A stretch of DNA of 64,000 nt from Luteolibacter sp. Y139 (lineage in GTDB: Bacteria > Verrucomicrobiota > Verrucomicrobiia > Verrucomicrobiales > Akkermansiaceae): NCBI RefSeq assembly GCF_038066715.1, contig NZ_JBBUKT010000005.1, forward strand, positions 310,001 through 374,000. The letters run 5' to 3'. Under the pieces are notes generated by a model. That model was not told the origin of the DNA and searched no databases. It saw only the letters and a list, made by a program, of their open reading frames with translations. Each line of letters begins with the position of its first letter. Within the stretch, counting starts at the first letter, position 1. This document shows positions 1 through 64,000 of this stretch, piece after piece. Position numbers and translations under genes: made by a program.

Positions 1-1
1 T

Positions 2-712
2 CTAACAGAGGCGGTGCGCACGCTGCTGGTGCAGCGGCTGGTGTTGCAAGAAGCCGAAGGAAAGAAGTGGGGAGATCGCCCGGAGGTGGCGGCGAAGATC
101 GAGCGCTCGCGGGCGACGATCGTGGCCGAGAGCTACCTGCGCTCGATCGCCGAGCCGGAAGCGGATTTTCCTTCGGAAGAGCTTTTGAAAAAGGCCTATG
201 ACGGCGCGGGCGATGCGCTCAATGTGCAACGCCGCCACAAGCTCGCGCAGGTTTTCATCGCTGCTCCTGAAGCGGCGAAGGATAAGGCTGCCAAGGAAGC
301 CGAAGTGGCCGACGTGAAGAAGAAGCTGGCTGCTCCGAATGCCGACTTTGCCGCGATCGCGCGTGCTTCCAGCGAGGAAGCGACGTCCGCTGGCAAGGGT
401 GGCGAGATCGGCTGGCTGGATGAGAACCTCATCGAGGAAGGCATCCGCACGGAGATCACGAAATTGTCCAAAGGCGGGGTAACTGGTGCCATCCAACTCA
501 AGGACGGCTGGCACTTCGTAAAAGTACTAGATCGCGAGGAACCGCGGAAGCTGAGCTTTGACGAAGTGAAGCCCCGTCTAGCCGAGAGGCTCCGTGAGCA
601 GCGTGCGCAGGCCGCCAGCCAGGAGTATGTGGCGAAACTGTTACGTGATCATCCGGTCGTCATCAACGAGATTGAGCTTCCGAAGGTTCTCGCCGAGCCG
701 AAGTCCAAATAA
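2..712 (+). CDS. Peptidylprolyl isomerase, PpiC/parvulin type (5'-truncated by window edge)
   Basis: The reading frame is open from the first bases, so the N-terminus lies outside the window. The visible 236 residues look like the end of a SurA/PrsA-type periplasmic isomerase: a helical stretch (QRLVLQEAEGKKWG), then a parvulin core with the segments RRHKLAQVFIA, GKGGEIGWLDE and GWHFVKVLDREEP, and a short helical tail. Parvulins catalyse cis-trans isomerisation of prolyl bonds and act as folding chaperones for exported proteins. The gene ends 26 bp before the giant haemagglutinin-like gene and points the same way, so co-transcription and a role in folding that exoprotein are plausible but inferred. 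The family call is secure; the exact subgroup is not, because the N-terminal chaperone part is missing. Confidence 0.85.
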   Translation, partial: LTEAVRTLLVQRLVLQEAEGKKWGDRPEVAAKIERSRATIVAESYLRSIAEPEADFPSEELLKKAYDGAGDALNVQRRHKLAQVFIAAPEAAKDKAAKEAEVADVKKKLAAPNADFAAIARASSEEATSAGKGGEIGWLDENLIEEGIRTEITKLSKGGVTGAIQLKDGWHFVKVLDREEPRKLSFDEVKPRLAERLREQRAQAASQEYVAKLLRDHPVVINEIELPKVLAEPKSK

Positions 713-738
713 CCCCACGCGCTTTCGCTTTCCCTCAC

Positions 739-3700
739 ATGTCACCCGCTCGCCACCCGCACCGTCTCCTCCGCTCATCGCAGCTCGCAGGCACCGCATT
801 GGTCCTGCTTGGAGAATTGGGTCTGCTCACCGGGCCAGCGATGGCCGGTGACATTTTGCGAGGTGGCAGGGCAGCAGGTTCAGCGCCGACGGGTGCGGCG
901 AATCCAGTGGGCACCACGCCGCCACCGATCGTGCCGGCGGGTGGGACGACGCGTGACTCGCTGGCGCGGACCGCGATGGCGATCCAGTCGGTGCAGGCGA
1001 TGCAGCTGGCCGCGCGCAATCTTGCGAACAGCGGTGGCAATCACGCGAACACGAATCCTTCGGGTAGCGGTGCAGTCTTGCCAGATGTGCCGGATGGTCT
1101 TGGCACGGGTGGCTTGCAGGTCGACTCGCGGGTGACGGGACCGAACTCGACTTTCTGGAAGGGTGCGAACCTGCCGGTGCAGAGCACGACTTCCGGTGGC
1201 ACCACCACGGTGACGGTGAAGCAGACGGCGCAACAGGCGCTGCTGAACTGGGAGACGATGAACGTCGGCAAGAATACGACGCTCACCTTCGACCAGACCG
1301 ATGGCGGCTCGAACGTGGGGCAGTGGATTGCGTTCAACTTCGTCAACGACCCGCTCCTGAACCCGACCCAGATCCTCGGCAACATCGAGGCGAAGGGGCA
1401 GGTGTACGTGATGAACCGCAACGGGATCGTCTTCGGCGGCAAGTCGCAGGTGAATGTCCACGCGCTGGTGGCATCCGCGCTGCCGATCAACACGAACCTG
1501 ATCGACCGCGGTCTGCTGAACAATCCGGACCAGCAGTTCCTTTTCTCCGCGCTGGCGATGCCTGCGGGCAATGATGGCATGCCGGCCTTCGATCCCGGTC
1601 TGCCGGCGAACACGCGGATCGGTGATGTGATCGTGGAGGCGGGTGCGCAGCTGACTGCGCCGACTTCCGTGGACAAGGTGGGCGGACGCATCGCGCTGGT
1701 GGGTGCGAACGTGGTCAACAACGGCTCGATTTCCACGGCGGACGGGCAGACGATCCTGGCGGCTGGATTGCAGGTGGGCTTCGATGCGCACAAGAGCTCG
1801 GATCCTTCGCTGCGCGGTCTGGATACCTTCATCGGTGCGGTGGCGGATCCTGCTTCGACGCTGACGGCTTACGCTGGCTCGGCGACGAACAACGGCATCA
1901 TCGACTCGCCGCGTGCGAACATCACGATGGCGGGCAAGGCAGTGAACCAGATGGGCGTGATCACGAGCACGACCTCGGTCTCGCTCAATGGTCGCATTGA
2001 CCTGCTGGCGGACTACGATGCGATCGGCAACATCGCGTATGATCCCTCGAGCGCGACCTCGTTCTCTTTCCTCAATCGTTCGTCGGGCAATGTCACGCTT
2101 GGTGAGGACAGTGTCACCCGGATCACGCCGGAGCTTTCCAGCACGGACAAGGTGGTGGGCTCGGTGCTGGCGCTGCCTTCGCAGGTGAATGTCCGCGGCA
2201 ACGTGGTGCACTTCGACGACAACTCGATCCTCTACGCGCCGAGCGCGAACGTGACGGTGAGCGCGGGCACTTGGAATACGATTCCGGCTTCGACGCCGTC
2301 TGGAACGCCGGAGTATTCTTACATCCGCTCGGGTGGGCGCATCGATATCGACAGCGGTGCGACGATTGACGTGTCGGGTTCGCAGAACGTGGCTTCGTCG
2401 GTGACGTCGAACATCGTGCGTGCGGAATTGCGCGGCACGGAGCTGGCGGATTCGCCGCTGCTGCGCGATGGGCCGCTGCGCGGGCAGACGGTTTACATCG
2501 ATGTCACGGAGACCGGCGTCTACAATGGCAAGACCTGGGTGGGCACCGCGCTGGCGGACCTGACGGGCTACGTGAACCTGGTGGAGCGCACGGTGGGTGA
2601 GCTCACGGCAGCCGGTGGCACCGTGAAGCTGCAGGCCGGTGATGCGGTGGTCATTCGCGACAATGCGGAGGTCAATGTTTCCGGCGGCTGGGTCAACTAC
2701 GCGGGCGGCGTGGTGCAGACGAGCCGCGTGTCCGCAGGCGGGAAGGTTTTCGACATTTCCGATGCGACTCCGGACCGCGTCTATGACGGTGTCTTCACTG
2801 GCAGCAACCTGGTGGTGAACAAGAAGTGGGGCACGGTGCAGGAGTACGTGAATCCCTTCACGCTGAACGGGACCCGCTACCAGGAAGGCTTCACGCAGGG
2901 TGGTGCGGGCGGTGCGCTCGATATCGCCGCGGGTTCGGTGGTGCAGGATGGCAAGCTCTCCGGCAATACGGTGGTGGGCACGCGCCAGACGACGAACCAG
3001 CCGAAGGCCTCGTCGCTGAGCATTTCGCTGACGGCGCAGCGCATCCTGAATGGCACGCCGGTCGAATACACGCCGCACAACACGACGGTCACTTTCTCTA
3101 ACAGCAATCCGCAGGCTCCGGTGGCGGACTTCGCGCTCGATGCATCCGGTCATCCGGAGGCGCTGCCGACGGAGCGCTTGAACGATCTTTTCCTCTCGCC
3201 TGAATTGTTGGAGGAAAGCGGTTTCGGTGCGCTTTCCGTCCGCTCGCTCGATGGTGACATCGTGGTGGAGGAGGGGGTCGCGCTGAAGGCGGCGCCAAGG
3301 GGCTCGATCTCGCTGGCGGGTGCGAATCTCACGGTCAATGGCTCGATCATCGCGCCGGGTGGCACGCTGAGCTTCACGGCCTACAACATTTCGCCGGACA
3401 CGGTGGCGGACCTGAAGGCGAGCGGCACGACGACGGAGCTGCCGGCGGCGGATCCGAACCGCGGGTTCTTCCGGCTGGGCAGTAATGCGGTGCTGAGCAC
3501 TGCTGGGCTGATCGCAGATGACCGGCCGCTTTCGCCGACGGCGCAGCAGACGCCGCAGATCATCACCGGTGGCTCGATTTCGGTGACGGCGATGTCGGCA
3601 CTGCTTGCGGAAGGATCGGTGGCGGATGTGTCCGGCGGCATGATCGCGAGCTCGACCGGCAAGTATACCTATGGCAATGCGGGCAGTCTCTCGATCCTGG

Positions 3701-6700
3701 CGGGTCGCGATGTTTCTCTCTCGGGTGTCACGGGTGGCACGCTTGCGCTGGGTGGTGAGCTGCGTGGATTCTCGGGCGCGAAGGGCGGCTCGCTGAGCCT
3801 GCGCGCGCAAGCGATCCAGGTCGGTGGAGCGGCACCGGCGGGTGTCTTCCATGTCGATCCGACGTTCTTCGACCAAGGTGGCTTCACGAGCTTCTCGCTG
3901 ACGGGCATCGGCCGTGAAGGTGGCGCGGGGATGGTGATCGCACCGGGCACGACGATCGCGCCGACGGTGACGAGCTGGGTGGCGAACGATACGAATGGAG
4001 TACTAGGTTTCTCGGAGATCGTGAAGCCGGAGGGCTTGCGCTCGCCGCTGAGCCTTTCCTTCGGTGCCACTGGTGCGGCCAATGAATTCCTCTCGAACGC
4101 GCTGATCCTGCGCGGCGACACGGTGATGGGGGCGGGCTCGGTGATCGATGCGGGGCCGAAGGGCAGCGTGACGCTTTCCGGACAGACGGTGGAGGTGCAC
4201 GGCTCGGTGCTGGCCGCGGGTGGCTCGATCAAGGTCACGGGTGCGAACAATTTCCCGCTGCCGGGCATCAACCCGGTGGCGCAGAATCCATCGGTGACGG
4301 TCCTGATCGGATCGGATGCGGTGCTGGATGCGTCGGGTGAGACTTTCCTGGTTCCCGATTCGTTCGGTCGCAAGCGCGGTGCGGTGCTCGACGGTGGCTC
4401 GATCACGGTGTCCGGCAACATTGCCGCGCAGGCGGGGGCGAAGCTGGATGTGTCGGGAAGCAGCGACACGCTGGACCTGCTGCCGGGTGAATCCGGCCGC
4501 TCGCTGGATGACATCGCGTCCGGCAGCTCCGGCACGACGAGCAAGCCGTATCAGACGCGAGGCGACTCGATGCTGGTCGAGAGCAACGCGGGCAAGATCA
4601 CTCTAACAGGAAGCCAGATGCTGCTGTCCGATGCCACGCTGATGGGCGAGGCGGGCGGATCGACGGCGGCCGGCGGGACGCTTTCGGTTTCCTCGGGAAG
4701 GTTCTATCTGCTGGGCAATCTGGCGAACCCGGATGACACGACGCTGCTGGTGAAGCAATCGGGCAGCGTGATGGCGAACGGCTTCGTGCCGACGATCGGT
4801 GCGAATGCGCCGGTGGATGGCAGCGGGGTGCTGGGTGGCGGACGTTTCGCGGCGGATCATTTCACGGAGGGCGGCTTCGCCAATCTGGATCTGGGTGGCA
4901 CGATTGGCTTCACGGGCAATGTGGCGATCAATGCCGATGGCCGGATCACGGCGGGCACGGGTCCGGTGATCACGGCGAGCGGCACCGTTTCGCTCAATGC
5001 GCGCTACGTGGCGGTGGGGAACAATTTCGACACGCCGAAGCTCTCAAGCGAGTCCCAAGAGAATCCGGAGTATGACGTCAATGGCGTGTTCCGCCGGATG
5101 CCGCCGACGAATGGCACCGGTTCGGTATCGATCTCGGCGGGCTTGATCGATGTGGGTGACCTCGCGCTGCGCGATGTGGGCTCGCTCAACCTGACGGCGA
5201 CGAATGGCGACATCCGCGGCAACGGGACGCTGGCGGTGGCGGGTGACATCACTCTAACAGCGGGGCAGATTTATCCGCCGACCGGGCTTGATTTCACGAT
5301 CGCGGCCTTCGACTACACGGCGGGTGGCACGGGTCACAAGGGATCGGTGACGATCAATGGCTCGGGCAGCAGGAACCTGCCGCTGTCGGGTGGAGGGAAG
5401 CTTTCGGTTTACGGTTCGACGATCGTCCAGAATGGCACGCTGCGCGCGCCGTTTGGCAAGATCCAGCTGGGCTGGGATGGCACGGGCACGGCGCCGTCGG
5501 ATTTATTCACGGGGCTTTCGTTCACCAAGACGACTTCGCTCACGCTGGGGGCTAACAGCGTCACTTCCGTCTCGGGCATCGATCCGCTGACTGGCAAGGG
5601 AATCACGGTGCCGTATGGCGTGAGCTTCGATGGCACGTCGTGGATCGATCCGGGTGGCAATGACATCACGACCTCGGGACCGCCGCAGAAGTCGGTGACG
5701 CTTTCGGCTGAATCCGTGACGACGGTGGCGGGCTCGAAGGTGGACATCCGCGGTGGTGGCGAGTTGCAGGCTTACCGCTGGGTGCAGGGGCTGGGTGGTT
5801 CGCGGGATATCCTGGCGGACACGGGCAGCTTCGCGATCGTGCCGGGCTATAGCGCGGAGTATGCGCCGTATGCGCCTTTCAATACGGCGTCCTCGCTGGG
5901 CGGTGATGCGGGCTTTGTGAATGGCAACCTGCAGGTGGGCGACCAGATCACGCTGGATGGTTCGAGTGGTCTGCCGGCTGGGACTTACACGCTGCTGCCG
6001 GCGCGCTATGCGACGCTGGCGGGTGCTTATCTGATCAAGCCGCTGGCGGGTGCCGCGATCGGCACCGTGCCGGTTGCGGATGGTTCGAAGGTGGTGTCGG
6101 GCGTGCGCTTCAATGGTCTTGAGGCCAATCGCGATACGCCGCAAATCGTGACGCGCTTCGAGCTCACGCCGCCGACGACGCTGGCGGGTCGTGCGGAGTA
6201 CACGAAGCTGCTCGCTAACAATTTCTTCACCGGCGGCTCGATCCGCGTTCCGGGTGATTCCGGGCAGTTGGTGCTGGCCGCGACGAAGGCGATGGCGCTG
6301 GGTGGCAGCATTTCCTCGGAGGCCGGTGACAAGTTCCGCGGCGGCCTGATCGACATCAGCAGCCCGGTGGATATCCTGATCTCCAATGGCACCGCGACGG
6401 GCGGTTCCGGCGTGCTGGTGCTGGACTCCGCGCTGCTCTCCAGCTTCGGTGCCGAGAGCCTGCTGATCGGTGGGGTCCGCACGACGACGGCCGACGGCAC
6501 GCTGGTGGCGGTGACGACGGGCAACCTGACGGTCGACAATGCCGGTGCGCCGCTCAAGGGCAGCGAAATCATTCTGGCCGCGAAGACGGCGCTGAACATC
6601 GAAGACGGCTCGGTCATCCAACAGAGCGGTTCTTCCGAAGGCGACACGCTGATCCTGGGCGATGCGTCGGTGGCGGGCAGCGGCAATGGCGCGCTGCTCC

Positions 6701-9700
6701 GCGTGAGCGGGCAGACGGATGCGCCGGTGCTGCGCCGCGGAGTGACGCCGGGTGGCACGCCGCGGCTGGAGATCGGTGCGGGTGCCTCGATCAAGGCGAC
6801 GGGCATCACGCTCGACTCGACTTCTCTAACCGTCATCGATCCGACGGCGGTGCTGACGGCCGATGCGCTGGCGCTGGCCAGCGGTCGCATCAGCCTGGTG
6901 CTGGATCCTACGGTCGCTCCGGGAGCGGATGCCGGTCTTGTTTTGAGCGGTGCCACGCTGACCTCGCTGTCTTCGGCGAAGTCGCTGGCGCTTTCGAGCT
7001 ACTCGTCGATCGACCTGCTTGGTGCGGGTTCGGTGGGCGGGGTTTCCAGCAATGGCAAGCCGGTCATCGACACGCTGTCGCTGCGCGCTGCGGAGATCCG
7101 CGGGCTGAATGCGAATGGCGGCGACGTGACCTTCAATGCGCGGGTCATCGAACTCGACAACCGTCCCGGCGGCACTGCCGGTGCGGCGACGCCGGTCACG
7201 GGTGGCACGCTTTCCTTCAATGCCGAGACGATCCGCATGGGGATGGGCACGCTCGGTGCGGGTGGCTTTGCGAACTACAATCTCACGGCGAACAAGGGCT
7301 TCTCGATTGCTGAGAGCGGCCGCTTCAATGCGGCGGGGAACTTGCAGATCAACGCGCCGCTGATCGACTCGGCGAGCGCGGTGAGCTATGCGCTCACGGC
7401 TTCCGGTTCGCTGAAGACCGGCGGTGGTGGAAATGTGACCACGAGCACGACGGCGGGTCTGGGTGCTTCGCTTTCGTTCACCGGTTCATCGGTCGAGCTC
7501 GCGTCCAACATCATCTTGCCGAGCGGGAGTGTTTCCGCGCATGCGACCACGGGCAACGTGGTGGTGTCCGGCTCCATCGATGCGGGTGGGTCCGCGCGCC
7601 GCTTCATGGATCAGACGCGCTACACCAGCGGCGGGCTGATCAGCCTGACCTCCGATACGGGGAACGTGACGGTGACCGATTCCGGGAAGCTTTCCGTGGC
7701 GGCGAAGCCGGGCGGTGGCAATGCGGGCCAGCTCAGCATCTCGGCCATCCATGGCTCGACGACGATCGCCGGGACGATTGCCGGCAAGGGCGGGGCAGGC
7801 GGGCACAATGGCAGCTTCTCGCTCGACGTGGGATCGCTGCCATCGCTGGCGAGCCTCGATTCGCAGCTGAACCAGAATTTCTTCACCGGCCAGCGTGCGT
7901 ATCGCGTGCGGACGGGTGATGTGGCGGTGGATGGCACCGCGCTGGCGGAGAGCTACTCGCTGTCCGCGGATGCGGGCTCGATCACGGTGAGCGGCACGAT
8001 CGACGTGTCCGGCGCGGAGGGTGGCTCGGTGCGACTGGTGGCGAGCAAGAACCTGACGCTGGCGAGCGGTTCGCTGATCGATGCTTCGGCGGATGATTTC
8101 GATTCCGCTGGCAAGGGTGGCGACGTGGTCCTGGAAACGCGCGGCGCTTCGGGCGGTGTGGTTTCGGTCAATGCGGGTTCCACGATTGATCTCTCGGTGG
8201 CGAGCAAGACGGCTAACAGCGCTGCGATTGGCGACTTCAGCGGCACGCTGCAGGTGCGTGCGCCGCAACTTTCCGGCGGCACGGATCTCGCGGTGGGCAA
8301 CCTGGCGGGCACGATCACCGGTGCTTCGAACGTGATCGTGGAAGGTTACAAGACCTACGATCTCACCGGAACCGGCACGATCAGCACGACGGTGCAGAAC
8401 ACGGTGAAGACCGACGCGACGACCTTCGTTTCTAACAGCGCGACGATTGAGAATCGCATCCTGGCGGCGAATGGTGGCACGGCTGGAACGCTCGGCTCGA
8501 TCCTGACGGTGCGCCCCGGCGCGGAGATCATCAATACGACCGGCGACCTCACGCTCGGTGGTGCCAGCACCTCTGGAAACTCGGGTGACTGGAACCTGGC
8601 GACCTTCCGCTTCGGTGCGGAGCAGGTGCCCGGCATCCTGACGCTGCGTGCGGCGGGCAACCTGGTCTTCAACAACAGCCTCACCGACGGCTTCGCGACC
8701 GGCGCGTATACCGCGGCGATGCTGGCGAACAATGCGAACCTGGCAGACAACGCCGAGTCTTGGTCGTATCGCCTGGTGGCGGGTGCGGACTTCGCTGCCG
8801 CCGACACACGCTCGGTGGTGCCGATGCAGTTTGCGGACAACATTGCGCTGGGAGCTGCGGGCGGTTCGCTGAAGCTCGGCAAGAACGGCGGTGCGGCGAT
8901 CGTGACTGGCGGCACAGCGGCGCTGACCTCGACGATCCTCAGTGCGACTTCCACTTCCGGTCTCTATCAGGTCATCCGCACCGGTAGCGGTGACATCGAC
9001 GTCGTCACGGCGGGCGACATCCAGTTGCTGAATGCCTTTGCCTCGATCTACACGGCGGGCACGCAGGTGGCCGATCCGACGATGGGCGGCACCTTTGTCC
9101 TGCCGATCAACCGGATGACGGGCAGCACGGGAACGCTGGGTTCGATCCAGCAGACGTCCGGTTCGCCGATCCAGTACACGCTGGGCGGTGGCAATGTGAC
9201 GCTGAATGCGGGTCACGACATCGTTCACCTGACGAAGACCAGCGCGGGCACGCTGATCCAGGATTCGCAGCGGCAGATGCCGGTGAACTGGCTCTATCGC
9301 CGCGGCTACATCAATCCGACCACGGGTGAATTCGGCGCGACGCGGAATGGCGACACCGCCTCGACGACGTGGTGGGTGGACTTCACGAATTTCTTCGAAG
9401 GCATCGGTGCGCTGGGCGGTGGCGATGTGAGCCTCACGGCTGGACGCGATGTCAGCAACGTGGACGCGGTGGCACCGACGAATGCGCGGATGCCCGGCGG
9501 TAAGCCATCGGCCGACAAGCTGGTGGAACTGGGTGGCGGCGATATCCGCGTGAAGGCGGGCCGCAACATCGATGGCGGTGTTTATTACGTGGAGCGCGGC
9601 GAGGGCTCGCTGCTTGCCGGCGCGAACATCACGACGAATTCGACGCGCTCGCCTTCGATCACGATCATCCGCACGCCTTCGCAGGTCAGCGATTCGCGGA

Positions 9701-11967
9701 CGTGGCTGCCGACGACGCTGTTCGTGGGCAAGGGTGGCTTCGACGTGGAAGCGGGTGGTGATATTTTGTTAGGTCCGGTGACGAATCCGTTCCTGCTGCC
9801 GCAGGGCTTCAACAACTCGTTCTGGAACAAGACGTGGTTCTCGACCTACTCGTCGGATGCCTCGCTCTCGGTGCAGTCGCTGGGTGGGGATGTGAATTTC
9901 CGCGAGTCGGTGGTGGCGGATGGCACGACCGATGCGGTGCCGACGCTGCAGCTGTGGTTTGACAACCAGCTGCGCCTCGGGACGAACCAAGGTTCGGCCT
10001 TCTATCAGCCGTGGTTGCGGCTGGTGGAGAGCTCGGTGACGCCGTTCACGGAGGCCTTCCGCCTGATGCCGGGCACGCTTTCGGTCTCGGCCTTCTCGGG
10101 CGACATCAATGTCACGGGCTCGATCAATCTCTCGCCGTCCAAGACGGGCAGCCTGGACCTGCTGGCGGCGGGTTCGGTGAACGGGCTTCACACCGCGGGC
10201 CTGGGCCTGGTGAACCTGGGTTCGCCGCAGACGTGGGTCTCGGGACGGATCAATGTTTCGGATGCGGATCCATCCGCGATCTATGGGATCACGACTCCCT
10301 TCGGCTATCAGACGCTGGTGGGCACTTCCCAAACACGGGCGACGGGAACGATCAACGGCTTCCTCGATTCGTTCGCGAGTCTCTTCGATGAGACCGGCTC
10401 GACGAATGGCGTGCTTCAGGAGAAGCAAGCGGTCCACACGTCCGGCGGCCTGCACACGGGCGATACCACGCCGGTGCGGATCTATGCGGATGGTGGAGAC
10501 ATCTCGGGCCTGACGCTGTTCTCACCGAAGGCGGCGCGGGTGATCGCGGGGCAGGATATCCGGGACATCTCGCTGTATTTGCAGCACCTTTCGAGCGATG
10601 ACGTGAGCCTCGTTTCGGCGGGCCGGGATATCATCGCCTACGACAACTCGACCGATGGACGCGCGACGGCGCGCACCGCGGGCAACGTGACGGTGAACCA
10701 GGACTTCGCTCCCGCCGGTGACATCCAGATCGCGGGCCAAGGAACGCTGGAAGTGCTGGCCGGCCGCAACATCGACCTGGGCACGGGTGCGAGCCTCACC
10801 GATGGCACGGGCTCCGGCATCACGAGCATTGGCAACGGTCGCAATCCGTATCTGGCCTTCGCGGGGGCGGACATCCTCGCGATGGCGGGTCTGGGCGGCA
10901 ACGCGGCCTCGCTTGAGGAATCGAATGCGGATTTCGCGGCGTTCATTCCGAAGTTCGTGAAGAGCGAGGAAGGCACGAAGCATCTCAAGGAGCTGGGACT
11001 GACGCAGGAGGAATTCGACGCGCTCGACACCGAGGCGATGAACCAGACGGCGCTGGATGTCTTCTTCCTGGTGCTGCGCGACGCGGGCCGGAATCACAAC
11101 AACCCGGACAGCGACGGCTTCGGCAACTACGATGCGGGCAAGGATGCGATCACGACGCTCTTCCCCGGCGGAGATGGAACTTGGGACGGCGACATCGACA
11201 CGCGCTCGCGTGACATCCGCACGCGCAACGGCGGAAACATCGCGCTGCTCGCACCGGGTGGCTCGCTGTCGCTGGCCTCGACGGTGGTCGGCACGCCACT
11301 GACGCCTCCGGGCATCGTCACGGAGTCGGGTGGCAATATCAATGTCTTCACGGATCTCAATGTGGACCTCGGCATCTCGCGTATCTTCACGCTGCGCGGT
11401 GGTGATGAAATCATCTGGTCGACGCGGGGTAACATTGCTGCCGGATCTTCCTCGAAGACGGTGCAATCCGCTCCGCCGACGCGGGTGCTGATCGACCCGC
11501 AGAGCGCGGACGTCCGCACCGACCTCGCCGGTCTGGCGACGGGTGGTGGCATCGGTGTTCTCAATACCGTGGCGGGAATCGCGCCGAGCGACGTCGACCT
11601 GATCGCACCGGAAGGCACGATCGATGCCGGTGACGCGGGCATCCGGGTCTCGGGCAACCTGAACATCGCGGCAGCGGTGGTGGTGAACGCCGGCAATATC
11701 TCGGTGGGTGGTTCCGCCGCGGGCACGAATCCGGGAGCAGTGGCGGCACCGTCCGTGGGCAGCATCACGGCGGCGGCCAATACCACGAGCGCGGCGACGT
11801 CCGCGGATCCGGGCCAGCAGAACCGCGCGGCCGAGGAGACGAAGCCACAGGATGTGGTGGAGGAGCCTTCGCTGATCACGGTGGAAGTTCTCGGCTACGG
11901 CGGATCCGCCGATGATGAAGAGGACGAAGACAAGAAGGACCAGGGCCAGCAGGAAGTGACGCCGTGA
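739..11967 (+). CDS. Giant filamentous haemagglutinin-like exoprotein (TpsA-type), 3742 aa
   Basis: This is a two-partner-secretion type exoprotein. A signal peptide (about residues 1-36, ending GPAMAGD) is followed by the TPS/haemagglutination-activity domain at about residues 120-250, with the marker VMNRNGIVFGG. Then come more than 3000 residues rich in Gly, Ser, Thr, Ala and Asn in short degenerate repeats (forms of LTAGRDV, GGDISVKAG, SGSI), as expected for a right-handed beta-helix. The C-terminal part (about 3380-3660: LDVFFLVLRDAGR, GNIALLAPGGSL, VDLIAPEGTIDAGDAGIRV) matches the DUF3739 region common in this family. It ends in an acidic tail (DDEEDEDKKDQ). Such proteins are exported by an outer-membrane TpsB pore and act in adhesion. 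No TpsB is visible here; it may lie upstream of the isomerase. No autotransporter beta-barrel or PEP-CTERM tail is seen. Confidence 0.9.
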   Translation: MSPARHPHRLLRSSQLAGTALVLLGELGLLTGPAMAGDILRGGRAAGSAPTGAANPVGTTPPPIVPAGGTTRDSLARTAMAIQSVQAMQLAARNLANSGGNHANTNPSGSGAVLPDVPDGLGTGGLQVDSRVTGPNSTFWKGANLPVQSTTSGGTTTVTVKQTAQQALLNWETMNVGKNTTLTFDQTDGGSNVGQWIAFNFVNDPLLNPTQILGNIEAKGQVYVMNRNGIVFGGKSQVNVHALVASALPINTNLIDRGLLNNPDQQFLFSALAMPAGNDGMPAFDPGLPANTRIGDVIVEAGAQLTAPTSVDKVGGRIALVGANVVNNGSISTADGQTILAAGLQVGFDAHKSSDPSLRGLDTFIGAVADPASTLTAYAGSATNNGIIDSPRANITMAGKAVNQMGVITSTTSVSLNGRIDLLADYDAIGNIAYDPSSATSFSFLNRSSGNVTLGEDSVTRITPELSSTDKVVGSVLALPSQVNVRGNVVHFDDNSILYAPSANVTVSAGTWNTIPASTPSGTPEYSYIRSGGRIDIDSGATIDVSGSQNVASSVTSNIVRAELRGTELADSPLLRDGPLRGQTVYIDVTETGVYNGKTWVGTALADLTGYVNLVERTVGELTAAGGTVKLQAGDAVVIRDNAEVNVSGGWVNYAGGVVQTSRVSAGGKVFDISDATPDRVYDGVFTGSNLVVNKKWGTVQEYVNPFTLNGTRYQEGFTQGGAGGALDIAAGSVVQDGKLSGNTVVGTRQTTNQPKASSLSISLTAQRILNGTPVEYTPHNTTVTFSNSNPQAPVADFALDASGHPEALPTERLNDLFLSPELLEESGFGALSVRSLDGDIVVEEGVALKAAPRGSISLAGANLTVNGSIIAPGGTLSFTAYNISPDTVADLKASGTTTELPAADPNRGFFRLGSNAVLSTAGLIADDRPLSPTAQQTPQIITGGSISVTAMSALLAEGSVADVSGGMIASSTGKYTYGNAGSLSILAGRDVSLSGVTGGTLALGGELRGFSGAKGGSLSLRAQAIQVGGAAPAGVFHVDPTFFDQGGFTSFSLTGIGREGGAGMVIAPGTTIAPTVTSWVANDTNGVLGFSEIVKPEGLRSPLSLSFGATGAANEFLSNALILRGDTVMGAGSVIDAGPKGSVTLSGQTVEVHGSVLAAGGSIKVTGANNFPLPGINPVAQNPSVTVLIGSDAVLDASGETFLVPDSFGRKRGAVLDGGSITVSGNIAAQAGAKLDVSGSSDTLDLLPGESGRSLDDIASGSSGTTSKPYQTRGDSMLVESNAGKITLTGSQMLLSDATLMGEAGGSTAAGGTLSVSSGRFYLLGNLANPDDTTLLVKQSGSVMANGFVPTIGANAPVDGSGVLGGGRFAADHFTEGGFANLDLGGTIGFTGNVAINADGRITAGTGPVITASGTVSLNARYVAVGNNFDTPKLSSESQENPEYDVNGVFRRMPPTNGTGSVSISAGLIDVGDLALRDVGSLNLTATNGDIRGNGTLAVAGDITLTAGQIYPPTGLDFTIAAFDYTAGGTGHKGSVTINGSGSRNLPLSGGGKLSVYGSTIVQNGTLRAPFGKIQLGWDGTGTAPSDLFTGLSFTKTTSLTLGANSVTSVSGIDPLTGKGITVPYGVSFDGTSWIDPGGNDITTSGPPQKSVTLSAESVTTVAGSKVDIRGGGELQAYRWVQGLGGSRDILADTGSFAIVPGYSAEYAPYAPFNTASSLGGDAGFVNGNLQVGDQITLDGSSGLPAGTYTLLPARYATLAGAYLIKPLAGAAIGTVPVADGSKVVSGVRFNGLEANRDTPQIVTRFELTPPTTLAGRAEYTKLLANNFFTGGSIRVPGDSGQLVLAATKAMALGGSISSEAGDKFRGGLIDISSPVDILISNGTATGGSGVLVLDSALLSSFGAESLLIGGVRTTTADGTLVAVTTGNLTVDNAGAPLKGSEIILAAKTALNIEDGSVIQQSGSSEGDTLILGDASVAGSGNGALLRVSGQTDAPVLRRGVTPGGTPRLEIGAGASIKATGITLDSTSLTVIDPTAVLTADALALASGRISLVLDPTVAPGADAGLVLSGATLTSLSSAKSLALSSYSSIDLLGAGSVGGVSSNGKPVIDTLSLRAAEIRGLNANGGDVTFNARVIELDNRPGGTAGAATPVTGGTLSFNAETIRMGMGTLGAGGFANYNLTANKGFSIAESGRFNAAGNLQINAPLIDSASAVSYALTASGSLKTGGGGNVTTSTTAGLGASLSFTGSSVELASNIILPSGSVSAHATTGNVVVSGSIDAGGSARRFMDQTRYTSGGLISLTSDTGNVTVTDSGKLSVAAKPGGGNAGQLSISAIHGSTTIAGTIAGKGGAGGHNGSFSLDVGSLPSLASLDSQLNQNFFTGQRAYRVRTGDVAVDGTALAESYSLSADAGSITVSGTIDVSGAEGGSVRLVASKNLTLASGSLIDASADDFDSAGKGGDVVLETRGASGGVVSVNAGSTIDLSVASKTANSAAIGDFSGTLQVRAPQLSGGTDLAVGNLAGTITGASNVIVEGYKTYDLTGTGTISTTVQNTVKTDATTFVSNSATIENRILAANGGTAGTLGSILTVRPGAEIINTTGDLTLGGASTSGNSGDWNLATFRFGAEQVPGILTLRAAGNLVFNNSLTDGFATGAYTAAMLANNANLADNAESWSYRLVAGADFAAADTRSVVPMQFADNIALGAAGGSLKLGKNGGAAIVTGGTAALTSTILSATSTSGLYQVIRTGSGDIDVVTAGDIQLLNAFASIYTAGTQVADPTMGGTFVLPINRMTGSTGTLGSIQQTSGSPIQYTLGGGNVTLNAGHDIVHLTKTSAGTLIQDSQRQMPVNWLYRRGYINPTTGEFGATRNGDTASTTWWVDFTNFFEGIGALGGGDVSLTAGRDVSNVDAVAPTNARMPGGKPSADKLVELGGGDIRVKAGRNIDGGVYYVERGEGSLLAGANITTNSTRSPSITIIRTPSQVSDSRTWLPTTLFVGKGGFDVEAGGDILLGPVTNPFLLPQGFNNSFWNKTWFSTYSSDASLSVQSLGGDVNFRESVVADGTTDAVPTLQLWFDNQLRLGTNQGSAFYQPWLRLVESSVTPFTEAFRLMPGTLSVSAFSGDINVTGSINLSPSKTGSLDLLAAGSVNGLHTAGLGLVNLGSPQTWVSGRINVSDADPSAIYGITTPFGYQTLVGTSQTRATGTINGFLDSFASLFDETGSTNGVLQEKQAVHTSGGLHTGDTTPVRIYADGGDISGLTLFSPKAARVIAGQDIRDISLYLQHLSSDDVSLVSAGRDIIAYDNSTDGRATARTAGNVTVNQDFAPAGDIQIAGQGTLEVLAGRNIDLGTGASLTDGTGSGITSIGNGRNPYLAFAGADILAMAGLGGNAASLEESNADFAAFIPKFVKSEEGTKHLKELGLTQEEFDALDTEAMNQTALDVFFLVLRDAGRNHNNPDSDGFGNYDAGKDAITTLFPGGDGTWDGDIDTRSRDIRTRNGGNIALLAPGGSLSLASTVVGTPLTPPGIVTESGGNINVFTDLNVDLGISRIFTLRGGDEIIWSTRGNIAAGSSSKTVQSAPPTRVLIDPQSADVRTDLAGLATGGGIGVLNTVAGIAPSDVDLIAPEGTIDAGDAGIRVSGNLNIAAAVVVNAGNISVGGSAAGTNPGAVAAPSVGSITAAANTTSAATSADPGQQNRAAEETKPQDVVEEPSLITVEVLGYGGSADDEEDEDKKDQGQQEVTP

Positions 11968-11989
11968 AGCGGGCTGTTTGATCGATGAT

Positions 11990-12009
11990 GCCGGGGAATG
12001 AGCCCCGGC
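11990..12009 (+). terminator. Hairpin after the haemagglutinin-like gene
   Basis: A 7-bp perfect GC stem (GCCGGGG / CCCCGGC) with a 6-nt loop lies 22 bp past the stop codon. No clear T-run follows, so this is at best a weak or factor-assisted terminator. Confidence 0.4.
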
Positions 12010-12178
12010 GGAGATCGTCATGCCGCTTCGCGGGCCGGGTGAATCCATCACTTTCCAAGCGCGATCTAACAGGTCGTGCGAGGCCGTGGACAATGGCTGC
12101 GTGACCGGCTGGTGTCACGAGGGCGTCACTTGAATGGAGGTCCTTGTCGATCTCGTCACTTGTGTCGTGAGATGATGA

Positions 12179-12227
12179 GTGGATCTATCATCCGCGCTTG
12201 ATGTGTGGATCGATCCTCCGCGTTCGA
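12179..12227. repeat. Two imperfect 23-bp direct repeats in the 11968-12419 intergenic region
   Basis: Copies at 12179-12201 and 12205-12227 (GTGGATC-n-ATC-n-TCCGCG-nnn-GA) match at 19 of 23 positions, with a 26-bp period. They lie in the 452-bp gap between the haemagglutinin-like gene and the next exported-protein gene, about 190 bp upstream of its ATG. A regulator-binding site is possible. The rest of the gap holds no gene that I can see; several GTCAC-containing words recur in it (12105-12350). Confidence 0.4.
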
Positions 12228-12419
12228 CGCGGCGCGTTGGACTACAACACTCCACTGTTTCGCGTGCACGGAATGTGTCGGGTCCGTCACCTGCGGGGAT
12301 CGGTTAGGTGTCCGTGATTGTCACCGGCGAATGTGACGAATCCGTAAGACCTCAACCCTTCACGAGCGGGAACAAGGTCCTAGCCTTCGCCCGTTCAGAC
12401 CCGACTCCCCACACCGCAC

Positions 12420-13466
12420 ATGAAACCAATCCAACTCTTTCTAACACTTGCGACGGTCCTTGCGCCGGCCGCTCTTCATGCCGCTGCACCGACGTTTGCC
12501 CAAGGCGACATCCTGATGGGCTTCCACGCCACCAGTGGCGATGGAGTGGCTGACACCTACGTCGTGAATCTCGGCAGCGCTGCCAGCTACCGCGATGCCA
12601 CGAGCAACATCACGCCGACGCTTGGGAACATCGGAGCTGACCTCGCCGCGATCTATGGAGCGAACTGGCGCACGCGCACGGACCTCTTCTGGGGCATCGC
12701 CGGTTGTTCCTCGAATGCGATTCCGGTCAATGGCGATGTGGCCAAGGTGATCTATGCCTCGCGCATGGAAGTCACCCCGGGCACGTCCGAAGGCGGCTGG
12801 AGCGGACTGAACAGCACGATCCGTGGTGAAGTCGCCACCGACATGCAGCAGATGACCTCCACCACCTCGGGCTTCCGCTCCTATCAGGCGTCTTCGAACA
12901 GCGCCTTCGCGGTTTCCCAAGGTACGTCCGATGCTTCGAGCTGGGCTGCCTTCATGGCTCCTGGTCCGCAGACCGCGGGTCTTCTCGACTTCGACGCCTT
13001 CTCCGACATCGAAGCGCTGCCGAATCAATCGCTGAGCCTCTTCCGCATCGCGGCTTCCACCGCTGGAAGCTATGAGGGCCACTTCACGATCAGCGCGGCT
13101 GGCGTGGTGACCTTCGTGCCAGCAGCTGCGACGGGAACCACCTACGCACAGTGGGCGGCGACCAACGTGAACAACCAAGGCGACACGCTCGACTTCGACG
13201 GTGATGGCGTGCCGAACGGCATTGAATTCTTCATGGGCCAGAGCGGCAGCGGCTTCACTGCGAATCCGCAGATCGCACTCGACCACACGATCACCTGGAA
13301 CCGCGCGACCGATCGCACGGTGAGCTCGGTCTTCGTGCAGGTGTCCACCGACCTCGTGACGTGGACGAATGCTCCCTCCGGTGCGGTCTACAATGCGAAC
13401 TCGGTGGTCTACACCGTGCCTACCGGACTGACGAAGCACTTCATCCGTCTTCTGGTCACTCCCTGA
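12420..13466 (+). CDS. Exported protein with DxDxDG/EF C-terminal module (paralogue of the next gene)
   Basis: It has a signal peptide (about residues 1-21, LAPAALHAAA), then a domain of about 210 residues also present in the downstream gene at 13619. Shared landmarks are GDILMGFHATSG versus GDLLMGFQATSG, YVVNLGSAASYRD, IGADLAAIYGANW, TDLFWGIAG and LSLFRI. After FVPAAATGTTYAQWAA the two diverge: this copy continues with a module (about 245-348) containing DFDGDGVPNGIEFFMG, a VQVSTDLVTWTNA strand and the terminus KHFIRLLVTP, where the neighbour ends in PEP-CTERM. Function is unknown. The related Ca-binding-like DGDG motif and C-terminus occur in other exported proteins of this window. ATG start is supported by the signal peptide. 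Confidence 0.8.
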   Translation: MKPIQLFLTLATVLAPAALHAAAPTFAQGDILMGFHATSGDGVADTYVVNLGSAASYRDATSNITPTLGNIGADLAAIYGANWRTRTDLFWGIAGCSSNAIPVNGDVAKVIYASRMEVTPGTSEGGWSGLNSTIRGEVATDMQQMTSTTSGFRSYQASSNSAFAVSQGTSDASSWAAFMAPGPQTAGLLDFDAFSDIEALPNQSLSLFRIAASTAGSYEGHFTISAAGVVTFVPAAATGTTYAQWAATNVNNQGDTLDFDGDGVPNGIEFFMGQSGSGFTANPQIALDHTITWNRATDRTVSSVFVQVSTDLVTWTNAPSGAVYNANSVVYTVPTGLTKHFIRLLVTP

Positions 13467-13618
13467 TGGGCTAAAGGCCTCTGGCAGAGCCCGTGACACT
13501 ATCGTCGCGGTGATGCCGTTGGCTGACACGGAAGAAAGCCTTTGCTTCTGCACGCTGCGGGCGAAAGCCACTGCCTACGCCCCAGTCCTCCAACAGAAGA
13601 AAGACTCCTAACACGACA

Positions 13619-14410
13619 ATGAAAACTCCCATGGTCAAATCCCTCCTCACGCTCGCCGCGGCATGTGCCGTCGGTGCTGCCACGGCGAATGCCGCGCTCG
13701 TCACTTACTCCAAGGGCGATCTCCTGATGGGCTTCCAGGCCACCAGCGGAACCGGCTCCAGCACCGTCTACGTGGTGAACCTCGGCGCGGCTTCCAACTA
13801 CCGCGACGACGTCAACACGGGCACGGTGAGCATCGGCGACATCGGCACCGATCTCGCGGCCATCTACGGCGCGAACTGGAACACGCGCAATGACCTCTTC
13901 TGGGGCATCATCGGTACCTCGAGCAACATCAGCAGCGAGACCGTCAATGGCGACATCGGCCGCGTGCTCTACGTGTCCCAGCCGCAGGTCACCACCGGTG
14001 ACGCGGGCGTGGGTCCTGCCGGCCTCAATGCCACGCAGCGTGGTGATGTGGCCAACAAGGTGGTCGCGATGGGCGGCACCTTTGATAACTACCAGTCGAC
14101 CGGGAACAGCTCCGTGGCTGCCTCGGAAGGCTCCGGCGATGCCAACAGCTGGAACAGCTACTTGGCACCCGGCGGTGTGAACAGCGGTGGTGGTGTTCTG
14201 GACTACGGTGCCTTCTCCCAGATCGAAGGCACCACGAGCCAGACGCTGAGCCTCTTCCGCGTGTTCTCGGCGACGTCGTCGAGCTCGTTCGAAGGCCAGT
14301 TCTCGCTGTCCTCCAACGGCACGCTGACCTTCGTCCCGGAACCCACGTCCGCCGCACTGGCTGGCCTGGGCACCGTCCTCCTCGTCTTCCGCCGCCGCCG
14401 CTCCGCTTGA
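13619..14410 (+). CDS. PEP-CTERM exported protein
   Basis: 263 residues. A signal peptide (KSLLTLAAACAVGAATANA) is followed by the same domain as the preceding gene. The C-terminus is a classic PEP-CTERM signal: FVPEPTSAALAGLGTVLLVF, then the basic run RRRRSA. In known systems, an exosortase removes this tail in the inner membrane and the protein is passed on to the envelope or extracellular matrix. No exosortase gene is in this window. The gene starts 152 bp after its paralogue. The role of the shared N-terminal domain is unknown. Confidence 0.88.
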   Translation: MKTPMVKSLLTLAAACAVGAATANAALVTYSKGDLLMGFQATSGTGSSTVYVVNLGAASNYRDDVNTGTVSIGDIGTDLAAIYGANWNTRNDLFWGIIGTSSNISSETVNGDIGRVLYVSQPQVTTGDAGVGPAGLNATQRGDVANKVVAMGGTFDNYQSTGNSSVAASEGSGDANSWNSYLAPGGVNSGGGVLDYGAFSQIEGTTSQTLSLFRVFSATSSSSFEGQFSLSSNGTLTFVPEPTSAALAGLGTVLLVFRRRRSA

Positions 14411-14466
14411 AATCAAAAACGACACAGACCCTGACTCCCCTCAAACTCAAAACCACCCCGACAACC

Positions 14467-15642
14467 ATGAACACCAAGCACTCCATCCTCGCTACCGCTC
14501 TCGGCCTTGGCCTCGCTGCGGTCGCTTCCGCCGACACCACGACCACGATCGTGCTCACCGGTTCCACCGCCTTCCGCTCCGCTGCCCACGCCGCGATCCA
14601 AGCGACGATGACCGGTGAAACCTTCGCCTACTCCGGCACGGACATCACCGCCGCCACCTACGCGATCTTCACCGAAGTGACCGGTGTGAGCCCGAACCAA
14701 AACACGCTGATCGTGAAGACCTCCTGGACCGGTTCCGCCGCGGGCATCCGCGACGTGGCCCAGGGCAACACCGTGAAGGTGATCCCGAGCAGCCAGACCC
14801 AGACCGTGGGTGGCACCGCGAGCGTGCCGGTGGACGGCAACGGCGTGCTGGTGACCTCCGAGAACCTGGTGGCTGACGCCGCGATGTCGGACGTGTTCCA
14901 AGCTTCCACCATCTACACCACCCCGACGCTGGTGGACAACAAGGTGGCCGTGGTTCCCTTCACCTGGGTGGCCAACGACGGTGCTCCTGCCGAGCTTGAC
15001 GCGATGACCCCGCTGCTGGCCCGCGCGCTGTTCTCCAACGGTTCGCTGCCGCTGTCGATGTTCACCGGTCTGCCGGCTGACAATGCTTCCTTCGTCTTCG
15101 CGACCGGCCGTGACCCGGAGTCCGGCACCCGTATCACCGCCGCTGCCGAGTCCGGCCAAGGCGTGTTCGCCTCCGCCGTGCACTACCAGCCGGGCACCAT
15201 CACCGGTGACGTGATCCAGAGCCACCAGATCTGGCCTGCCCAGGTGACCCCGATCGCCTATGACGCCGGCAACAACGGCTACACCTCCGGCGGCAACCTG
15301 CGCTCGGCCCTGGCTGCGAAGTCCTTCTCGACGCTCGGCGGCTACTACGTGAGCTACCTCGGCATCAACGACAGCAACACCGTGGTCACCGGTGGCGGCA
15401 AGCGCCTCAAGTGGAACGGTGTCGACTACAGCGACAACAACGTGCGCGAAGGCAAGTACAGCTTCTGGGGCTACCAGCACATGTTCTACCGCTCCACGCT
15501 GACCGGCACGCACCTGACCAAGGTCAACGCGATCCGCGACAACATCGTCAGCACCGTGGCTGCCCCGAACGTGAAGCTGACCGACATGAAGGTGTCCCGT
15601 ATCTCGGACGGCACGCTCATCGGTTCGACCCTGGGCGACTAA
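14467..15642 (+). CDS. Exported PstS-like (phosphate-binding-protein-like) protein
   Basis: The start is taken at ATG 14467 because it begins a clean signal peptide (MNTKHSILATALGLGLAAVASAD); a TTG 60 bp upstream would only add a polar leader overlapping the previous gene. The mature protein opens with IVLTGSTAFRSAAHAAI, resembling the GSTA-type opening of PstS-like periplasmic binding proteins, and later has VVPFTWVANDG and ATGRDPESGTR. About 391 residues. It could bind an oxyanion, but no pst transporter genes are nearby, so a stand-alone envelope role is as likely. The similarity is from motif recognition only. It lies 56 bp after the PEP-CTERM gene and is closed by a strong hairpin. Confidence 0.65.
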   Translation: MNTKHSILATALGLGLAAVASADTTTTIVLTGSTAFRSAAHAAIQATMTGETFAYSGTDITAATYAIFTEVTGVSPNQNTLIVKTSWTGSAAGIRDVAQGNTVKVIPSSQTQTVGGTASVPVDGNGVLVTSENLVADAAMSDVFQASTIYTTPTLVDNKVAVVPFTWVANDGAPAELDAMTPLLARALFSNGSLPLSMFTGLPADNASFVFATGRDPESGTRITAAAESGQGVFASAVHYQPGTITGDVIQSHQIWPAQVTPIAYDAGNNGYTSGGNLRSALAAKSFSTLGGYYVSYLGINDSNTVVTGGGKRLKWNGVDYSDNNVREGKYSFWGYQHMFYRSTLTGTHLTKVNAIRDNIVSTVAAPNVKLTDMKVSRISDGTLIGSTLGD

Positions 15643-15676
15643 TATCCATCGAGCGGACGCTGTCCGCCTGATCTCC

Positions 15677-15711
15677 ATGGCGCTTCCGCTTCCTCCTGGC
15701 GGAAGCGCCAT
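15677..15711 (+). terminator. Perfect 13-bp hairpin terminator
   Basis: ATGGCGCTTCCGC pairs perfectly with GCGGAAGCGCCAT around a 9-nt loop, followed by TTTGGTTT. It lies 34 bp after the PstS-like gene and ends the transcription unit. Confidence 0.75.
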
Positions 15712-15754
15712 TTGGTTTCAGCAGGCTGTTTGTGAACGAGGATTGATTCATTCG

Positions 15755-16636
15755 ATGAAGACGACTGACTCACGCATGGGACGCTCAGGATGGCTGAAGA
15801 TCGTGGCGCTGGTGCTGCTGTCGCTGGTGGCGATTCCGCTGCTGCTGCGGAAGCAGAAGGGTGAAGTGCTTTCCTCGCATGAGGAGGCTGTGGCGATGGA
15901 ATCGGCTGGCAGTTCTTCCAAGGGGGTGAAGGTGGGTGAGGGGATGCGCGGTGTTTCCGCGGATGGGGGTGAAGCGTTGGAGGCGTCCAAGCCTACCAAG
16001 GTGAGGGACAGGAGTGTGCCTTCCGGGCTGGGGGAGTCGGTGGCGCAACAGGAGTCCAGTGGCTCTAACAATTTTTCCGAGGAGCGGGGCCAGCAGAGGG
16101 CTGGTGTCCGCTCTAACAATCGACGGCAACGGGTTTCCGGTGGTGATGGTTCGTTTGTCGAAGAGGGCGGTGAGATTTCCCGTGGTTCCGGTGCGGTGGC
16201 TTCCGGGATGGGTGTGCTTTCGGCTGAGGGTGGCCATGGAGGAGTGGGCAATCACGCGACGGGTGATGCTGCTGCGGCGAGTCCGGCAGCGGCTGGGCCT
16301 TCTGCGGTTTCTGCGACGCCTCCGGCTTCGAAGCCGGTGATCACGCGCCCGCCGGAGATGCCGATCAGTCACTTGATCGATGACGAGGTGGCAGCGGCGG
16401 TGGCTCCGCAGGTGCCGGCTGACACGATGGAGGCGATCCGGCAGACCTTCGAGCAGGAGGCCGGTGTGAACGAGCTGGCGCAGGATGATCCGGCGTATGC
16501 GGAGCGGTGGGCCGAGGCGGAGCCGGCGGCGGCGGAGCGGATCCGGGCGATGTACGGGTGGGATGCTTTTGCTGCCTTCCAGCGGAAGGTGGTAATGGAG
16601 AAATTGGCGGCGCAGAACACGGCGAACAGCCAGTGA
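15755..16636 (+). CDS. Hypothetical single-pass membrane protein
   Basis: Start chosen at ATG 15755, after the terminator; the frame is open further upstream, but only through the hairpin itself. The 293-residue product has a short basic cytoplasmic start, one hydrophobic segment (about residues 13-30, LKIVALVLLSLVAIPLLL), a low-complexity Ser/Gly/Glu-rich linker (about 35-190), and a C-terminal helical part with PISHLIDDEVAAAVAPQVPA and EQEAGVNELAQDDPAYAERW. Two CTAACA hexamers sit in the linker (near 16064 and 16111), both encoding Ser-Asn. I do not recognise the family. A membrane-tethered periplasmic protein is the most that can be said. Confidence 0.7.
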   Translation: MKTTDSRMGRSGWLKIVALVLLSLVAIPLLLRKQKGEVLSSHEEAVAMESAGSSSKGVKVGEGMRGVSADGGEALEASKPTKVRDRSVPSGLGESVAQQESSGSNNFSEERGQQRAGVRSNNRRQRVSGGDGSFVEEGGEISRGSGAVASGMGVLSAEGGHGGVGNHATGDAAAASPAAAGPSAVSATPPASKPVITRPPEMPISHLIDDEVAAAVAPQVPADTMEAIRQTFEQEAGVNELAQDDPAYAERWAEAEPAAAERIRAMYGWDAFAAFQRKVVMEKLAAQNTANSQ

Positions 16637-16689
16637 CGGGTGTCGCAAGATCCCCTTTCCTTCGCGTGAAAACGGGGCAGGTTGGGGCA

Positions 16690-17262
16690 ATGACCAAGCT
16701 CCTGATTCTGCCGGGCAGTGCCCGCCGTGATTCCGTGAACCGCAAGCTGGCTGGACTGGCTGCGCAGCTCGCTGCTGAGGCGGGTGCGGAGGTGGATTTG
16801 ATCGATCCGGCGGACTATGAGCTGCCGATTTTCAATGGGGATCTGGAAGACGCGGAGGGATTGCCGGATGCGGCGAAGCGGCTGAAGGCGAAGTTTCTGG
16901 CGGCGAATGCGGTGGTGTTTGTTTCGCCGGAATACAATTCGTCGGTGACGCCGCTGATGAAGAATTTCATCGATTGGGTGAGTCGTCAGGAGACGGATGA
17001 TGAGCCGTCGCTGGCGGCGTATCGGGGGAAGGTGGCGGGTTTGCTATCGGCTTCGCCGGGGGCGCTGGGGGGATTGCGGGGGCTTGTGCACTTGCGGTCG
17101 ATCCTGGGGAACATCGGGGTGCTGGTGGTGCCGAAGCAGTTCGCGCTGAGCGGGGCTTATGGGAAATTTGATGAGGGAGGGAAGCTGACGGATGAGTCGG
17201 CGGTGAAGTCGGTGAAGGGAGTGGTGGAGGAGGTGATTTCGGTGGCGGGGAAGTTGGGGTGA
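16690..17262 (+). CDS. NAD(P)H-dependent FMN reductase
   Basis: 190 residues with a flavodoxin-like fold: an N-terminal phosphate-binding loop ILPGSARRDSVNRKL, a central VFVSPEYNSSVTPLMKNFID and GLLSASPGALGGLRGL, as in ArsH/ChrR/azoreductase-like NADPH-dependent FMN reductases. These cytoplasmic enzymes reduce FMN or quinones with NAD(P)H. ATG 16690 begins exactly at the conserved N-terminus; the same frame is open upstream but overlaps the previous gene. Substrate cannot be told from sequence. Confidence 0.9.
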   Translation: MTKLLILPGSARRDSVNRKLAGLAAQLAAEAGAEVDLIDPADYELPIFNGDLEDAEGLPDAAKRLKAKFLAANAVVFVSPEYNSSVTPLMKNFIDWVSRQETDDEPSLAAYRGKVAGLLSASPGALGGLRGLVHLRSILGNIGVLVVPKQFALSGAYGKFDEGGKLTDESAVKSVKGVVEEVISVAGKLG

Positions 17263-17326
17263 TGAAGTGCCGAGTCATCAGTCATCAGTGACCAGTGAAA
17301 CAGCCCGGGACTGGTGGGGGAAACGA

Positions 17327-17348
17327 ACCGCGGAGACGCAGAGGTCGC
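17327..17348 (+). repeat. 22-bp direct repeat, left copy, upstream of GH5 gene
   Basis: ACCGCGGAGACGCAGAGGTC plus GC is repeated exactly at 19139-19160. The two copies bracket the GH5 gene. Just before it, at 17270-17296, is another low-complexity phrase (CATCAGTCATCAGTGACCAG). Both types occur as scattered intergenic repeats in Verrucomicrobiota and other environmental genomes, from memory. Confidence 0.7.
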
Positions 17349-17445
17349 AGTGGAAGCGCGGAGAAGAGGGTGGGGGCCAGTCGATTGGGTTTCCGAGGCT
17401 GGGGATCTCGTTCATTCTGGGCGTGTTCGAATTCCCGGACAGCCT

Positions 17446-19122
17446 ATGGATGTTTCCTTCGTATTGCCGCTGATGTTCTCGCGCTTGGTTCTTTTGTTGG
17501 CTCTGGTCGCTCCGCTGGGGGCGGAGGAGTTTGTGCCTTTCCAGCCTTCGCATGCGCGGTTGTTTTTGCGGGTGCCGGGGGAGGCGGCGCCTTTGAAAGA
17601 GGCGAGTGTTTCGATCGGCGAGTGCTTGCCGGGGAACTATGAGGATACGCCGGAGAAGCGGGCGCGGCTGACGGATATTTCGTTTCCGATCACGTGGTGG
17701 AAGTGGCGGGAGGTGGTGGTGAAGTTCACGCCGGCGCACGATGGGACGATGGAGCTGGATCTGAATGGGCCGTGGGGTGAGGCGCGGCCGGGGGTGCTGC
17801 GGCAGATGGAGGTGCTGTGGGACGATCTTTCGGCGAAGGGGGCGGTGCTGGCGAATGGGAGTTTTGAAGATGAGGCGGAGGGGAAGCCGGTGGGGTGGGA
17901 GTCGCCGTGGCGGCCGTATCCTGCGGGGGACAAGTGGCCTCTAACAGGTCGTGAGGCGGTGGAGGGGAAGCGGGTGGCGGCTTCGTGGCATGGGCGGCCG
18001 CTGGTGGGGAAGCTGGGGGTGAAGGCGGGGGTGCCGGTGACTCTAACACTTCATGCGCGGGCGGCGACGGTGCCGGATTTCAAGGAGCCGAAGATCCTTT
18101 CCGGCGATACGCCGGCGCATAAGGCGGCGGCGAAGTTGAAGCGGGGGGTGAACTTTGGGAATGGGTGGGAGGCGGAGCCGGGGACGTGGGGGATCACGTA
18201 TGATGTGAAGGATGTCGATCTGGTGGCGGAGCAGGGATTCGATCACATCCGGGTGCCGGTGGCGTGGCACTTCTATCTGGAGGATGGGAAGATCAAGCCG
18301 GAGTTCCTGGCGGTGCTGGAGCCGGTGCTGAAGCGGGCGATGGAGCGGAAGCTGAGCGTGATCCTGAACTGGCATCACTATGGGGCGCTGGAGAAGGATC
18401 CGGAGGGGAATCGGGATGCGTTTGCGAAGGGGTGGAAGGCGATCGCGACGCACTTCAAGGATTACCCGGCGGGGCTGTATCTGGAGCTGCTGAATGAGCC
18501 GAATGGGGCGCTGGATTATGAGGCGCTGACGAAGGTGCATGCGCAGGCGATTGCTGCGATACGTTCTGTTAGTCCGCAGCGGATCCTGGTGGCGGATCCT
18601 CCGCAGTGGGCATCGGTGCCGGGGTTGGACCGGTTTTTCCTGCCGGATGGGGATGATCGCATTATCACGAGCATCCATAGTTATGAGCCGTTCCAGTTTA
18701 CCCACCAGCGGGCGGGGTGGGTGGGGTTTCAGGATCTACGAGGGATCTCGTACCCGGGGCCGCCGGCGGTGCCGGTGAGTGTGCCGGATTCGCTGAAGGG
18801 GAATGCGGGGCTGGTGGCTTGGCTGGAGGCGTACAATACGCGGAAGGGGACGGATAATCCTTGTACGGCGGCGACGTTCGAGCTTTTGTTAGATGATGCG
18901 GCGGAGTGGTCGAAGCACTTCGGGCGGGCGATCCATGTGGGGGAGTTCGGCTGCTACAAGGAGGCGGATGCGGCGAGCCGGAGCCGGTATGTGCGGGACT
19001 TCCGGATGGCGGCGGAGAAGCGGGGGATGCCGTGGACGATGTGGGACTGGAAGGCGGGGTTCGGGTATTGGAATGCGGAGCAGGGGAAGCCGATGTTGAG
19101 GGAGGCTTTGTTTGGGAGGTGA
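17446..19122 (+). CDS. Secreted glycoside hydrolase family 5 (cellulase-like)
   Basis: The start is placed at ATG 17446 (17473 is equally possible), which gives a signal peptide ending LVAPLGAEE; longer versions add a charged leader. Residues about 30-235 form a beta-rich N-terminal domain (FVPFQPSHARLFLRVPG, LNGPWGEARPG), perhaps carbohydrate-binding. The catalytic barrel follows: RGVNFGNGWE, FDHIRVPVAW, ILNWHHYG, LELLNEPNG (acid/base Glu at about 350), IHSYEPFQFTH and HVGEFGCY (nucleophile Glu at about 500), then MPWTMWDWKAGFGYW. GH5 enzymes cleave beta-1,4-glucans, mannans or related polymers. Both catalytic Glu residues and the His/Trp subsite positions are present, so it should be active. 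Two rare-codon CTAACA sites lie in the N-terminal domain. Confidence 0.92.
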   Translation: MDVSFVLPLMFSRLVLLLALVAPLGAEEFVPFQPSHARLFLRVPGEAAPLKEASVSIGECLPGNYEDTPEKRARLTDISFPITWWKWREVVVKFTPAHDGTMELDLNGPWGEARPGVLRQMEVLWDDLSAKGAVLANGSFEDEAEGKPVGWESPWRPYPAGDKWPLTGREAVEGKRVAASWHGRPLVGKLGVKAGVPVTLTLHARAATVPDFKEPKILSGDTPAHKAAAKLKRGVNFGNGWEAEPGTWGITYDVKDVDLVAEQGFDHIRVPVAWHFYLEDGKIKPEFLAVLEPVLKRAMERKLSVILNWHHYGALEKDPEGNRDAFAKGWKAIATHFKDYPAGLYLELLNEPNGALDYEALTKVHAQAIAAIRSVSPQRILVADPPQWASVPGLDRFFLPDGDDRIITSIHSYEPFQFTHQRAGWVGFQDLRGISYPGPPAVPVSVPDSLKGNAGLVAWLEAYNTRKGTDNPCTAATFELLLDDAAEWSKHFGRAIHVGEFGCYKEADAASRSRYVRDFRMAAEKRGMPWTMWDWKAGFGYWNAEQGKPMLREALFGR

Positions 19123-19138
19123 AGGGGTGGTGGCGTTT

Positions 19139-19160
19139 ACCGCGGAGACGCAGAGGTCGC
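19139..19160 (+). repeat. 22-bp direct repeat, right copy, downstream of GH5 gene
   Basis: Identical to 17327-17348 and in the same orientation, 17 bp after the GH5 stop codon. Confidence 0.7.
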
Positions 19161-19200
19161 GGAGGGACGCAGAGGGGTTGATGCGATTCTTGCCGGAGGA

Positions 19201-19230
19201 GTGACGACACTTTTGTCGTCACGGGTTTTT
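19201..19230 (+). terminator. Rho-independent terminator after the GH5 gene
   Basis: GTGACGACA / TGTCGTCAC is a perfect 9-bp stem with a 4-nt loop, followed by GGGTTTTT. It sits between the convergent GH5 and Uup genes and reads as a terminator for the plus strand. Confidence 0.8.
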
Positions 19231-19233
19231 GAC

Positions 19234-19318
19234 GGGGGGACAGGAGTGTCCCCCCTCCTCAGGGGCGTCGAGTGTTTCGGGCCACCCGGTGCTTCGGTGC
19301 CGCACTCGGAGAGTGCGG
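19234..19318. repeat. Two further hairpins between GH5 and uup
   Basis: 19234-19255 is a 9-bp stem (GGGGGGACA / TGTCCCCCC, loop GGAG). 19300-19318 is an 8-bp stem (CCGCACTC / GAGTGCGG, loop GGA) followed by ACCACTATGGG, a phrase that recurs as GCGGACCACTTTGGG at 39997. The second looks like a dispersed repeat rather than a terminator. Confidence 0.5.
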
Positions 19319-19369
19319 ACCACTATGGGCGCTTGGCCTGAAGCAGCTTTGTGCTGACTTTGCGGCCGG

Positions 19370-21265
19370 TTAGCTTGCGGCGCTGAGGGCTTCGAGCTCT
19401 TCCCAGCGGGCGTAGAGTTTGGCGACCTTGGCTTTTGCTTCGTCGAGCTTGGCGGCGGTGGCGGGGATTTCGGCGTAGTTCTTTTGGAACTCGGGGTCGG
19501 CGAGTTTTGCTTCGAGGGCGGCGACGGCTTCTTCGGCGTGGAGGATGGTTTCTTCCATGCCTTCGAGTTCCTTGCGCTCGGAGAGGGTGAGCTTGCGGGG
19601 CTTGTTAGAAGCGGGGGCGGCGGCCTTTTGGCGGGCGGCGGCGTCGCGGGCGGCGGCTTGGGCGTGGAGGCGTTCGACTTGTTCGCGGGCCTGGCGCTTC
19701 TCGAGGTAGTAGGAGTAGTTGCCGGGCTGGACTTTCACTCCGCCGTCTTCGAAGGCGATGATCTGGTCGCAGATGCGGTCGAGGAAGTAGCGGTCGTGGG
19801 AGACGACGAGGACGGAGCCATCGAAGTCGGCGAGGGCTTCCTCCAGCATGCGGAGCGAGGGGAGGTCGAGGTCGTTGGTGGGCTCGTCGAGGACGAGGAG
19901 ATTGCCGCCGGTCTTGAGGACCTTGGCGAGCATGAGGCGGGCGCGTTCGCCGCCGGAGAGGAGGTCGACGCGTTCATTGATGCGGCGGTCGTCGAAGAGG
20001 AAGCGGCGGAGGTAGGCGCGGGCGCCGAGGGTCTGGTCGCCGAACTGGAGCTTCTCGTTGCCGTCGGAGATTTCGTCTAACAGGGAGCCCTTGGCATCGA
20101 GCGCCATGCGGGTCTGGTCGATGTAGTTGATGCGGACCTTCTTGCCGACGGTGGCGGTGCCTTCGCTGGGGTCCATCTGGCCGAGGCAGACCTTGAGGAG
20201 GGTGGTTTTGCCGACGCCATTGCGGCCGACGATGCCGGTGCATTGGCCGGCTTCGAGCTTGAGATTGAGATGGCGGAAGAGCCAGCGGGGTGAGGATGCT
20301 GTGCCGACATTGACGCCGGCGCTTTCGAGTTCGACGACCGTATTGCCGAGCTCGGGTGGGGGCGGGATGAGGAGGTCCATCTCGCGTTCCTCGGGCGGGG
20401 CTTCCATGCCCTCGATCTCGTAGAACTGGTCGAGGCGGTGGCGGGACTTGGTGCCGCGGGCTTTGACGCCGGAGCGGACCCAGTCGAGTTCCTCGCGAAG
20501 GAAGCGCTGGCGGCGACGTTCGGTTTGCTCGGCGATCTGTTGGCGGACCGCTTTCGATTCGAGATAGGCGGTGTAGTTGCCGGGGTGGGAGTAGGCCTTG
20601 CCGTTGTCGATCTCGATGATGCGGGTGGCGATGACGTCGAGGAAGTAGCGGTCGTGCGTGACGAAGATGACGGCGCCGGCGTAGGTCTTGAGGAAGTCTT
20701 CCAGCCAGCGGATGGAGTCGGCGTCGAGGTGGTTGGTGGGCTCGTCTAACAGGAGGAGATCGGGCTGCGAGGCGAGGGCGCGGCAGAGGGCGACGCGGCG
20801 TTTTTCGCCGCCGGAGAGTGGGCCGACGGTGGCCTCCAGTGGCGGGGTGCCGAGGGCGGTGGCGGTGGCCTTGATGCGGGCGTCGAGGTTCCAGCCGTCG
20901 GCGTGATCGATGAGGTGGAGGAGGTCGGAGAGCTCGGCTTCCGAGCCATCGCCGTCTTCATAGCGGCGGATGGCCTCGACGACATCGGCGGCACCGGCGG
21001 AGATGTTTTCGTGGACGCTGAGCTCGGGCTGGAGCTCGAACTCCTGGGGGAGGTAGCCGATGCGGAGGGCGCGGCGGAGGGAGATTTCTCCGGAGTCGGC
21101 CTGCTGGGAGCGGGTGAGGATTTTCAGGAGCGAGGTCTTGCCGCAGCCATTGCGGCCGACGAGGCCGACCTTTTCGCCGGCGGAGACGGCGAGGGTGACG
21201 CCATCCAGCAGCGTTTGGTAGCCGTAGGAGAGGCGGAGTTCATTGGCGGAAAGCAGGGCGGACAT
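19370..21265 (-). CDS. uup: ABC-F family ATPase Uup
   Basis: Soluble tandem ABC protein of 631 residues with no membrane segments. Domain 1 has Walker A GRNGCGKTS, signature LSGGEKRRV and Walker B LLLLDEPTNHLD. Domain 2 has GRNGVGKTT, LSGGERARLM and LLVLDEPTNDLD. The C-terminal extension (KPRKLTLSERKELEGME, then helical heptads) is the coiled-coil DNA/ribosome-binding tail that marks Uup among ABC-F proteins. Uup acts on ribosomes and affects tolerance to branched DNA intermediates and transposon excision. Start at ATG 21265 (MSALLSANELRLSYGY) rather than 39 bp upstream, because this matches the usual N-terminus. Both Walker B Leu-Leu-Asp and an Ala-Ser-Asn segment carry the CTAACA/TGTTAG word. 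Confidence 0.93.
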   Translation of the reverse strand: MSALLSANELRLSYGYQTLLDGVTLAVSAGEKVGLVGRNGCGKTSLLKILTRSQQADSGEISLRRALRIGYLPQEFELQPELSVHENISAGAADVVEAIRRYEDGDGSEAELSDLLHLIDHADGWNLDARIKATATALGTPPLEATVGPLSGGEKRRVALCRALASQPDLLLLDEPTNHLDADSIRWLEDFLKTYAGAVIFVTHDRYFLDVIATRIIEIDNGKAYSHPGNYTAYLESKAVRQQIAEQTERRRQRFLREELDWVRSGVKARGTKSRHRLDQFYEIEGMEAPPEEREMDLLIPPPPELGNTVVELESAGVNVGTASSPRWLFRHLNLKLEAGQCTGIVGRNGVGKTTLLKVCLGQMDPSEGTATVGKKVRINYIDQTRMALDAKGSLLDEISDGNEKLQFGDQTLGARAYLRRFLFDDRRINERVDLLSGGERARLMLAKVLKTGGNLLVLDEPTNDLDLPSLRMLEEALADFDGSVLVVSHDRYFLDRICDQIIAFEDGGVKVQPGNYSYYLEKRQAREQVERLHAQAAARDAAARQKAAAPASNKPRKLTLSERKELEGMEETILHAEEAVAALEAKLADPEFQKNYAEIPATAAKLDEAKAKVAKLYARWEELEALSAAS

Positions 21266-21424
21266 GACCGCGGGGATGACGGTGCATTGTCGGGGGAAAG
21301 GCAAGGGGGAAGCGGCTGATCAGTCGGCCGGGAGGAGGAAAGGGGCGAATGGGGGTGTGCGGTCGGTGAGACTTTACCCGGTTTTTACGAGGGTTTTCAC
21401 TGCCTTCCGCTAGGATGGGGCAGG

Positions 21425-22501
21425 ATGTTCACTACGCGATACCTTGCGCTGATCCCTTTGGTCGGCCTTCTCTTGTCGGCAGTTGAGGCCGAAGAGGGAG
21501 AGCGTGCCGCAATGCGCCAAGAGGCAAGGGAGGCGTTGGGGGGTATGTTTGGGAAAGCCTCGCTCAGCATCAATAAGGTCGCTGCCGTGGAGGATCCGAG
21601 TCTTACCCGGTTGTTTCCGCACGCGAGATTCGTTCGGACTTCGGCTTCAGTCATCGTGGATCCAGTGACCGAGCATGGAGCCCGGCTGGAATTCGTGATT
21701 TACTCCCATGAAGACACAAGGGTGGTAATCTCGATGTCTGGCGACCGCAGCGGATTTGCCGAGCTATGCAAGAAGGCGGATGTCCATTTGCGCGATGAAA
21801 ACGAAGCCTCCCAATTGGCCATGGCCTTCGCTGCGATCTATCGGCTTGGAGAGCCGATGGTGTGGTCCGGAGGTGGTGGTTATCTTGTCCGGTTCGGTTT
21901 GTCAGCCGGCGGGAAAATCTGGCAGCACGGAAGCGAGTTTGTCTTTCGATGCGATGAGGGAAAGAAGGTTGTGGAAGTGACCGAAACTCAAGTGCCCCAC
22001 GACCTCGGGGATGCGGATGCGGTTTCCGTCGAGAAGATCAAAGAAGCACCCCGGGAGAAGACCAACGTGTTCGCATTGAAAAGAGACTGGGCACCGAGCG
22101 TGAGTGGGGAGGAAGCCTTGGAGGTGGAAGTGCCGGGTGCCGCGTTGATAAGGATCGCTGCTGTGAGGTTTGGAGGAAGCAAGGCGGCGGTGGTTGTACA
22201 AGTCGACGAATTCTTTCTTGAATACCGGGAATACCAGTTGGCTGGAAAACGGTGGGAATTATCGCGGAAGGCGAGATTGCGTGAGTTGAACGGGGCGCTT
22301 TCGCTCAGGCTCAAGGAGGTAGAGATGAAGCGGCTTGGCGAAGCCACCGTCCGCTTTGGAAAGCAATCGCTAGAGACCAGTGTAGGCGGTTGGGAACTTG
22401 CCGTAGTTGGAAGGGCATTTCCTCGCGAGAAAGACGATTCCGTCCAATCGTTCCGATTGGAGGGTGAAGCGTTCGTGGAAGTAACAGACGTGGAGAATTG
22501 A
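21425..22501 (+). CDS. Hypothetical exported protein
   Basis: 358 residues with a signal peptide (TTRYLALIPLVGLLLSAVEA). The mature part is mixed alpha/beta with no cysteines in obvious pairs; landmarks are FVIYSHEDTRVVISMSGD, MVWSGGGGYLVRFGLSAGG and FFLEYREYQLAGKRWEL. I do not recognise the family. Codon use is visibly less GC-rich than the large genes on either side, like the next several genes. It is divergent from uup, with a 159-bp gap that must hold both promoters. Confidence 0.7.
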   Translation: MFTTRYLALIPLVGLLLSAVEAEEGERAAMRQEAREALGGMFGKASLSINKVAAVEDPSLTRLFPHARFVRTSASVIVDPVTEHGARLEFVIYSHEDTRVVISMSGDRSGFAELCKKADVHLRDENEASQLAMAFAAIYRLGEPMVWSGGGGYLVRFGLSAGGKIWQHGSEFVFRCDEGKKVVEVTETQVPHDLGDADAVSVEKIKEAPREKTNVFALKRDWAPSVSGEEALEVEVPGAALIRIAAVRFGGSKAAVVVQVDEFFLEYREYQLAGKRWELSRKARLRELNGALSLRLKEVEMKRLGEATVRFGKQSLETSVGGWELAVVGRAFPREKDDSVQSFRLEGEAFVEVTDVEN

Positions 22502-22551
22502 TAAAGGGGGCATTCGAGCCGAATGAGAACTGAAGTCCGCCGCGTGATCTG

Positions 22552-22968
22552 TTAATGAGCATTGGGTGGCTGCGCAGCGGATAGGGAGTAGAGGAAGGTT
22601 GAGGCTCGGCCATCAGAGCCGAAGCCGATCCAGAGCCCGTCAGCGTGAGAATGGGTCGCCATCGTCTTCCAATCCCGTGCCAATCCCCTGGTCTTGTAGC
22701 CCTCCCAATCGTTAAGCCAAATCCACACCTCGCGCTCGACATCCTCATTCTGGGGATCACCCAGGATGCCACGAATTTCGTTCTTCGTCTTGCCCTTGAG
22801 ACTAGGCATGGCGCCAGTGTCTCGCCTGTTGATCATCGCGGAGAATCGCTCGGATTGCGGGATCTCCGGGAGAGGTTTTTGACGCCCGATAAGAAGCAAA
22901 CTGGTCGCACCCACTGCGACCGACACGATTGCAACCAGAGCGCGATGGCCGGGTTTGCTACAGCGCAT
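22552..22968 (-). CDS. Small membrane-anchored or exported protein, possibly BamE/SmpA-like
   Basis: 138 residues. An N-terminal hydrophobic segment (about 10-27, LVAIVSVAVGATSLLLIG) precedes LKGKTKNEIRGILGDPQNED. That phrase resembles the 'G-x-T-x-x-E-V-x-x-x-L-G-x-P' helix of BamE/SmpA-type lipoproteins, followed by VWIWLNDWEGYK and a beta strand (GLWIGFGSDGRAS). There is no lipobox Cys. The similarity rests on one short motif, so it is a suggestion only. First of a run of minus-strand small genes (22552-24855). Confidence 0.6.
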   Translation of the reverse strand: MRCSKPGHRALVAIVSVAVGATSLLLIGRQKPLPEIPQSERFSAMINRRDTGAMPSLKGKTKNEIRGILGDPQNEDVEREVWIWLNDWEGYKTRGLARDWKTMATHSHADGLWIGFGSDGRASTFLYSLSAAQPPNAH

Positions 22969-22983
22969 GGTTGGGGGGCCTGA

Positions 22984-23331
22984 TCATGTCCAACTCTTCC
23001 CTGAATACCACGAAGGATGCTCTGCGTCCGAGCCGAAAAACTGCCAGTCGTCCAAGGTATCAATGAAGTCCTGCCGCTCGTATCGAGCGTAGGCTGGACC
23101 GAGAATAGACCAGTAATACTCGTCCACAGCGGGACGCGGTGTTTGTTCGGACGGCTCGTGAAGAACGGAGATGACCGCACCGATGCGGCGTCCGAACTGA
23201 TGAACCAACCCGAGATACTCGTGACTGCGACCGTCCTGCGCAGCGACGACAAATGGTGAGGTGAACCGAATTCCCAGATCGGCTGCTGCCTCCTTCCATG
23301 CTGCTACTACTCTAGCCTCCGTATCAGTCAT
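22984..23331 (-). CDS. Hypothetical protein, 115 aa
   Basis: Start at ATG 23331 (MTDTEARVVAAWKEAA); a GTG 12 bp upstream is the alternative. No signal peptide or membrane segment. Contains SPFVVAAQDGRSHEYLGLVHQFG and DEYYWSILGPAYARYERQDF, a compact soluble alpha/beta pattern rich in Tyr, Trp and charged residues, which suggests a real protein. Family not recognised. It ends 15 bp upstream of the start of the 22552-22968 gene, so the two are probably co-transcribed. Confidence 0.65.
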   Translation of the reverse strand: MTDTEARVVAAWKEAAADLGIRFTSPFVVAAQDGRSHEYLGLVHQFGRRIGAVISVLHEPSEQTPRPAVDEYYWSILGPAYARYERQDFIDTLDDWQFFGSDAEHPSWYSGKSWT

Positions 23332-23380
23332 TTGCGCGATCACAGCCTAATAGTGTTTGTTATCCGGGCGAGCGGGGGAA

Positions 23381-23863
23381 TCATTTTGGCCCGGGGCTGG
23401 TGGCCGATTGTCCGCCGCCGTTTTGTTCTCCACCTGTGCCGCCGACGCGGGATGCCTCTAACAACTGGCTTTTGAGGTATGCCTCAACCTGCCTCCATTC
23501 GACCGTTGGCTCCGAGATCATCTCGGCCGGCCCTGAATCCTCCATCTGTTCGATTCCAGATCGTCCATTGCGATCCCTAAAGAATCGCCACTTGGGCGAA
23601 CTCCACGTGCCGGAACGGGATGGCGAGACCTCGCGGGGGATCGTGCGGGTCATCTGAAACTCCGCGGATACGCCCCGGGGCGTGCCATCCCAAAGGGGAA
23701 GGAGGGCTGCAACCAGGCGATCCTGCGTATCTGACCACCTTGCTCCCACTTCGAAGCTCTCCATGGTGTCGCCCATCTTCAGCGAGACGGGCGGTGTGCT
23801 CGATCGACGACACGAGGGCATCGCCGCCATGACGCCAATCGCAACAAGTGTGGCGATCTTCAT
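23381..23863 (-). CDS. Hypothetical lipoprotein
   Basis: 160 residues. The N-terminus MKIATLVAIGVMAAMPSC is a lipoprotein-type signal with Cys at about 18, although the box (M-P-S-C) is not canonical. The mature part has SFEVGARWSDTQDRLVAALL and WSSPKWRFFRDRNGRSG, then a Gly/Gln-rich end (GGTGGEQNGGGQS). Function unknown. The Leu-Leu-Glu near the C-terminus is encoded with the TGTTAG word. Confidence 0.6.
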   Translation of the reverse strand: MKIATLVAIGVMAAMPSCRRSSTPPVSLKMGDTMESFEVGARWSDTQDRLVAALLPLWDGTPRGVSAEFQMTRTIPREVSPSRSGTWSSPKWRFFRDRNGRSGIEQMEDSGPAEMISEPTVEWRQVEAYLKSQLLEASRVGGTGGEQNGGGQSATSPGPK

Positions 23864-23923
23864 TTTTGCAAAATGCTAGAGTGGATGCACCGGCGAGAGC
23901 GAGTCCGAAGTCAACTTGCAGGT

Positions 23924-24199
23924 CTATTGCCGGTCGTCTTCTTTCTTCGGGAGTGCGGAGCTGAGAAATTCCCGCGCGCATTCTTCCGCCCGTTGGCGAG
24001 CAATGGGGCCGGTGCGGCACTCGCGATCTTCATGATTCGATGATCGGATCTCGTCCCCGCGTCCCTCGTCATCAGAGACGGCCCACCACCAGATGTTGCG
24101 ATCCATCTCTTCGGCCCGAAGCATGAGGCCACCCCAAATGGCGGTGCAGTCATCCTGCAAGTCTCCTGTCCACCGGATGGGTTCAGTTGGCGGTGTCAT
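23924..24199 (-). CDS. Hypothetical small protein, 91 aa
   Basis: Begins MTPPTEPIRWTGDLQDDCTA and contains RNIWWWAVSDDEGRGDE and RQRAEECAREFLSSAL. It has no signal peptide. The start lies 56 bp downstream of the stop of the gene at 24256-24855, in the same direction. Amino-acid composition (several Trp, Asp/Glu/Arg) looks protein-like, and two other frames here are poorer. Family not recognised; it could be lineage-specific. Confidence 0.5.
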   Translation of the reverse strand: MTPPTEPIRWTGDLQDDCTAIWGGLMLRAEEMDRNIWWWAVSDDEGRGDEIRSSNHEDRECRTGPIARQRAEECAREFLSSALPKKEDDRQ

Positions 24200-24255
24200 C
24201 GGTGCTGTGGTTTCCTGGTTCTGCGGCCTATCGTGGGTTGGTTGTCTCCATCCCG

Positions 24256-24855
24256 TTAGTAGTATGTGGTCGTCTGATCATCGGAGATGGAGAACTTCCG
24301 GGTCTTGAGGTCGTAGCAGAGGGCGGTATCGAGCCAGTCGTCTGAATAGAGGGTGAGTCGGATGCGGTTGCCGTGGTCGGGCCATGGGCCGATCCTGGTG
24401 ATAAAGTAGTAGTCCGAAGGGAGACGCTTGCCAGTCGCTCGCGTGAAGTAGTCGAGAGCGGCACGTCCAAATGTCGGGGTGCCCACCAATGAGTAGTGTA
24501 GCTCCGAATCCCGGTGAAGGAGCCAAACCTCGTTCGCCCGGTGATAGAGTTTTTCATCCGCGAAGATCCATTGCTGGTCGGGCGAGATGGTGAAGTTCGC
24601 GCCCGGGCAAGTGGTGGCGTCCGGATGCGGGAGGTCGGGAAGGGGGACCCGGTGGGTGCTGGTTACGATCCAGTAGTGGGGAGAGGGAGCGTCGCCTTCG
24701 AGTCCGGTCGTTTCGATGTGAAAGCGTGGCTTTGTCGCGGTCGCGATGGTGGGATGGTGATGGACCGGGGAGATCGTTGGCTCGGCGGGCTTAGGGGACG
24801 CACATGAGCAAACCGCCAGGGTGGCAAGGAGGGTGAATGCGGGTCTGCGGGGCAT
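24256..24855 (-). CDS. Hypothetical lipoprotein
   Basis: Start set at ATG 24855, which gives a lipoprotein signal (MPRRPAFTLLATLAVCSCAS). The upstream extension in the same frame is an implausible leader. 199 residues. The mature part includes HYWIVTSTHRVPLPDLPHPD, ISPDQQWIFADEKLYHRANE, WLLHRDSELHYSLVGTPTFG and RLPSDYYFITRIGPWPDHGN. The alternation of strands such as 'SPDQQWIFADEK' suggests a beta-propeller-like or reporter-type fold, but this is a guess. First gene of the minus-strand run that extends down to 22552. Confidence 0.65.
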   Translation of the reverse strand: MPRRPAFTLLATLAVCSCASPKPAEPTISPVHHHPTIATATKPRFHIETTGLEGDAPSPHYWIVTSTHRVPLPDLPHPDATTCPGANFTISPDQQWIFADEKLYHRANEVWLLHRDSELHYSLVGTPTFGRAALDYFTRATGKRLPSDYYFITRIGPWPDHGNRIRLTLYSDDWLDTALCYDLKTRKFSISDDQTTTYY

Positions 24856-25028
24856 TGTTTTGGGCTCCGTTGCTTGGGCGAATGTTTGAAGGGTAGTGGT
24901 CAGCGGGGTGTGAGATGGAGGCTGAGTTCCTAGGTTCACACGCTACTTTGGCTGCGGCCATGTGGGAAGGCGAGTGCGCTTGTGGAGGTCAGGGTGAGAG
25001 GCGATGGGTGGATGTGGCTCGATCGTAT

Positions 25029-25110
25029 GGTGCCCCTTCAGGGCACGGTGGGTTTGGGTGCGGGGACCCAGGGCGTTGCCCTGGGCTGAGGGATTTCGCC
25101 CCTTTGGGGC
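25029..25110. repeat. Three-hairpin intergenic element, copy 1
   Basis: Three short palindromes in fixed order: GCCCCTTCAGGGC (25032 on), CCCAGGGCGTTGCCCTGGG (25067-25085) and GCCCCTTTGGGGC (25098-25110). The same arrangement recurs at 28673, 59756 and, partly, 41546. This is the main content of the 409-bp gap 24856-25264. A CTAACAGG word follows near 25137. Confidence 0.65.
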
Positions 25111-25264
25111 TGGAGATGGGATGGGTCTGCGGGGTTCTAACAGGGTATGCAACTACGTGTAATCCGGCCTTCCGCGATCACGTGATTCTTTCGGGGCGGA
25201 ATTGTGGAATGCTTCGGGCACCCAAATATCAGGTTTCCCTGACCTTCATCCCCCGGTCGCCCCC

Positions 25265-28039
25265 TTGAAATTATCCCCCGTCACGCTTCTGCGATTGCTG
25301 CTGTTCGTCGTGCTCCCGCTGCTGGGAGGGACGAGCTGGGGCAGCCAATTCACGTGGAATTCGCTGGTGGGCTCGGGTGGGAGCGGGACGGCGGAGGTGG
25401 TGGCGATCCGGGCTCCGCGGCAGGCAGGGGAGGCTCCGCCGGCGTTTGCGGCGGTGAATATGAAGGGCGCGGTGGATCTGGCGGGGCTACCTTTGCTGGA
25501 TAGCCTGACGGCACCGACGGCGGCGGTGCTGCGCTACTCGGATGATGCGAGTGGGAAGCGGACGAAGTTGGATTGGTCGGCGACGATCCGTTCGACGGGC
25601 GGGGTGAGGATCACGGGGCTGGCGACGGCGGGGCCGTCGGGAGAGATTTTCGTGTGCGGAGTGTCGGAGGGGCCGCCGGTGTTCGGTGGTCTGGTGCTGC
25701 CGATCGGGCCGAGGGATCCGCGTGGGTTTGTGGCGCGGCTGGATCCGGCGGCCGGCGTGTGGCTGGGGTATTTCATTACGGAGGGGATCCTGCCGACCGG
25801 GGTTTCATTCGGGGCGAATCAGGTTTTTGTGACGGGTGGCGGTTGCCTGTGCGCGGCATATTCCGCGGGTGGGATGCCGCGATGGATGGCATCGCTGCCT
25901 GCGGGATCGATGGCGGCTTCGCACATCGATCTGGGTCCCGGCGGGATTCAGGTGCTGGCGAAGTCGGCGGAGGGTGACGGGAGCCTGAAGGTGAGCCGGC
26001 TGTCTCCGCTGGATGGGTCGACGCTTCAATCCTTCGCGGTGGAAGGCAGTGCTGCCTGCAAGGCGGCGGGGCTGCGCGTGGGCAGCGATGGCGCGGTGTG
26101 GGTGGCGGCGAATCGTGCGCCGGGCAGAAACCCGGTGCGCGGCTTCCTGACACGACTCCGCCGCGATGGCACGACGGAGTGGAAATCCGACCTGGGCACT
26201 CCGGAGACGATCGCCGACATGGTGGTGGGATCATTCGACCTGGATGCGGAGGGCAATGCGTGGGTGGGTGCGAAGCTGAATGGGCGCTGGGCTTTTCCGG
26301 ATCTGGATGCGCAGGACTTCGTGCAAGACGTGGCGCTGGTGGCGGTGGATCAGGCGGGGAAGGTGTTCGATTTCCAGCGTGGCACGGGCGAGGGTAAGGA
26401 GAGCGCGACGGCGGTGTGTGCGGCAGTGCCGGGGATGGCGATGCTGGGCGGGTCTTGCTCGGGTGGCTTGCTTTCGCTGGGTGGGCTTTCGCCTCTGACG
26501 CCCGGGAGCGGTGGATCGATGTTTCTTTCGTCGGTGCGGAAGGCGGCTGGCTTGAGCCACTGGGTGTTCCGGAATGATCCGGCTTCGCCTCATTTGTTAG
26601 ATTTGCCGGTGTTGCGGCACTTGCTGCGTGCGCTGGGGATCTCGCCTTACGTGGATGTGAACAACGGGCTGCTTGGCAGTGCGGTGACTGGCTATGCGAC
26701 CAAGGAACAGATCGCGCTGCTGCGCGCGATCGGTGGGGTGGTGGCGGAGCCGGAGATCGAGATCGAGCCGAAGCTGGCCGACCGCGGATGGGCGCTGGCG
26801 CGGATGGCGGATGCGTCTAACAAGGCGCTGCCGCAGGACAAGGTGGACTACGAGCCGGTGGCGAGCACGAAGGGCGTGCGGCTTTATCTGATCGATACGG
26901 CGGTGAAGCATGTGGCGAATTGGTTCGCGGCGAATGACAAGCTGACGAATGACGGGACGGTGCTGATTCGTGGGTCGGGTGATCCGACGGTGTCGTCGCA
27001 GTTCGAGCACGGGACGCGGATGCTGTCGCTGATCGCGGGGCCGGAGACAGGTGCGGTGACGCGGACGCCGGTGCGGATGCTGAATCTGGACATCTATCCG
27101 AAGGGGAACTCGACCTCGGGACTGCTGGCGAATGCGATCCTGGAGGCGGTGGATCATCATGAGGAGAATGAGCCATCGCAGCCGGCTACGATTTGCCTGG
27201 CGAGTTCGTCGACGGCATCGGCGGATAGCACGATCGTGCGGATGGCGCTGCAGAAGGCGGTGGATGCGGGGATCGTGGTGATCGTTTCGGCGGGGAATGA
27301 TGGCAAGTCGGCATCGACGTACTTGCCGGCGCGCTATGGGACGATGGATGGGGTGATTTGTGTGGGGGCGAGCGGGACGGCGAATGAGCGGGCCACGTTT
27401 TCGAACTATGGGCCGGCGGTGGATGTCTATGCGCCGGGGGACAGTGTTCGTTCCCTGCGGTATGCGGATCCGCAGAAGGGGACGTATGATTTGATCAATG
27501 GGACGAGTGCTTCCGCGGCGTATGCGAGCGGGGCGGCGTTGCTTCAGCTATCGCTGGATCCGGGGCTTTCGCCGGGTGCCGTGGAGGCGGCGCTGAAGTC
27601 GCGGGCTTACAAGGGGCCGGTGACGTTGTTGCAGCTGGCGAAGCCGGTGGCGGCGGTGAGCAAGGAAGCCTCCATGCCGGAGGATTATGATGGGGATGGT
27701 GATGGGTTTGTGGATTTGATCGAGAGGTTCCATGGTTCATCGGTGACGGATGCGGCGTCGCGGCCGGTGCCGATCACGTTGCGGCCGGAGGGGAATTCGG
27801 TGGCGGCGAGGTTCACGATCGCGTCTGATTTGTTTGTGAGTTCGAACCCCTATCAGCTGTCCGATGGGACGCGGTGGAAGGTGATGGTGTCGGAGGATCT
27901 GAAGACGTGGCGGGTGGCGGAGGGGACGCTGACGACGTCGGCGGGGAGTAGTGGGACGATGGAGGTGAAGTTTGTTTTTGCGAAGAGTGGGGAGCGGGGG
28001 TTTGTGAAGATTGAGGTGGTGCCGGCGGAGGAGGTTTGA
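25265..28039 (+). CDS. Secreted subtilisin-like serine protease (S8) with N-terminal propeller-like region
   Basis: TTG 25265 is the likely start, since it opens a signal peptide (KLSPVTLLRLLLFVVLPLL); the frame is open 63 bp further upstream. Residues about 40-470 contain repeats of the SBBP/propeller type (GEIFVCGVSEGPPVFGGLVL, RGFVARLDPAAG). A segment with YATKEQIALLRAIGGVV resembles an inhibitor-I9-like propeptide. The peptidase follows: Asp in LYLIDTAV (about 543), His in FEHGTRML (about 581), Asn in VIVSAGNDG (about 676) and Ser in NGTSASAAYASG (about 748). The C-terminus has YDGDGDGFVDLIERFHGS, MVSEDLKTWR and RGFVKIEVV, the same module as in other exported proteins here. All catalytic residues are intact. 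Confidence 0.92.
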   Translation: MKLSPVTLLRLLLFVVLPLLGGTSWGSQFTWNSLVGSGGSGTAEVVAIRAPRQAGEAPPAFAAVNMKGAVDLAGLPLLDSLTAPTAAVLRYSDDASGKRTKLDWSATIRSTGGVRITGLATAGPSGEIFVCGVSEGPPVFGGLVLPIGPRDPRGFVARLDPAAGVWLGYFITEGILPTGVSFGANQVFVTGGGCLCAAYSAGGMPRWMASLPAGSMAASHIDLGPGGIQVLAKSAEGDGSLKVSRLSPLDGSTLQSFAVEGSAACKAAGLRVGSDGAVWVAANRAPGRNPVRGFLTRLRRDGTTEWKSDLGTPETIADMVVGSFDLDAEGNAWVGAKLNGRWAFPDLDAQDFVQDVALVAVDQAGKVFDFQRGTGEGKESATAVCAAVPGMAMLGGSCSGGLLSLGGLSPLTPGSGGSMFLSSVRKAAGLSHWVFRNDPASPHLLDLPVLRHLLRALGISPYVDVNNGLLGSAVTGYATKEQIALLRAIGGVVAEPEIEIEPKLADRGWALARMADASNKALPQDKVDYEPVASTKGVRLYLIDTAVKHVANWFAANDKLTNDGTVLIRGSGDPTVSSQFEHGTRMLSLIAGPETGAVTRTPVRMLNLDIYPKGNSTSGLLANAILEAVDHHEENEPSQPATICLASSSTASADSTIVRMALQKAVDAGIVVIVSAGNDGKSASTYLPARYGTMDGVICVGASGTANERATFSNYGPAVDVYAPGDSVRSLRYADPQKGTYDLINGTSASAAYASGAALLQLSLDPGLSPGAVEAALKSRAYKGPVTLLQLAKPVAAVSKEASMPEDYDGDGDGFVDLIERFHGSSVTDAASRPVPITLRPEGNSVAARFTIASDLFVSSNPYQLSDGTRWKVMVSEDLKTWRVAEGTLTTSAGSSGTMEVKFVFAKSGERGFVKIEVVPAEEV

Positions 28040-28433
28040 GGGGGTAACCGGGGTCTTCTTTCGGGCTGAGCCATGCTTTCAGCATGTCCTGGTTGCGATG
28101 GAATCGCTCGGTGTCATCGCACCACAGGTCCATTAGTTGGCCCTCCCACAAGAGAAGCGTGAGCCCATGGTCGAAGTAAACGTATGCCGTCCATTCGTAG
28201 GCGGCGACGAGACCCATCCATCCGGCGAGCAGGTCGCTTTCCTCGCCATGGAAGAGGTGTCCCGGGGTGTCGATGATCCGTCGTTCTTCGCTGCTGGCTT
28301 TCCGGAGCTGAGTGACCATCGCCATCTGGTCAGGGGTGTAGTGGGCCCAGTCGGTGATGTGCAGCAGGGCGGATTGGAAGGGTTCGTTGAGGAGGACGAG
28401 GTTTCGCAGGAGCGCCATGGGATGAGGGCGCAA
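27813..28433 (-). CDS. Hypothetical protein, probably degraded or non-canonically started
   Basis: From TTG 28433 the frame reads RPHPMALLRNLVLLNEPFQS, ITDWAHYTPDQM and GWMGLVAAYEWTAYVYFDHG, convincing globular-protein sequence. Equally convincing sequence continues upstream in the same frame to about 28559 (LFSNALKTLTDHECTEWLAA, LTENPYRLPNRGESPYLQ), but no ATG, GTG or TTG exists there before a stop near 28680. At the other end, after KEDPGYPLK the frame runs on for about 75 residues antisense to the protease gene as proline-rich junk, as if a stop had been lost. The gene is therefore either a pseudogene or starts at a non-standard codon such as CTG 28544. Family not recognised. Confidence 0.5.
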   Translation of the reverse strand: MRPHPMALLRNLVLLNEPFQSALLHITDWAHYTPDQMAMVTQLRKASSEERRIIDTPGHLFHGEESDLLAGWMGLVAAYEWTAYVYFDHGLTLLLWEGQLMDLWCDDTERFHRNQDMLKAWLSPKEDPGYPLKPPPPAPPQSSQTPAPHSSQKQTSPPSSHYSPPTSSASPPPPATSSDPPTPSPSTASHRTADRGSNSQTNQTRS

Positions 28434-28672
28434 GGGGAGCTGAAGGTAGGGGCTTTCTCCACGGTTGGGCAGGCGGTAAGGGTTCTCCGTTAGGCCCTTG
28501 GCAGCGAGCCACTCGGTGCATTCATGGTCGGTCAGCGTTTTCAGGGCGTTAGAGAATAGCGGGTTTTGAGTCCGGGGGCAATGTTGGTCCGCCGGGCGCT
28601 GTTGTTTGATTTTGTTCGGACGATGAATGGCGGATCCATCTTTCGTGGCGATTGCGGGCTCGACCCGTCTCG

Positions 28673-28757
28673 CGGCCCTTCAGGCCGCCGTTGGTTGTGT
28701 GCCGGAAACCCAGCCCGATGGGCTGGGCTGAGGGCTGGCCGGGCCGTTGGCCCTGAA
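28673..28757. repeat. Three-hairpin intergenic element, copy 2
   Basis: CGGCCCTTCAGGCCG (28673-28687), CCCAGCCCGATGGGCTGGG (28709-28727) and GGGCCGTTGGCCC (28741-28753): the order seen at 25029 and 59756, with different stem bases. Further along, at about 28850-28910, CAGCAGGGCTGCTGGC and GGCAGCAGGGCTGCCGC form two more palindromic words. No gene is credible between 28560 and 29025. Confidence 0.6.
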
Positions 28758-29025
28758 GAGGTGAGAGATTGGGTATCGGAGATGTTGATGGCGTGAGTCT
28801 GGAGGCCGGATCGATTGGACGGGAGAGGTGGCGAGATTGCACATGGGTGCTTCCCCGCAGCAGGGCTGCTGGCATTGAGCGGCAGCAGGGCTGCCGCAGT
28901 CCGGGTCTTCGACCACTTGGGCGGAGCTCTTTCTGGAAAAGGGTTGCCCGGCGGGTGGGGTGCGGCTACCGGGCCGCCCGGATTTCCATTCCATTCATTC
29001 TCTAACAAACAAATCGCCACACACC

Positions 29026-29652
29026 ATGCCCGTTCTCGTAGGTAAGAAAGCGCCGTCGTTCACTGCCAAGGCCGTTGTCGCAAACACGATCATCGAGGGG
29101 TTCTCGCTCGATCAATTCCTGGGGAAGAAGTATGTGATCTTCTTCTTCTATCCGAAGGATTTCACGTTTGTGTGCCCGACGGAGCTGCATCGTTTCCAGG
29201 AGGAGATCGAGGAGTTTGAATCGCGCGATGTGGCGGTGGTGGGTTGCTCGACGGATTCGGAGTTTTCGCACTGGGCCTGGTTGCAGACGCCGAAGGCGAA
29301 GGGTGGCATCGAGGGGGTGACGTATCCGCTGGTGGCGGATGTGAACAAGACGATCTCGGATGCGTATGATGTGCTGGCGGGTGATTACGACATTGATGAG
29401 AACGGGACGCTGGTGGTGCGGGGTGAGCTGGTAGCCTATCGCGGTTTGTTCCTGATCGATAGGGAGGGAATCGTGCGTCACCAGGTGGTGAATGACATGC
29501 CGCTGGGGCGGTCGATCCGTGAGGCGCTGCGGTTGGTGGATGCGTTGCAGCACTTCGAGCAATTTGGTGAGGTTTGCCCGATGGATTGGAATCGTGGGGA
29601 CAAGGCGATGACGCCGGACCACGAGGGGGTTTCGGGGTATCTGGCGAATTGA
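29026..29652 (+). CDS. Typical 2-Cys peroxiredoxin (AhpC/Prx1 group)
   Basis: 208 residues from ATG 29026; an in-frame extension upstream is non-coding. Peroxidatic Cys50 in DFTFVCPTEL, conserved Arg region DREGIVRHQVVND, resolving Cys at about 183 in GEVCPMDWNRGD, and a C-terminal GYLAN tail. It reduces H2O2, organic peroxides and peroxynitrite in the cytoplasm, recycled by thioredoxin or AhpF. The GGxG and YF motifs of sensitive eukaryotic forms are absent or altered, as usual in bacteria. Monocistronic: intergenic repeats upstream and a strong terminator downstream. A CTAACA lies 23 bp before the start codon. Confidence 0.95.
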   Translation: MPVLVGKKAPSFTAKAVVANTIIEGFSLDQFLGKKYVIFFFYPKDFTFVCPTELHRFQEEIEEFESRDVAVVGCSTDSEFSHWAWLQTPKAKGGIEGVTYPLVADVNKTISDAYDVLAGDYDIDENGTLVVRGELVAYRGLFLIDREGIVRHQVVNDMPLGRSIREALRLVDALQHFEQFGEVCPMDWNRGDKAMTPDHEGVSGYLAN

Positions 29653-29677
29653 GGGTGGGTTTGATTTGATTCTTGAG

Positions 29678-29713
29678 GCGCGGCTGCGGGTGATTCGTGG
29701 CCGCGCTTTTTTT
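29678..29713 (+). terminator. Rho-independent terminator of the peroxiredoxin gene
   Basis: GCGCGGC (29678-29684) pairs with GCCGCGC (29700-29706) around a 15-nt loop and is followed directly by seven T. A textbook intrinsic terminator 25 bp after the stop. Confidence 0.9.
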
Positions 29714-29856
29714 GTGTGGATTAGCGAGTGCCGGTGCGTAGTTCCGCCATGAAGAGGATTGAGAGTAGCAGGCGGTTCACGTTGCTCCTGATTTCTCACG
29801 AACGCGCCTACGGAGAGTTGGCGGGAGTGGGTTGGTGAAGCGGAGCGCTAGAAGCC

Positions 29857-29875
29857 GGAACGACGCAGTCGTTCC
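29857..29875. repeat. GGAACGAC palindrome, copy 1
   Basis: GGAACGAC / GTCGTTCC with loop GCA, followed by GCTAC. The same palindrome, with loop TTC, is at 34864. It is in the 330-bp gap 29653-29982, which otherwise holds the terminator and no visible gene. Confidence 0.6.
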
Positions 29876-29982
29876 GCTACGAAGAGAGATTTGCCCTTTC
29901 TGCGAGGCTTTTCGATGAATCTTCGGGGGACATTCATGTTTCGTTCATCGGTGGTTCACGGGCGGGGATTTTTCTTCTCAGC

Positions 29983-30747
29983 GTGATCCGCCGCCTGTTG
30001 CAGCCGCAAGCCGACTTGCTCGATGACCCGACGCCGGGGAAGATCGCGCGGATTGCGGGTTTGGCGGCGGTGGCGCTGGCGGCTTATGGATTCACGACGG
30101 GCTATTGGCGCTCGCCGCTGATGGGGGTTTATGTGGCGCTGAAGATGCCGCTGCTGGTGGCGTGCACGCTTGGCTGCAATGGGATGCTGAATGGGCTGCT
30201 GGGCGTGCTGTTAGGTGGGATTGGATTCAGGCAGTCGATGCTCGCGCTGCTGAGTGCGTTCGCGGTGTCGGCACTGCTGCTCGGATCGCTGGCGCCGGTG
30301 ACGCTGATGCTGGCGCTGAATGCGCCGTCGCCGGAGTCGCCGCAGGCCTTGTCGGCGCATGCGGGGTATCTTTTGTTTCACGTGTTCCTGGTGGCGGTGG
30401 CGGGGATTGCGGGGACGCTGACGCTTTATCGGATCCTGAGGCAGCGTTGTCCTTCGCAGGGTGTGGCCACGATCACGATGCTGGCGTGGCTGGCGGGGAA
30501 TGGATTTCTCGGTGCGCAGTTCTCGTGGATCCTGCGGCCATTCTTTGGGACGCCAGGACTGGTGGTGCAGTTCTTCCGGCCGTTTCCGATGCGCGGCAGC
30601 TTTTATGAAGCCGTCTGGAGCTCGCTCAACAAAAGCACCCATGGCAATGCCGCATTCGCGATCGCGGGGCTGCTGTTAGGTCTCGTGGTGATCGCCTTGC
30701 CGATCCTCCGCACTCTTTTTCCCAGAACTCAACTCGTAAGACCATGA
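29983..30747 (+). CDS. Multi-pass membrane protein, function unknown
   Basis: GTG start at 29983. 254 residues with about six hydrophobic segments (e.g. IAGLAAVALAAYGF, LLGVLLGGIGF, ALLSAFAVSALLLGSLAP, HVFLVAVAGIAGTLTLY, AIAGLLLGLVVIALPIL). The conserved-looking loop FSWILRPFFGTP before the last membrane segment has a counterpart (TSLRPILGRSN) in the next gene, so the two are probably distant paralogues. Yip1-like small membrane families look broadly similar, but I cannot assign one. It overlaps the next gene by 4 bp (ATGA), indicating translational coupling. Confidence 0.75.
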   Translation: MIRRLLQPQADLLDDPTPGKIARIAGLAAVALAAYGFTTGYWRSPLMGVYVALKMPLLVACTLGCNGMLNGLLGVLLGGIGFRQSMLALLSAFAVSALLLGSLAPVTLMLALNAPSPESPQALSAHAGYLLFHVFLVAVAGIAGTLTLYRILRQRCPSQGVATITMLAWLAGNGFLGAQFSWILRPFFGTPGLVVQFFRPFPMRGSFYEAVWSSLNKSTHGNAAFAIAGLLLGLVVIALPILRTLFPRTQLVRP

Positions 30748-31541
30748 ACCAAGATAGCCAGAATCCGATGCCGCCCTTCGCGCCGGCTCCGCCGCCTCAC
30801 TCGCCCTATGGGGCACAAGCCCAAGCACCGGCTCCCCGTGTCGAGCCGCCATTGCCCGAGAAGCTGGACATGCGCGCGCTCTTCGAGGCGCTGCTGCGAA
30901 GTCCGCGGGCGCTGGTGGGGCGGCTGGCCGATCCGGGGCATGGGGCGTTCGTTCCCTTCCTGATCATCGCGGTGCTCTCGCTAATCGTATTCGGTGCGGT
31001 GCTGGGGAGCTTCGCGATGGGGACGCAGATGTGGGCGGCTCCGGTGAAGATCACGGCGGGGCTGCTGATCGCGGGAGTGATCTGCTATCCGAGCCTGTAT
31101 ATCTTCTCGTGCCTGGCGGGATCGCAGGCGGGGGCGTCGCAGCTGGCGGCGACCTTTGCCGGGATGCTGGCATTGGCGGGGCTGCTGCTGTTAGGGTTCG
31201 CGCCGGCGGTGTGGATCTTCACGCAGGCGACGAATTCGCTGGGCTTCATGGGGGTGCTGTCGCTGGGTGCGTGGTTCATCGCGCTGATCTTCGGGCTGCG
31301 ATTCCTGAGGAATGCGGTGAGCTCGACGGGTGCGGTTTCGAAGGGGCCGTTCTCGGTGTGGAGCATCATCTTCCTGCTGGTGACGCTGCAGATGACGACC
31401 TCGCTGCGGCCGATCCTGGGGCGGTCGAATCATCTGCTGACGGATGAGAAGAAGTTCTTCATCCAGCACTGGATCGAGTCGTCGGGCGAGGAGCTTCCTG
31501 ACAGCCGGAAGACGGCGGGCACTACTTCCACGAACCCCTGA
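30744..31541 (+). CDS. Multi-pass membrane protein with Pro-rich N-terminus, partner of the preceding gene
   Basis: 265 residues. A Pro/Ala-rich cytoplasmic N-terminus (FAPAPPPHSPYGAQAQAPAP) is followed by about five membrane segments (FLIIAVLSLIVFGAVLG, ITAGLLIAGVICYPSLYIF, LAGLLLLGFAPAVWIF, LGAWFIALIFGL, WSIIFLLVTLQM). The last loop, TSLRPILGRSN, matches the LRPFFGTP loop of the preceding protein. The 4-bp overlap with that gene implies that they are made together, perhaps as a heteromeric complex. No enzymatic motif is visible. A third small ORF starts on its stop codon. Confidence 0.75.
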   Translation: MNQDSQNPMPPFAPAPPPHSPYGAQAQAPAPRVEPPLPEKLDMRALFEALLRSPRALVGRLADPGHGAFVPFLIIAVLSLIVFGAVLGSFAMGTQMWAAPVKITAGLLIAGVICYPSLYIFSCLAGSQAGASQLAATFAGMLALAGLLLLGFAPAVWIFTQATNSLGFMGVLSLGAWFIALIFGLRFLRNAVSSTGAVSKGPFSVWSIIFLLVTLQMTTSLRPILGRSNHLLTDEKKFFIQHWIESSGEELPDSRKTAGTTSTNP

Positions 31542-31699
31542 TGAAGGCGAAGCCACCGCGCATGAAGATGAAGATGAAGCCGAGGTCTTCGGAGGTGTCC
31601 GCGAGGTCGGCACGCAAGCCACGGACGAAGACACCCGCAGTGATGGCGAAGTCGCGTGACCGGCTGTTCGAGTCGCTGCGGGAGGAGCTGGGGTTGTGA
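31541..31699 (+). CDS. Very small basic protein, 52 aa, overlapping the membrane-protein gene
   Basis: The stop of the membrane-protein gene and this ATG share one base (TGATG), a typical re-initiation arrangement. The product starts with a Lys/Met-rich stretch (MKAKPPRMKMKMKPRS), continues SARSARKPRTKTPAVMAKSR and ends DRLFESLREELGL, an amphipathic helix. Strongly basic in the middle, it could bind nucleic acid, ribosomes or the membrane surface. I do not recognise it, and chance cannot be excluded for such a short frame. The overlap and the absence of any other good frame here favour a real gene. Confidence 0.4.
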   Translation: MKAKPPRMKMKMKPRSSEVSARSARKPRTKTPAVMAKSRDRLFESLREELGL

Positions 31700-31812
31700 A
31701 GGCCCTTGGCTGGTGAAGGGATCGACAACGAAAGTGTCGAAATCGACGAAAGGAAGAAGTAAGAGAGAGTCGGAAGAAGTCCTTCCATCGCCGCGTTCCT
31801 ACCTGAACCCAT

Positions 31813-32628
31813 ATGAAATCCATCTTCTGCCTTCTCGGTCTGGCTCTTTCCACTCATGCCGCCGACTGGCGCCTCATTTGGTCGGATGAGTTCGATCATG
31901 CGGGGGCGCCGGATGCCAAGAAGTGGACGTATGAGAAGGGCTTCGTGCGGAATGAGGAGCTGCAGTATTACACGGCGGATCGTCGGGAGAATGCGCGGGT
32001 GGAGAATGGGAGCCTGATCATCGAGGCGCGGCATGAGACGTTTGCGAATGCCTTTTTCAAGGAGGGGTCCGACAACTGGATCACGAAGCGGAAGGAGGCG
32101 GAGTATACCTCGGCGGCGCTGATCACGAAGAAGCTGAAGGCCTTTCACTATGGGAAGGTGGAGGTGCGGGCGAAGTTGCCGGCGGGCAAGGGCGTGTGGC
32201 CGGCGATTTGGATGCTGGGTGACAACAACGGCGGGCATTGGCCGGTGTGCGGCGAGATCGACATCATGGAATTCGTGAGCCATGAGCCGGGGGTGGTTCA
32301 TGCGACGATCCACTTTGCAAAGCCGGGGACCGGCGAACACGGGCAGGTCGGCGGGGACACTCGCTCGGAGACCTTGCACAGCGAGTTCCATGTTTATGGG
32401 CTCGAGTGGGATGAGAAGAGCTTCAGTTTTCTCTTCGATGGGAAGCCTTACAAGACCATCGAGCTGGATGTGGCTGGCAAGGGGGCGGAGAATCCGTTTC
32501 GCAAGGCGGATGCGTTTTACCTGATGCTCAATCTTGCGATCGGAGGGGCGTGGGGAGGCGAGGCGGATCCGAAGGTGTATCCGCAGAAGTTCGAGATCGA
32601 TTGGGTGAAGGCGTGGGAGAAGAAGTGA
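31813..32628 (+). CDS. Secreted glycoside hydrolase family 16 (beta-glucanase/laminarinase-like)
   Basis: 271 residues with a signal peptide (MKSIFCLLGLALSTHA) followed at once by WRLIWSDEFDHAG, the usual GH16 opening. Further landmarks are EELQYYTADRRENARVENG, AKLPAGKGVWPAIWML and the catalytic GEIDIMEFVSH: nucleophile Glu at about 147, Asp two residues on, acid/base Glu at about 152 (ExDxxE). Then come HATIHFAKPG and LMLNLAIGGAWGG, and it ends FEIDWVKAWEKK. The length is that of a stand-alone catalytic domain. Such enzymes hydrolyse beta-1,3 or mixed-linkage glucans. The active site is intact. Substrate is inferred from the laminarinase-like signature only. Confidence 0.93.
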   Translation: MKSIFCLLGLALSTHAADWRLIWSDEFDHAGAPDAKKWTYEKGFVRNEELQYYTADRRENARVENGSLIIEARHETFANAFFKEGSDNWITKRKEAEYTSAALITKKLKAFHYGKVEVRAKLPAGKGVWPAIWMLGDNNGGHWPVCGEIDIMEFVSHEPGVVHATIHFAKPGTGEHGQVGGDTRSETLHSEFHVYGLEWDEKSFSFLFDGKPYKTIELDVAGKGAENPFRKADAFYLMLNLAIGGAWGGEADPKVYPQKFEIDWVKAWEKK

Positions 32629-32643
32629 GGTGAGCGCCTCAGA

Positions 32644-32664
32644 TCAGGTCACGACGGCGATGCA
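32644..32664 (-). pseudogene. Possible 3' relic of the 33577-33954 gene
   Basis: Read on the minus strand this 21-bp stretch encodes CIAVVT-stop, exactly the last residues of the membrane protein at 33577-33954, and matches its DNA at 19 of 21 positions. Nothing upstream in that frame resembles the rest of the gene. It may be a decayed duplicate end or chance. Confidence 0.25.
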
Positions 32665-32783
32665 GATGTTTGAGTTACTGAGCCATTCGACGTTACCCGA
32701 CCTCCTTCGCTCCGTCTCGAAGCTTGCTCCCACCGACAGAAATCGCCAAGGTTTGATGTGGCTTCCGTCGCGCCCTCAGCAAG

Positions 32784-33431
32784 ATGAATACTGCCGTTTT
32801 CCGAGCGTTGTTTTGCGTCGCTACCCTGTGGGCTTCAGCATCGGCACAAATCGTCGTTGCCGGATTTGAGAATCAGAGGCCAACGTTTCCTGAGCCAGAT
32901 GCCGCAACGAAACTCAAATGGCTCCAAGAATACCTTCACCTCATTGAAAAGCTTCCGGCCGGTGAATTTGCTCGAGGTTATCCAGCGCTGATTGAAAAGC
33001 TCGGGAAAGCTCCGGAGGAAAGGGTTCCGGCTCTTAAGGCAATTGGAGAGCTCGGAGATCCATCCGCCATTCCCTTTCTTGTGCCTGTTCTCCGGAATGG
33101 TGAACGATCTTCTCAGGTTTATGCAGGCTTAGCGATCGAGAAGATTGTGTCGGGTCTTGAGCTTTCGAGGCGAGGTTCGCCGATCAAAGGCGAGGAATTC
33201 ATCGAGGCGCCCAAAGCAGGCGAGCTCGATCTGAAACCGATGAGATGGATCGTCTTCGAAATGCTGACCTGCGGCGAGCCAAGTATCCAAGGTTATGCGG
33301 TAACCATGGCTGGGTACTTGGATCTCGAAGAGCTTAAGCCGGTCTTGGAAGTTCTGCGCTCCTCTCCCCATGGGGCTGTCAAAGGCCAGCTTGACGACTT
33401 TCTCCACATCATGGAGCGCAGCAAACGCTAG
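32784..33431 (+). CDS. Exported HEAT-repeat-like protein
   Basis: 215 residues with a signal peptide (MNTAVFRALFCVATLWASASA). The helical core has a HEAT/PBS-lyase-like phrase, RVPALKAIGELGDPSAIPFL, followed by VPVLRNGERSSQVYAGLAIE and, near the end, GYLDLEELKPVLEVLRSSPH. Such alpha-solenoids mediate protein contacts. Codon use is less GC-rich than neighbouring genes. No partner is evident. Confidence 0.7.
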   Translation: MNTAVFRALFCVATLWASASAQIVVAGFENQRPTFPEPDAATKLKWLQEYLHLIEKLPAGEFARGYPALIEKLGKAPEERVPALKAIGELGDPSAIPFLVPVLRNGERSSQVYAGLAIEKIVSGLELSRRGSPIKGEEFIEAPKAGELDLKPMRWIVFEMLTCGEPSIQGYAVTMAGYLDLEELKPVLEVLRSSPHGAVKGQLDDFLHIMERSKR

Positions 33432-33576
33432 AAGGTGGGTGGATGCTGTCTGCCGATATCAGCACTGTCGTTGGAAGATTTCGCCACCGTGATCAAGATG
33501 GGGCCATCTCCGGCTACCCTCCTCCGTTTTCTGAACGAAGACATCGCTGGTCTGCTTCATCATCCTTCCAGCCGCC

Positions 33577-33954
33577 TCAAGTCACGACGGCAATGCAGTA
33601 CCAGCCCATGAGCCACCACAGGCCTCCGCCGATGAGGGTGGTGATGACGGTGAGGGGGCGGGGGAAGAGGGGATGGGACAGGAGGAGCAGGACGGCGGCC
33701 CAGGGGATGACGACGCGCGGCACCGGCCTGAACCACGGGAAGTAGGAGGCGTGGCAAAAGGGGCCCATGAAGATGTGGGTCAGGACGTGGGCGCTTTGGG
33801 TGGGGCCGGTCTGGGGGAAGCTGAGCGAGAAGGTGAGCGCGCCGACGGTCATGGAGAGGACGCACAAGGCGATGGCGAACCAGCGGCGGCGAGCGAGGGA
33901 CAGCACTTCGGCGCTGTCGTTCTCGGTCTGCTTGAGGTCAGGGCGGTTGGGCAC
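33577..33954 (-). CDS. Small membrane protein, function unknown
   Basis: 125 residues with three hydrophobic segments: FAIALCVLSMTVGALTFSLS, VVIPWAAVLLLLSHPLF and VITTLIGGGLWWLMGWYC. A polar N-terminus (MPNRPDLKQTENDSAEVLSL) is probably cytoplasmic. Several His, Trp and Pro residues lie in the loop HVLTHIFMGPFCHASYFPWF. Family not recognised. Confidence 0.65.
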   Translation of the reverse strand: MPNRPDLKQTENDSAEVLSLARRRWFAIALCVLSMTVGALTFSLSFPQTGPTQSAHVLTHIFMGPFCHASYFPWFRPVPRVVIPWAAVLLLLSHPLFPRPLTVITTLIGGGLWWLMGWYCIAVVT

Positions 33955-34212
33955 GCGGTGGTCGGATTCCGGCTTATCTTATCTGGGCGAGGGTGCGTGG
34001 TTTTTCAAGGGCTCAAGGGAGGGTGGCTAACTTTTTACCTCCTTTTGACACAAGGGCCGGGGGCGGCGTGGCATGATGGTCGTTCCTGCAGTTTTGTTTG
34101 TTAGGCAGGATTTGGTTCTACGAGGTTTCCCTGCACTGCACATGACGCCCGGAGGGCTTGGGGCTTGAGTGAGTCCCCGGTCCTCCGGGCACGTGGGATT
34201 TGGTCTTGCGGG

Positions 34213-34656
34213 CTACGGCTGTGCTTGGGGCTTTGGATCCGGCTTGTCGAAGGTGAGGGGAATCAGGTGGTCGGTATCGTCCGCGGCGAGCTTGCCGCTG
34301 AAGATCTGGCGGAACTTTCCTTTCTTTTGAACCGGTTCTCCTCCTGTGAGTGGCTCGAAGATGCGGAGGTCGATCTTGGCGACCTTATCGATCTTGTCGG
34401 TCTTTGGGAGAGGGACGCTTTTGCTGGCTCCGGGTTTCAGGCTGAACTTGTCGGTATTGTAGAGGAGGAAGGTGAGTTCGCGGGTGGTGTCGTTGGTGAG
34501 CTTGGCGGTTGCGGGTGTGGTCCTGCGTTGGACTTCGATGGAGACGCCGGCTTGGGGAGGGATTTTCGGGTTGGGGGCTGAGGGGGTTGCGAAGGCGAGG
34601 GACAAGCTGGAGGCGAGCGCGGCGAAGGTGATGATGCGGAGAGAGGAGAAGGCCAT
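34213..34656 (-). CDS. Hypothetical exported protein
   Basis: 147 residues with a signal peptide (SSLRIITFAALASSLSLAFA). The mature part is predicted beta-rich: GVSIEVQRRTTPATAKLTND, ELTFLLYNTDKFSLKPGASK, LRIFEPLTGGEPVQKKG. It ends in a Pro/Lys-rich tail. The pattern is like a small immunoglobulin-type or pilus-chaperone-like sandwich, but there is no firm family assignment. It stands alone between intergenic repeat stretches. Confidence 0.65.
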   Translation of the reverse strand: MAFSSLRIITFAALASSLSLAFATPSAPNPKIPPQAGVSIEVQRRTTPATAKLTNDTTRELTFLLYNTDKFSLKPGASKSVPLPKTDKIDKVAKIDLRIFEPLTGGEPVQKKGKFRQIFSGKLAADDTDHLIPLTFDKPDPKPQAQP

Positions 34657-34834
34657 GGGCAGCTTTTGGGTTATTGGGTTGATGACATAGCAGGGTGGGA
34701 GGTGGGTTTCAATCTGGGGAAGAAGGGTTTTGGGAGGGTGGAGAGGTGGAGGTGTTTCCGGGAGAGGAGAGGGAGTCTCACGATGCGGCTTGTGGCCGCG
34801 AGTCAGCGACGGTCGTAGACGCGCCGCTACATTC

Positions 34835-34886
34835 GTGTCGACGGAACGTCGACACTCCTTAGGGCGGAACGACTTCGTCGTTCCGC
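34835..34886. repeat. Two adjacent perfect palindromes, including GGAACGAC copy 2
   Basis: 34835-34855 is GTGTCGACG / CGTCGACAC with loop GAA. 34864-34886 is GCGGAACGAC / GTCGTTCCGC with loop TTC. The second shares its stem core with 29857-29875. They form most of the gap before the CPBP protease gene. Confidence 0.65.
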
Positions 34887-34935
34887 TATTACTTGGCGCT
34901 TGGAAGTTTCAGTGGGGTGGATAAGCCTGCGGTCC

Positions 34936-36000
34936 GTGCGACACGGCCAGCAGAGTGATGTCTTGAAGATCTTCGCCTATGTGGCCGGCACGCTGATTCT
35001 GGCGGCGGTGATTTCGCCGTGGCTCTATCAGCTGGGGAAGGGGCTGGCGGAGGTGACGGCGGAGAAGCAGACGAATGGGATGATCCGCTATGTGGCGGAG
35101 GCGGCGGGGCGGGCGGACTTTCCGAAGTTCTTCGATCGCGCGCTGATGTTGTCGGCGCTGGTGCTGTTGTTTCCGCTGACGGCTTGGCTGCGGTTGGGAC
35201 GGGCGCCGGGGAGTTATCGTGACACACCGTGGTCGCTGCGGCTGCCGGACAATGTGGTGGTGGCGGATCGGGGGCAGCCGCTGCGGCGGAATCCGTATGG
35301 GTGGCTGCAACTGGCGACCGGCCTGATCCTGGCGGGTGGGCTGTTGCTGCTGTCGGGCTGGCTGATGCTGCAGGCGGGGTGCTTCGTGTGGAAGGATGCG
35401 ACGGAATCGACGCGAGGGGTGGTGAACAAGGTGCCGCAGGCGATCGATTGGGCGAAGTCGCTGAAGAAGGTGATCCCCGGTGCGGTGGTGGTGGCGCTGG
35501 TGGAGGAGTTGCTTTTCCGCGGGGTGCTGCTGGGGATTTTCCTGCGGGCGATGCGGGTGACGCCAGCGGTGTTCTCGCTGTCGTTCCTGTTTGCGTTCGT
35601 GCACTTCCTGCAGCCGCCGGTGCAGGTGAAGATCCCGGATCCGGAGGCATCGTCGGCGGGGTTTTTCCTGCTGAGCCAGATCTTCGCGCGCTTCGGCAGT
35701 CCGATGGAGCTGGCATCAAGCTTCACGGTGTTGATGGCGGTGGGGCTGGTGTTGGCATATGCGCGGGTGAGGACGGCGTCGCTGTGGTTGCCGATCGGGC
35801 TGCACCTGGGCTGGGTGGTGGGAGTGGGGATTTTCAAGGCGACGACGTGGCCGGTGGGTGGACTGCCGGAGGCGACGCGGATTTTTGTGGGGCCAACGCT
35901 GCGGGAAGGTCTGCTGCCGTTGTCGGTGGTGATGGTGACCGGGGTGCTGGTCCACCTGATGACGCGGGTGCCGGAGCCGACGGCGAGCTATCGCAGTTAG
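34936..36000 (+). CDS. CPBP family intramembrane glutamic endopeptidase (CAAX-protease-like)
   Basis: Multi-pass membrane protein of about 354 residues. The diagnostic motif ALVEELLFRGVLLGIFLR (catalytic Glu-Glu and Arg) is followed by SLSFLFAFVHFLQPP (His of the second motif) and the third conserved segment SLWLPIGLHLGWVVGVG. In bacteria these proteases mature or inactivate small peptides, or act in membrane proteostasis. The start is uncertain: GTG 34936 is used here, TTG 34900 and TTG 34963 are alternatives, and the first membrane segment (LKIFAYVAGTLILAAVI) begins right after the last. It ends 15 bp before comF, so the two may be co-transcribed. Confidence 0.88.
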   Translation: MRHGQQSDVLKIFAYVAGTLILAAVISPWLYQLGKGLAEVTAEKQTNGMIRYVAEAAGRADFPKFFDRALMLSALVLLFPLTAWLRLGRAPGSYRDTPWSLRLPDNVVVADRGQPLRRNPYGWLQLATGLILAGGLLLLSGWLMLQAGCFVWKDATESTRGVVNKVPQAIDWAKSLKKVIPGAVVVALVEELLFRGVLLGIFLRAMRVTPAVFSLSFLFAFVHFLQPPVQVKIPDPEASSAGFFLLSQIFARFGSPMELASSFTVLMAVGLVLAYARVRTASLWLPIGLHLGWVVGVGIFKATTWPVGGLPEATRIFVGPTLREGLLPLSVVMVTGVLVHLMTRVPEPTASYRS

Positions 36001-36015
36001 AGAGGGTGATCCGCG

Positions 36016-36786
36016 ATGGGCGAGAGCGATACCGGCAGGATGGGGATAGGGAAGGGGAGCCTGTGGAAGCGGATGTACGACCTGCTCTACCCGGGGAGGT
36101 GCCGGCGGTGCTGGAGTGGTCTGGAGGCGGGGCGGGCGCTGTGCGATGGGTGTGCGGATGAGTTGCCGGGGTTGAACGAGCCTTTTTGTGAGCAGTGCGG
36201 GGAGGAGCATGAGGGGCGGATCGAGTCGGCGTTCTCGTGCGTGAATTGCCGGGGGCAGACGTTTTCCTTCGAGTTCGCGCGGCCGGCGGTGCCGCATCAT
36301 CCGGCGCTGTTGGAAATGATCCACGAGCTGAAATACACGCGGCGGATCGAGCTGGTGGAGGAGCTGGCGCGGTTGGGGGCGCGGGCTTTCCGGGATGACG
36401 CGCGGCTGGCGGTGGCGCTGGAGGAGGGTTGGCCGCTGGTGCCGGTGCCGCTGCATCGGGGTCGGAAGTTGTGGCGGCATTTCAATCAGGCGGAGGAGAT
36501 CGCGCGGCCGCTGGCGAAGCAGACGGGACTGCCTCTGTGCCAAGCACTGGCGCGGACCCGCGGGACCGGGACGCAGACCAGCCTGAGCCGGGTGGAGCGG
36601 CTGAAAAACCTGCGGGGTGCGTTTGAACTGACGTGGGCGGGCAGGCGATTTGCCGCGGGAAAGCCGCCGGGCGCGGTGATTGTGGACGATGTTTTCACGA
36701 CGGGGGCGACGACCGGCGAGTGCGCCCGGGTGCTGAGGAAAGCGGGTGTCCAAAAGGTGGTTGTCGTCACCGTGATGCGGGGCTAG
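36016..36786 (+). CDS. comF: ComF family protein (phosphoribosyltransferase-like)
   Basis: 256 residues. The N-terminal zinc-binding part has Cys pairs in PGRCRRCWSG, ALCDGCADEL, PFCEQCGEEH and FSCVNCRG. The double-psi/PRT domain has VPVPLHRGRKLWRHFNQAEE, then QTSLSRVERLKNLRGAF and the PRPP-binding loop VIVDDVFTTGATT at about 222-234. ComF is needed for DNA uptake during natural transformation in several bacteria; in others the family's role is unclear. A role in competence here would be of interest given the over-represented hexamer in this genome, but this link is inference. Confidence 0.92.
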   Translation: MGESDTGRMGIGKGSLWKRMYDLLYPGRCRRCWSGLEAGRALCDGCADELPGLNEPFCEQCGEEHEGRIESAFSCVNCRGQTFSFEFARPAVPHHPALLEMIHELKYTRRIELVEELARLGARAFRDDARLAVALEEGWPLVPVPLHRGRKLWRHFNQAEEIARPLAKQTGLPLCQALARTRGTGTQTSLSRVERLKNLRGAFELTWAGRRFAAGKPPGAVIVDDVFTTGATTGECARVLRKAGVQKVVVVTVMRG

Positions 36787-36826
36787 CCTCGACGCCTTCA
36801 CCGAGCACGACTGACCTAACGAACCC

Positions 36827-37660
36827 ATGGGCATCTTCAACAAGCCACCTCTGCGCGGCGGCCGCAGCCGCGATAACATGCCGGAGGGACTGTGGACCAA
36901 GTGCCCCGATTGCGGGGCCATGCTGCACACGCTGGAGCTCAAGCAGCACCACCAGACCTGCCACCACTGCGACCATCATTTCCTGATGGATGCGCGGGAG
37001 CGGATCGCGCTGCTGGCGGATCCGGAGAGCTTCGAGGAGACGGAGAAGGATCTGATTTCAGCCAATCCGCTCGGGTTCACGAACTATCGCGAGAAGATCG
37101 AGGGGATGCGGGCGAAGACCGGTCTCAATGACGCGGTGGTGACGGGTCGCCTCAAGGTCGGCGGACAGCCGGCGGTGATCGCGGTGATGGATTTCAAGTT
37201 CTTCGCGGGCTCGATGGGCTCGGTGGTGGGCGAGAAGATCGCGCGTGCGGTGGAGCTGGCGATCAAGGAGAAGCGCGGGGTGATCATTGTGTCGGCATCG
37301 TCGGGTGCGCGGATGCAGGAGGGCATGCTCTCGCTGATGCAGATGGCGAAGACGTGCGGCGCGCTGGCGCGTTTGTCGGAGGCGCATCTGCCTTACATTT
37401 CGGTGATGACGCACCCGACGACGGGTGGCGTGACGGCGTCGTTCGCGACGATCGGTGACATCAATCTGGCGGAGCCGAAGTGCATGATCGGCTTTGCCGG
37501 TCCGCGGGTGGTGAAGGAGACGACGCACCAGAACCTGCCGCCGGGTTTCCAGACGGCGGAGTTCATGCTGGAGCACGGGCTGGTGGATACGATCGTGCCG
37601 CGCGGCAAGCTAAGGGAGAAGCTGGCGCAGTTGCTGGCGTTCATGATGCCGGTGGGGTGA
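36827..37660 (+). CDS. accD: Acetyl-CoA carboxylase carboxyltransferase subunit beta
   Basis: 277 residues. The four-Cys zinc ribbon is CPDC (26-29) and CHHC (45-48). The crotonase-like carboxyltransferase domain follows, with MDFKFFAGSMGSVVGEKIAR, SASSGARMQEGMLSLMQMAK and HPTTGGVTASFA, ending HGLVDTIVPRGKLREKL. With AccA it transfers the carboxyl group from biotin to acetyl-CoA, the first step of fatty-acid synthesis. Length and motifs are complete. It follows comF by 40 bp. accA, accB and accC are not in the window. Confidence 0.97.
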   Translation: MGIFNKPPLRGGRSRDNMPEGLWTKCPDCGAMLHTLELKQHHQTCHHCDHHFLMDARERIALLADPESFEETEKDLISANPLGFTNYREKIEGMRAKTGLNDAVVTGRLKVGGQPAVIAVMDFKFFAGSMGSVVGEKIARAVELAIKEKRGVIIVSASSGARMQEGMLSLMQMAKTCGALARLSEAHLPYISVMTHPTTGGVTASFATIGDINLAEPKCMIGFAGPRVVKETTHQNLPPGFQTAEFMLEHGLVDTIVPRGKLREKLAQLLAFMMPVG

Positions 37661-37711
37661 GTCCCCGGTGCAGGATGGACGCGGGCTGGGCGACGTGCTA
37701 AAGGTTATCCC

Positions 37712-37918
37712 ATGAGCGAAAAGTCGCAGGCCCTGCTGGAAGCCGCGCTGGCCCTCGATCCCGAGGATCGCCGGTGGCTGGCGGAGGCTTTGTGGGAGAG
37801 CTTCGATGAGGATGAGGAGGTTCTAAAGATTGCCGACGAGCGTTGGAAAGCGTTGGAAGAGAACCCGGATTCGTGGGTGAGTCACGATGAGGTCATGAAG
37901 CTCCTGAAGCGGAAGTGA
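37712..37918 (+). CDS. Antitoxin, addiction-module component (TIGR02574-like)
   Basis: 68 residues: MSEKSQALLEAALALDPEDR, then RWLAEALWESFDEDEE and a C-terminal toxin-binding part ending in HDEVMKLLKRK. This is the typical short helical antitoxin paired with RelE/ParE toxins. It overlaps the toxin start (TGATG). Its first 23 residues are identical to those of the orphan antitoxin at 39765. It probably neutralises the toxin and represses the operon. Confidence 0.85.
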   Translation: MSEKSQALLEAALALDPEDRRWLAEALWESFDEDEEVLKIADERWKALEENPDSWVSHDEVMKLLKRK

Positions 37919-38226
37919 TGGAGATCCGGTACCTCCGAGAGGCTCAGGAAGATATTCGCGAGGCTCTGGAATACCTGAGCGATCGGTCACCTTCGGCTGC
38001 CGAACGCTTTTCAAGAGATCTTATCGAGTTGCTGGAGAAGGTCGCCACGCATCCTGGCTTCGGCTATCCTTTCGGGCCGTTCTTCCGCAAAGTGGCGATG
38101 CGATCACTCCCTTGGGCGGTGGTATACCGGACCGATATGGAAGCAGGGATTTTGTGGGTCGTCGTCGTCAGGCATGACCGACGCCATCCTTCATATGGAA
38201 TGAAAAGGAGCCCCCCGGATCCTTGA
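37918..38226 (+). CDS. RelE/ParE family toxin
   Basis: 102 residues from ATG 37918 (GTG 37915 is the alternative), overlapping the antitoxin stop by one base. ParE-like landmarks: IRYLREAQEDIREALEYLSD, SAAERFSRDLIELLEKVATH, PFFRKVAMRSLPWAVVYRTD, and the C-terminal strand ILWVVVVRHDRRHPSYG. ParE toxins poison gyrase and RelE toxins cleave mRNA on the ribosome; sequence alone does not decide which. Conserved Arg/His/Tyr residues are present in the C-terminal strand, so it is likely functional. Confidence 0.88.
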   Translation: MEIRYLREAQEDIREALEYLSDRSPSAAERFSRDLIELLEKVATHPGFGYPFGPFFRKVAMRSLPWAVVYRTDMEAGILWVVVVRHDRRHPSYGMKRSPPDP

Positions 38227-38344
38227 GGCCCGGACTTGCGGGAGATGGTCAGCGAGAAAGTGGAGAAATCCGGGCGATGCCGCATTGAATGATCTTTGCG
38301 CTAAACCTTTGGGGGGCGCGGAGCCGTGGATACTTCATCATCTT

Positions 38345-39697
38345 ATGAAGTTCTCTCTTCCGCTTTTTCTTTCTGTTTCGCTGGTGGCGCCGATGCTAGC
38401 TGAGGTTCCTGAGGCCAAGGTTGAGACCGGGCATTCGCGGGGGGATGAGGGGTTCAAGTTCGATGCGATCCTGCCGCCGGCGACGAATGATGCGGGGACG
38501 AAGGCGAAGTTCGCGGTGGTGTCGGGGGCGGTGGATCCGAACTCGGGCGGGATCGCGGTTTTGAATGATGGGAAGATCCCGACGAGCAACGATGATCCGA
38601 AGAACAATTTCTTTTTCTCGGGGAAGGGCGGGCGGCTGACGGTGGATCTGGGGAAGGACACCGATGTGGAGTCGATCGCGACGTATTCGTGGCACAATGG
38701 CGGGCGGTCGGCGCAGCACTACAAGCTGTATGCGGCTGCTGCGGATGCGAAGGAGTTCGACGCGGCGCCTGGCGAGGGTGTGGATCCGGCGACGAAGGGG
38801 TGGGTGGAGATCGCGAGCGTGGAGACGCCGGTGCGGCGCGCGGGGCAGAATGGGGTGGTGATTTCAGCAAAGAAGGAAGGGGCGACGTCGCTCGGGAAGT
38901 ATCAGCATCTGCTGTTCGACATCGTGCCGAATGAGGATGCGCGTGGGTTCGGGAATACCTTCTTCAGCGAGATCGATGTGGTGGAGGCGGGCGGTGAGAA
39001 GCTGGTGCGGCTGACGCCGCCGGAGAAGATTCTGACGACATTCGAGACCGAGGGTGGTGACTTCAAGATCATCCTGGATTCGACGGCGAGCCCGGACCTG
39101 GCGCCGTGGTTCAAGGAGGCGGCGGTGCCAGCGATGCAGAAGTGGTATCCGAAGGTGGCGGAGCTGATTTCGATCCCGGGCAAGACGCCGGCGGCACCGA
39201 AGAGCTTCAACGTGGAACTCCGCGAGGGTCAGATCATGCCGGGTCGCGATGGCATCCCGGCCTTTGCGAATGGACAGCAGATCGTGGTGAGCTCGAAATT
39301 CATGCGGGACCAGAAGGACAAGGAGGCGGTGGGTTGCCTGATCCACGAGATGGTTCACATCGTGCAGTTCGGTGAGAAGCCTGCGGCGCGCGGGGTGCCG
39401 ACGTGGTTCTTCGAGGGGGCGACGGATTATATCCGGTGGTTCCTCTTTGAGCCGGAGAGCAATGGGGCGGTGATCCGCAATCCGGATCGGGTGAAGTATG
39501 ATGACAGCTATCGGACGACGGCGAACTTCATCGACTGGGTGACGCGGACCTACACGAAGGATCTGATCGCGAAGATCCACATTGCGGTCCACGAGGGATA
39601 CTCGGTGGAGCTGTGGAAGACGTGGACGGGCAAGCCGGTGGAAGAGCTGGAGAAGGAGTGGAAGGAGGATTTGAAGAAGCGGCTGGAGAAGAAGTGA
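38345..39697 (+). CDS. Secreted basic-secretory-protein family metallopeptidase
   Basis: Start at ATG 38345, which begins the signal peptide (KFSLPLFLSVSLVAPMLA); the TTG upstream only adds a leader. 450 residues. About 90-220 is a discoidin-like beta domain (GGRLTVDLGKDTDVESIATY, SAQHYKLYAAAADAKEF). The rest is the basic secretory protein (plant BSP-like) domain: FKIILDSTASPDLAPWFKE, the zinc motif LIHEMVHIVQFG (HExxH at about 334), PTWFFEGATDYIRWFLFEP and TANFIDWVTRTYTKDLI. The HExxH plus downstream EGxTDY pattern is the expected metallopeptidase site. Substrate unknown; an extracellular role is likely. Confidence 0.88.
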   Translation: MKFSLPLFLSVSLVAPMLAEVPEAKVETGHSRGDEGFKFDAILPPATNDAGTKAKFAVVSGAVDPNSGGIAVLNDGKIPTSNDDPKNNFFFSGKGGRLTVDLGKDTDVESIATYSWHNGGRSAQHYKLYAAAADAKEFDAAPGEGVDPATKGWVEIASVETPVRRAGQNGVVISAKKEGATSLGKYQHLLFDIVPNEDARGFGNTFFSEIDVVEAGGEKLVRLTPPEKILTTFETEGGDFKIILDSTASPDLAPWFKEAAVPAMQKWYPKVAELISIPGKTPAAPKSFNVELREGQIMPGRDGIPAFANGQQIVVSSKFMRDQKDKEAVGCLIHEMVHIVQFGEKPAARGVPTWFFEGATDYIRWFLFEPESNGAVIRNPDRVKYDDSYRTTANFIDWVTRTYTKDLIAKIHIAVHEGYSVELWKTWTGKPVEELEKEWKEDLKKRLEKK

Positions 39698-39764
39698 TGT
39701 TCTCCGGGGCACGGTGGGCGGCGTAGGCGTGGACGCCGGTCGCTCGCTGTGCTAGAGGTTTCCC

Positions 39765-40121
39765 ATGAGCGAAAAGTCGCAGGCCTTGCTGGAAGCCGCG
39801 CTGGCCCTTGATCCTGAGGACCGGCGCTGGTTGACGGAGGCGCTCCTGCATAGCTTTGGTGAAGGAGAAGCCGATGAGGAAGGCATCCGGATCGCCGAGG
39901 AAAGGATGGCCGAAGTCGAGCGCGGTGAAGCCCGCATGGTGCCGTGGGATGAGGCGATGCGGGCTACGCGAGTAGGTGTGATGGGAGCGGAGTGTGCGGA
40001 CCACTTTGGGGGCAATGCGGGCTTGGGAGGTGGAGAGGGGTTGTTAGGTGGTTCGAGTCCGCCTGAAGGCGGGACTACGTACGCTTGGGGCGGGCTGGGA
40101 GGGACCATTCGGGCGGAATGA
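39765..40121 (+). pseudogene. Orphan antitoxin copy running into intergenic repeat
   Basis: The first 23 residues equal those of the antitoxin at 37712, and the DNA and upstream context (GAGGTTTCCCATGAGCG versus AAGGTTATCCCATGAGCG) are near-identical. After about residue 70 (WDEAMRATRVG) the frame reads through repeat DNA (GGSSPPEGGTTYAWGGLGG), and no toxin gene follows. Translation to about residue 70 would still give a full-length antitoxin-like protein. It looks like a duplicated module whose 3' end and toxin were lost. Confidence 0.6.
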
Positions 40122-40137
40122 ATTCCGCGCTCCCAGT
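40058..40137. repeat. Dispersed hairpin element with conserved flanks, copy at 40101-40137
   Basis: GGGACCATTC, then the stem GCGGAAT-GA-ATTCCGC, then GCTCCCAG. Another copy with the same flanks but a different stem is at 63026. A related hairpin (GTCCGCCT-GA-AGGCGGGAC) lies just before it at about 40057. Confidence 0.6.
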
Positions 40138-40221
40138 GGGAGACCGTGGTTGGGCGTGGCGATTCCGGTGGGAAACGATTGAGGTGATGGCAGACAGCGG
40201 CGATGCTGGCGCGGCCTTGCC

Positions 40222-41442
40222 GTGACCTACTCCGAATCCATCGACTGGCTGTTCTCGACGCAGATGTTTGGCATCAAGCTGGGGCTGGAGGGGCCGCGGC
40301 GGTTGCTGAAGGAGTATCTGGCGTTTCCGGCGCATGGGGTGAAGGTGATCCATGTGGCGGGGACGAATGGGAAGGGCAGCACGTGCGCGATGATTGATTC
40401 GGTGGCGCGGGCGGCTGGGTATCGGTGCGGGCTTTTTACTTCGCCGCATTTGATCGACTACCGGGAGCGGATCCGGGTGTCGGGGGTGGAGATTCCGGAG
40501 GAGAATTGCGCGGCGATGCTGACGGAGCTGCGTGCGGTGTGTGAGGCGCTGGATCCGCATCCGACGTTCTTTGAGATCACGCTGGCGCTGGCGATGCGGT
40601 GGTTCCGTGAACGGGAGTGCGAGATGATCGTGCTGGAGACCGGGATGGGCGGGCGGCTGGATGCGACGACGGCGGTGCCGGCGGATGTGTGTGCAATCAC
40701 GCCGGTGGGGCTGGATCACATGCAGTGGCTGGGCGATACGGTGGAGGCGATCGCGGTGGAGAAGGCGGGGATTTTTGTCGAAGGCGTGCCGGCGATTTCG
40801 GCGCCGCAGGAAGAAGGAGTGCGGCGGGTGTTAGAGAAGGAGGCGAACGAGCGGCGCTGTCCGCTATCGTTCATCGATGCTCCGTTGCAGGGGTATCCGG
40901 TGGCGTTGCCGGGGCCGCATCAGCGGTGGAATGCGGCGCTGGCGCTGGAGTGTCTGCATGCGGCCGGGGTGCACCTGGACTACGGGGTGGTGATGCACGG
41001 GCTGTCCACGGTGAGGTGGCCGGGACGCTTTGAGAGGATCACTTACAAGGGTCGCGAGGTGGTGTTGGATGGGGCGCACAATCCGCAGGGGGCGGCGGTG
41101 CTGGCGAGCACGTGGAAGGAGGAGTTTGGCGCGAGGAAGGCGACGCTGGTTTTCAGTGCGGTGGGGGGGAAGGATATTGCGGGGATCCTGGAGCTGTTAG
41201 TGCCGTTGGCGGAGAAGATTCACATCTGTCCGGTGGATACGCCGCGGGCGGTGGCTGCGGAGGAGTTGGCGGCGGCGTTGCCGGAGGGGGCTCCGGGTTA
41301 TGTTTGCCATGGTGGGTTTGAGGCGGCGTTTGCGGCGGCGATGGAGGGGGATGGGATTGTGCTGGTGGCGGGGTCGTTGTTTTTGGTGGGGGAGGCGAAG
41401 GCGTTTTTGGAGGGGGGGACGTTTCAGGGGAGTGCGCAGTGA
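40222..41442 (+). CDS. folC: Bifunctional folylpolyglutamate synthase/dihydrofolate synthase
   Basis: 406 residues from GTG 40222. Mur-ligase-like: ATP loop HVAGTNGKGSTCAMI at about residue 45, LFTSPHLIDYRERIRVSG, the catalytic-lysine region GLDHMQWLGDTVEAIAVEKA, and the C-terminal domain VVLDGAHNPQGAAVLA with the family motif DGAHNP. It adds glutamate to dihydropteroate and to folates in the cytoplasm. Complete in length. The leading gap (40122-40221) shows no clear promoter. Two Leu-Leu or Val-Leu positions use TTA inside the TGTTAG word. Confidence 0.95.
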   Translation: MTYSESIDWLFSTQMFGIKLGLEGPRRLLKEYLAFPAHGVKVIHVAGTNGKGSTCAMIDSVARAAGYRCGLFTSPHLIDYRERIRVSGVEIPEENCAAMLTELRAVCEALDPHPTFFEITLALAMRWFRERECEMIVLETGMGGRLDATTAVPADVCAITPVGLDHMQWLGDTVEAIAVEKAGIFVEGVPAISAPQEEGVRRVLEKEANERRCPLSFIDAPLQGYPVALPGPHQRWNAALALECLHAAGVHLDYGVVMHGLSTVRWPGRFERITYKGREVVLDGAHNPQGAAVLASTWKEEFGARKATLVFSAVGGKDIAGILELLVPLAEKIHICPVDTPRAVAAEELAAALPEGAPGYVCHGGFEAAFAAAMEGDGIVLVAGSLFLVGEAKAFLEGGTFQGSAQ

Positions 41443-41545
41443 GGGTGTGGCGGTCTGGAGACAGGAGCTTCCGAGGTGAGCGACGATTGGGGTCGGTCAT
41501 GCTTTTCCGCAACGCCGTTGGCGTAGGTCACTGGCGTATGCAGGA

Positions 41546-41605
41546 CCCCGGGTAGCCTCCTTCGTCGGCAACCCGGGGCTTTGGGACGTAGTCCCGTTGG
41601 GACAA
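41546..41605. repeat. Three-hairpin intergenic element, partial copy
   Basis: CCCCGGGT (41546) pairs with ACCCGGGG (41571-41578), then GGGACGTAGTCCC follows, matching the second and third hairpins of the element at 25029. The rest of the 305-bp gap 41443-41747 repeats words such as GACGTAG and holds no visible gene. Confidence 0.5.
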
Positions 41606-41684
41606 AGAGTTCCGGACGTAGGATTCCCGACCTAGGGTTCCTGACTTGTGTGGGGAAGTCGGCGAGGCTGGGGCTGTACGCAGT

Positions 41685-41710
41685 GAAGGAGGGCCGTGGG
41701 GCCCTCCTTC
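41685..41710. terminator. Perfect 11-bp hairpin between convergent folC and 41748 genes
   Basis: GAAGGAGGGCC / GGCCCTCCTTC with loop GTGG. It lies 38 bp past the stop of the minus-strand gene at 41748. There is no strong T-run on either side, but the stem is long and perfect, so it probably ends that transcript. Confidence 0.6.
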
Positions 41711-41747
41711 GTGAAGTTTGTTCAGGTCGTTGTTGGGACGCGGACGG

Positions 41748-42227
41748 TTACTGGAGGATGTAGGTGGTCATGGTGACCGTCGGGATGCGCTTCGAGAGCT
41801 TGAAGGTGAAGAAGGTCATGTCCACGGCGGTCGGTTCGTTGGTGGTCGTGTTCTTGTGGACCGACGAAACGGTGGGCTGGGCGCCCTTCTTGGGCTTGTT
41901 GATGTAGGCATTCGCGCCGATGGCACCGGAGAGGAAGCCGATCTTGAAGCCGGGGCCGATGAGCTCGCCCTTCTTACCGATGACGAAGGTGACCTGCTGG
42001 CCGACGGTGAAGTTCGGAATGCCGGCGGGAGCGGAGGTTCCGAGAACGGGAGTGCCACCGAAGCCGGTGGTGGTCGCGAACTGGGCGGTGGTCACCGTGA
42101 AGGTGAAGGTCTTGCCGGGAGCGTAGTCACCGAAAAGTACCGGCGGCTTGGGAGCGGCGGCTTGGGCTGCGGTGAACGGGAGTACAGCAACGAGGAGCGC
42201 GAAGGCGCGGAGGAGTAGCTTTTTCAT
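41748..42227 (-). CDS. Hypothetical exported protein
   Basis: 159 residues from ATG 42227 (MKKLLLRAFALLVAVLPFTA, cleaved near AQA-AAP). The mature part is beta-rich and Thr/Gly/Lys-rich: PGKTFTFTVTTAQFATTTGF, FTVGQQVTFVIGKKGELIGP, VDMTFFTFKLSKRIPTVT. It starts with VLFGDYAPGKTF. No family recognised. Its size and composition suggest a small single-domain envelope protein. Preceded by a 162-bp gap containing GATTGTTAGG near 42268. Confidence 0.7.
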   Translation of the reverse strand: MKKLLLRAFALLVAVLPFTAAQAAAPKPPVLFGDYAPGKTFTFTVTTAQFATTTGFGGTPVLGTSAPAGIPNFTVGQQVTFVIGKKGELIGPGFKIGFLSGAIGANAYINKPKKGAQPTVSSVHKNTTTNEPTAVDMTFFTFKLSKRIPTVTMTTYILQ

Positions 42228-42389
42228 CTGAGGGGATGGCAAGGAGATGCCACGCCGCTGCTAGATGATTGTTAGGTTCGGATCAAGCGGAAATCCGGGG
42301 GGCTTGATCTTCCTCGGACTCGTGCGATTTGCGTTATGAGTCGTTGAGGGGGAGTGAGTGCGGGGTGCCGGCTCAGGAGCTCCTGGCCA

Positions 42390-43025
42390 TCACTTGGTGC
42401 GCTGCATTCCCGGAGGCAAATCGGTCGCGGCTTTCTTCGTGGGCTCGACGCCTGGCGGGAGGCCCGGGACGCTGCTAGGCTTCGGCTCGGGTGCGGTGGT
42501 GACGGCGGCGGGCTTGTCGCTGGTCTTCTCGGTCTGCGCCGGCTGCACAAATCGCTTTGGCGCGGGCACCGGTTGGCTGGCCCAGCCTCCGGGCGGAGGA
42601 AGTTCCATGGTCTCGCCCTTTTCGGTCACGACCACGCGGCCTTCCTTCGCTTTCACTTCCCACGCGATATCAGGATCGCCATTCACCACGAGGTAGTGCT
42701 TTCCGCCTTCGGGAATATTCAGATGGTTTTCGCGACCGGCAAGCATCTGGCTGACGACGAGCGCGCCGGTGGCGGCATCACGCACGCTGATGAGCACCCG
42801 CTTTTGCTTCCAGCCACTTTCGGTGGTGGGGCGCCAATAGGGATCGTCGCGCTTGCTCGGAGCCTTGTCCGTCAGGGTCCACTGGAGGACATAGGGGCCT
42901 TTGAATTCGAAGGCCTTCGACTTCTGGTCATCGCCGCTTCCCGAGTGAATTGCGACACCACCGGTGAAGACGGGGCCGGCGACACACGGAAGAGCCAAGG
43001 CGATGAGGAGCAGGATCGTTTTCAT
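42390..43025 (-). CDS. Hypothetical exported protein with Pro-rich tail
   Basis: 211 residues from ATG 43025 (KTILLLIALALPCVAGPV signal). Mature residues about 20-130 form a beta-rich domain (SKAFEFKGPYVLQWTLTD, KQKRVLISVRDAATGALVVS, GGKHYLVVNGDPDIAWEVKA). The rest is a Pro/Thr/Lys-rich tail (PVPAPKRFVQPAQTEKT, LPPGVEPTKKAATDLPPGMQ), probably disordered or wall-spanning. Function unknown. It lies 84 bp downstream of the M50-type gene at 43110 on the same strand and may share its transcript. Confidence 0.7.
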   Translation of the reverse strand: MKTILLLIALALPCVAGPVFTGGVAIHSGSGDDQKSKAFEFKGPYVLQWTLTDKAPSKRDDPYWRPTTESGWKQKRVLISVRDAATGALVVSQMLAGRENHLNIPEGGKHYLVVNGDPDIAWEVKAKEGRVVVTEKGETMELPPPGGWASQPVPAPKRFVQPAQTEKTSDKPAAVTTAPEPKPSSVPGLPPGVEPTKKAATDLPPGMQRTK

Positions 43026-43109
43026 TACGAGAAGAGTCATGGGCCGTCTAACAACCCAACCACGGGCGCTTCAATTTCCGCGAAGCAGCGCGAACAGCCC
43101 GGCGCGTCC

Positions 43110-45971
43110 TCAGTGCGAGGAGACCTCGGGGAGCATCTGCGAGCCGAAGAGCGGGCAGTCGTAGTCGAGGGACGGGATAGAGCGGGGAAGGGGCAAGGTG
43201 GGCGGGGTGAGCCAGGCGGGCACGGCCATCTGGATCTGCTCGCTCTGGTCGGTGAGCCGGATGTAGGGCTCGGATTCCGTGTCCATCTTCAGCTGGAGCT
43301 CGGCACCACCGGGGACCTTGTAGACCCAGCGGTCGGGGAACTTGTGGTTCTTCTGGCGGTAGTCTTCCAAGCGCAGGGCGCTGAGGGTGACGACGCGGCG
43401 CCAGAGCAGGCGGCGATGGTTCTCACAGAAGCCGAGGATCAAGGAGGCTTCGCCGGGATCGACGGAGACCTTCAGGCCGATCGACGGTGGCAGGTCGCCG
43501 ACGCGGCGGCTGTTTCTCCAGTGACGGGCGAGGGCGACGGAAGCGGGGACCAGGGTGGTATTCTGCTCTTCCAGCAGGCGGCGGACGACGCGGATGCGCG
43601 GATAGAGATCGCGCCAGAAGCGGGGATCGAGCGATGCCTGGGCGGCGGCGTCGGCGAGGGCCGAAAGGCGGCTGGCCTCGGACCATGCGGCGACGAGCAG
43701 GAGGCTTTCCACCTCGGGATCGGGAGCCACATTGCGTGCCGAGATCAGGGTGTCGAGGCGCTCGACATCGGCGAGTGCGAGGCGTCCGGCGCAGGCTTCG
43801 CGCTCGATGACGGTGAGGACGCGGAGCTCGATGGAGGAGAGGAGTTCGCGGCGCTCGAGGCTGGTGGCCGGTTCGGCGGCGGCGAGGATGCCGAACATGT
43901 CTTCGGCGCGCTCGAGGGTCTCGGCGCGATTGCCGGCGGAGGCGCTGCGCTCGAGCTGGAGGCACTGGACTTCCACCCAGATCGGGAGGACGCGGGCGCC
44001 GAACAGGTTGGAGCGGGAGGCGATGTTGGCCTTGGCCCAGTCGAGATGATCGAGGCGCTTGGCGATGACCGGGAGCACTTGCAGCGCGGCCTCGCGGGGT
44101 TTGTCGGTCGCGGGGCGGGCGGTTTGCTCGGGACCGGTTTCGGTTTCGGTCGCGAGGGAGATCAGGGTGGCCCTATCCTCGGGGGAGAGGTGGCGGTTTT
44201 CCTTGGGGAAGGACTTCCGGAATTCGTTGACGTGCTCGACATTGCGGACGACGCGGCCGGCATCGCCGAGCACGGGGCCGAGCAGCACGCCGACCATGAG
44301 CATGGCGGGGACGGCACCGGAAACGGCGAGCAGCGTGCCACCGGCGAAGCGGGTGACGAAGGCGGGCCGCTTGCGCATGACTTCCATGAGCAGGGCCTCG
44401 ATCTTCTTGTGCCAGCCCTCGCTACCGATGAAGGCGCCCTGGCCTTCCTCGCGCATGCCGCGGAAGATGCGGCGGAGAGCCTCGGACTCGTCATTGACCT
44501 CGCCGGCCCATGGCAGCTTGCGGGCACCGCGGACGACCTGGATGGTGCGCAGGTCCCACAGCACGCCGCCGAACATGGCGGCCGCGATGTAGCGGAGCAC
44601 CCGCGATTTCAAGATGAGCGCGGCGGCGAAGGCGGAAAGCGAGGCGGTGACCGTGAAGAACGGGCGCAGCATCGGCAGGTCGCGGAAGACGAGAAGGTCG
44701 ATCACCTTGCCGCCATCCATTGGAAGGACGGGCAAGAGGTGGAGAGCATTCAGCGCCACGGCCATGCCGGCGGCATCCAGCAGCCACAGCGGCGTGGACG
44801 GCTGGAAGTAGCCGTGGGCGAGCATGGCGAGGCCGGCGATGAGGCCGGGGAGAGGGCCGCCTAACAGGACGACGAGCTGCTGCCATGCGGGAGCGTGGAG
44901 CTTGCGTCCGCGCTCGGTGGCTCCGGTGAAGGGAACGAAGACCGGTGGCACGCCCTTGTAGCGGAAGAGCTTCATGGGCACCCAGTGGCCGGCTTCGTGC
45001 AGGGCGGCCAGGCAGAGGACGGTGAGAGCGGTCTGGAGCGGTTGATCGTGGCCGAAGAGCGCGATGAAGAAGGCGACGGTGCCGAGCAGGACGACGATGC
45101 GGCGCAGGTGATCGAGCGGGCTGGTGCGGACCGCGATGAGGGCGCGATAGCGGGCGAGGTCTTGTTCGACGGCCTGATTGAGCGAAAGGCCAACGGGTCC
45201 GCCGACGCGCTCGCCTTCATCCATGCGGGCCTTGGCCGGAGCGGCGACGTCGCGGCGGGTGGCGGAGCGGAAGCTGCGACCGGTGAAGAAGTCCGCGAGG
45301 AGAGGGAGGACGCGGGAAGGGAGGCGCGAGAAGCGGAGACGGAGGATGTCCGGATCACTGTGCGTGGGGACGAATTCGCCGCCCTTCACCTGGGCTTCGT
45401 GGCGGGCTTCCTCGTCCGCCTCCAGCATGCCGGCGAATTTATCGACGGGGGGAAGGACGCGGTCCTTGTTCCCGCGGATGCGCGAGTAGTGGAGCTTCCA
45501 CTGTGAGGTGACGGTGCCGAAAAAGCGCTGCACATCCTGCCACCACGAGGGCGGGTGATGGGTGATACGGCGGTCGGCGGTGACCACCAGGGTGCCATCG
45601 CGCAGGGCATTGAAGAGAGTGAGGGAGACGCTGGCGCCTGCGCCGCTGACGGGCACGGTGCGCTCGAGCGTGGCGTAGGTCTTCTCCTCTTCATTGAGGA
45701 GGATCCAGCGGTGGGCCTCGGCGTAGCCGGCGCTCTCAAGGCGGGAGAGCTGCATCTGGCGGAAGCCGAAGTGGCCGAGGCGGTTCAGCCATGGGGCCAT
45801 GCGGCGGCGCACGTCGGGGGGGACTTGATAGGAGTCGATCAGGTGAGCCTTTACCCGATAGCGGCGGACATTCGCCACTGCGATGAACGCACAGAAGAGC
45901 GGTAACCCGGTCGCGAATACGAGGGCTAACAGGGCGAAGCCAAATGACATCCCTGAAAATGCGGCGAACAT
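43110..45971 (-). CDS. Large M50-type (site-2-protease-like) membrane protein, paralogue A
   Basis: 953 residues. N-terminal membrane anchor (FALLALVFATGLPLFCAFI), a ~230-residue soluble part, then the S2P-like core: zinc motif AALHEAGHWVPMKLF (HExxH at about 325), HAPAWQQLVVLLGGPLPGL, and the third-ligand segment LLPVLPMDGGKVIDLL (about 417, equivalent to the LDG/NPDG motif). A cytoplasmic-type region and another membrane segment follow. A ~350-residue C-terminal helical region ends in SALRLEDYRQKNHKFPDRW, a phrase also seen in pilin-like and secreted Verrucomicrobiota proteins. The zinc site is complete. S2P proteases cut membrane proteins within the bilayer to release regulators. Its paralogue is at 59928. 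It is divergent from the giant repeat-protein gene. Confidence 0.85.
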   Translation of the reverse strand: MFAAFSGMSFGFALLALVFATGLPLFCAFIAVANVRRYRVKAHLIDSYQVPPDVRRRMAPWLNRLGHFGFRQMQLSRLESAGYAEAHRWILLNEEEKTYATLERTVPVSGAGASVSLTLFNALRDGTLVVTADRRITHHPPSWWQDVQRFFGTVTSQWKLHYSRIRGNKDRVLPPVDKFAGMLEADEEARHEAQVKGGEFVPTHSDPDILRLRFSRLPSRVLPLLADFFTGRSFRSATRRDVAAPAKARMDEGERVGGPVGLSLNQAVEQDLARYRALIAVRTSPLDHLRRIVVLLGTVAFFIALFGHDQPLQTALTVLCLAALHEAGHWVPMKLFRYKGVPPVFVPFTGATERGRKLHAPAWQQLVVLLGGPLPGLIAGLAMLAHGYFQPSTPLWLLDAAGMAVALNALHLLPVLPMDGGKVIDLLVFRDLPMLRPFFTVTASLSAFAAALILKSRVLRYIAAAMFGGVLWDLRTIQVVRGARKLPWAGEVNDESEALRRIFRGMREEGQGAFIGSEGWHKKIEALLMEVMRKRPAFVTRFAGGTLLAVSGAVPAMLMVGVLLGPVLGDAGRVVRNVEHVNEFRKSFPKENRHLSPEDRATLISLATETETGPEQTARPATDKPREAALQVLPVIAKRLDHLDWAKANIASRSNLFGARVLPIWVEVQCLQLERSASAGNRAETLERAEDMFGILAAAEPATSLERRELLSSIELRVLTVIEREACAGRLALADVERLDTLISARNVAPDPEVESLLLVAAWSEASRLSALADAAAQASLDPRFWRDLYPRIRVVRRLLEEQNTTLVPASVALARHWRNSRRVGDLPPSIGLKVSVDPGEASLILGFCENHRRLLWRRVVTLSALRLEDYRQKNHKFPDRWVYKVPGGAELQLKMDTESEPYIRLTDQSEQIQMAVPAWLTPPTLPLPRSIPSLDYDCPLFGSQMLPEVSSH

Positions 45972-46393
45972 CCGGCGCTACTAGTTGTCAGAGGTTTTTT
46001 TAAAATCAAGCCTCATTTAATTTTGGAAAAGCCTTGAAGTCGCGATTCCTTGGATGCCCAAGCCTCTGAAATGCTTAATTTTACGACAAATCGGCGGCGG
46101 GCTAGCGGCGAATTGCAACGCTGGATTTACAGGACAATCTGCCATTAAATAAAATAATTGTATAATCAGGTTTTCTTAATAATTTTCCCCATATCGTTTC
46201 TGCGAACGGGCCCCACCCGCTGGCAGGACGGTTGCATTGGTTCTCCCCTTCATCCTCTGGAATGCCTTGTCGACCCGTGCTCGGAATGAGCTAGGCCGGC
46301 AATGTTTTCGTACGGACCTCCGCGTGAGTGCGGGGGAAAGGGTGGGCTTTTGTACGCCTGGTTCCCGCTCCCCTTCACCCCGGTTGTTGTTGC
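45972..46393. promoter_or_regulatory. AT-rich divergent regulatory region
   Basis: The most AT-rich stretch in the window (about 45990-46200). It separates the M50 gene (minus) from the 3560-residue repeat-protein gene (plus). It contains TATAAT at 46161-46166, a possible -10 box for the plus strand, though no good -35 is seen 16-18 bp upstream. Poly-A/T tracts (TTTTTTTAAAA, AATAAAATAATTG, TTAATAATTTT) could bend DNA or bind a nucleoid protein. No ORF here is convincing. Confidence 0.5.
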
Positions 46394-49300
46394 ATGCTCC
46401 CCGCAGTCCCCGCTGTCCGCAGGTTCGTACTTGGTGCCCTGGCCATGGCCTGGTGTGCCGGGGCGGCGCATGCGGTTAATCCGCCGCCGACGCAGCTTTT
46501 CTACGTCCCTTTCCCAGAGGACCAGCAGCTGGAGGCCTTCAATGCGATCAACTCGGTGGCGGACGATCCGATCACGGTCTTCGTCACGCTGGCCGCGGCG
46601 ACAGACGGGACGGTGATCTATTATGACCACTGGGAGGACGGGTATGAGAAGGACATCACCAATCCGACGCAGTCCACGACGCTGATCTTCGGCGATGGGA
46701 ATCCTGCCAACGGCTACCCGCCGGGGAATCCGGCCGACCTGATCCCGGCGGGGACGGTTTTCAATCTGCGGAATTTCGTGGCGACGGGCACGCAGCAGTC
46801 GGTGATCGACTACGATGCGCGGGACAAGATCGCGTCCTTCAAGCCGATCTCGGTGACGAAGATGACGGTGCCGGCGGGGACGAACACGCTGCTGGCGGGT
46901 TGCACGGAAGTTTTCGAACGCGGGCTGTGGGGCACCGAGTATCGCTGCCCGGTGGGAGTGGACATGCCGGTGACGACGCCGACGGCGACGCTCACGCAGG
47001 ACGAGAATCTCTTCAGCTACACAGCGCTGGCGATTTCCGCGGGTCCCGGTGGTGCCAGTGTCCAGATCGACAAGGACAACAACGGCGTCTACGAGGAGAC
47101 CGTGGTGCTGGCGGAGGGCGAGGCCGTCTTCCGCAGTGACGTGAATGTGGGTGGCCATGTGCTCGCGAGCAAGCCGGTGCAGGTGATCCTTTTCACCGGT
47201 ACCGTGGGCTCCACCTACGCGAGCCGGGATTCCTCGCTGCTGCCGACCTACCGCTGGGCGTCGGAATATTACGCACCGGTCTCCACGCGCACCACGCCGG
47301 CGGATGGAACGGTGACCTTCCTCTACAATCCGGCGGACACGGCGATCACGGTGAACTACGATTATCGTAGTAGCGCGACCGCCTACACCACCGCCAGCAT
47401 CAGCGTGCCGGCGAAGGGGAATGCGCGCGTGACCCTGCAGCCGTCGAATGACAGCACGGCCTTCGGCGCCTATCGCTTCTACACGACGGGAGCGAATCCG
47501 CCGCTTTTCTACGCGATCGGTGCGATCGATGCGGACAGCACGTCCGGCAACAACCAGAACTGGGACGGCGGCTTCACGCTGGTGGGCAAGCCATCCCTGA
47601 CCACGCAGGTGCTAGTGAGCCTGGGCATCGGGCGCGACCCGTATTCGTCGACCAATCCGAACGAAAACGGCAACCCGGTGTGGATCACCACTTCCGGCAA
47701 CGGCCACAACCAGGAGACCGTCTACGTCGACTACAATGGTGACAATGTGGGGCCGCTCACCGATCCGAATGGCAATCACTATGATGTGGCCTATCCGCTG
47801 CGCGAACTGGAGCAGAAGAAGCTCTTCGATCCGGATGGTGACCAGAGCGGGATGCTTGTTTACACGCTGAATCCCTCGGTCCGGATCGCGGCCGTGTGGG
47901 GACAGGATCCGGCGGTGGCGACGGTGGCGCAGCCGGGGCTGGACGTGGCCTCGCTGGTGCCGCCGATGCGCGAGGGCGATGCGGGCAAGCGTTCGTCGAT
48001 CGCGGTCGATGCGGATGGCGATGGGGTGGTGAGCTGTGGGGACACGCTGGAGTACGACATCCGTGGCGTGAGCAATGCGCGCACGAATATCCCGGGGCCC
48101 TTCAAGGTGCAGGATAGCCTTCCGACGACGGTGACCTATGTGGCGGGCTCGACGCGATACCGCTTCATGGTGGGTGGGGCGTGGCAGGGGTGGACGACGA
48201 TTTCAGATGATGGAAGCGGGACGGCGTTTCCGCTGGATGGCGCGGGTTTCTCGGTGCCGGGGAACCTGGCGGCGGGGCAGCAATTCCAGGTGACCTTCCG
48301 CGCGACGATCGTGCCGCGCGCGAGTCTAACAGGGGAGACGATCGAGAACACGGGGCAGGTGGAGATTTCGCCTTACGGGCTGCTGCTGCCGATCTCGTGG
48401 ACGGATACGGTCTACGGCAGCATCGGCGACCGGGTGTGGGGCGATACGAATGGCGACGGGGTGCAGGATCCGGGTGAGAACGGCATCCCGAACATCGACG
48501 TCTATCTGGACTACAACAACAACGGAGTGCGTGATGCGAGCGAGCCGCAGAGCACGACCAATGCGTCCGGGAACTATCTTTTCACGGGTTTGGCTTCGGG
48601 AACCTATCTGGTGCGGGTCGACAATGCGGACATCGCGGCGGCGAATGTGGGCTATGGTCCGACCTATGACATCGATGGGATCGCGACTTCGTATCGCGCG
48701 TCGGTGACGCTGGGGATCGCGGAGGACCGGACGGATGTGGATTTCGGTTTCCGTGTGGGTGCGAGCGTGGGCGACCGGGTGTGGATGGACCGCGACAATG
48801 ACGGCGTGCAGGAGAACGGCGAGCCGGGCATCAACGGGGTGCGCGTCTATCTCGATACGAATGCCAACAGCAGCTACGATGTGGGCGAGCCGAACACGAT
48901 CACCTCGGGTGACGGGGCGTGGTACATCGGGAACTTGAATCCGGGGACGTACTCGGTGCGGGTGGATACGACGACGCTGCCGGGTGCGGCGACGCAGACC
49001 TTCGACCTGGATGGGGTGGCTACGGCGCACAAGGCGTCGGTGACCTTGCTGGGCGCGGAGCATCGGGCGGATTTGGATTTCGGGTATCGCGGGCCGTATT
49101 CGATCGGGGATCTGGTGTGGGAGGATGTGGATGGGAACGGGGCCCTCACGGCTACGATCATTTATACCGTCATCAACGGCAAGATCGACTTCAACGCGAG
49201 CGGCACCGTGGATACCAACGATGATGGTTTCATCGGCACGATGCGGATCATCGACGGCTCCGTGGACATCTCTAACAACGGGTCGATCTCGAACTCGGAT

Positions 49301-52300
49301 GACGGGACTTTCCTGGGCTATGCGATCATCGACGGTGGCGTGGATATCAATGCCAGCGGCAGCATCAGCAACAGCGACGACGGCAGCATGAGCTACACGA
49401 CGCCAGCTGAGACGGGCATCGCCAATATCCGGGTGTATCTGGACATGGATGGCGATGCGGTCTTCGACGCGACCGAGCCGTCCGCAGTGACAAGCTCGAC
49501 GGGTGCCTACTCGATCGGGAACCTTTTCAACGGGACCTATACGGTGCGGGTGGACAAGTCCACGGTGCCATCCAGCTACGCGCAGACCTATGATCTCACG
49601 AGTCCCTCGACCGACCATACGGCCACGGTCGCGATCAGCGGGGCGAACCGGACGGATGCGGACTTCGGCTATCGGAATGATGCGAGCCTGGGCGACCTGG
49701 TCTGGAATGACCGGGATGCGGATGGTGTGCGCGATGCGGGAGAGCCGGGGATTCCCGGGGTGTGGGTGTATATCGATGCGGATGGGGACGACTACTTCGA
49801 CCAAGGGATCGAACGGTATGCGATCACCGACCTCAACGGGTTCTACAAGTTCGAAAACCTGGCCGCGGGGACGTATAGCGTGCGGGTCGAGATCTCGACG
49901 CTGCCGCAAGGGGTGACGCAGACGTATGATCTGGATGCGACTCTGGATCACGAGACGAACCGCACGCTGACGGCGAGCCAGGAGGTGACGGATGTGGACT
50001 TCGGCTATCGTGCCGGTGCCGGCTTCGGGGATCGCGTGTGGAACGACGCCGATGCTGATGGGGTGCAGGATGCGGGGGAGACGGGAATCGCGAACGTGCG
50101 GGTGTATGCCGATATCAATGGCGATGGCATTTTCCAGAGTGCGACTGAGCCGGCGGCTCTAACGGATGCGACGGGTGCCTACTCGATCGGAAATCTGGTG
50201 CCGGGCACCTACACGGCGCGCGTCGATGTGAGCACGCTGCCGGCGAGCATGACGCAGACCTTCGATGCGACGGGAGCGCTGGATCATGCGGCGACCTTTA
50301 CGCTGAGTGCGACGCAGGTGCGGACGGAGATCGACTTCGGCTACACCTCGCCGGTTACGATCGGTGACCTGGTGTGGAACGATGTGAATGGCGATGGCCA
50401 GAAGGGTGCGAGCGAGGTGGGCATCGCGGGGGTCACGGTGACACTCTATCGCGGCGGCAACGATACGATCGCGGCGACCACGACGACGAATGCGAGCGGC
50501 TTGTATTCGTTCACGAACCAGATGCCGGGGAGCTATTACGTGGTCTTTGATCCGGTGGCGGGTTATATCCGCAGTGCTGCGGACCAGGGCGCGGATGCTT
50601 CGGATAGCGATGCGAATGCGGTTGGTCGCACGCCGGCGATCACGCTGACCGGCGGGCAGTCGAATTTGACGCTGGATGCCGGTTATTTCCAGCCGGGTAC
50701 GATCACGGGTTCGGTGCTGGCGGATACGAACAACGACAATACGGGCGATGTGGGCATCCTGGGCGTGGTTCTCACGCTGAAGGATGGATCGGGGAACGAC
50801 ATCGACAGTGATCTGAATACGTCCGGGGTGCAGCCGACGACGACCACGACGAATGCGAGTGGTCTCTACACATTCTCGAACCTGACGCCGGGGAGCTACC
50901 AGGTGGTGGAGACGCAGCCTGCGGGCTACCTGACGGTGACCGACGGCGATACGACGACGCCGGCTGACGATGCGGCGAATGCGAGCACGACGGACAACAT
51001 GATCCCGGTGGCCGTGGTGGCGAATGAGACGGATACGGGGAATGATTTCGTGGAGGAGCAACCGGGCACGATCAGCGGCACGGTGTGGGCGGATACGAAC
51101 AACGACGACACGGGCGATGTGGGGATCGCAGGAGTCTCGTTGACGCTTTACACCGATCCGAATGGCGATGGGAATCCGGCGGATGGGGTGGCTTATGGGT
51201 CGCCGTTTGTTACGCTTGCGGGTGGTGCCTATAGCTTCACGAATTTGCCGCCGGGTGCCTACGTGGTGGTGGAGACGCAGCCGGTTGGCTACCTGACGGT
51301 GACGGACGGCGACACGACGACGCCGGGGGATGATGCGGCGAATTCAAGCACGACCGACAATCGCATCCCGGTGGCGGTGAATGCGAATGAGACGGACAAC
51401 GGCAATGACTTCGTGGAGGAGCAGCCGGGCACGATCAGCGGCACGGTGTGGGCGGATACGAATAACGATAATACGGGCGATGTGGGGATCGCCGGTGTGA
51501 CGCTGACGCTTTACACGGATCCGAATGGTGACGGGAACCAGGCGGATGGCGCGGCGTATGGCTCGCCGTTTGTCACTCTCGCCGGTGGTGCGTATAGTTT
51601 CACGAATCTTCCACCAGGAGCGTATGTCGTCGTGGAGACGCAGCCGTCCGGTTGCCTGACGGTGACCGATGGTGATACGACCACGCCGGGAGATGATGCG
51701 GCGAATGCGAGCACGACGGATGACCGGATTCCGGTGGCCGTTAGCGCGAATGAGACGGACACTGGCAATGACTTCGTCGAGGAACAACCGGGCACGATCA
51801 GCGGCACGGTGTGGGCGGATACGAACAACGACAACACGGGCGATGTGGGGATCGCTGGTGTCACGCTGACGCTTTACACGGATCCGAACGCGGATGGGAA
51901 CCCTGCCGACGGTGTGGCTTATGGGTCGCCGTTTGTCACGCTGACCGGTGGTGCCTATAGCTTCACGAACTTGCCGCCGGGTGCCTATGTGGTGGTGGAG
52001 ACGCAGCCGGCTGGTTATCTGACGGTGACGGATGGGGACACGACGACGCCGGGGGATGATGCGGCGAATGCGAGCACGACGGACAATCGGATTCCGGTGG
52101 CGGTCAATGCGAACGAGACGGATAACGGCAACGACTTTGTCGAGGAGCAACCGGGCGTGATCAGCGGCACGGTGTGGGCGGATACGAACAACGACAATAC
52201 CGGTGATGTCGGGATTGTGGGAGTCGTGATCACGCTGAAGGATGGATCAGGGGTCGATATCGACAGTGACTCGGTCACTGCAGGAGTGCAGCCGACCACG

Positions 52301-55300
52301 ACGACGACGAACGCGAGCGGCGTCTATACGTTCTCGAATCTGCCGCCGGGCAGCTACCAGGTGGTGGAGACGCAGCCCGCCGGATATCTGACGGTGACGG
52401 ATGGGGACACGACGACGCCGGGGGATGATGCCGCGAATGCGAGCACGACCGATGACCGGATTCCGGTGGCGGTGAACGCGAACGAGACGGATACCGGAAA
52501 TGATTTCGTGGAGGAACAACCGGGCACGATCAGTGGCACGGTTTGGGCGGATACGAATAATGACAACACGGGCGATGTGGGCATCGCGGGCGTGGTGTTG
52601 ACGCTTTTCACCGATCCGAACGCGGACGGAAATCCGGCCGATGGTGTGCAGTATGGCTCGACCACTGCGACCGTCACCGGTGGCACCTATAGCTTCACGA
52701 ACTTGCCGCCCGGTGCCTACGTCGTGGTGGAAACCCAGCCCGCCGGGTATCTGACCGTGACGGATGGGGATACGACTTCGCCAAGCGACGATGCTGCGAA
52801 CTCGAGCACGACGGACAATCGCATTCCCGTGGCGGTCAATGCCAACGAGACCGATACTGGCAACGACTTCGTCGAAGAGCAGCCGGGCACGATCAGCGGC
52901 ACGGTGTGGGCGGATACGAACAATGACGATACGGGTGATGTGGGCATCGCGGGCGTGGTGCTGACGCTTTTCACCGATCCGAACGCGGACGGGAATCCGG
53001 CCGATGGTGTGCAGTATGGCTCGACCACTGCGACCATCACGGGCGGCACCTACAGCTTCACGAATTTGCCGCCGGGCGCCTATGTCGTGGTGGAGACCCA
53101 GCCGTCAGGTTATTTCACCGTGACGGATGGGGATACGACTTCGCCGGGGGATGATGCGGCGAACTCGAGCACGACGGACAACCGGATCCCGGTGGCGGTG
53201 GCTGCGAATGAGACGGACACTGGCAATGACTTCTTGGAGGAGCAGCCGGGTGCGATTAGTGGCACGGTGTGGGCGGATACGAACAACGACAATACCGGTG
53301 ACGTGGGGATTTCGGGAGTCGTTCTCACGCTGAAGGATTCCTCGGGCAATGATATCGATAGCGATCCGAATACCGGTGGTGTGCAACCGACGACGGTGAC
53401 GACCGGTGTGGGCGGTGCCTACACCTTCAGCAACCTGCCGCCTGGAAGCTATCGGGTGGTGGAGACGCAGCCGTCCGGCTATCTGAGCGTGAGCGATGTC
53501 GATGGCTCCAATAACAATGTGATCGGTGACCAGACTCCGATCCTCGTGGTCGCGGGTCAGACGAATTCGGGCAAGGACTTCGTGGAAGAGCAGCCGGGAG
53601 CGATCGCTGGCACGGTGTGGGCCGATACCAACAACGACGATAGCGGCGATGTGGGCATCGCGGGTGTGACGATCACGCTCTTCACCGATCCGAATGGCGA
53701 TGGCAATCCGGCGGATGGTGTTCCTTATGGTTCGCCTGCCGTGACCGGGGCGGGTGGGGCGTATGGCTTCACGAATTTGCCGCCGGGTTCCTACGTGGTG
53801 GTGGAGACGCAGCCGTTGGGCTATTTCACGGTGAGCGATGGTGACACGACTTCGCCGGGTGATGATGCGGCGAACTCAAGCCTTTCCGACAACCGGATCC
53901 CGGTGGCGGTGGCTGCGAATGAGACGGACAGCGGCAATGACTTCGTGGAAGAGCAGCCGGGTGCGATCAGCGGCACGGTCTGGGCGGATACGAACAACGA
54001 CAATGCCGGTGACATCGGCATCGCGGGTGTCCTGCTCACGCTAAAGGATTCCGCTGGAAACGACGTCGACAGTGATCCGAATACCGGTGGTGTGCAGCCG
54101 ACGACGGCGACCACGGGAACGGGTGGGGCTTATAGCTTCACGAATCTTCCTCCCGGTAGCTATCGGGTGGTGGAGACGCAGCCTTCGGGCTACTTCAGTG
54201 TTTCGGACATCGATGGCTCCAACAACAACATCATCGGCGACCAGACTCCGATCGTGGTGGTCGCGGGCCAGACGAATGCGGGCAATGACTTCGTGGAGGA
54301 GCAGCCGGGCACGATCCGTGGCGGTGTGTTTGCCGATACGGATGGCGATGGGGACGGGGATGCGCCGCTGGTGAATGTGGTGATCCACTTGCTGGATGCA
54401 TCGGGCAATCCGGTGGATGGTGATGCGAATACGCCGGGCATTCAGGAGGTGACCACGCTGACGCTGGCCGATGGCAGCTATAGCTTCGGTGGCTTGGCTC
54501 CGGGTAACTATCGCGTCCGCGAGGACCAGCCTGCGGGATACAACAGTGTCAGCGACACCGATGGTGCGAATAACGATGTGATTGGCGATGAGACGCCGAT
54601 CGCTGTCACTGCCGGAGGAACGAGCAGCGGCCATGATTTCATCGAGATCGAGCCAGCGAGCATTGCCGGTCATGTGTTTGCCGATAGCGACAACAACGGC
54701 AGCGGTGATGCTCCGCTGGCGGGTGTGACGCTCACGCTGCTGGATGGCTCGGGCAGTCCGATCGATGGCGATCCGAACACGCCCGGCGTGCAGCCGCGGA
54801 CGACGGTGACGCTGGCGGATGGCTCCTACCTGTTTGCGAATTTGCCGCCGGGAACTTATCGGGTCTCGCAGAGCCAGCCTTCCGGCTATGCGAGTGTCAG
54901 CGATGTGGATGGGGCGAATAACAACCTCATCGGCGACGAGACGCCGATCGTGCTGCTGCCCGGCGATGATGTGACGGGCAAGGACTTCGTGGAGGTCCAG
55001 TATGGCTCGATCGCGGGCTCGGTCTTCGACGACACGGATGACAATGGCAGCGGGGATGCGCCAATTTCCGGGGTGACGCTTGCCTTGTTAGACGGTGCCG
55101 GTCAGCCGGTGCTGGATGGCTCGAACCAGCCGATCACCACGGTGACGGCGGCGAATGGCTCCTACTTCTTCGGCAATCTGCTGCCTGGCAGCTATCAGGT
55201 CGCGGAGACGCAGCCGGCGAGCTACGGCAGCGTTTCGGACGTGGATGGCGGCGATCTTGATGCGATCGGGAATGTCACGGTGATCACGGTGGCGCCCGGG

Positions 55301-57085
55301 CAGCATGTGACCGGGCGGGACTTCGTGGAGATCCGCTTCGGTGCGATCAGTGGGTTTGTTTTCGCGGGCTCGGATCCGCTTGCAGGCGTCACGCTGGCCT
55401 TGCTCGATGAGAACGGTGATCCGGTGCTGGATGGCAATGGCGACCCGATCACGACGGTCACCGGGCCGGATGGATCGTATCGCTTCGATGGGGTCTTCCC
55501 TGGCACCTACAAGGTGGCGCAGGTCCAGCCGCACGGCTATGACAGCTTCGGCGATGCCGATGGCGGCGATATCAACCTGATCGGCGACGTGGTGCCGATC
55601 GTGGTGCTGCCGGGCGAGACGAACGAGGACAACAACTTCATCGAGACGCGCGACACCTGCGCGAACGATTGGCCGGAGTGGCTGGAGCTGCATCCGGGTG
55701 AAGACGCGAGCGGCAATCCTGATGGGGATGTGCTGGACAACCTTGCGGAGTTTGCCTTCGCGAAGCGTTATGACAGTGGTGCCGGCTCGGCCTTCTGCAT
55801 CGCTCCGTCGACGATGGCGCCGGGAACGATCGAAGGTGCCTTCGTCCGGCCGAAGCAGGCGACGAATCATGTCACGTATGTGCTCGAATACGCGGCGTCG
55901 CTGGGCAATCCGACGACCTGGCAATCGATCGTGCTGGAGCCGGATGACCTGATCGTCACGGACAATGGCGATTGCACAGAGAGCGTGGTGATCTTTGATC
56001 TGGAGAACCTCACCGGGCTGGTGAGCGGTGAAGGCTTTATCCGGCTGCGTGCTGATCTGGATGAGAATGGCGACGAGACGATCGACCACGTTTCCCACAC
56101 GGCGGTGAAGGGCTGGACGCGCACGCCGGTGAACGTGAGCTGCCGCACTTACAACAATCCGTATCTGCACTGCCCGGTCTTCACCGGCACAGTGGATTCG
56201 GCGAGCGGCAGCACTTTCACGCTGACCACGAGCGCGGGTCCGGTGGATCTGGAGACGCTGTTGCAGTCCGGTGTGAGCTACTATGCCGAGATTACTTCCG
56301 GTGAGAATGAAGGCCAGCGCTTCGACGTGGTGTCGGCGAGCGGGGACACGGTGACGGTGGAGAACGACAGCGATCTCGCGAGCGGGCTGGCTCCATTCAA
56401 CACGATCACTGGAACGCTGCCCGCAAGCCTGGCGGGGGATGGGATCGTGATCCGTGCGCACTGGACGCTAAATGAGCTATTCCCGCCGGAGCAATTCGGT
56501 GCGACGGGCAGCCAATCCACGGCGGATCAGGTGCAGGTCAACAACGCCGGGACGTGGGTCATCTACTGGCTCTACGATGACAATGGCGTGCCGCGCTGGG
56601 TGAAGGATGCGACGCTGGCCGATGAAGGCAGCGCGGTGCTTCCGCCGGGCCAAGGGATCTTCTTCAACAGCCGCCAGACGACGGGCTCGATCCTCGCGTG
56701 GGGTGAGGTCCGCGCGAATGACTTCATCCGCCCGCTGGCGAAGGGTGCGAGCCTGGTGGGTGGTGGCTATCCGCTCGACCAAGCGGCGATGAACGGCCGC
56801 GCGATGACGCTGGCGCAGGGCTTCTTCGGCAGCCGCGACTTCAAGAAGGCCGACCGCTTCTATGTGTGGAAGGGCGATGCCGTGACGGCCGCGACGGGCT
56901 ACGATGGCTACTTCCTGCTGAATGGCGCACCGGTGCAGCCGTCCACGATCCAGTGGACCAAGACCGGCGACACGACCATCCAGCCGCACAACGTGGACCT
57001 TCTCTTCCAAGGCGACCGTGCCGTCTTCATGGACCTCGCCAATCCCATCTTCACCTACGAGATGCCAACCCCCTGGACGCCGTGA
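46394..57085 (+). CDS. Giant surface protein with SdrD/Cna-B repeats, 3563 aa
   Basis: Start at ATG 46394, because it opens the signal peptide (VRRFVLGALAMAWCAGAAHA); an upstream GTG adds a poor leader. N-terminal domain (about 28-670) includes HWEDGYEKDITNP and TVPAGTNTLLAGC. Then come six SdrD-type modules from about 48415 (forms of IGDRVWNDxDxDGVQDxGE ... GTYSVRVD). After them are fourteen 'GTISGTVWADTNND' modules at 50697-55650. Next is a part with PDGDVLDNLAEFAFA, TYVLEYAASLGNPTTW and GFIRLRADLDENGDE (55660-56090), and a C-terminal domain (FTGTVDSASGSTFTLTTSAG, VLPPGQGIFFNSR) resembling the Verrucomicrobiota-restricted TIGR02597 family, from memory. Cna-B domains form adhesive stalks. 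No LPXTG, PEP-CTERM or barrel is present, so its anchoring is unknown. Confidence 0.88.
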   Translation: MLPAVPAVRRFVLGALAMAWCAGAAHAVNPPPTQLFYVPFPEDQQLEAFNAINSVADDPITVFVTLAAATDGTVIYYDHWEDGYEKDITNPTQSTTLIFGDGNPANGYPPGNPADLIPAGTVFNLRNFVATGTQQSVIDYDARDKIASFKPISVTKMTVPAGTNTLLAGCTEVFERGLWGTEYRCPVGVDMPVTTPTATLTQDENLFSYTALAISAGPGGASVQIDKDNNGVYEETVVLAEGEAVFRSDVNVGGHVLASKPVQVILFTGTVGSTYASRDSSLLPTYRWASEYYAPVSTRTTPADGTVTFLYNPADTAITVNYDYRSSATAYTTASISVPAKGNARVTLQPSNDSTAFGAYRFYTTGANPPLFYAIGAIDADSTSGNNQNWDGGFTLVGKPSLTTQVLVSLGIGRDPYSSTNPNENGNPVWITTSGNGHNQETVYVDYNGDNVGPLTDPNGNHYDVAYPLRELEQKKLFDPDGDQSGMLVYTLNPSVRIAAVWGQDPAVATVAQPGLDVASLVPPMREGDAGKRSSIAVDADGDGVVSCGDTLEYDIRGVSNARTNIPGPFKVQDSLPTTVTYVAGSTRYRFMVGGAWQGWTTISDDGSGTAFPLDGAGFSVPGNLAAGQQFQVTFRATIVPRASLTGETIENTGQVEISPYGLLLPISWTDTVYGSIGDRVWGDTNGDGVQDPGENGIPNIDVYLDYNNNGVRDASEPQSTTNASGNYLFTGLASGTYLVRVDNADIAAANVGYGPTYDIDGIATSYRASVTLGIAEDRTDVDFGFRVGASVGDRVWMDRDNDGVQENGEPGINGVRVYLDTNANSSYDVGEPNTITSGDGAWYIGNLNPGTYSVRVDTTTLPGAATQTFDLDGVATAHKASVTLLGAEHRADLDFGYRGPYSIGDLVWEDVDGNGALTATIIYTVINGKIDFNASGTVDTNDDGFIGTMRIIDGSVDISNNGSISNSDDGTFLGYAIIDGGVDINASGSISNSDDGSMSYTTPAETGIANIRVYLDMDGDAVFDATEPSAVTSSTGAYSIGNLFNGTYTVRVDKSTVPSSYAQTYDLTSPSTDHTATVAISGANRTDADFGYRNDASLGDLVWNDRDADGVRDAGEPGIPGVWVYIDADGDDYFDQGIERYAITDLNGFYKFENLAAGTYSVRVEISTLPQGVTQTYDLDATLDHETNRTLTASQEVTDVDFGYRAGAGFGDRVWNDADADGVQDAGETGIANVRVYADINGDGIFQSATEPAALTDATGAYSIGNLVPGTYTARVDVSTLPASMTQTFDATGALDHAATFTLSATQVRTEIDFGYTSPVTIGDLVWNDVNGDGQKGASEVGIAGVTVTLYRGGNDTIAATTTTNASGLYSFTNQMPGSYYVVFDPVAGYIRSAADQGADASDSDANAVGRTPAITLTGGQSNLTLDAGYFQPGTITGSVLADTNNDNTGDVGILGVVLTLKDGSGNDIDSDLNTSGVQPTTTTTNASGLYTFSNLTPGSYQVVETQPAGYLTVTDGDTTTPADDAANASTTDNMIPVAVVANETDTGNDFVEEQPGTISGTVWADTNNDDTGDVGIAGVSLTLYTDPNGDGNPADGVAYGSPFVTLAGGAYSFTNLPPGAYVVVETQPVGYLTVTDGDTTTPGDDAANSSTTDNRIPVAVNANETDNGNDFVEEQPGTISGTVWADTNNDNTGDVGIAGVTLTLYTDPNGDGNQADGAAYGSPFVTLAGGAYSFTNLPPGAYVVVETQPSGCLTVTDGDTTTPGDDAANASTTDDRIPVAVSANETDTGNDFVEEQPGTISGTVWADTNNDNTGDVGIAGVTLTLYTDPNADGNPADGVAYGSPFVTLTGGAYSFTNLPPGAYVVVETQPAGYLTVTDGDTTTPGDDAANASTTDNRIPVAVNANETDNGNDFVEEQPGVISGTVWADTNNDNTGDVGIVGVVITLKDGSGVDIDSDSVTAGVQPTTTTTNASGVYTFSNLPPGSYQVVETQPAGYLTVTDGDTTTPGDDAANASTTDDRIPVAVNANETDTGNDFVEEQPGTISGTVWADTNNDNTGDVGIAGVVLTLFTDPNADGNPADGVQYGSTTATVTGGTYSFTNLPPGAYVVVETQPAGYLTVTDGDTTSPSDDAANSSTTDNRIPVAVNANETDTGNDFVEEQPGTISGTVWADTNNDDTGDVGIAGVVLTLFTDPNADGNPADGVQYGSTTATITGGTYSFTNLPPGAYVVVETQPSGYFTVTDGDTTSPGDDAANSSTTDNRIPVAVAANETDTGNDFLEEQPGAISGTVWADTNNDNTGDVGISGVVLTLKDSSGNDIDSDPNTGGVQPTTVTTGVGGAYTFSNLPPGSYRVVETQPSGYLSVSDVDGSNNNVIGDQTPILVVAGQTNSGKDFVEEQPGAIAGTVWADTNNDDSGDVGIAGVTITLFTDPNGDGNPADGVPYGSPAVTGAGGAYGFTNLPPGSYVVVETQPLGYFTVSDGDTTSPGDDAANSSLSDNRIPVAVAANETDSGNDFVEEQPGAISGTVWADTNNDNAGDIGIAGVLLTLKDSAGNDVDSDPNTGGVQPTTATTGTGGAYSFTNLPPGSYRVVETQPSGYFSVSDIDGSNNNIIGDQTPIVVVAGQTNAGNDFVEEQPGTIRGGVFADTDGDGDGDAPLVNVVIHLLDASGNPVDGDANTPGIQEVTTLTLADGSYSFGGLAPGNYRVREDQPAGYNSVSDTDGANNDVIGDETPIAVTAGGTSSGHDFIEIEPASIAGHVFADSDNNGSGDAPLAGVTLTLLDGSGSPIDGDPNTPGVQPRTTVTLADGSYLFANLPPGTYRVSQSQPSGYASVSDVDGANNNLIGDETPIVLLPGDDVTGKDFVEVQYGSIAGSVFDDTDDNGSGDAPISGVTLALLDGAGQPVLDGSNQPITTVTAANGSYFFGNLLPGSYQVAETQPASYGSVSDVDGGDLDAIGNVTVITVAPGQHVTGRDFVEIRFGAISGFVFAGSDPLAGVTLALLDENGDPVLDGNGDPITTVTGPDGSYRFDGVFPGTYKVAQVQPHGYDSFGDADGGDINLIGDVVPIVVLPGETNEDNNFIETRDTCANDWPEWLELHPGEDASGNPDGDVLDNLAEFAFAKRYDSGAGSAFCIAPSTMAPGTIEGAFVRPKQATNHVTYVLEYAASLGNPTTWQSIVLEPDDLIVTDNGDCTESVVIFDLENLTGLVSGEGFIRLRADLDENGDETIDHVSHTAVKGWTRTPVNVSCRTYNNPYLHCPVFTGTVDSASGSTFTLTTSAGPVDLETLLQSGVSYYAEITSGENEGQRFDVVSASGDTVTVENDSDLASGLAPFNTITGTLPASLAGDGIVIRAHWTLNELFPPEQFGATGSQSTADQVQVNNAGTWVIYWLYDDNGVPRWVKDATLADEGSAVLPPGQGIFFNSRQTTGSILAWGEVRANDFIRPLAKGASLVGGGYPLDQAAMNGRAMTLAQGFFGSRDFKKADRFYVWKGDAVTAATGYDGYFLLNGAPVQPSTIQWTKTGDTTIQPHNVDLLFQGDRAVFMDLANPIFTYEMPTPWTP
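50697..55650 (+). repeat. Fourteen tandem Cna-B/SdrD-like coding repeats
   Basis: Units begin GxIxGxVxADTNND and carry the pairs SFTNLPPGAYVVVETQP and NETDTGNDFVEEQPG. Units 2-5 start at 51064, 51427, 51790 and 52153, exactly 363 bp apart; others vary with inserts of KDGSGNDIDSD or LYTDPNGDGNPADG type. DNA identity is high in the middle units and falls toward the 3' end (54310 on), where the units become D-x-DG-rich. Confidence 0.9.
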
Positions 57086-57099
57086 TTTTCCCTCGCTTC

Positions 57100-57747
57100 A
57101 TGAAATGCATCCCGTTGATCGCGCTGCTGCTCGGCGCGACGGCCGCCCATTCGCAGACGCTGGATTGGGGGAATGAAGTCTTCGACAATGTGCGGGACAG
57201 CGAGGGTGAGAGGCTCACGAATTCCTTCGTCTTCGAGCTCGGTGCGTTTGATGTGGGCTTCAAGCCGACGCAGGGAAATGTGGAGGAGTGGGTGGACCAC
57301 TGGAATGTCTTCGACCGGGCGAGCTACAATGAGAGCCTCGGCTACTTCGCATCCTCGGTGCAGATGACGGCGGATGGCCGCAGCAACAGCTCGTGGCTGA
57401 CGCCGGGGTCCGGAAGTTTCGAGGGGCTGGAGGCATTCATCTTCATTCGCAATGGCGACCTGCCGGTGCCAATGACCGAGTGGCTGCTGGCCCGCGCCTC
57501 GACGTGGATCTTCCCGCTCGCCGATCCGAACTGCTGCCCGAATGGCCTGCCGACGCAATGGGCGGTGAGCGACATCGATGGTGATCCTCCGGTCTGGGGA
57601 GCGAAGGATGGAATCCAGGGCGGCGGGGTGGTGACGAATCCGGCTGCGGATGGCTTGCAGACCCACACCTTCGTGCCGGAGCCGACGGCTTTCCTGCTGC
57701 TGGCGCTGGGTGGTCTCGCGTCCATTACCCGTCGTCGCCGATTCTAA
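57100..57747 (+). CDS. PEP-CTERM exported protein
   Basis: 215 residues from ATG 57100, 14 bp after the giant gene. Signal peptide KCIPLIALLLGATAAHSQT. The domain opens LDWGNEVFDNVRDSEGERL, then FVFELGAFDVGFKPTQGNVE and SLGYFASSVQMTADGRS, matching the first ~170 residues of the next gene (FQFQLGAFTGSFVPTASNAA, ATTGLYDSQFTLEDN, WILFRGTSWKWP versus LLARASTWIFP). The C-terminus is a PEP-CTERM tail: FVPEPTAFLLLALGGLASIT then RRRRF. The TAA stop is itself inside a CTAACA word (57744). Exported and processed by an exosortase not seen here; function unknown. Confidence 0.88.
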   Translation: MKCIPLIALLLGATAAHSQTLDWGNEVFDNVRDSEGERLTNSFVFELGAFDVGFKPTQGNVEEWVDHWNVFDRASYNESLGYFASSVQMTADGRSNSSWLTPGSGSFEGLEAFIFIRNGDLPVPMTEWLLARASTWIFPLADPNCCPNGLPTQWAVSDIDGDPPVWGAKDGIQGGGVVTNPAADGLQTHTFVPEPTAFLLLALGGLASITRRRRF

Positions 57748-57761
57748 CAATACGTCTGCCT

Positions 57762-58640
57762 GTGATCCGCACGCTCCTCGCCCTGTTCCTGCTCGCCGCC
57801 GCGGATGCGGAGACGGTGACGTGGTTCAGCGATCCGGCGGCGGTGAATCTGGATAGCGCGGGCGCGCCGATGGATGGCGGCTTCCAGTTCCAGCTGGGGG
57901 CATTTACCGGAAGCTTCGTGCCGACCGCATCGAATGCGGCGCAATGGGCATCGAAGTGGGTGGCTGCGGAAACGACGGGTTACAACGCGACGACGGGTCT
58001 GTATGATTCGCAGTTCACGCTGGAGGACAATGCCGCGCCCTTCACGGTGAATGGCAAGGCGTGGATCTGGGGCTTCCGAAACACGGCCGCCGGCAGCGAG
58101 TGGATTCTCTTTCGCGGCACGTCCTGGAAATGGCCGGCGGCGAATCCCTTCAATCCGCCGCTGATCCAGTGGAATGCGAAGGATGCGAACGAGGTGGTGC
58201 TGGGTGCGATCCATGCGAGCGGGTCGCCCTTCCTGATGCAGTCGGCGGGGGTGAGCAGCTATGCGCAGTGGGCGGCGGGTGCCTTGGCCGGTGAGGTGCT
58301 GAATGGTCCGGAGGGTGATCCGGATCATGATGGGGTGTCGAACTTGATGGAGTTCGTTTATGGGACTTCGCCGCTGGTGGCAGGGCTTCCACCGGCTGTG
58401 GCGAGCTCTTGGTTCGAGAGTGGGGGGCAGCAGTATTTGCAGCTCTCGGTGCCGCGGCTGCGGGAGCGGCTGGCGCTTTTCACGGTGGAGGTGTCGGAGA
58501 ATCTTTCGCTTTGGCAATCCGGTGCTAGTGTCACCGCTGTGGTATCCGATCAACCGAACCTGTGGACCGTGCGCGACCTGACGCCGCGGAATTCGCTGCA
58601 CCCCAAGCGCTTCATCCGGTTCTCGGCGGCGCTGCCATGA
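57762..58640 (+). CDS. Exported protein with DxDxDG/EF C-terminal module (paralogue of the preceding gene)
   Basis: GTG start 57762, 14 bp after the preceding stop; the signal peptide is short (IRTLLALFLLAAADAET). 292 residues. Residues about 17-160 match the preceding PEP-CTERM protein. The remainder is the module SSYAQWAAGALAGEVLNG, GDPDHDGVSNLMEFVYGTSP, FTVEVSENLSLWQSG, ending in the terminus KRFIRFSAALP. This is the same swap of PEP-CTERM for this module seen at 12420/13619. It overlaps the VKOR-DsbA gene by 4 bp (ATGA), so the two are translationally coupled. Confidence 0.82.
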   Translation: MIRTLLALFLLAAADAETVTWFSDPAAVNLDSAGAPMDGGFQFQLGAFTGSFVPTASNAAQWASKWVAAETTGYNATTGLYDSQFTLEDNAAPFTVNGKAWIWGFRNTAAGSEWILFRGTSWKWPAANPFNPPLIQWNAKDANEVVLGAIHASGSPFLMQSAGVSSYAQWAAGALAGEVLNGPEGDPDHDGVSNLMEFVYGTSPLVAGLPPAVASSWFESGGQQYLQLSVPRLRERLALFTVEVSENLSLWQSGASVTAVVSDQPNLWTVRDLTPRNSLHPKRFIRFSAALP

Positions 58641-59743
58641 AGGCCAGGTGGCTGTGGCTGCTGATCGCTGCCGGGGTGGCGATCCAGGTGTGGCTGCTGG
58701 TGTTGAAGTCGTCGCTTGGCGATGTCGCGGGGTGTGGCAGCACTTGTGACGAGGTGCTTTCGTCGCGGTGGTCGTTCGTGGCGGGGGTGCCGGTGCCGTG
58801 GTTCGGGCTGGTGACGTATGTGGTGACGGGCATCGCGCTGAAGTGGCGGAGGCCGGGGTTGCTGGCGAGTTGCCTGGTGCTGTTAGGCGGGGCGGTGGTG
58901 TGGTTTGTCGGGGTACAGGCGTTTGTGCTACATCATTTCTGTGGGTGGTGTCTTGCAGCGCATGGGGTGGCGCTGGGGACGATTGGGATGGGGTGGCGGG
59001 AGCTGAGGGGAATGGCTTCGGTGAACTGGTTGCCCGCGGTCGGTGGGGGACTGGCGCCGATGGGTGGGGCGATCTTGATCCAGGTTTTCGGGCCGGTGCC
59101 GGCGACGCATCGGATTGAGGAGACTGCGCCGGTTGCTGCGGTTGTGACGGATGTCCACGCGCAAGGTGGGGGACGGAAGGTGAGCTTCGATGGAGGGGCG
59201 AAGCGGTATGATGTGGAGGCTTTGCCAAGGCTGGGGCCGGCGGATGCGAAGCATGTGCTGGTGGAGTATTTCGACTACCAGTGTCCCGCTTGCCGGACGA
59301 TGCATGGGTTTCTGGAGACGCTGCGGGCGCGGCATCCGCGGGAGATCGCGGTGATTGTTTTGCCGGTGGCTTTGGAGAGATCGTGCAATCGTTTGTTAGG
59401 ACCGAAGGATACGGTGCACGAGGGGAGCTGTGAGATCTCGCGGGCGGCGCTGGCGGTGTGGCGAAGTGCGCCGGGGGAGTTCGAGGAGGTGCACCATGCG
59501 TTGTTTGCGGATGCGCAGGCGGGGTTGCGGTTGGCGCGGGAGAAGGTGGGTGGAGGAGCGAAGGATGAGGCGTGGATTGATGAGATGCTGAGGGTGGATG
59601 CGGAGGATTGGGTGGTTTTTTCGAGCAAGACGAAGCAGTTGCCGAAGTTGTTGATTGCAGACCGAAGGATTTTGCATGGGTTGCCTTCGAGTGAGGAGGA
59701 TTTCGTGCGGGTGATGGAGGGGGAGTTGGGGCTCGCAAAGTAA
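58637..59743 (+). CDS. VKOR-DsbA fusion disulfide-forming protein
   Basis: 368 residues from ATG 58637. The first half is a vitamin K epoxide reductase-type four-helix membrane domain: loop cysteines in GCGSTCDEVLSSRW (Cys33, Cys37), then GVPVPWFGLVTYV, and the quinone-side CxxC in HHFCGWCLAAH (about 102/105). The second half is a periplasmic DsbA-like thioredoxin domain with EYFDYQCPACRTMHGFLE (CPAC, about 216/219) and cis-Pro region KTKQLPKLLIADR. The fused pair should oxidise substrate cysteines and pass electrons to quinone in the membrane. It is coupled to the exported-protein gene upstream (ATGA overlap), suggesting a dedicated need for disulfides in surface proteins. Confidence 0.9.
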   Translation: MKARWLWLLIAAGVAIQVWLLVLKSSLGDVAGCGSTCDEVLSSRWSFVAGVPVPWFGLVTYVVTGIALKWRRPGLLASCLVLLGGAVVWFVGVQAFVLHHFCGWCLAAHGVALGTIGMGWRELRGMASVNWLPAVGGGLAPMGGAILIQVFGPVPATHRIEETAPVAAVVTDVHAQGGGRKVSFDGGAKRYDVEALPRLGPADAKHVLVEYFDYQCPACRTMHGFLETLRARHPREIAVIVLPVALERSCNRLLGPKDTVHEGSCEISRAALAVWRSAPGEFEEVHHALFADAQAGLRLAREKVGGGAKDEAWIDEMLRVDAEDWVVFSSKTKQLPKLLIADRRILHGLPSSEEDFVRVMEGELGLAK

Positions 59744-59755
59744 TACCGGCCTCAT

Positions 59756-59838
59756 CGCCCCCCTTCAGGGTGCCAATCCCATGTGCCATGAAACCCGGGG
59801 CGATGCCCCGGGCTATCTCATTTCGCCCCTTTGGGGCT
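59756..59838. repeat. Three-hairpin intergenic element, copy 3
   Basis: GCCCCCCTTCAGGGTGC (59757 on), CCCGGGGCGATGCCCCGGG (59794-59812) and GCCCCTTTGGGGC (59825-59837). The third hairpin with its flank (ATTTCGCCCCTTTGGGGCT) is identical to that at 25093. Confidence 0.65.
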
Positions 59839-59927
59839 TGGAGCGTGGCCGTGCGATGAATCCAAGTTGCGATGTTGCTACGGTCCGCGCCCCGCCGGGA
59901 GGGCGCAGGCCTTTCGCCACGTGCTGC

Positions 59928-62795
59928 TCAACGCTTTGAGATTTCCTGCGCGGGATTCAGCGGGCAGGTGTAGTCCACCGTGGCCGGGTCCTTCAGCGGG
60001 CCGAGCCACGCGGGATAGGGCTTCCTCACTTCCTTCAGGTGGTCGATGAGCTTCAGGCAGGGGCTGCTGGTGTTGTCCAGGCTGAGTTCAGCGCCGCCGG
60101 GGATGGCATACTTCCACTGCTTGGGAAACGCGCCGTTTTTCAGGCGATAGGTTTCCATGGCGAGAGCGGAGAGTGTGGTCATGCGCCGCAGTGCGATCTG
60201 GCGATGGTGATCACAGAAGGCCGCGATGTATTCGGCCTCGCCGGGTGCGGGGTGCACCTTGACGCCGCCTTCGAATTCGGGGGGGAGTTCGCCGACCTTG
60301 CCGGACTTCTTCCAGTAGCGCCCTAACAGGACGGTGGCAGGCGTTGCGTCCTTGAAGGCCACGATGTTGTTGAAGAGGTTCCGCGACTGGGGAGTGGCGA
60401 GACGCCAGAAGCGGGTGTCGAACTCCGGTTCGGGGCCATCTGCTGGCTTGGGCGCGACGAGTGCGGTCTCTGCTTGCCGACGGCCCCAGCTGTCGACGAG
60501 GAGAAGGCTTTCCACGGCAGGAACCGGGGCTTTGTTCAGCGCTTTCACGCGGGCGTCGAGGCGCTGGATGGTCGCGGCATCGAGCTTGCCGGAGGCGGCG
60601 AGTTGATCGACGGCGGTAAGGACGCGGAGCTGTGCATCCCACATGGGTTCGCGCTCGCTGAGGAGGCTGGCGGGTTCGAGGGCGTTCAGGCCGTGAAGGA
60701 GGATTTCCGCGCGGCGGAGGGCTTCGGCGTGCTGGCCATTTTTCGTGGCGGTCTCCATCCGGGCGCACAGGCTCTCCAGCCAGATGGAGAGGGTGGCGGG
60801 CTCGAGCTCGCCGCCGTGGAGGGTGATCGAGGCGGCGGTCCAATCGAGCTTGTCGAGTTCCGTGGTGACCTCGGCAGGGAGCAGGGTGGCAAGCTCGCGG
60901 GGCGTTCCCATGCCGGAGGCGACGGCGTCGTCAGTGAGGCCGGCGAGTCCGGTGACGGCATCGTATTGTACCTGGGTGACGGCCCGCTGCTCGACGGGGA
61001 AGCCTTCGCGGAATTCCACCACGTCCTTTGCGAGGCGATTCAACTGGCCGGCGCTGCCGATGAATTTTCCAGTGAAGAGGAAGACGATGAGGAGGAGGGG
61101 AATGACGAGCGACCAGCTGTAGAAGGCACCGCCGAAGATGCGCAGGACGAAGCCGGCGCGCTTGCGCAGGACCTCGCCTAACAGGACGTCGATCTGCCGC
61201 TGCCAATCGCCGCCGCGGAGGAAGCTGTCATTGTTCTCCTCGCGTACGCCGCGGAAGATTTTCTCAAGCGCTTCCTTATCGTCATCGACGGTGCCGGCCC
61301 AGCCGAGGCGGCGGCCGCCGCGGACGACCTTGATCATCTTGAAGTCCCAGGCGAGGCCGGAGAACATGGTGATGGCGAGGACCTTCAGCGCCCTCGACTT
61401 CACCATCAGGCCGGCGGCGAACGTGGCGAGAGCGGAGACGATGGTGAAGAACGGACGGAGGATCGGTAGGTCGCGGAAGATGAGCAGGTCGACCGCCTTG
61501 CCACCATCGAGCGGCAGGAAGGGGAGGAGCTGGAAGGCATTCAGCGCAAGTGCCAGCCCGCCGAGGTCGCGCAGCCACATGGGCAGATCCGCGGTGAAGA
61601 AGCTGGCGATGGTGACGCCGAGTCCGAAGACCAGGCCGGGCAGTGGACCGGCGAGGATGACGGCGAGCTGTTGCCAGGCGGGTGCGTGCGGCTTGCTGCC
61701 CTGGTCGATGGGTCCGACGAAGGGCACGAAGAAGCGTCCCATGCGCTGGTAGCCGAAAATCTTCATCATCAGCCAGTGACCGAACTCGTGCACGGCGATG
61801 AGGCCGAGCAGCATGGCGACGGTTTCCTGAGGATGATCGTGGCCGAAGGCGGCGGTGAAGGCGACGAGGGTGATGAGCAGCAGCGCGGCGCGGCGGCGCT
61901 TGTATTTCTTGGCGAGCGGCTGGTCGGCGTGCTTGCGGTAGCGGCGGATGTCCTGCTCGATCTGGTCTTCCAGTGAGATCTTGAAGCCGCCGCCGGAAGA
62001 GAGTTCGTCTTCGCCCGGGGTGGAATCCTTGCGCGCGCTGGCGATGTCCTTCTTGGTGGTGGAGAGGGCGTGGAGGCCGGCGAGGCGCGTGAAGAGATCG
62101 CGCAGCACCATGGCGGGCGCGTGGAGGAGGGAGGGACGGATTTCCGTTTCGCCGGAAGTACGATAGTCGCCGTAGGTGAGCAGTGCCTCGTTGATGGCGC
62201 GTTCCTCGGTGGCGAGGCGGGAGGCGATCTCGGCGGCAGCGGGCAAGATGGCGGCCATGCCGGCGCGGAGCTCTTCCACCCGTTCGCGATGGACCTGGAG
62301 CTGTTCCTCGATGGTGCGGAAGCTCCGCTGCAGGAGTGCCCAGTGGCCCGGTATGCGATGGGTGACCGGATGGTCGGCAGTGACGATGACGCGGCCATCG
62401 GCGAGGAAGGTCATCAGCCGCAGGGCGAAGCCTGGCTTCCCGCCGCTGGGGGGAATGGTGCCGGTGAGCAGTGCGAGAGAGCGGTCCTTCGAGCTCGGCA
62501 GGACCCAGGTGGCGGTGTCCGGGGCATCGTCTCCCGCGGGGTGCAGGATCTGGATCATCTGGTGACCCAGGTAGCCGAGGCGGCCGATCCACGGCTGGCC
62601 GCAGCGGGCGAGGTCCGGGGAGAGCATGGCCGGGGGCATGGGGGAGAGTTCGGTGACCTTCCGGGTTTTTCCCAATCGCCGGAATGAGGCGACCAGTAGA
62701 AGGAGGAGGGGACCGAGAACGACGATGCCGAACCAGGCTGCCAGCACCCAGCCGGGCAACAGGTTTGAAAAAGACAGGAGGGCGACCGCCGTCAT
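59928..62795 (-). CDS. Large M50-type (site-2-protease-like) membrane protein, paralogue B
   Basis: 955 residues, the same layout as the 43110 gene. N-terminal membrane segment (LAAWFGIVVLGPLLLLLVAS), soluble part, zinc motif IAVHEFGHWLMMKIFGYQ (HExxH at about 334), HAPAWQQLAVILAGPLPGL, LLPFLPLDGGKAVDLL (about 427), then RPFFTIVSALATFAAGLM and a WAGTVDDDKEALEKIFRGV segment shared with paralogue A. The C-terminus has TTLSALAMETYRLKNGAFPK. All zinc-site residues are present. Promoter-proximal DNA (62796-62890) is locally AT-rich. Convergent with the VKOR-DsbA gene. Confidence 0.85.
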   Translation of the reverse strand: MTAVALLSFSNLLPGWVLAAWFGIVVLGPLLLLLVASFRRLGKTRKVTELSPMPPAMLSPDLARCGQPWIGRLGYLGHQMIQILHPAGDDAPDTATWVLPSSKDRSLALLTGTIPPSGGKPGFALRLMTFLADGRVIVTADHPVTHRIPGHWALLQRSFRTIEEQLQVHRERVEELRAGMAAILPAAAEIASRLATEERAINEALLTYGDYRTSGETEIRPSLLHAPAMVLRDLFTRLAGLHALSTTKKDIASARKDSTPGEDELSSGGGFKISLEDQIEQDIRRYRKHADQPLAKKYKRRRAALLLITLVAFTAAFGHDHPQETVAMLLGLIAVHEFGHWLMMKIFGYQRMGRFFVPFVGPIDQGSKPHAPAWQQLAVILAGPLPGLVFGLGVTIASFFTADLPMWLRDLGGLALALNAFQLLPFLPLDGGKAVDLLIFRDLPILRPFFTIVSALATFAAGLMVKSRALKVLAITMFSGLAWDFKMIKVVRGGRRLGWAGTVDDDKEALEKIFRGVREENNDSFLRGGDWQRQIDVLLGEVLRKRAGFVLRIFGGAFYSWSLVIPLLLIVFLFTGKFIGSAGQLNRLAKDVVEFREGFPVEQRAVTQVQYDAVTGLAGLTDDAVASGMGTPRELATLLPAEVTTELDKLDWTAASITLHGGELEPATLSIWLESLCARMETATKNGQHAEALRRAEILLHGLNALEPASLLSEREPMWDAQLRVLTAVDQLAASGKLDAATIQRLDARVKALNKAPVPAVESLLLVDSWGRRQAETALVAPKPADGPEPEFDTRFWRLATPQSRNLFNNIVAFKDATPATVLLGRYWKKSGKVGELPPEFEGGVKVHPAPGEAEYIAAFCDHHRQIALRRMTTLSALAMETYRLKNGAFPKQWKYAIPGGAELSLDNTSSPCLKLIDHLKEVRKPYPAWLGPLKDPATVDYTCPLNPAQEISKR

Positions 62796-62949
62796 GCCTC
62801 CGGTTTTAGGGAAATTCTAAAAAGTTTACAACGCTTAATCAGGAAGTCTTGATGATCAGACGGTGACGATAATGTAGCTGGTTTGGAGAATGGGAGGGGT
62901 TCGTTGGGGAATTTGGGACTCGGATGGATGGATCGGGACGGATGTTTTT

Positions 62950-63065
62950 ACCGCGGATCACGCGGATGGCACGGATGAGAAGATGGGACGGGGATGGGGG
63001 TGGCTGAGGGTGGAGTCGGCAGTTCGGGACCATTCGTGCCGGTCTGAAGACTGGCGCTCCCAGGG
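62950..63065. repeat. Dispersed repeats in the 62796-63143 gap
   Basis: 62950-62977 (ACCGCGGATCACGCGGATG, GCACGGATG) is of the 'ACGCGGAT' type scattered between genes of many environmental bacteria. 63026-63065 begins GGGACCATTC, forms the stem GCCGGTCT-GA-AGACTGGC and ends GCTCCCAG, the second copy of the element at 40101. No other feature is seen in this 348-bp gap. Confidence 0.6.
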
Positions 63066-63143
63066 GGAAGGGGGCTTGCGATGACGCTCAATCCGGGGGG
63101 CTGAGGTGAAACAATCCCGGGCGAGCTTCGTATCGCCCGCCCC

Positions 63144-64000
63144 ATGATTTCAGGCTTTGTGCGACACGCTGCGAGTGCGGTCATTTTGATGGGTTGCGCG
63201 ACGGCGGCCAACTCCCCGTCACGCGATCCGTGGCTGTGGCCATTCGCTTCCGATAGCATCTGGAACATGCCGCTGGGCAGCGGGGCGGTGCTGGTGCCGG
63301 CGGGGCTGAACTCGAACGGAGGCGTGGCGATCGATCCGGAGATCCTGGCGAGGACGAATCCCGGTGCGCCGCAGCGCGAGATCTTTGCTCCGGCAGGATG
63401 GGAGACGCGGGAGGGTGGTTCGCAATCGCTGGGGACTGCGGGTTTCAATGACGATCTGATCGTGCCGGATGCGCGGAAGAACTGGACTCCGAATTACAGT
63501 GCGGCGGTGCTTCAGCCGGATGGCTTCACGGTGGAGAATCTGGGGCCGATCTGCCGGCCGCGGGAAGGGAGTCCGGTGTGGGCGTATCGTTTTCCGAAGA
63601 CCGATTTGCGCGGTGATGGCATCACGGGTTCGCATGGAGGCTCGGGTCTTTCGGCGCTGGGTGGCAGCATCCGGCGCGGTGAGTTGTTAGACGAGCAGCC
63701 GATCCGGCATGCGATCAAGGTGAACATCTTCTGTGAGAAGTTCACTTACTTCGGGAAGGAGCGGGCGGGGTTCCGCTGGCCGTCTGATCGTGCCGACAGC
63801 TATGCGGCGAAGGGCTACAAGGGGAGCAATCCGGCGGTGGTGATGGGATCGCTGCTGTGCCTGAAGCCGGACCTGGATCTGAGCGGGCTGGGCCTGAAGA
63901 CGACGGTGGCGCGGAAGCTGGCGCAGGCGCTGCAGGATTACGGTGCCTACATTTCCGATGATGCGGCGCACGATGTCTTCTACTTCTGCGCGGAGCGTGA
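63144..64000 (+). CDS. Hypothetical lipoprotein (3'-truncated by window edge)
   Basis: Open from ATG 63144 to the end of the window, 285 residues visible. Lipoprotein signal: VRHAASAVILMGCATAAN (Cys at about 17 in LMGC). The mature protein starts RDPWLWPFASDSIWNMPLGS and has VPDARKNWTPNYSAAVLQPD, GDGITGSHGGSGLSALGGSI and VFYFCAERE-type ends. A 'DSIWN-x-P-x-GS' opening is familiar from secreted proteins of unknown function in actinobacteria and Verrucomicrobiota, from memory only. HAIKVNIFCEKFTYF suggests a beta-rich fold. A Leu-Leu-Asp here is encoded with TGTTAG (near 63686). Confidence 0.75.
   Translation, partial: MISGFVRHAASAVILMGCATAANSPSRDPWLWPFASDSIWNMPLGSGAVLVPAGLNSNGGVAIDPEILARTNPGAPQREIFAPAGWETREGGSQSLGTAGFNDDLIVPDARKNWTPNYSAAVLQPDGFTVENLGPICRPREGSPVWAYRFPKTDLRGDGITGSHGGSGLSALGGSIRRGELLDEQPIRHAIKVNIFCEKFTYFGKERAGFRWPSDRADSYAAKGYKGSNPAVVMGSLLCLKPDLDLSGLGLKTTVARKLAQALQDYGAYISDDAAHDVFYFCAER

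Follow-up and report, generated by a model that had tools for sequence, protein, structure and literature searches.

The window analysed here, a stretch of 64,000 nucleotides from Luteolibacter sp. Y139, holds two tandem gene pairs in which both products share an N-terminal domain and differ in their C-terminal tails. We call the N-terminal domain of pair 1 N1, that of pair 2 N2, and the tail of the B-type genes the module. In pair 2, gene A2 (57100..57747, plus strand) starts with an ATG at 57100 and encodes 215 aa, an N2 domain followed by a PEP-CTERM tail at residues 192-214 (57673..57741, plus strand). This tail matches PF07589 with an E-value of 1.7e-4 and 22.0 bits, above the Pfam cut-off of 20.7, and TIGR02595 with 23.1 bits (cut-off 16); it shows the PEP motif, the hydrophobic stretch and the basic end of such signals, and the genome carries one exosortase gene (PF09721, E 1.6e-47; C3:406543-407325). 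Fourteen bases separate the stop of A2 from the start of gene B2 (57762..58640, plus strand), which opens with a GTG and encodes 292 aa: an N2 domain (about 57762-58241, with a structure model as a guide) and the module tail (58254..58637, plus strand, placed by module profile and alignment), with KRFIRFSAALP as the C-terminus. No PEP-CTERM match was found in B2 at E ≤ 1 in Pfam or NCBIfam. The N-terminal parts of A2 and B2 are homologous (27% identity over 143 aa, E 4e-11 in a single comparison), and the original prediction had thus read the two tails and their common N-part correctly. A vicinal Cys-Cys in the sequence of A2 (57532..57537, plus strand) is absent in B2.

Upstream of A2 lies a gene for a large protein of 3585 aa (46328..57085, plus strand), with SdrD_B-like repeats (PF17210, 787.5 bits over 20 stretches). 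Its C-terminal part (56150-56524) resembles the TIGR02597 paralogous family (E 7.8e-10), from which the protein departs in that it scores 38.2 bits against a cut-off of 50 and is matched over 125 residues only; the term TIGR02597 appeared in no paper found by our literature search. By eye only, a module-like stretch can also be made out in this protein. Downstream, the start of a VKOR-DsbA gene (58637..59743, plus strand) overlaps the stop of B2 by 4 bases, and its product matches PF07884 with 47.8 bits (cut-off 27.5) and PF13462 with 25.2 bits (cut-off 23.2). Adjoining these genes on the minus strand (59928-62795), a 955-aa ORF with an HEFGH motif resembles, by eye, a membrane metalloprotease.

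Pair 1 shows the same exchange in the reverse gene order, module then PEP-CTERM instead of PEP-CTERM then module, a difference that the original prediction does not mention. Gene B1 (12420..13466, plus strand) encodes an N1 domain with a module tail (13143-13463), and gene A1 (13619..14410, plus strand) an N1 domain with a PEP-CTERM tail, which reaches 20.1 bits against PF07589, just below the cut-off of 20.7, and 19.4 bits against TIGR02595 (cut-off 16). The N-domains of A1 and B1 are 51% identical over 215 aa. Across the pairs only the tails can be aligned, B1 with B2 in the module (30% identity, E 1e-4) and A1 with A2 in the PEP-CTERM tail (15 of 27 residues identical); N2 is absent from pair 1, N1 and N2 are unrelated, and the earlier claim that the pairs have no N-part in common holds. 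Elsewhere in the window, a further module-tailed ORF of 945 aa (25202-28039; C-terminal module, E 3e-7) was seen, next to which no PEP-tailed neighbour was noticed, as well as a 3742-aa ORF (739-11967) whose N-terminal part resembles, by eye, a filamentous haemagglutinin type secretion domain.

The alignment of 25 modules from the same genome reveals five invariant residues, D, G, N, E and W. The D, G, N and E columns fall within an EF/TSP3-like loop, DPDHDGVSNLME in B2 (58317..58352, plus strand), which precedes a predicted beta-sandwich (58401..58631, plus strand; residues 214-290 of the B2 model); together they would form one folded domain some 120 residues long. In the model of B2 (8 rows, mean pLDDT 73.9, pTM 0.53), a beta domain corresponding to N2 is followed by a stretch of poor prediction quality that includes the loop, and then by the sandwich. 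With VIA-align, the best match for the module sandwich was the FnIII-like 4nkq (Z 6.7, rmsd 3.0, 81 residues), which may reflect a common arrangement only. For the N2 fold, the model of A2 (12 rows, pLDDT 71.6, pTM 0.68) gave no informative structural match (best Z 4.6), and Foldseek returned nothing at E ≤ 1e-3 for either B2 or A2. Searching PDB sequences with the module profile yielded calmodulin-type EF-hand stretches as the best matches (E 0.0024 and weaker), and with N2 one chance-like match (E 1.5). A known family for the module had to be discarded, as nothing rose above the cut-offs of Pfam and NCBIfam. The module is, according to these models, an unnamed C-terminal domain made of an EF-like loop and a predicted FnIII-like sandwich, and a literature search covering few subscription journals returned no recognised description either of it or of tail-swapped PEP-CTERM pairs.

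Several known systems invite comparison. The PEP-CTERM/exosortase system (EpsH; TIGR02595, PF07589, PF09721) was first noticed in a verrucomicrobium, as a passage of Haft et al. (2006, PMC1569441) has it. A1, A2 and their kin carry its tail in a genome with an exosortase, and the module resembles that tail in its terminal position and in its many carriers per genome; unlike that tail, which is a short motif combined with a membrane helix, the module would be a folded domain of about 120 residues, and B2 has no PEP-CTERM. The bacterial TSP3 repeat PF18884 shares the EF/TSP3-like loop (2 of the 25 modules match at E ≤ 0.1, best 3.2e-4), whereas the loop of the module is single and followed by a beta-sandwich, and the B2 module itself has no PF18884 match at E ≤ 10. 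Against NCBIfam at E ≤ 10, the B2 module listed only NF042425, the Amuc_1099 family of pilus-like system proteins, matched at E ≤ 0.1 by 10 of the 25 modules (best 7.3e-9, 35.6 bits, below the cut-off of 50). That likeness is confined to the loop, about 31 residues, outside which the module finds no match, and it is possible that it offers a lead to a pilus-like export system or that it is a mere shared calcium loop. The same search listed no model of a type IX sorting domain. The type IX C-terminal domain is likewise a terminal beta-sandwich found on many secreted proteins of one genome, as the module is predicted to be.

The module is abundant in this genome, with at least 97 hits at E ≤ 0.01 among the best 150 of 207 candidates. 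In the stretches read we counted 108 distinct module ORFs, and in 105 of them the module ends no more than 15 residues from the stop; L041, L167 and the large protein of a second cassette described below (L216) depart from this. A pattern search found a PEP tail on none of the 108. An internal module occurs in one 760-aa ORF and in 13 of 20 TIGR02597-like proteins encoded upstream of PEP-tailed N2 genes, which is unexpected for a strictly C-terminal sorting signal. By a rough home-made rule, a signal peptide is indicated for 75 of 96 module ORFs, for 20 of 25 matches to the PEP pattern and for 86 of 203 ORFs of other kinds. The module carriers are not all unrelated, since a pairwise check gave 572 ordered module-module pairs with a common N-part. 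Among the PEP proteins (25 pattern matches in the stretches read, of which about 21 look real), only A1, A2 and A3 of the second cassette share an N-part with a module protein, the partner being the neighbour or a member of the sister cassette, and about 18 of those read are therefore without a module-tailed paralogue.

In a class sample of 236 genomes, N2 was found in 18 and N1 in 28. Forty stretches around the hits were read and their tails classed by profile and pattern; a scan of named genomes added six loci in five genomes, with L151 (G283) and L150/L152 (G316) counted once. This was the survey for adjacent tail-swapped paralogues that the original prediction had asked for, and it gave 14 adjacent N2 pairs in 13 loci of 12 genomes, all on the same strand and all in the order PEP-CTERM then module, including one pair in each of L147, L148 and L149 (MAGs of Akkermansiaceae and Verrucomicrobiaceae). 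The outcome named beforehand as fatal to the idea, that relatives would hold no further pairs, did not occur. A TIGR02597-like gene lies directly upstream of the PEP-tailed N2 gene in all 13 cassette loci, and in 20 of 26 loci with such a gene (the L128 stretch stops 400 bases upstream). The VKOR-DsbA gene directly follows B in the window, L107, L111, L147, L148 and L149, so that the full order of TIGR02597-like large protein, A, B and VKOR-DsbA is found in 6 of the 13 loci; in the other 7 the VKOR-DsbA gene is not directly 3' of B (L216, one of them, offers less than 700 bases of flank). The vicinal Cys-Cys is present in A at 10 of the 13 cassette loci, among them the 6 that have VKOR-DsbA; the A protein of L112 has CxxC-like cysteines in its place and those of L115 and L118 have none. 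It is found in 0 of 12 solitary PEP-tailed N2 proteins, and among 18 B proteins no Cys column reaches 30%.

The genome of the window has a second cassette on another contig (C6:102818-104458; L216 5240-6881, also L002), formed by A3, whose tail is degenerate (VPET), and the module-tailed B3. A2 and A3 are 36% identical and B2 and B3 53%, against 27% for A2 and B2. A3 is missing from the genome's 16 PF07589 matches, and the A protein of G177 reads VPEA; exosortase processing of both is doubtful because their PEP motif is degenerate. Other arrangements exist. At twelve loci the PEP-tailed N2 gene has no module-tailed partner, G327 has its module gene B beyond the large protein, on its other side, G018 shows an N2 hit with neither tail, and the hit in G302 belongs to an ORF cut by the end of the stretch. 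In G316, two module-tailed N2 genes lie side by side and a third at another site, with no PEP-tailed N2 gene among the hits; we observed that its genome nevertheless gives 22 PEP-CTERM matches, and that in its module-tailed N2 proteins (L113 and L114, also L150 and L152) the loop changes from DxDxDG to DxNxNG.

The trees of the two domains show different histories. For N2, 27 PEP and 18 module proteins (45 in all, named loci included and L130 excluded) require a single tail change (1-3 in bootstrap trees), with a weakly supported separating branch (61/26) and one change in 57% of the bootstrap trees; an earlier tree of 24 PEP and 15 module proteins also gave one change, with a branch of 65/86 and 92% of the bootstrap trees. 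Gene order and trees together show that N2 with PEP-CTERM is the widespread form, usually 3' of a TIGR02597-like gene, and that in an ancestor of several families one tandem N2 copy bore the module and not the PEP tail, both copies having been kept adjacent since. The N1 tree counts 21 PEP-tailed and 5 module-tailed proteins, omitting 8 rows whose tails are of another kind or truncated, and requires no fewer than four tail changes, each imposed by starred branches. Differently tailed N1 neighbours are sisters in the genome of the window (100/96), in G316 (99/98) and in G327 (97/81, about 2 kb apart), and a further PEP/module pair was seen in G290, but its module member matched too weakly to enter the tree. 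The N1 tail labels are no more clustered than shuffled labels, the pattern expected from repeated exchange. N1 tandems with two PEP tails exist as well (G238, G085), and N1 domains also occur with other C-terminal parts. The exchange of tails is genuine; it happened repeatedly in N1 and has stayed fixed in N2. The results support pair 1 and pair 2 as separate events in unrelated domain families, that is, the two independent occurrences originally proposed.

A phylum sample of 193 genomes contained an exosortase in 143, a module at E ≤ 1e-3 in 151 and, among the matches listed, PEP-CTERM in 113. With a module profile built from one genome, up to 23 module, 41 PEP-CTERM and 18 control candidates scored per genome and kinship ignored, modules at E ≤ 1e-3 were found in 123 of 143 exosortase-positive versus 28 of 50 negative genomes, and at E ≤ 1e-8 in 90 of 143 versus 1 of 50. 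In the proposed check of co-occurrence with exosortase, an exosortase was present in 90 of the 91 genomes with a strong module (kinship ignored). Among the matches listed, eight or more modules occurred in 68 of 143 positive and 0 of 50 negative genomes, as compared with 80 of 143 and 20 of 50 (P 0.07) for eight or more copies of the control domain Laminin_G_3, whose mere presence is associated with exosortase too (135 of 143 versus 33 of 50, P 2e-6). Strong modules are thus nested in exosortase-positive genomes and not the reverse, kinship again ignored, and the nesting is one-way, since the PEP-rich genomes G148, G175 and G137 (at least 41, 39 and 24 matches) were observed to have no module match at E ≤ 1e-3. 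In a family sample of 115 genomes, 11 had no detected exosortase, with 0, 1, 1, 1, 1, 2, 4, 8, 18, 23 and 28 module hits. The five with 28, 23, 18, 8 and 4 modules have 27, 13, 6, 6 and 13 PEP-CTERM matches, and an assembly gap at the exosortase gene is likely, as they are drafts of 90-95% completeness. PEP-CTERM was present in 6 of the 7 exosortase-negative genomes searched for it, and in the other 4 none was among the matches listed. A separate observation concerns G113, a one-contig genome of the same family with 14 PEP-CTERM matches, 2 module matches and no PF09721 match, in which we read the exosortase as lost or divergent.

Altogether, we interpret pair 2 as the middle of a conserved surface-protein operon that sets two complementary tails on one docking domain, a reading to which we give a probability of roughly 0.45. 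Both A and B would be exported by Sec. Exosortase would then cleave A at the PEP-CTERM tail and anchor it, and VKOR-DsbA would oxidise its Cys-Cys loop. B, presumably no exosortase substrate, would owe its retention or placement outside to the module, a folded domain that probably binds calcium. From this separate handling of A and B it would follow that the N2 domain is displayed at two places, where it most likely docks or organises the large protein. A division of labour is suggested because every one of the 14 pairs combines both tails in a constant order, and the Cys-Cys that B proteins lack is carried by most A proteins; the tails of the operon read as complementary rather than interchangeable, and the fixed N2 pattern weakens the case for their full equivalence. 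The original prediction had taken the module for functionally equivalent to a sorting signal. What stands of it is that the module is nearly always terminal, that none of the 108 carriers has a PEP tail as well, and that strong modules are nested in exosortase genomes; with N2 tails fixed in one order, the Cys-Cys split between the partners and the module internal in most of the upstream proteins, "functionally equivalent" goes too far. The module has the formal marks of a C-terminal tag, but also those of an ordinary binding domain.

The alternatives divide along these two sets of marks. If, as the strong form of the original idea has it, the module were a true second C-terminal sorting or anchoring signal, able to replace PEP-CTERM and served by its own or by the exosortase/exopolysaccharide machinery, one would understand its terminal position in 105 of 108 carriers and the PEP tail in 0 of 108, the more frequent secreted look of its carriers (75 of 96 against 86 of 203 by the home-made rule), the four or more N1 tail changes with differently tailed sisters in three genomes, and the counts of 90/143 versus 1/50 for strong modules and 68/143 versus 0/50 for eight or more. 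This sits badly with the internal copies in 13 of 20 TIGR02597-like upstream proteins, with N2 tails that do not interchange and with the lack of module matches in PEP-rich G148, G175 and G137; moreover, Laminin_G_3 also goes along with exosortase in counts that ignore kinship, and family genomes with 28, 23 and 18 modules lack a detected exosortase, although these are drafts that do have PEP-CTERM. We consider such a substitute signal distinctly unlikely. Unlikely too, in our judgement, is a related proposal, in which the module is an undescribed second Verrucomicrobiota C-terminal tag tied to exosortase/exopolysaccharide and the two routes would jointly assemble a large surface fibre in the pair-2 operon.

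A module that is an ordinary terminal domain for binding or stability, a calcium loop plus an FnIII-like sandwich with no sorting role, seems to us rather improbable, though it accounts for much. On this view both tails would simply be common on secreted proteins here, so that duplicates could gain either by domain shuffling, and the FnIII-like predicted fold (Z 6.7), the EF/TSP3-like loop, the internal copies in large proteins and in the 760-aa ORF, the doubly PEP-tailed N1 tandems of G238 and G085, the other C-terminal parts of N1 and its unclustered labels would all be in keeping with it. It explains less well why the module is almost strictly terminal, why its 108 carriers are free of PEP tails and why the N2 cassette has so long kept both tails side by side. 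Chance neighbours or an annotation artefact are a very remote prospect. The N-parts of A2 and B2 are only 27% identical, and adjacency of PEP and module genes is by itself weak evidence: for 21 PEP genes, 3 module-bearing neighbours were seen against about 0.7 expected (P about 0.03, with an assumed gene density). But the whole arrangement recurs in 12 genomes, and this conservation in relatives led us to reject chance and artefact; coincidence, judged unlikely from the start, is set aside because the N-domains are shared and the arrangement is conserved in other genomes, not because the genes adjoin.

Returning to the reading of pair 2 as part of a surface-protein operon with complementary tails, its interest lies in that the module, and not PEP-CTERM, forms the end of most large secreted proteins in this genome, and that neighbouring paralogues differing mainly in their tail are ready-made pairs to test what a tail does. 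Should the module prove to place or anchor proteins, some hundred products of a single genome would gain a location; should it not, the operon would still be a defined unit formed by a large repeat protein, two N2 proteins and a disulphide-forming enzyme. And if the module is a second tag, the tail-swapped pairs would amount to natural experiments, with two delivery routes for a single surface domain.
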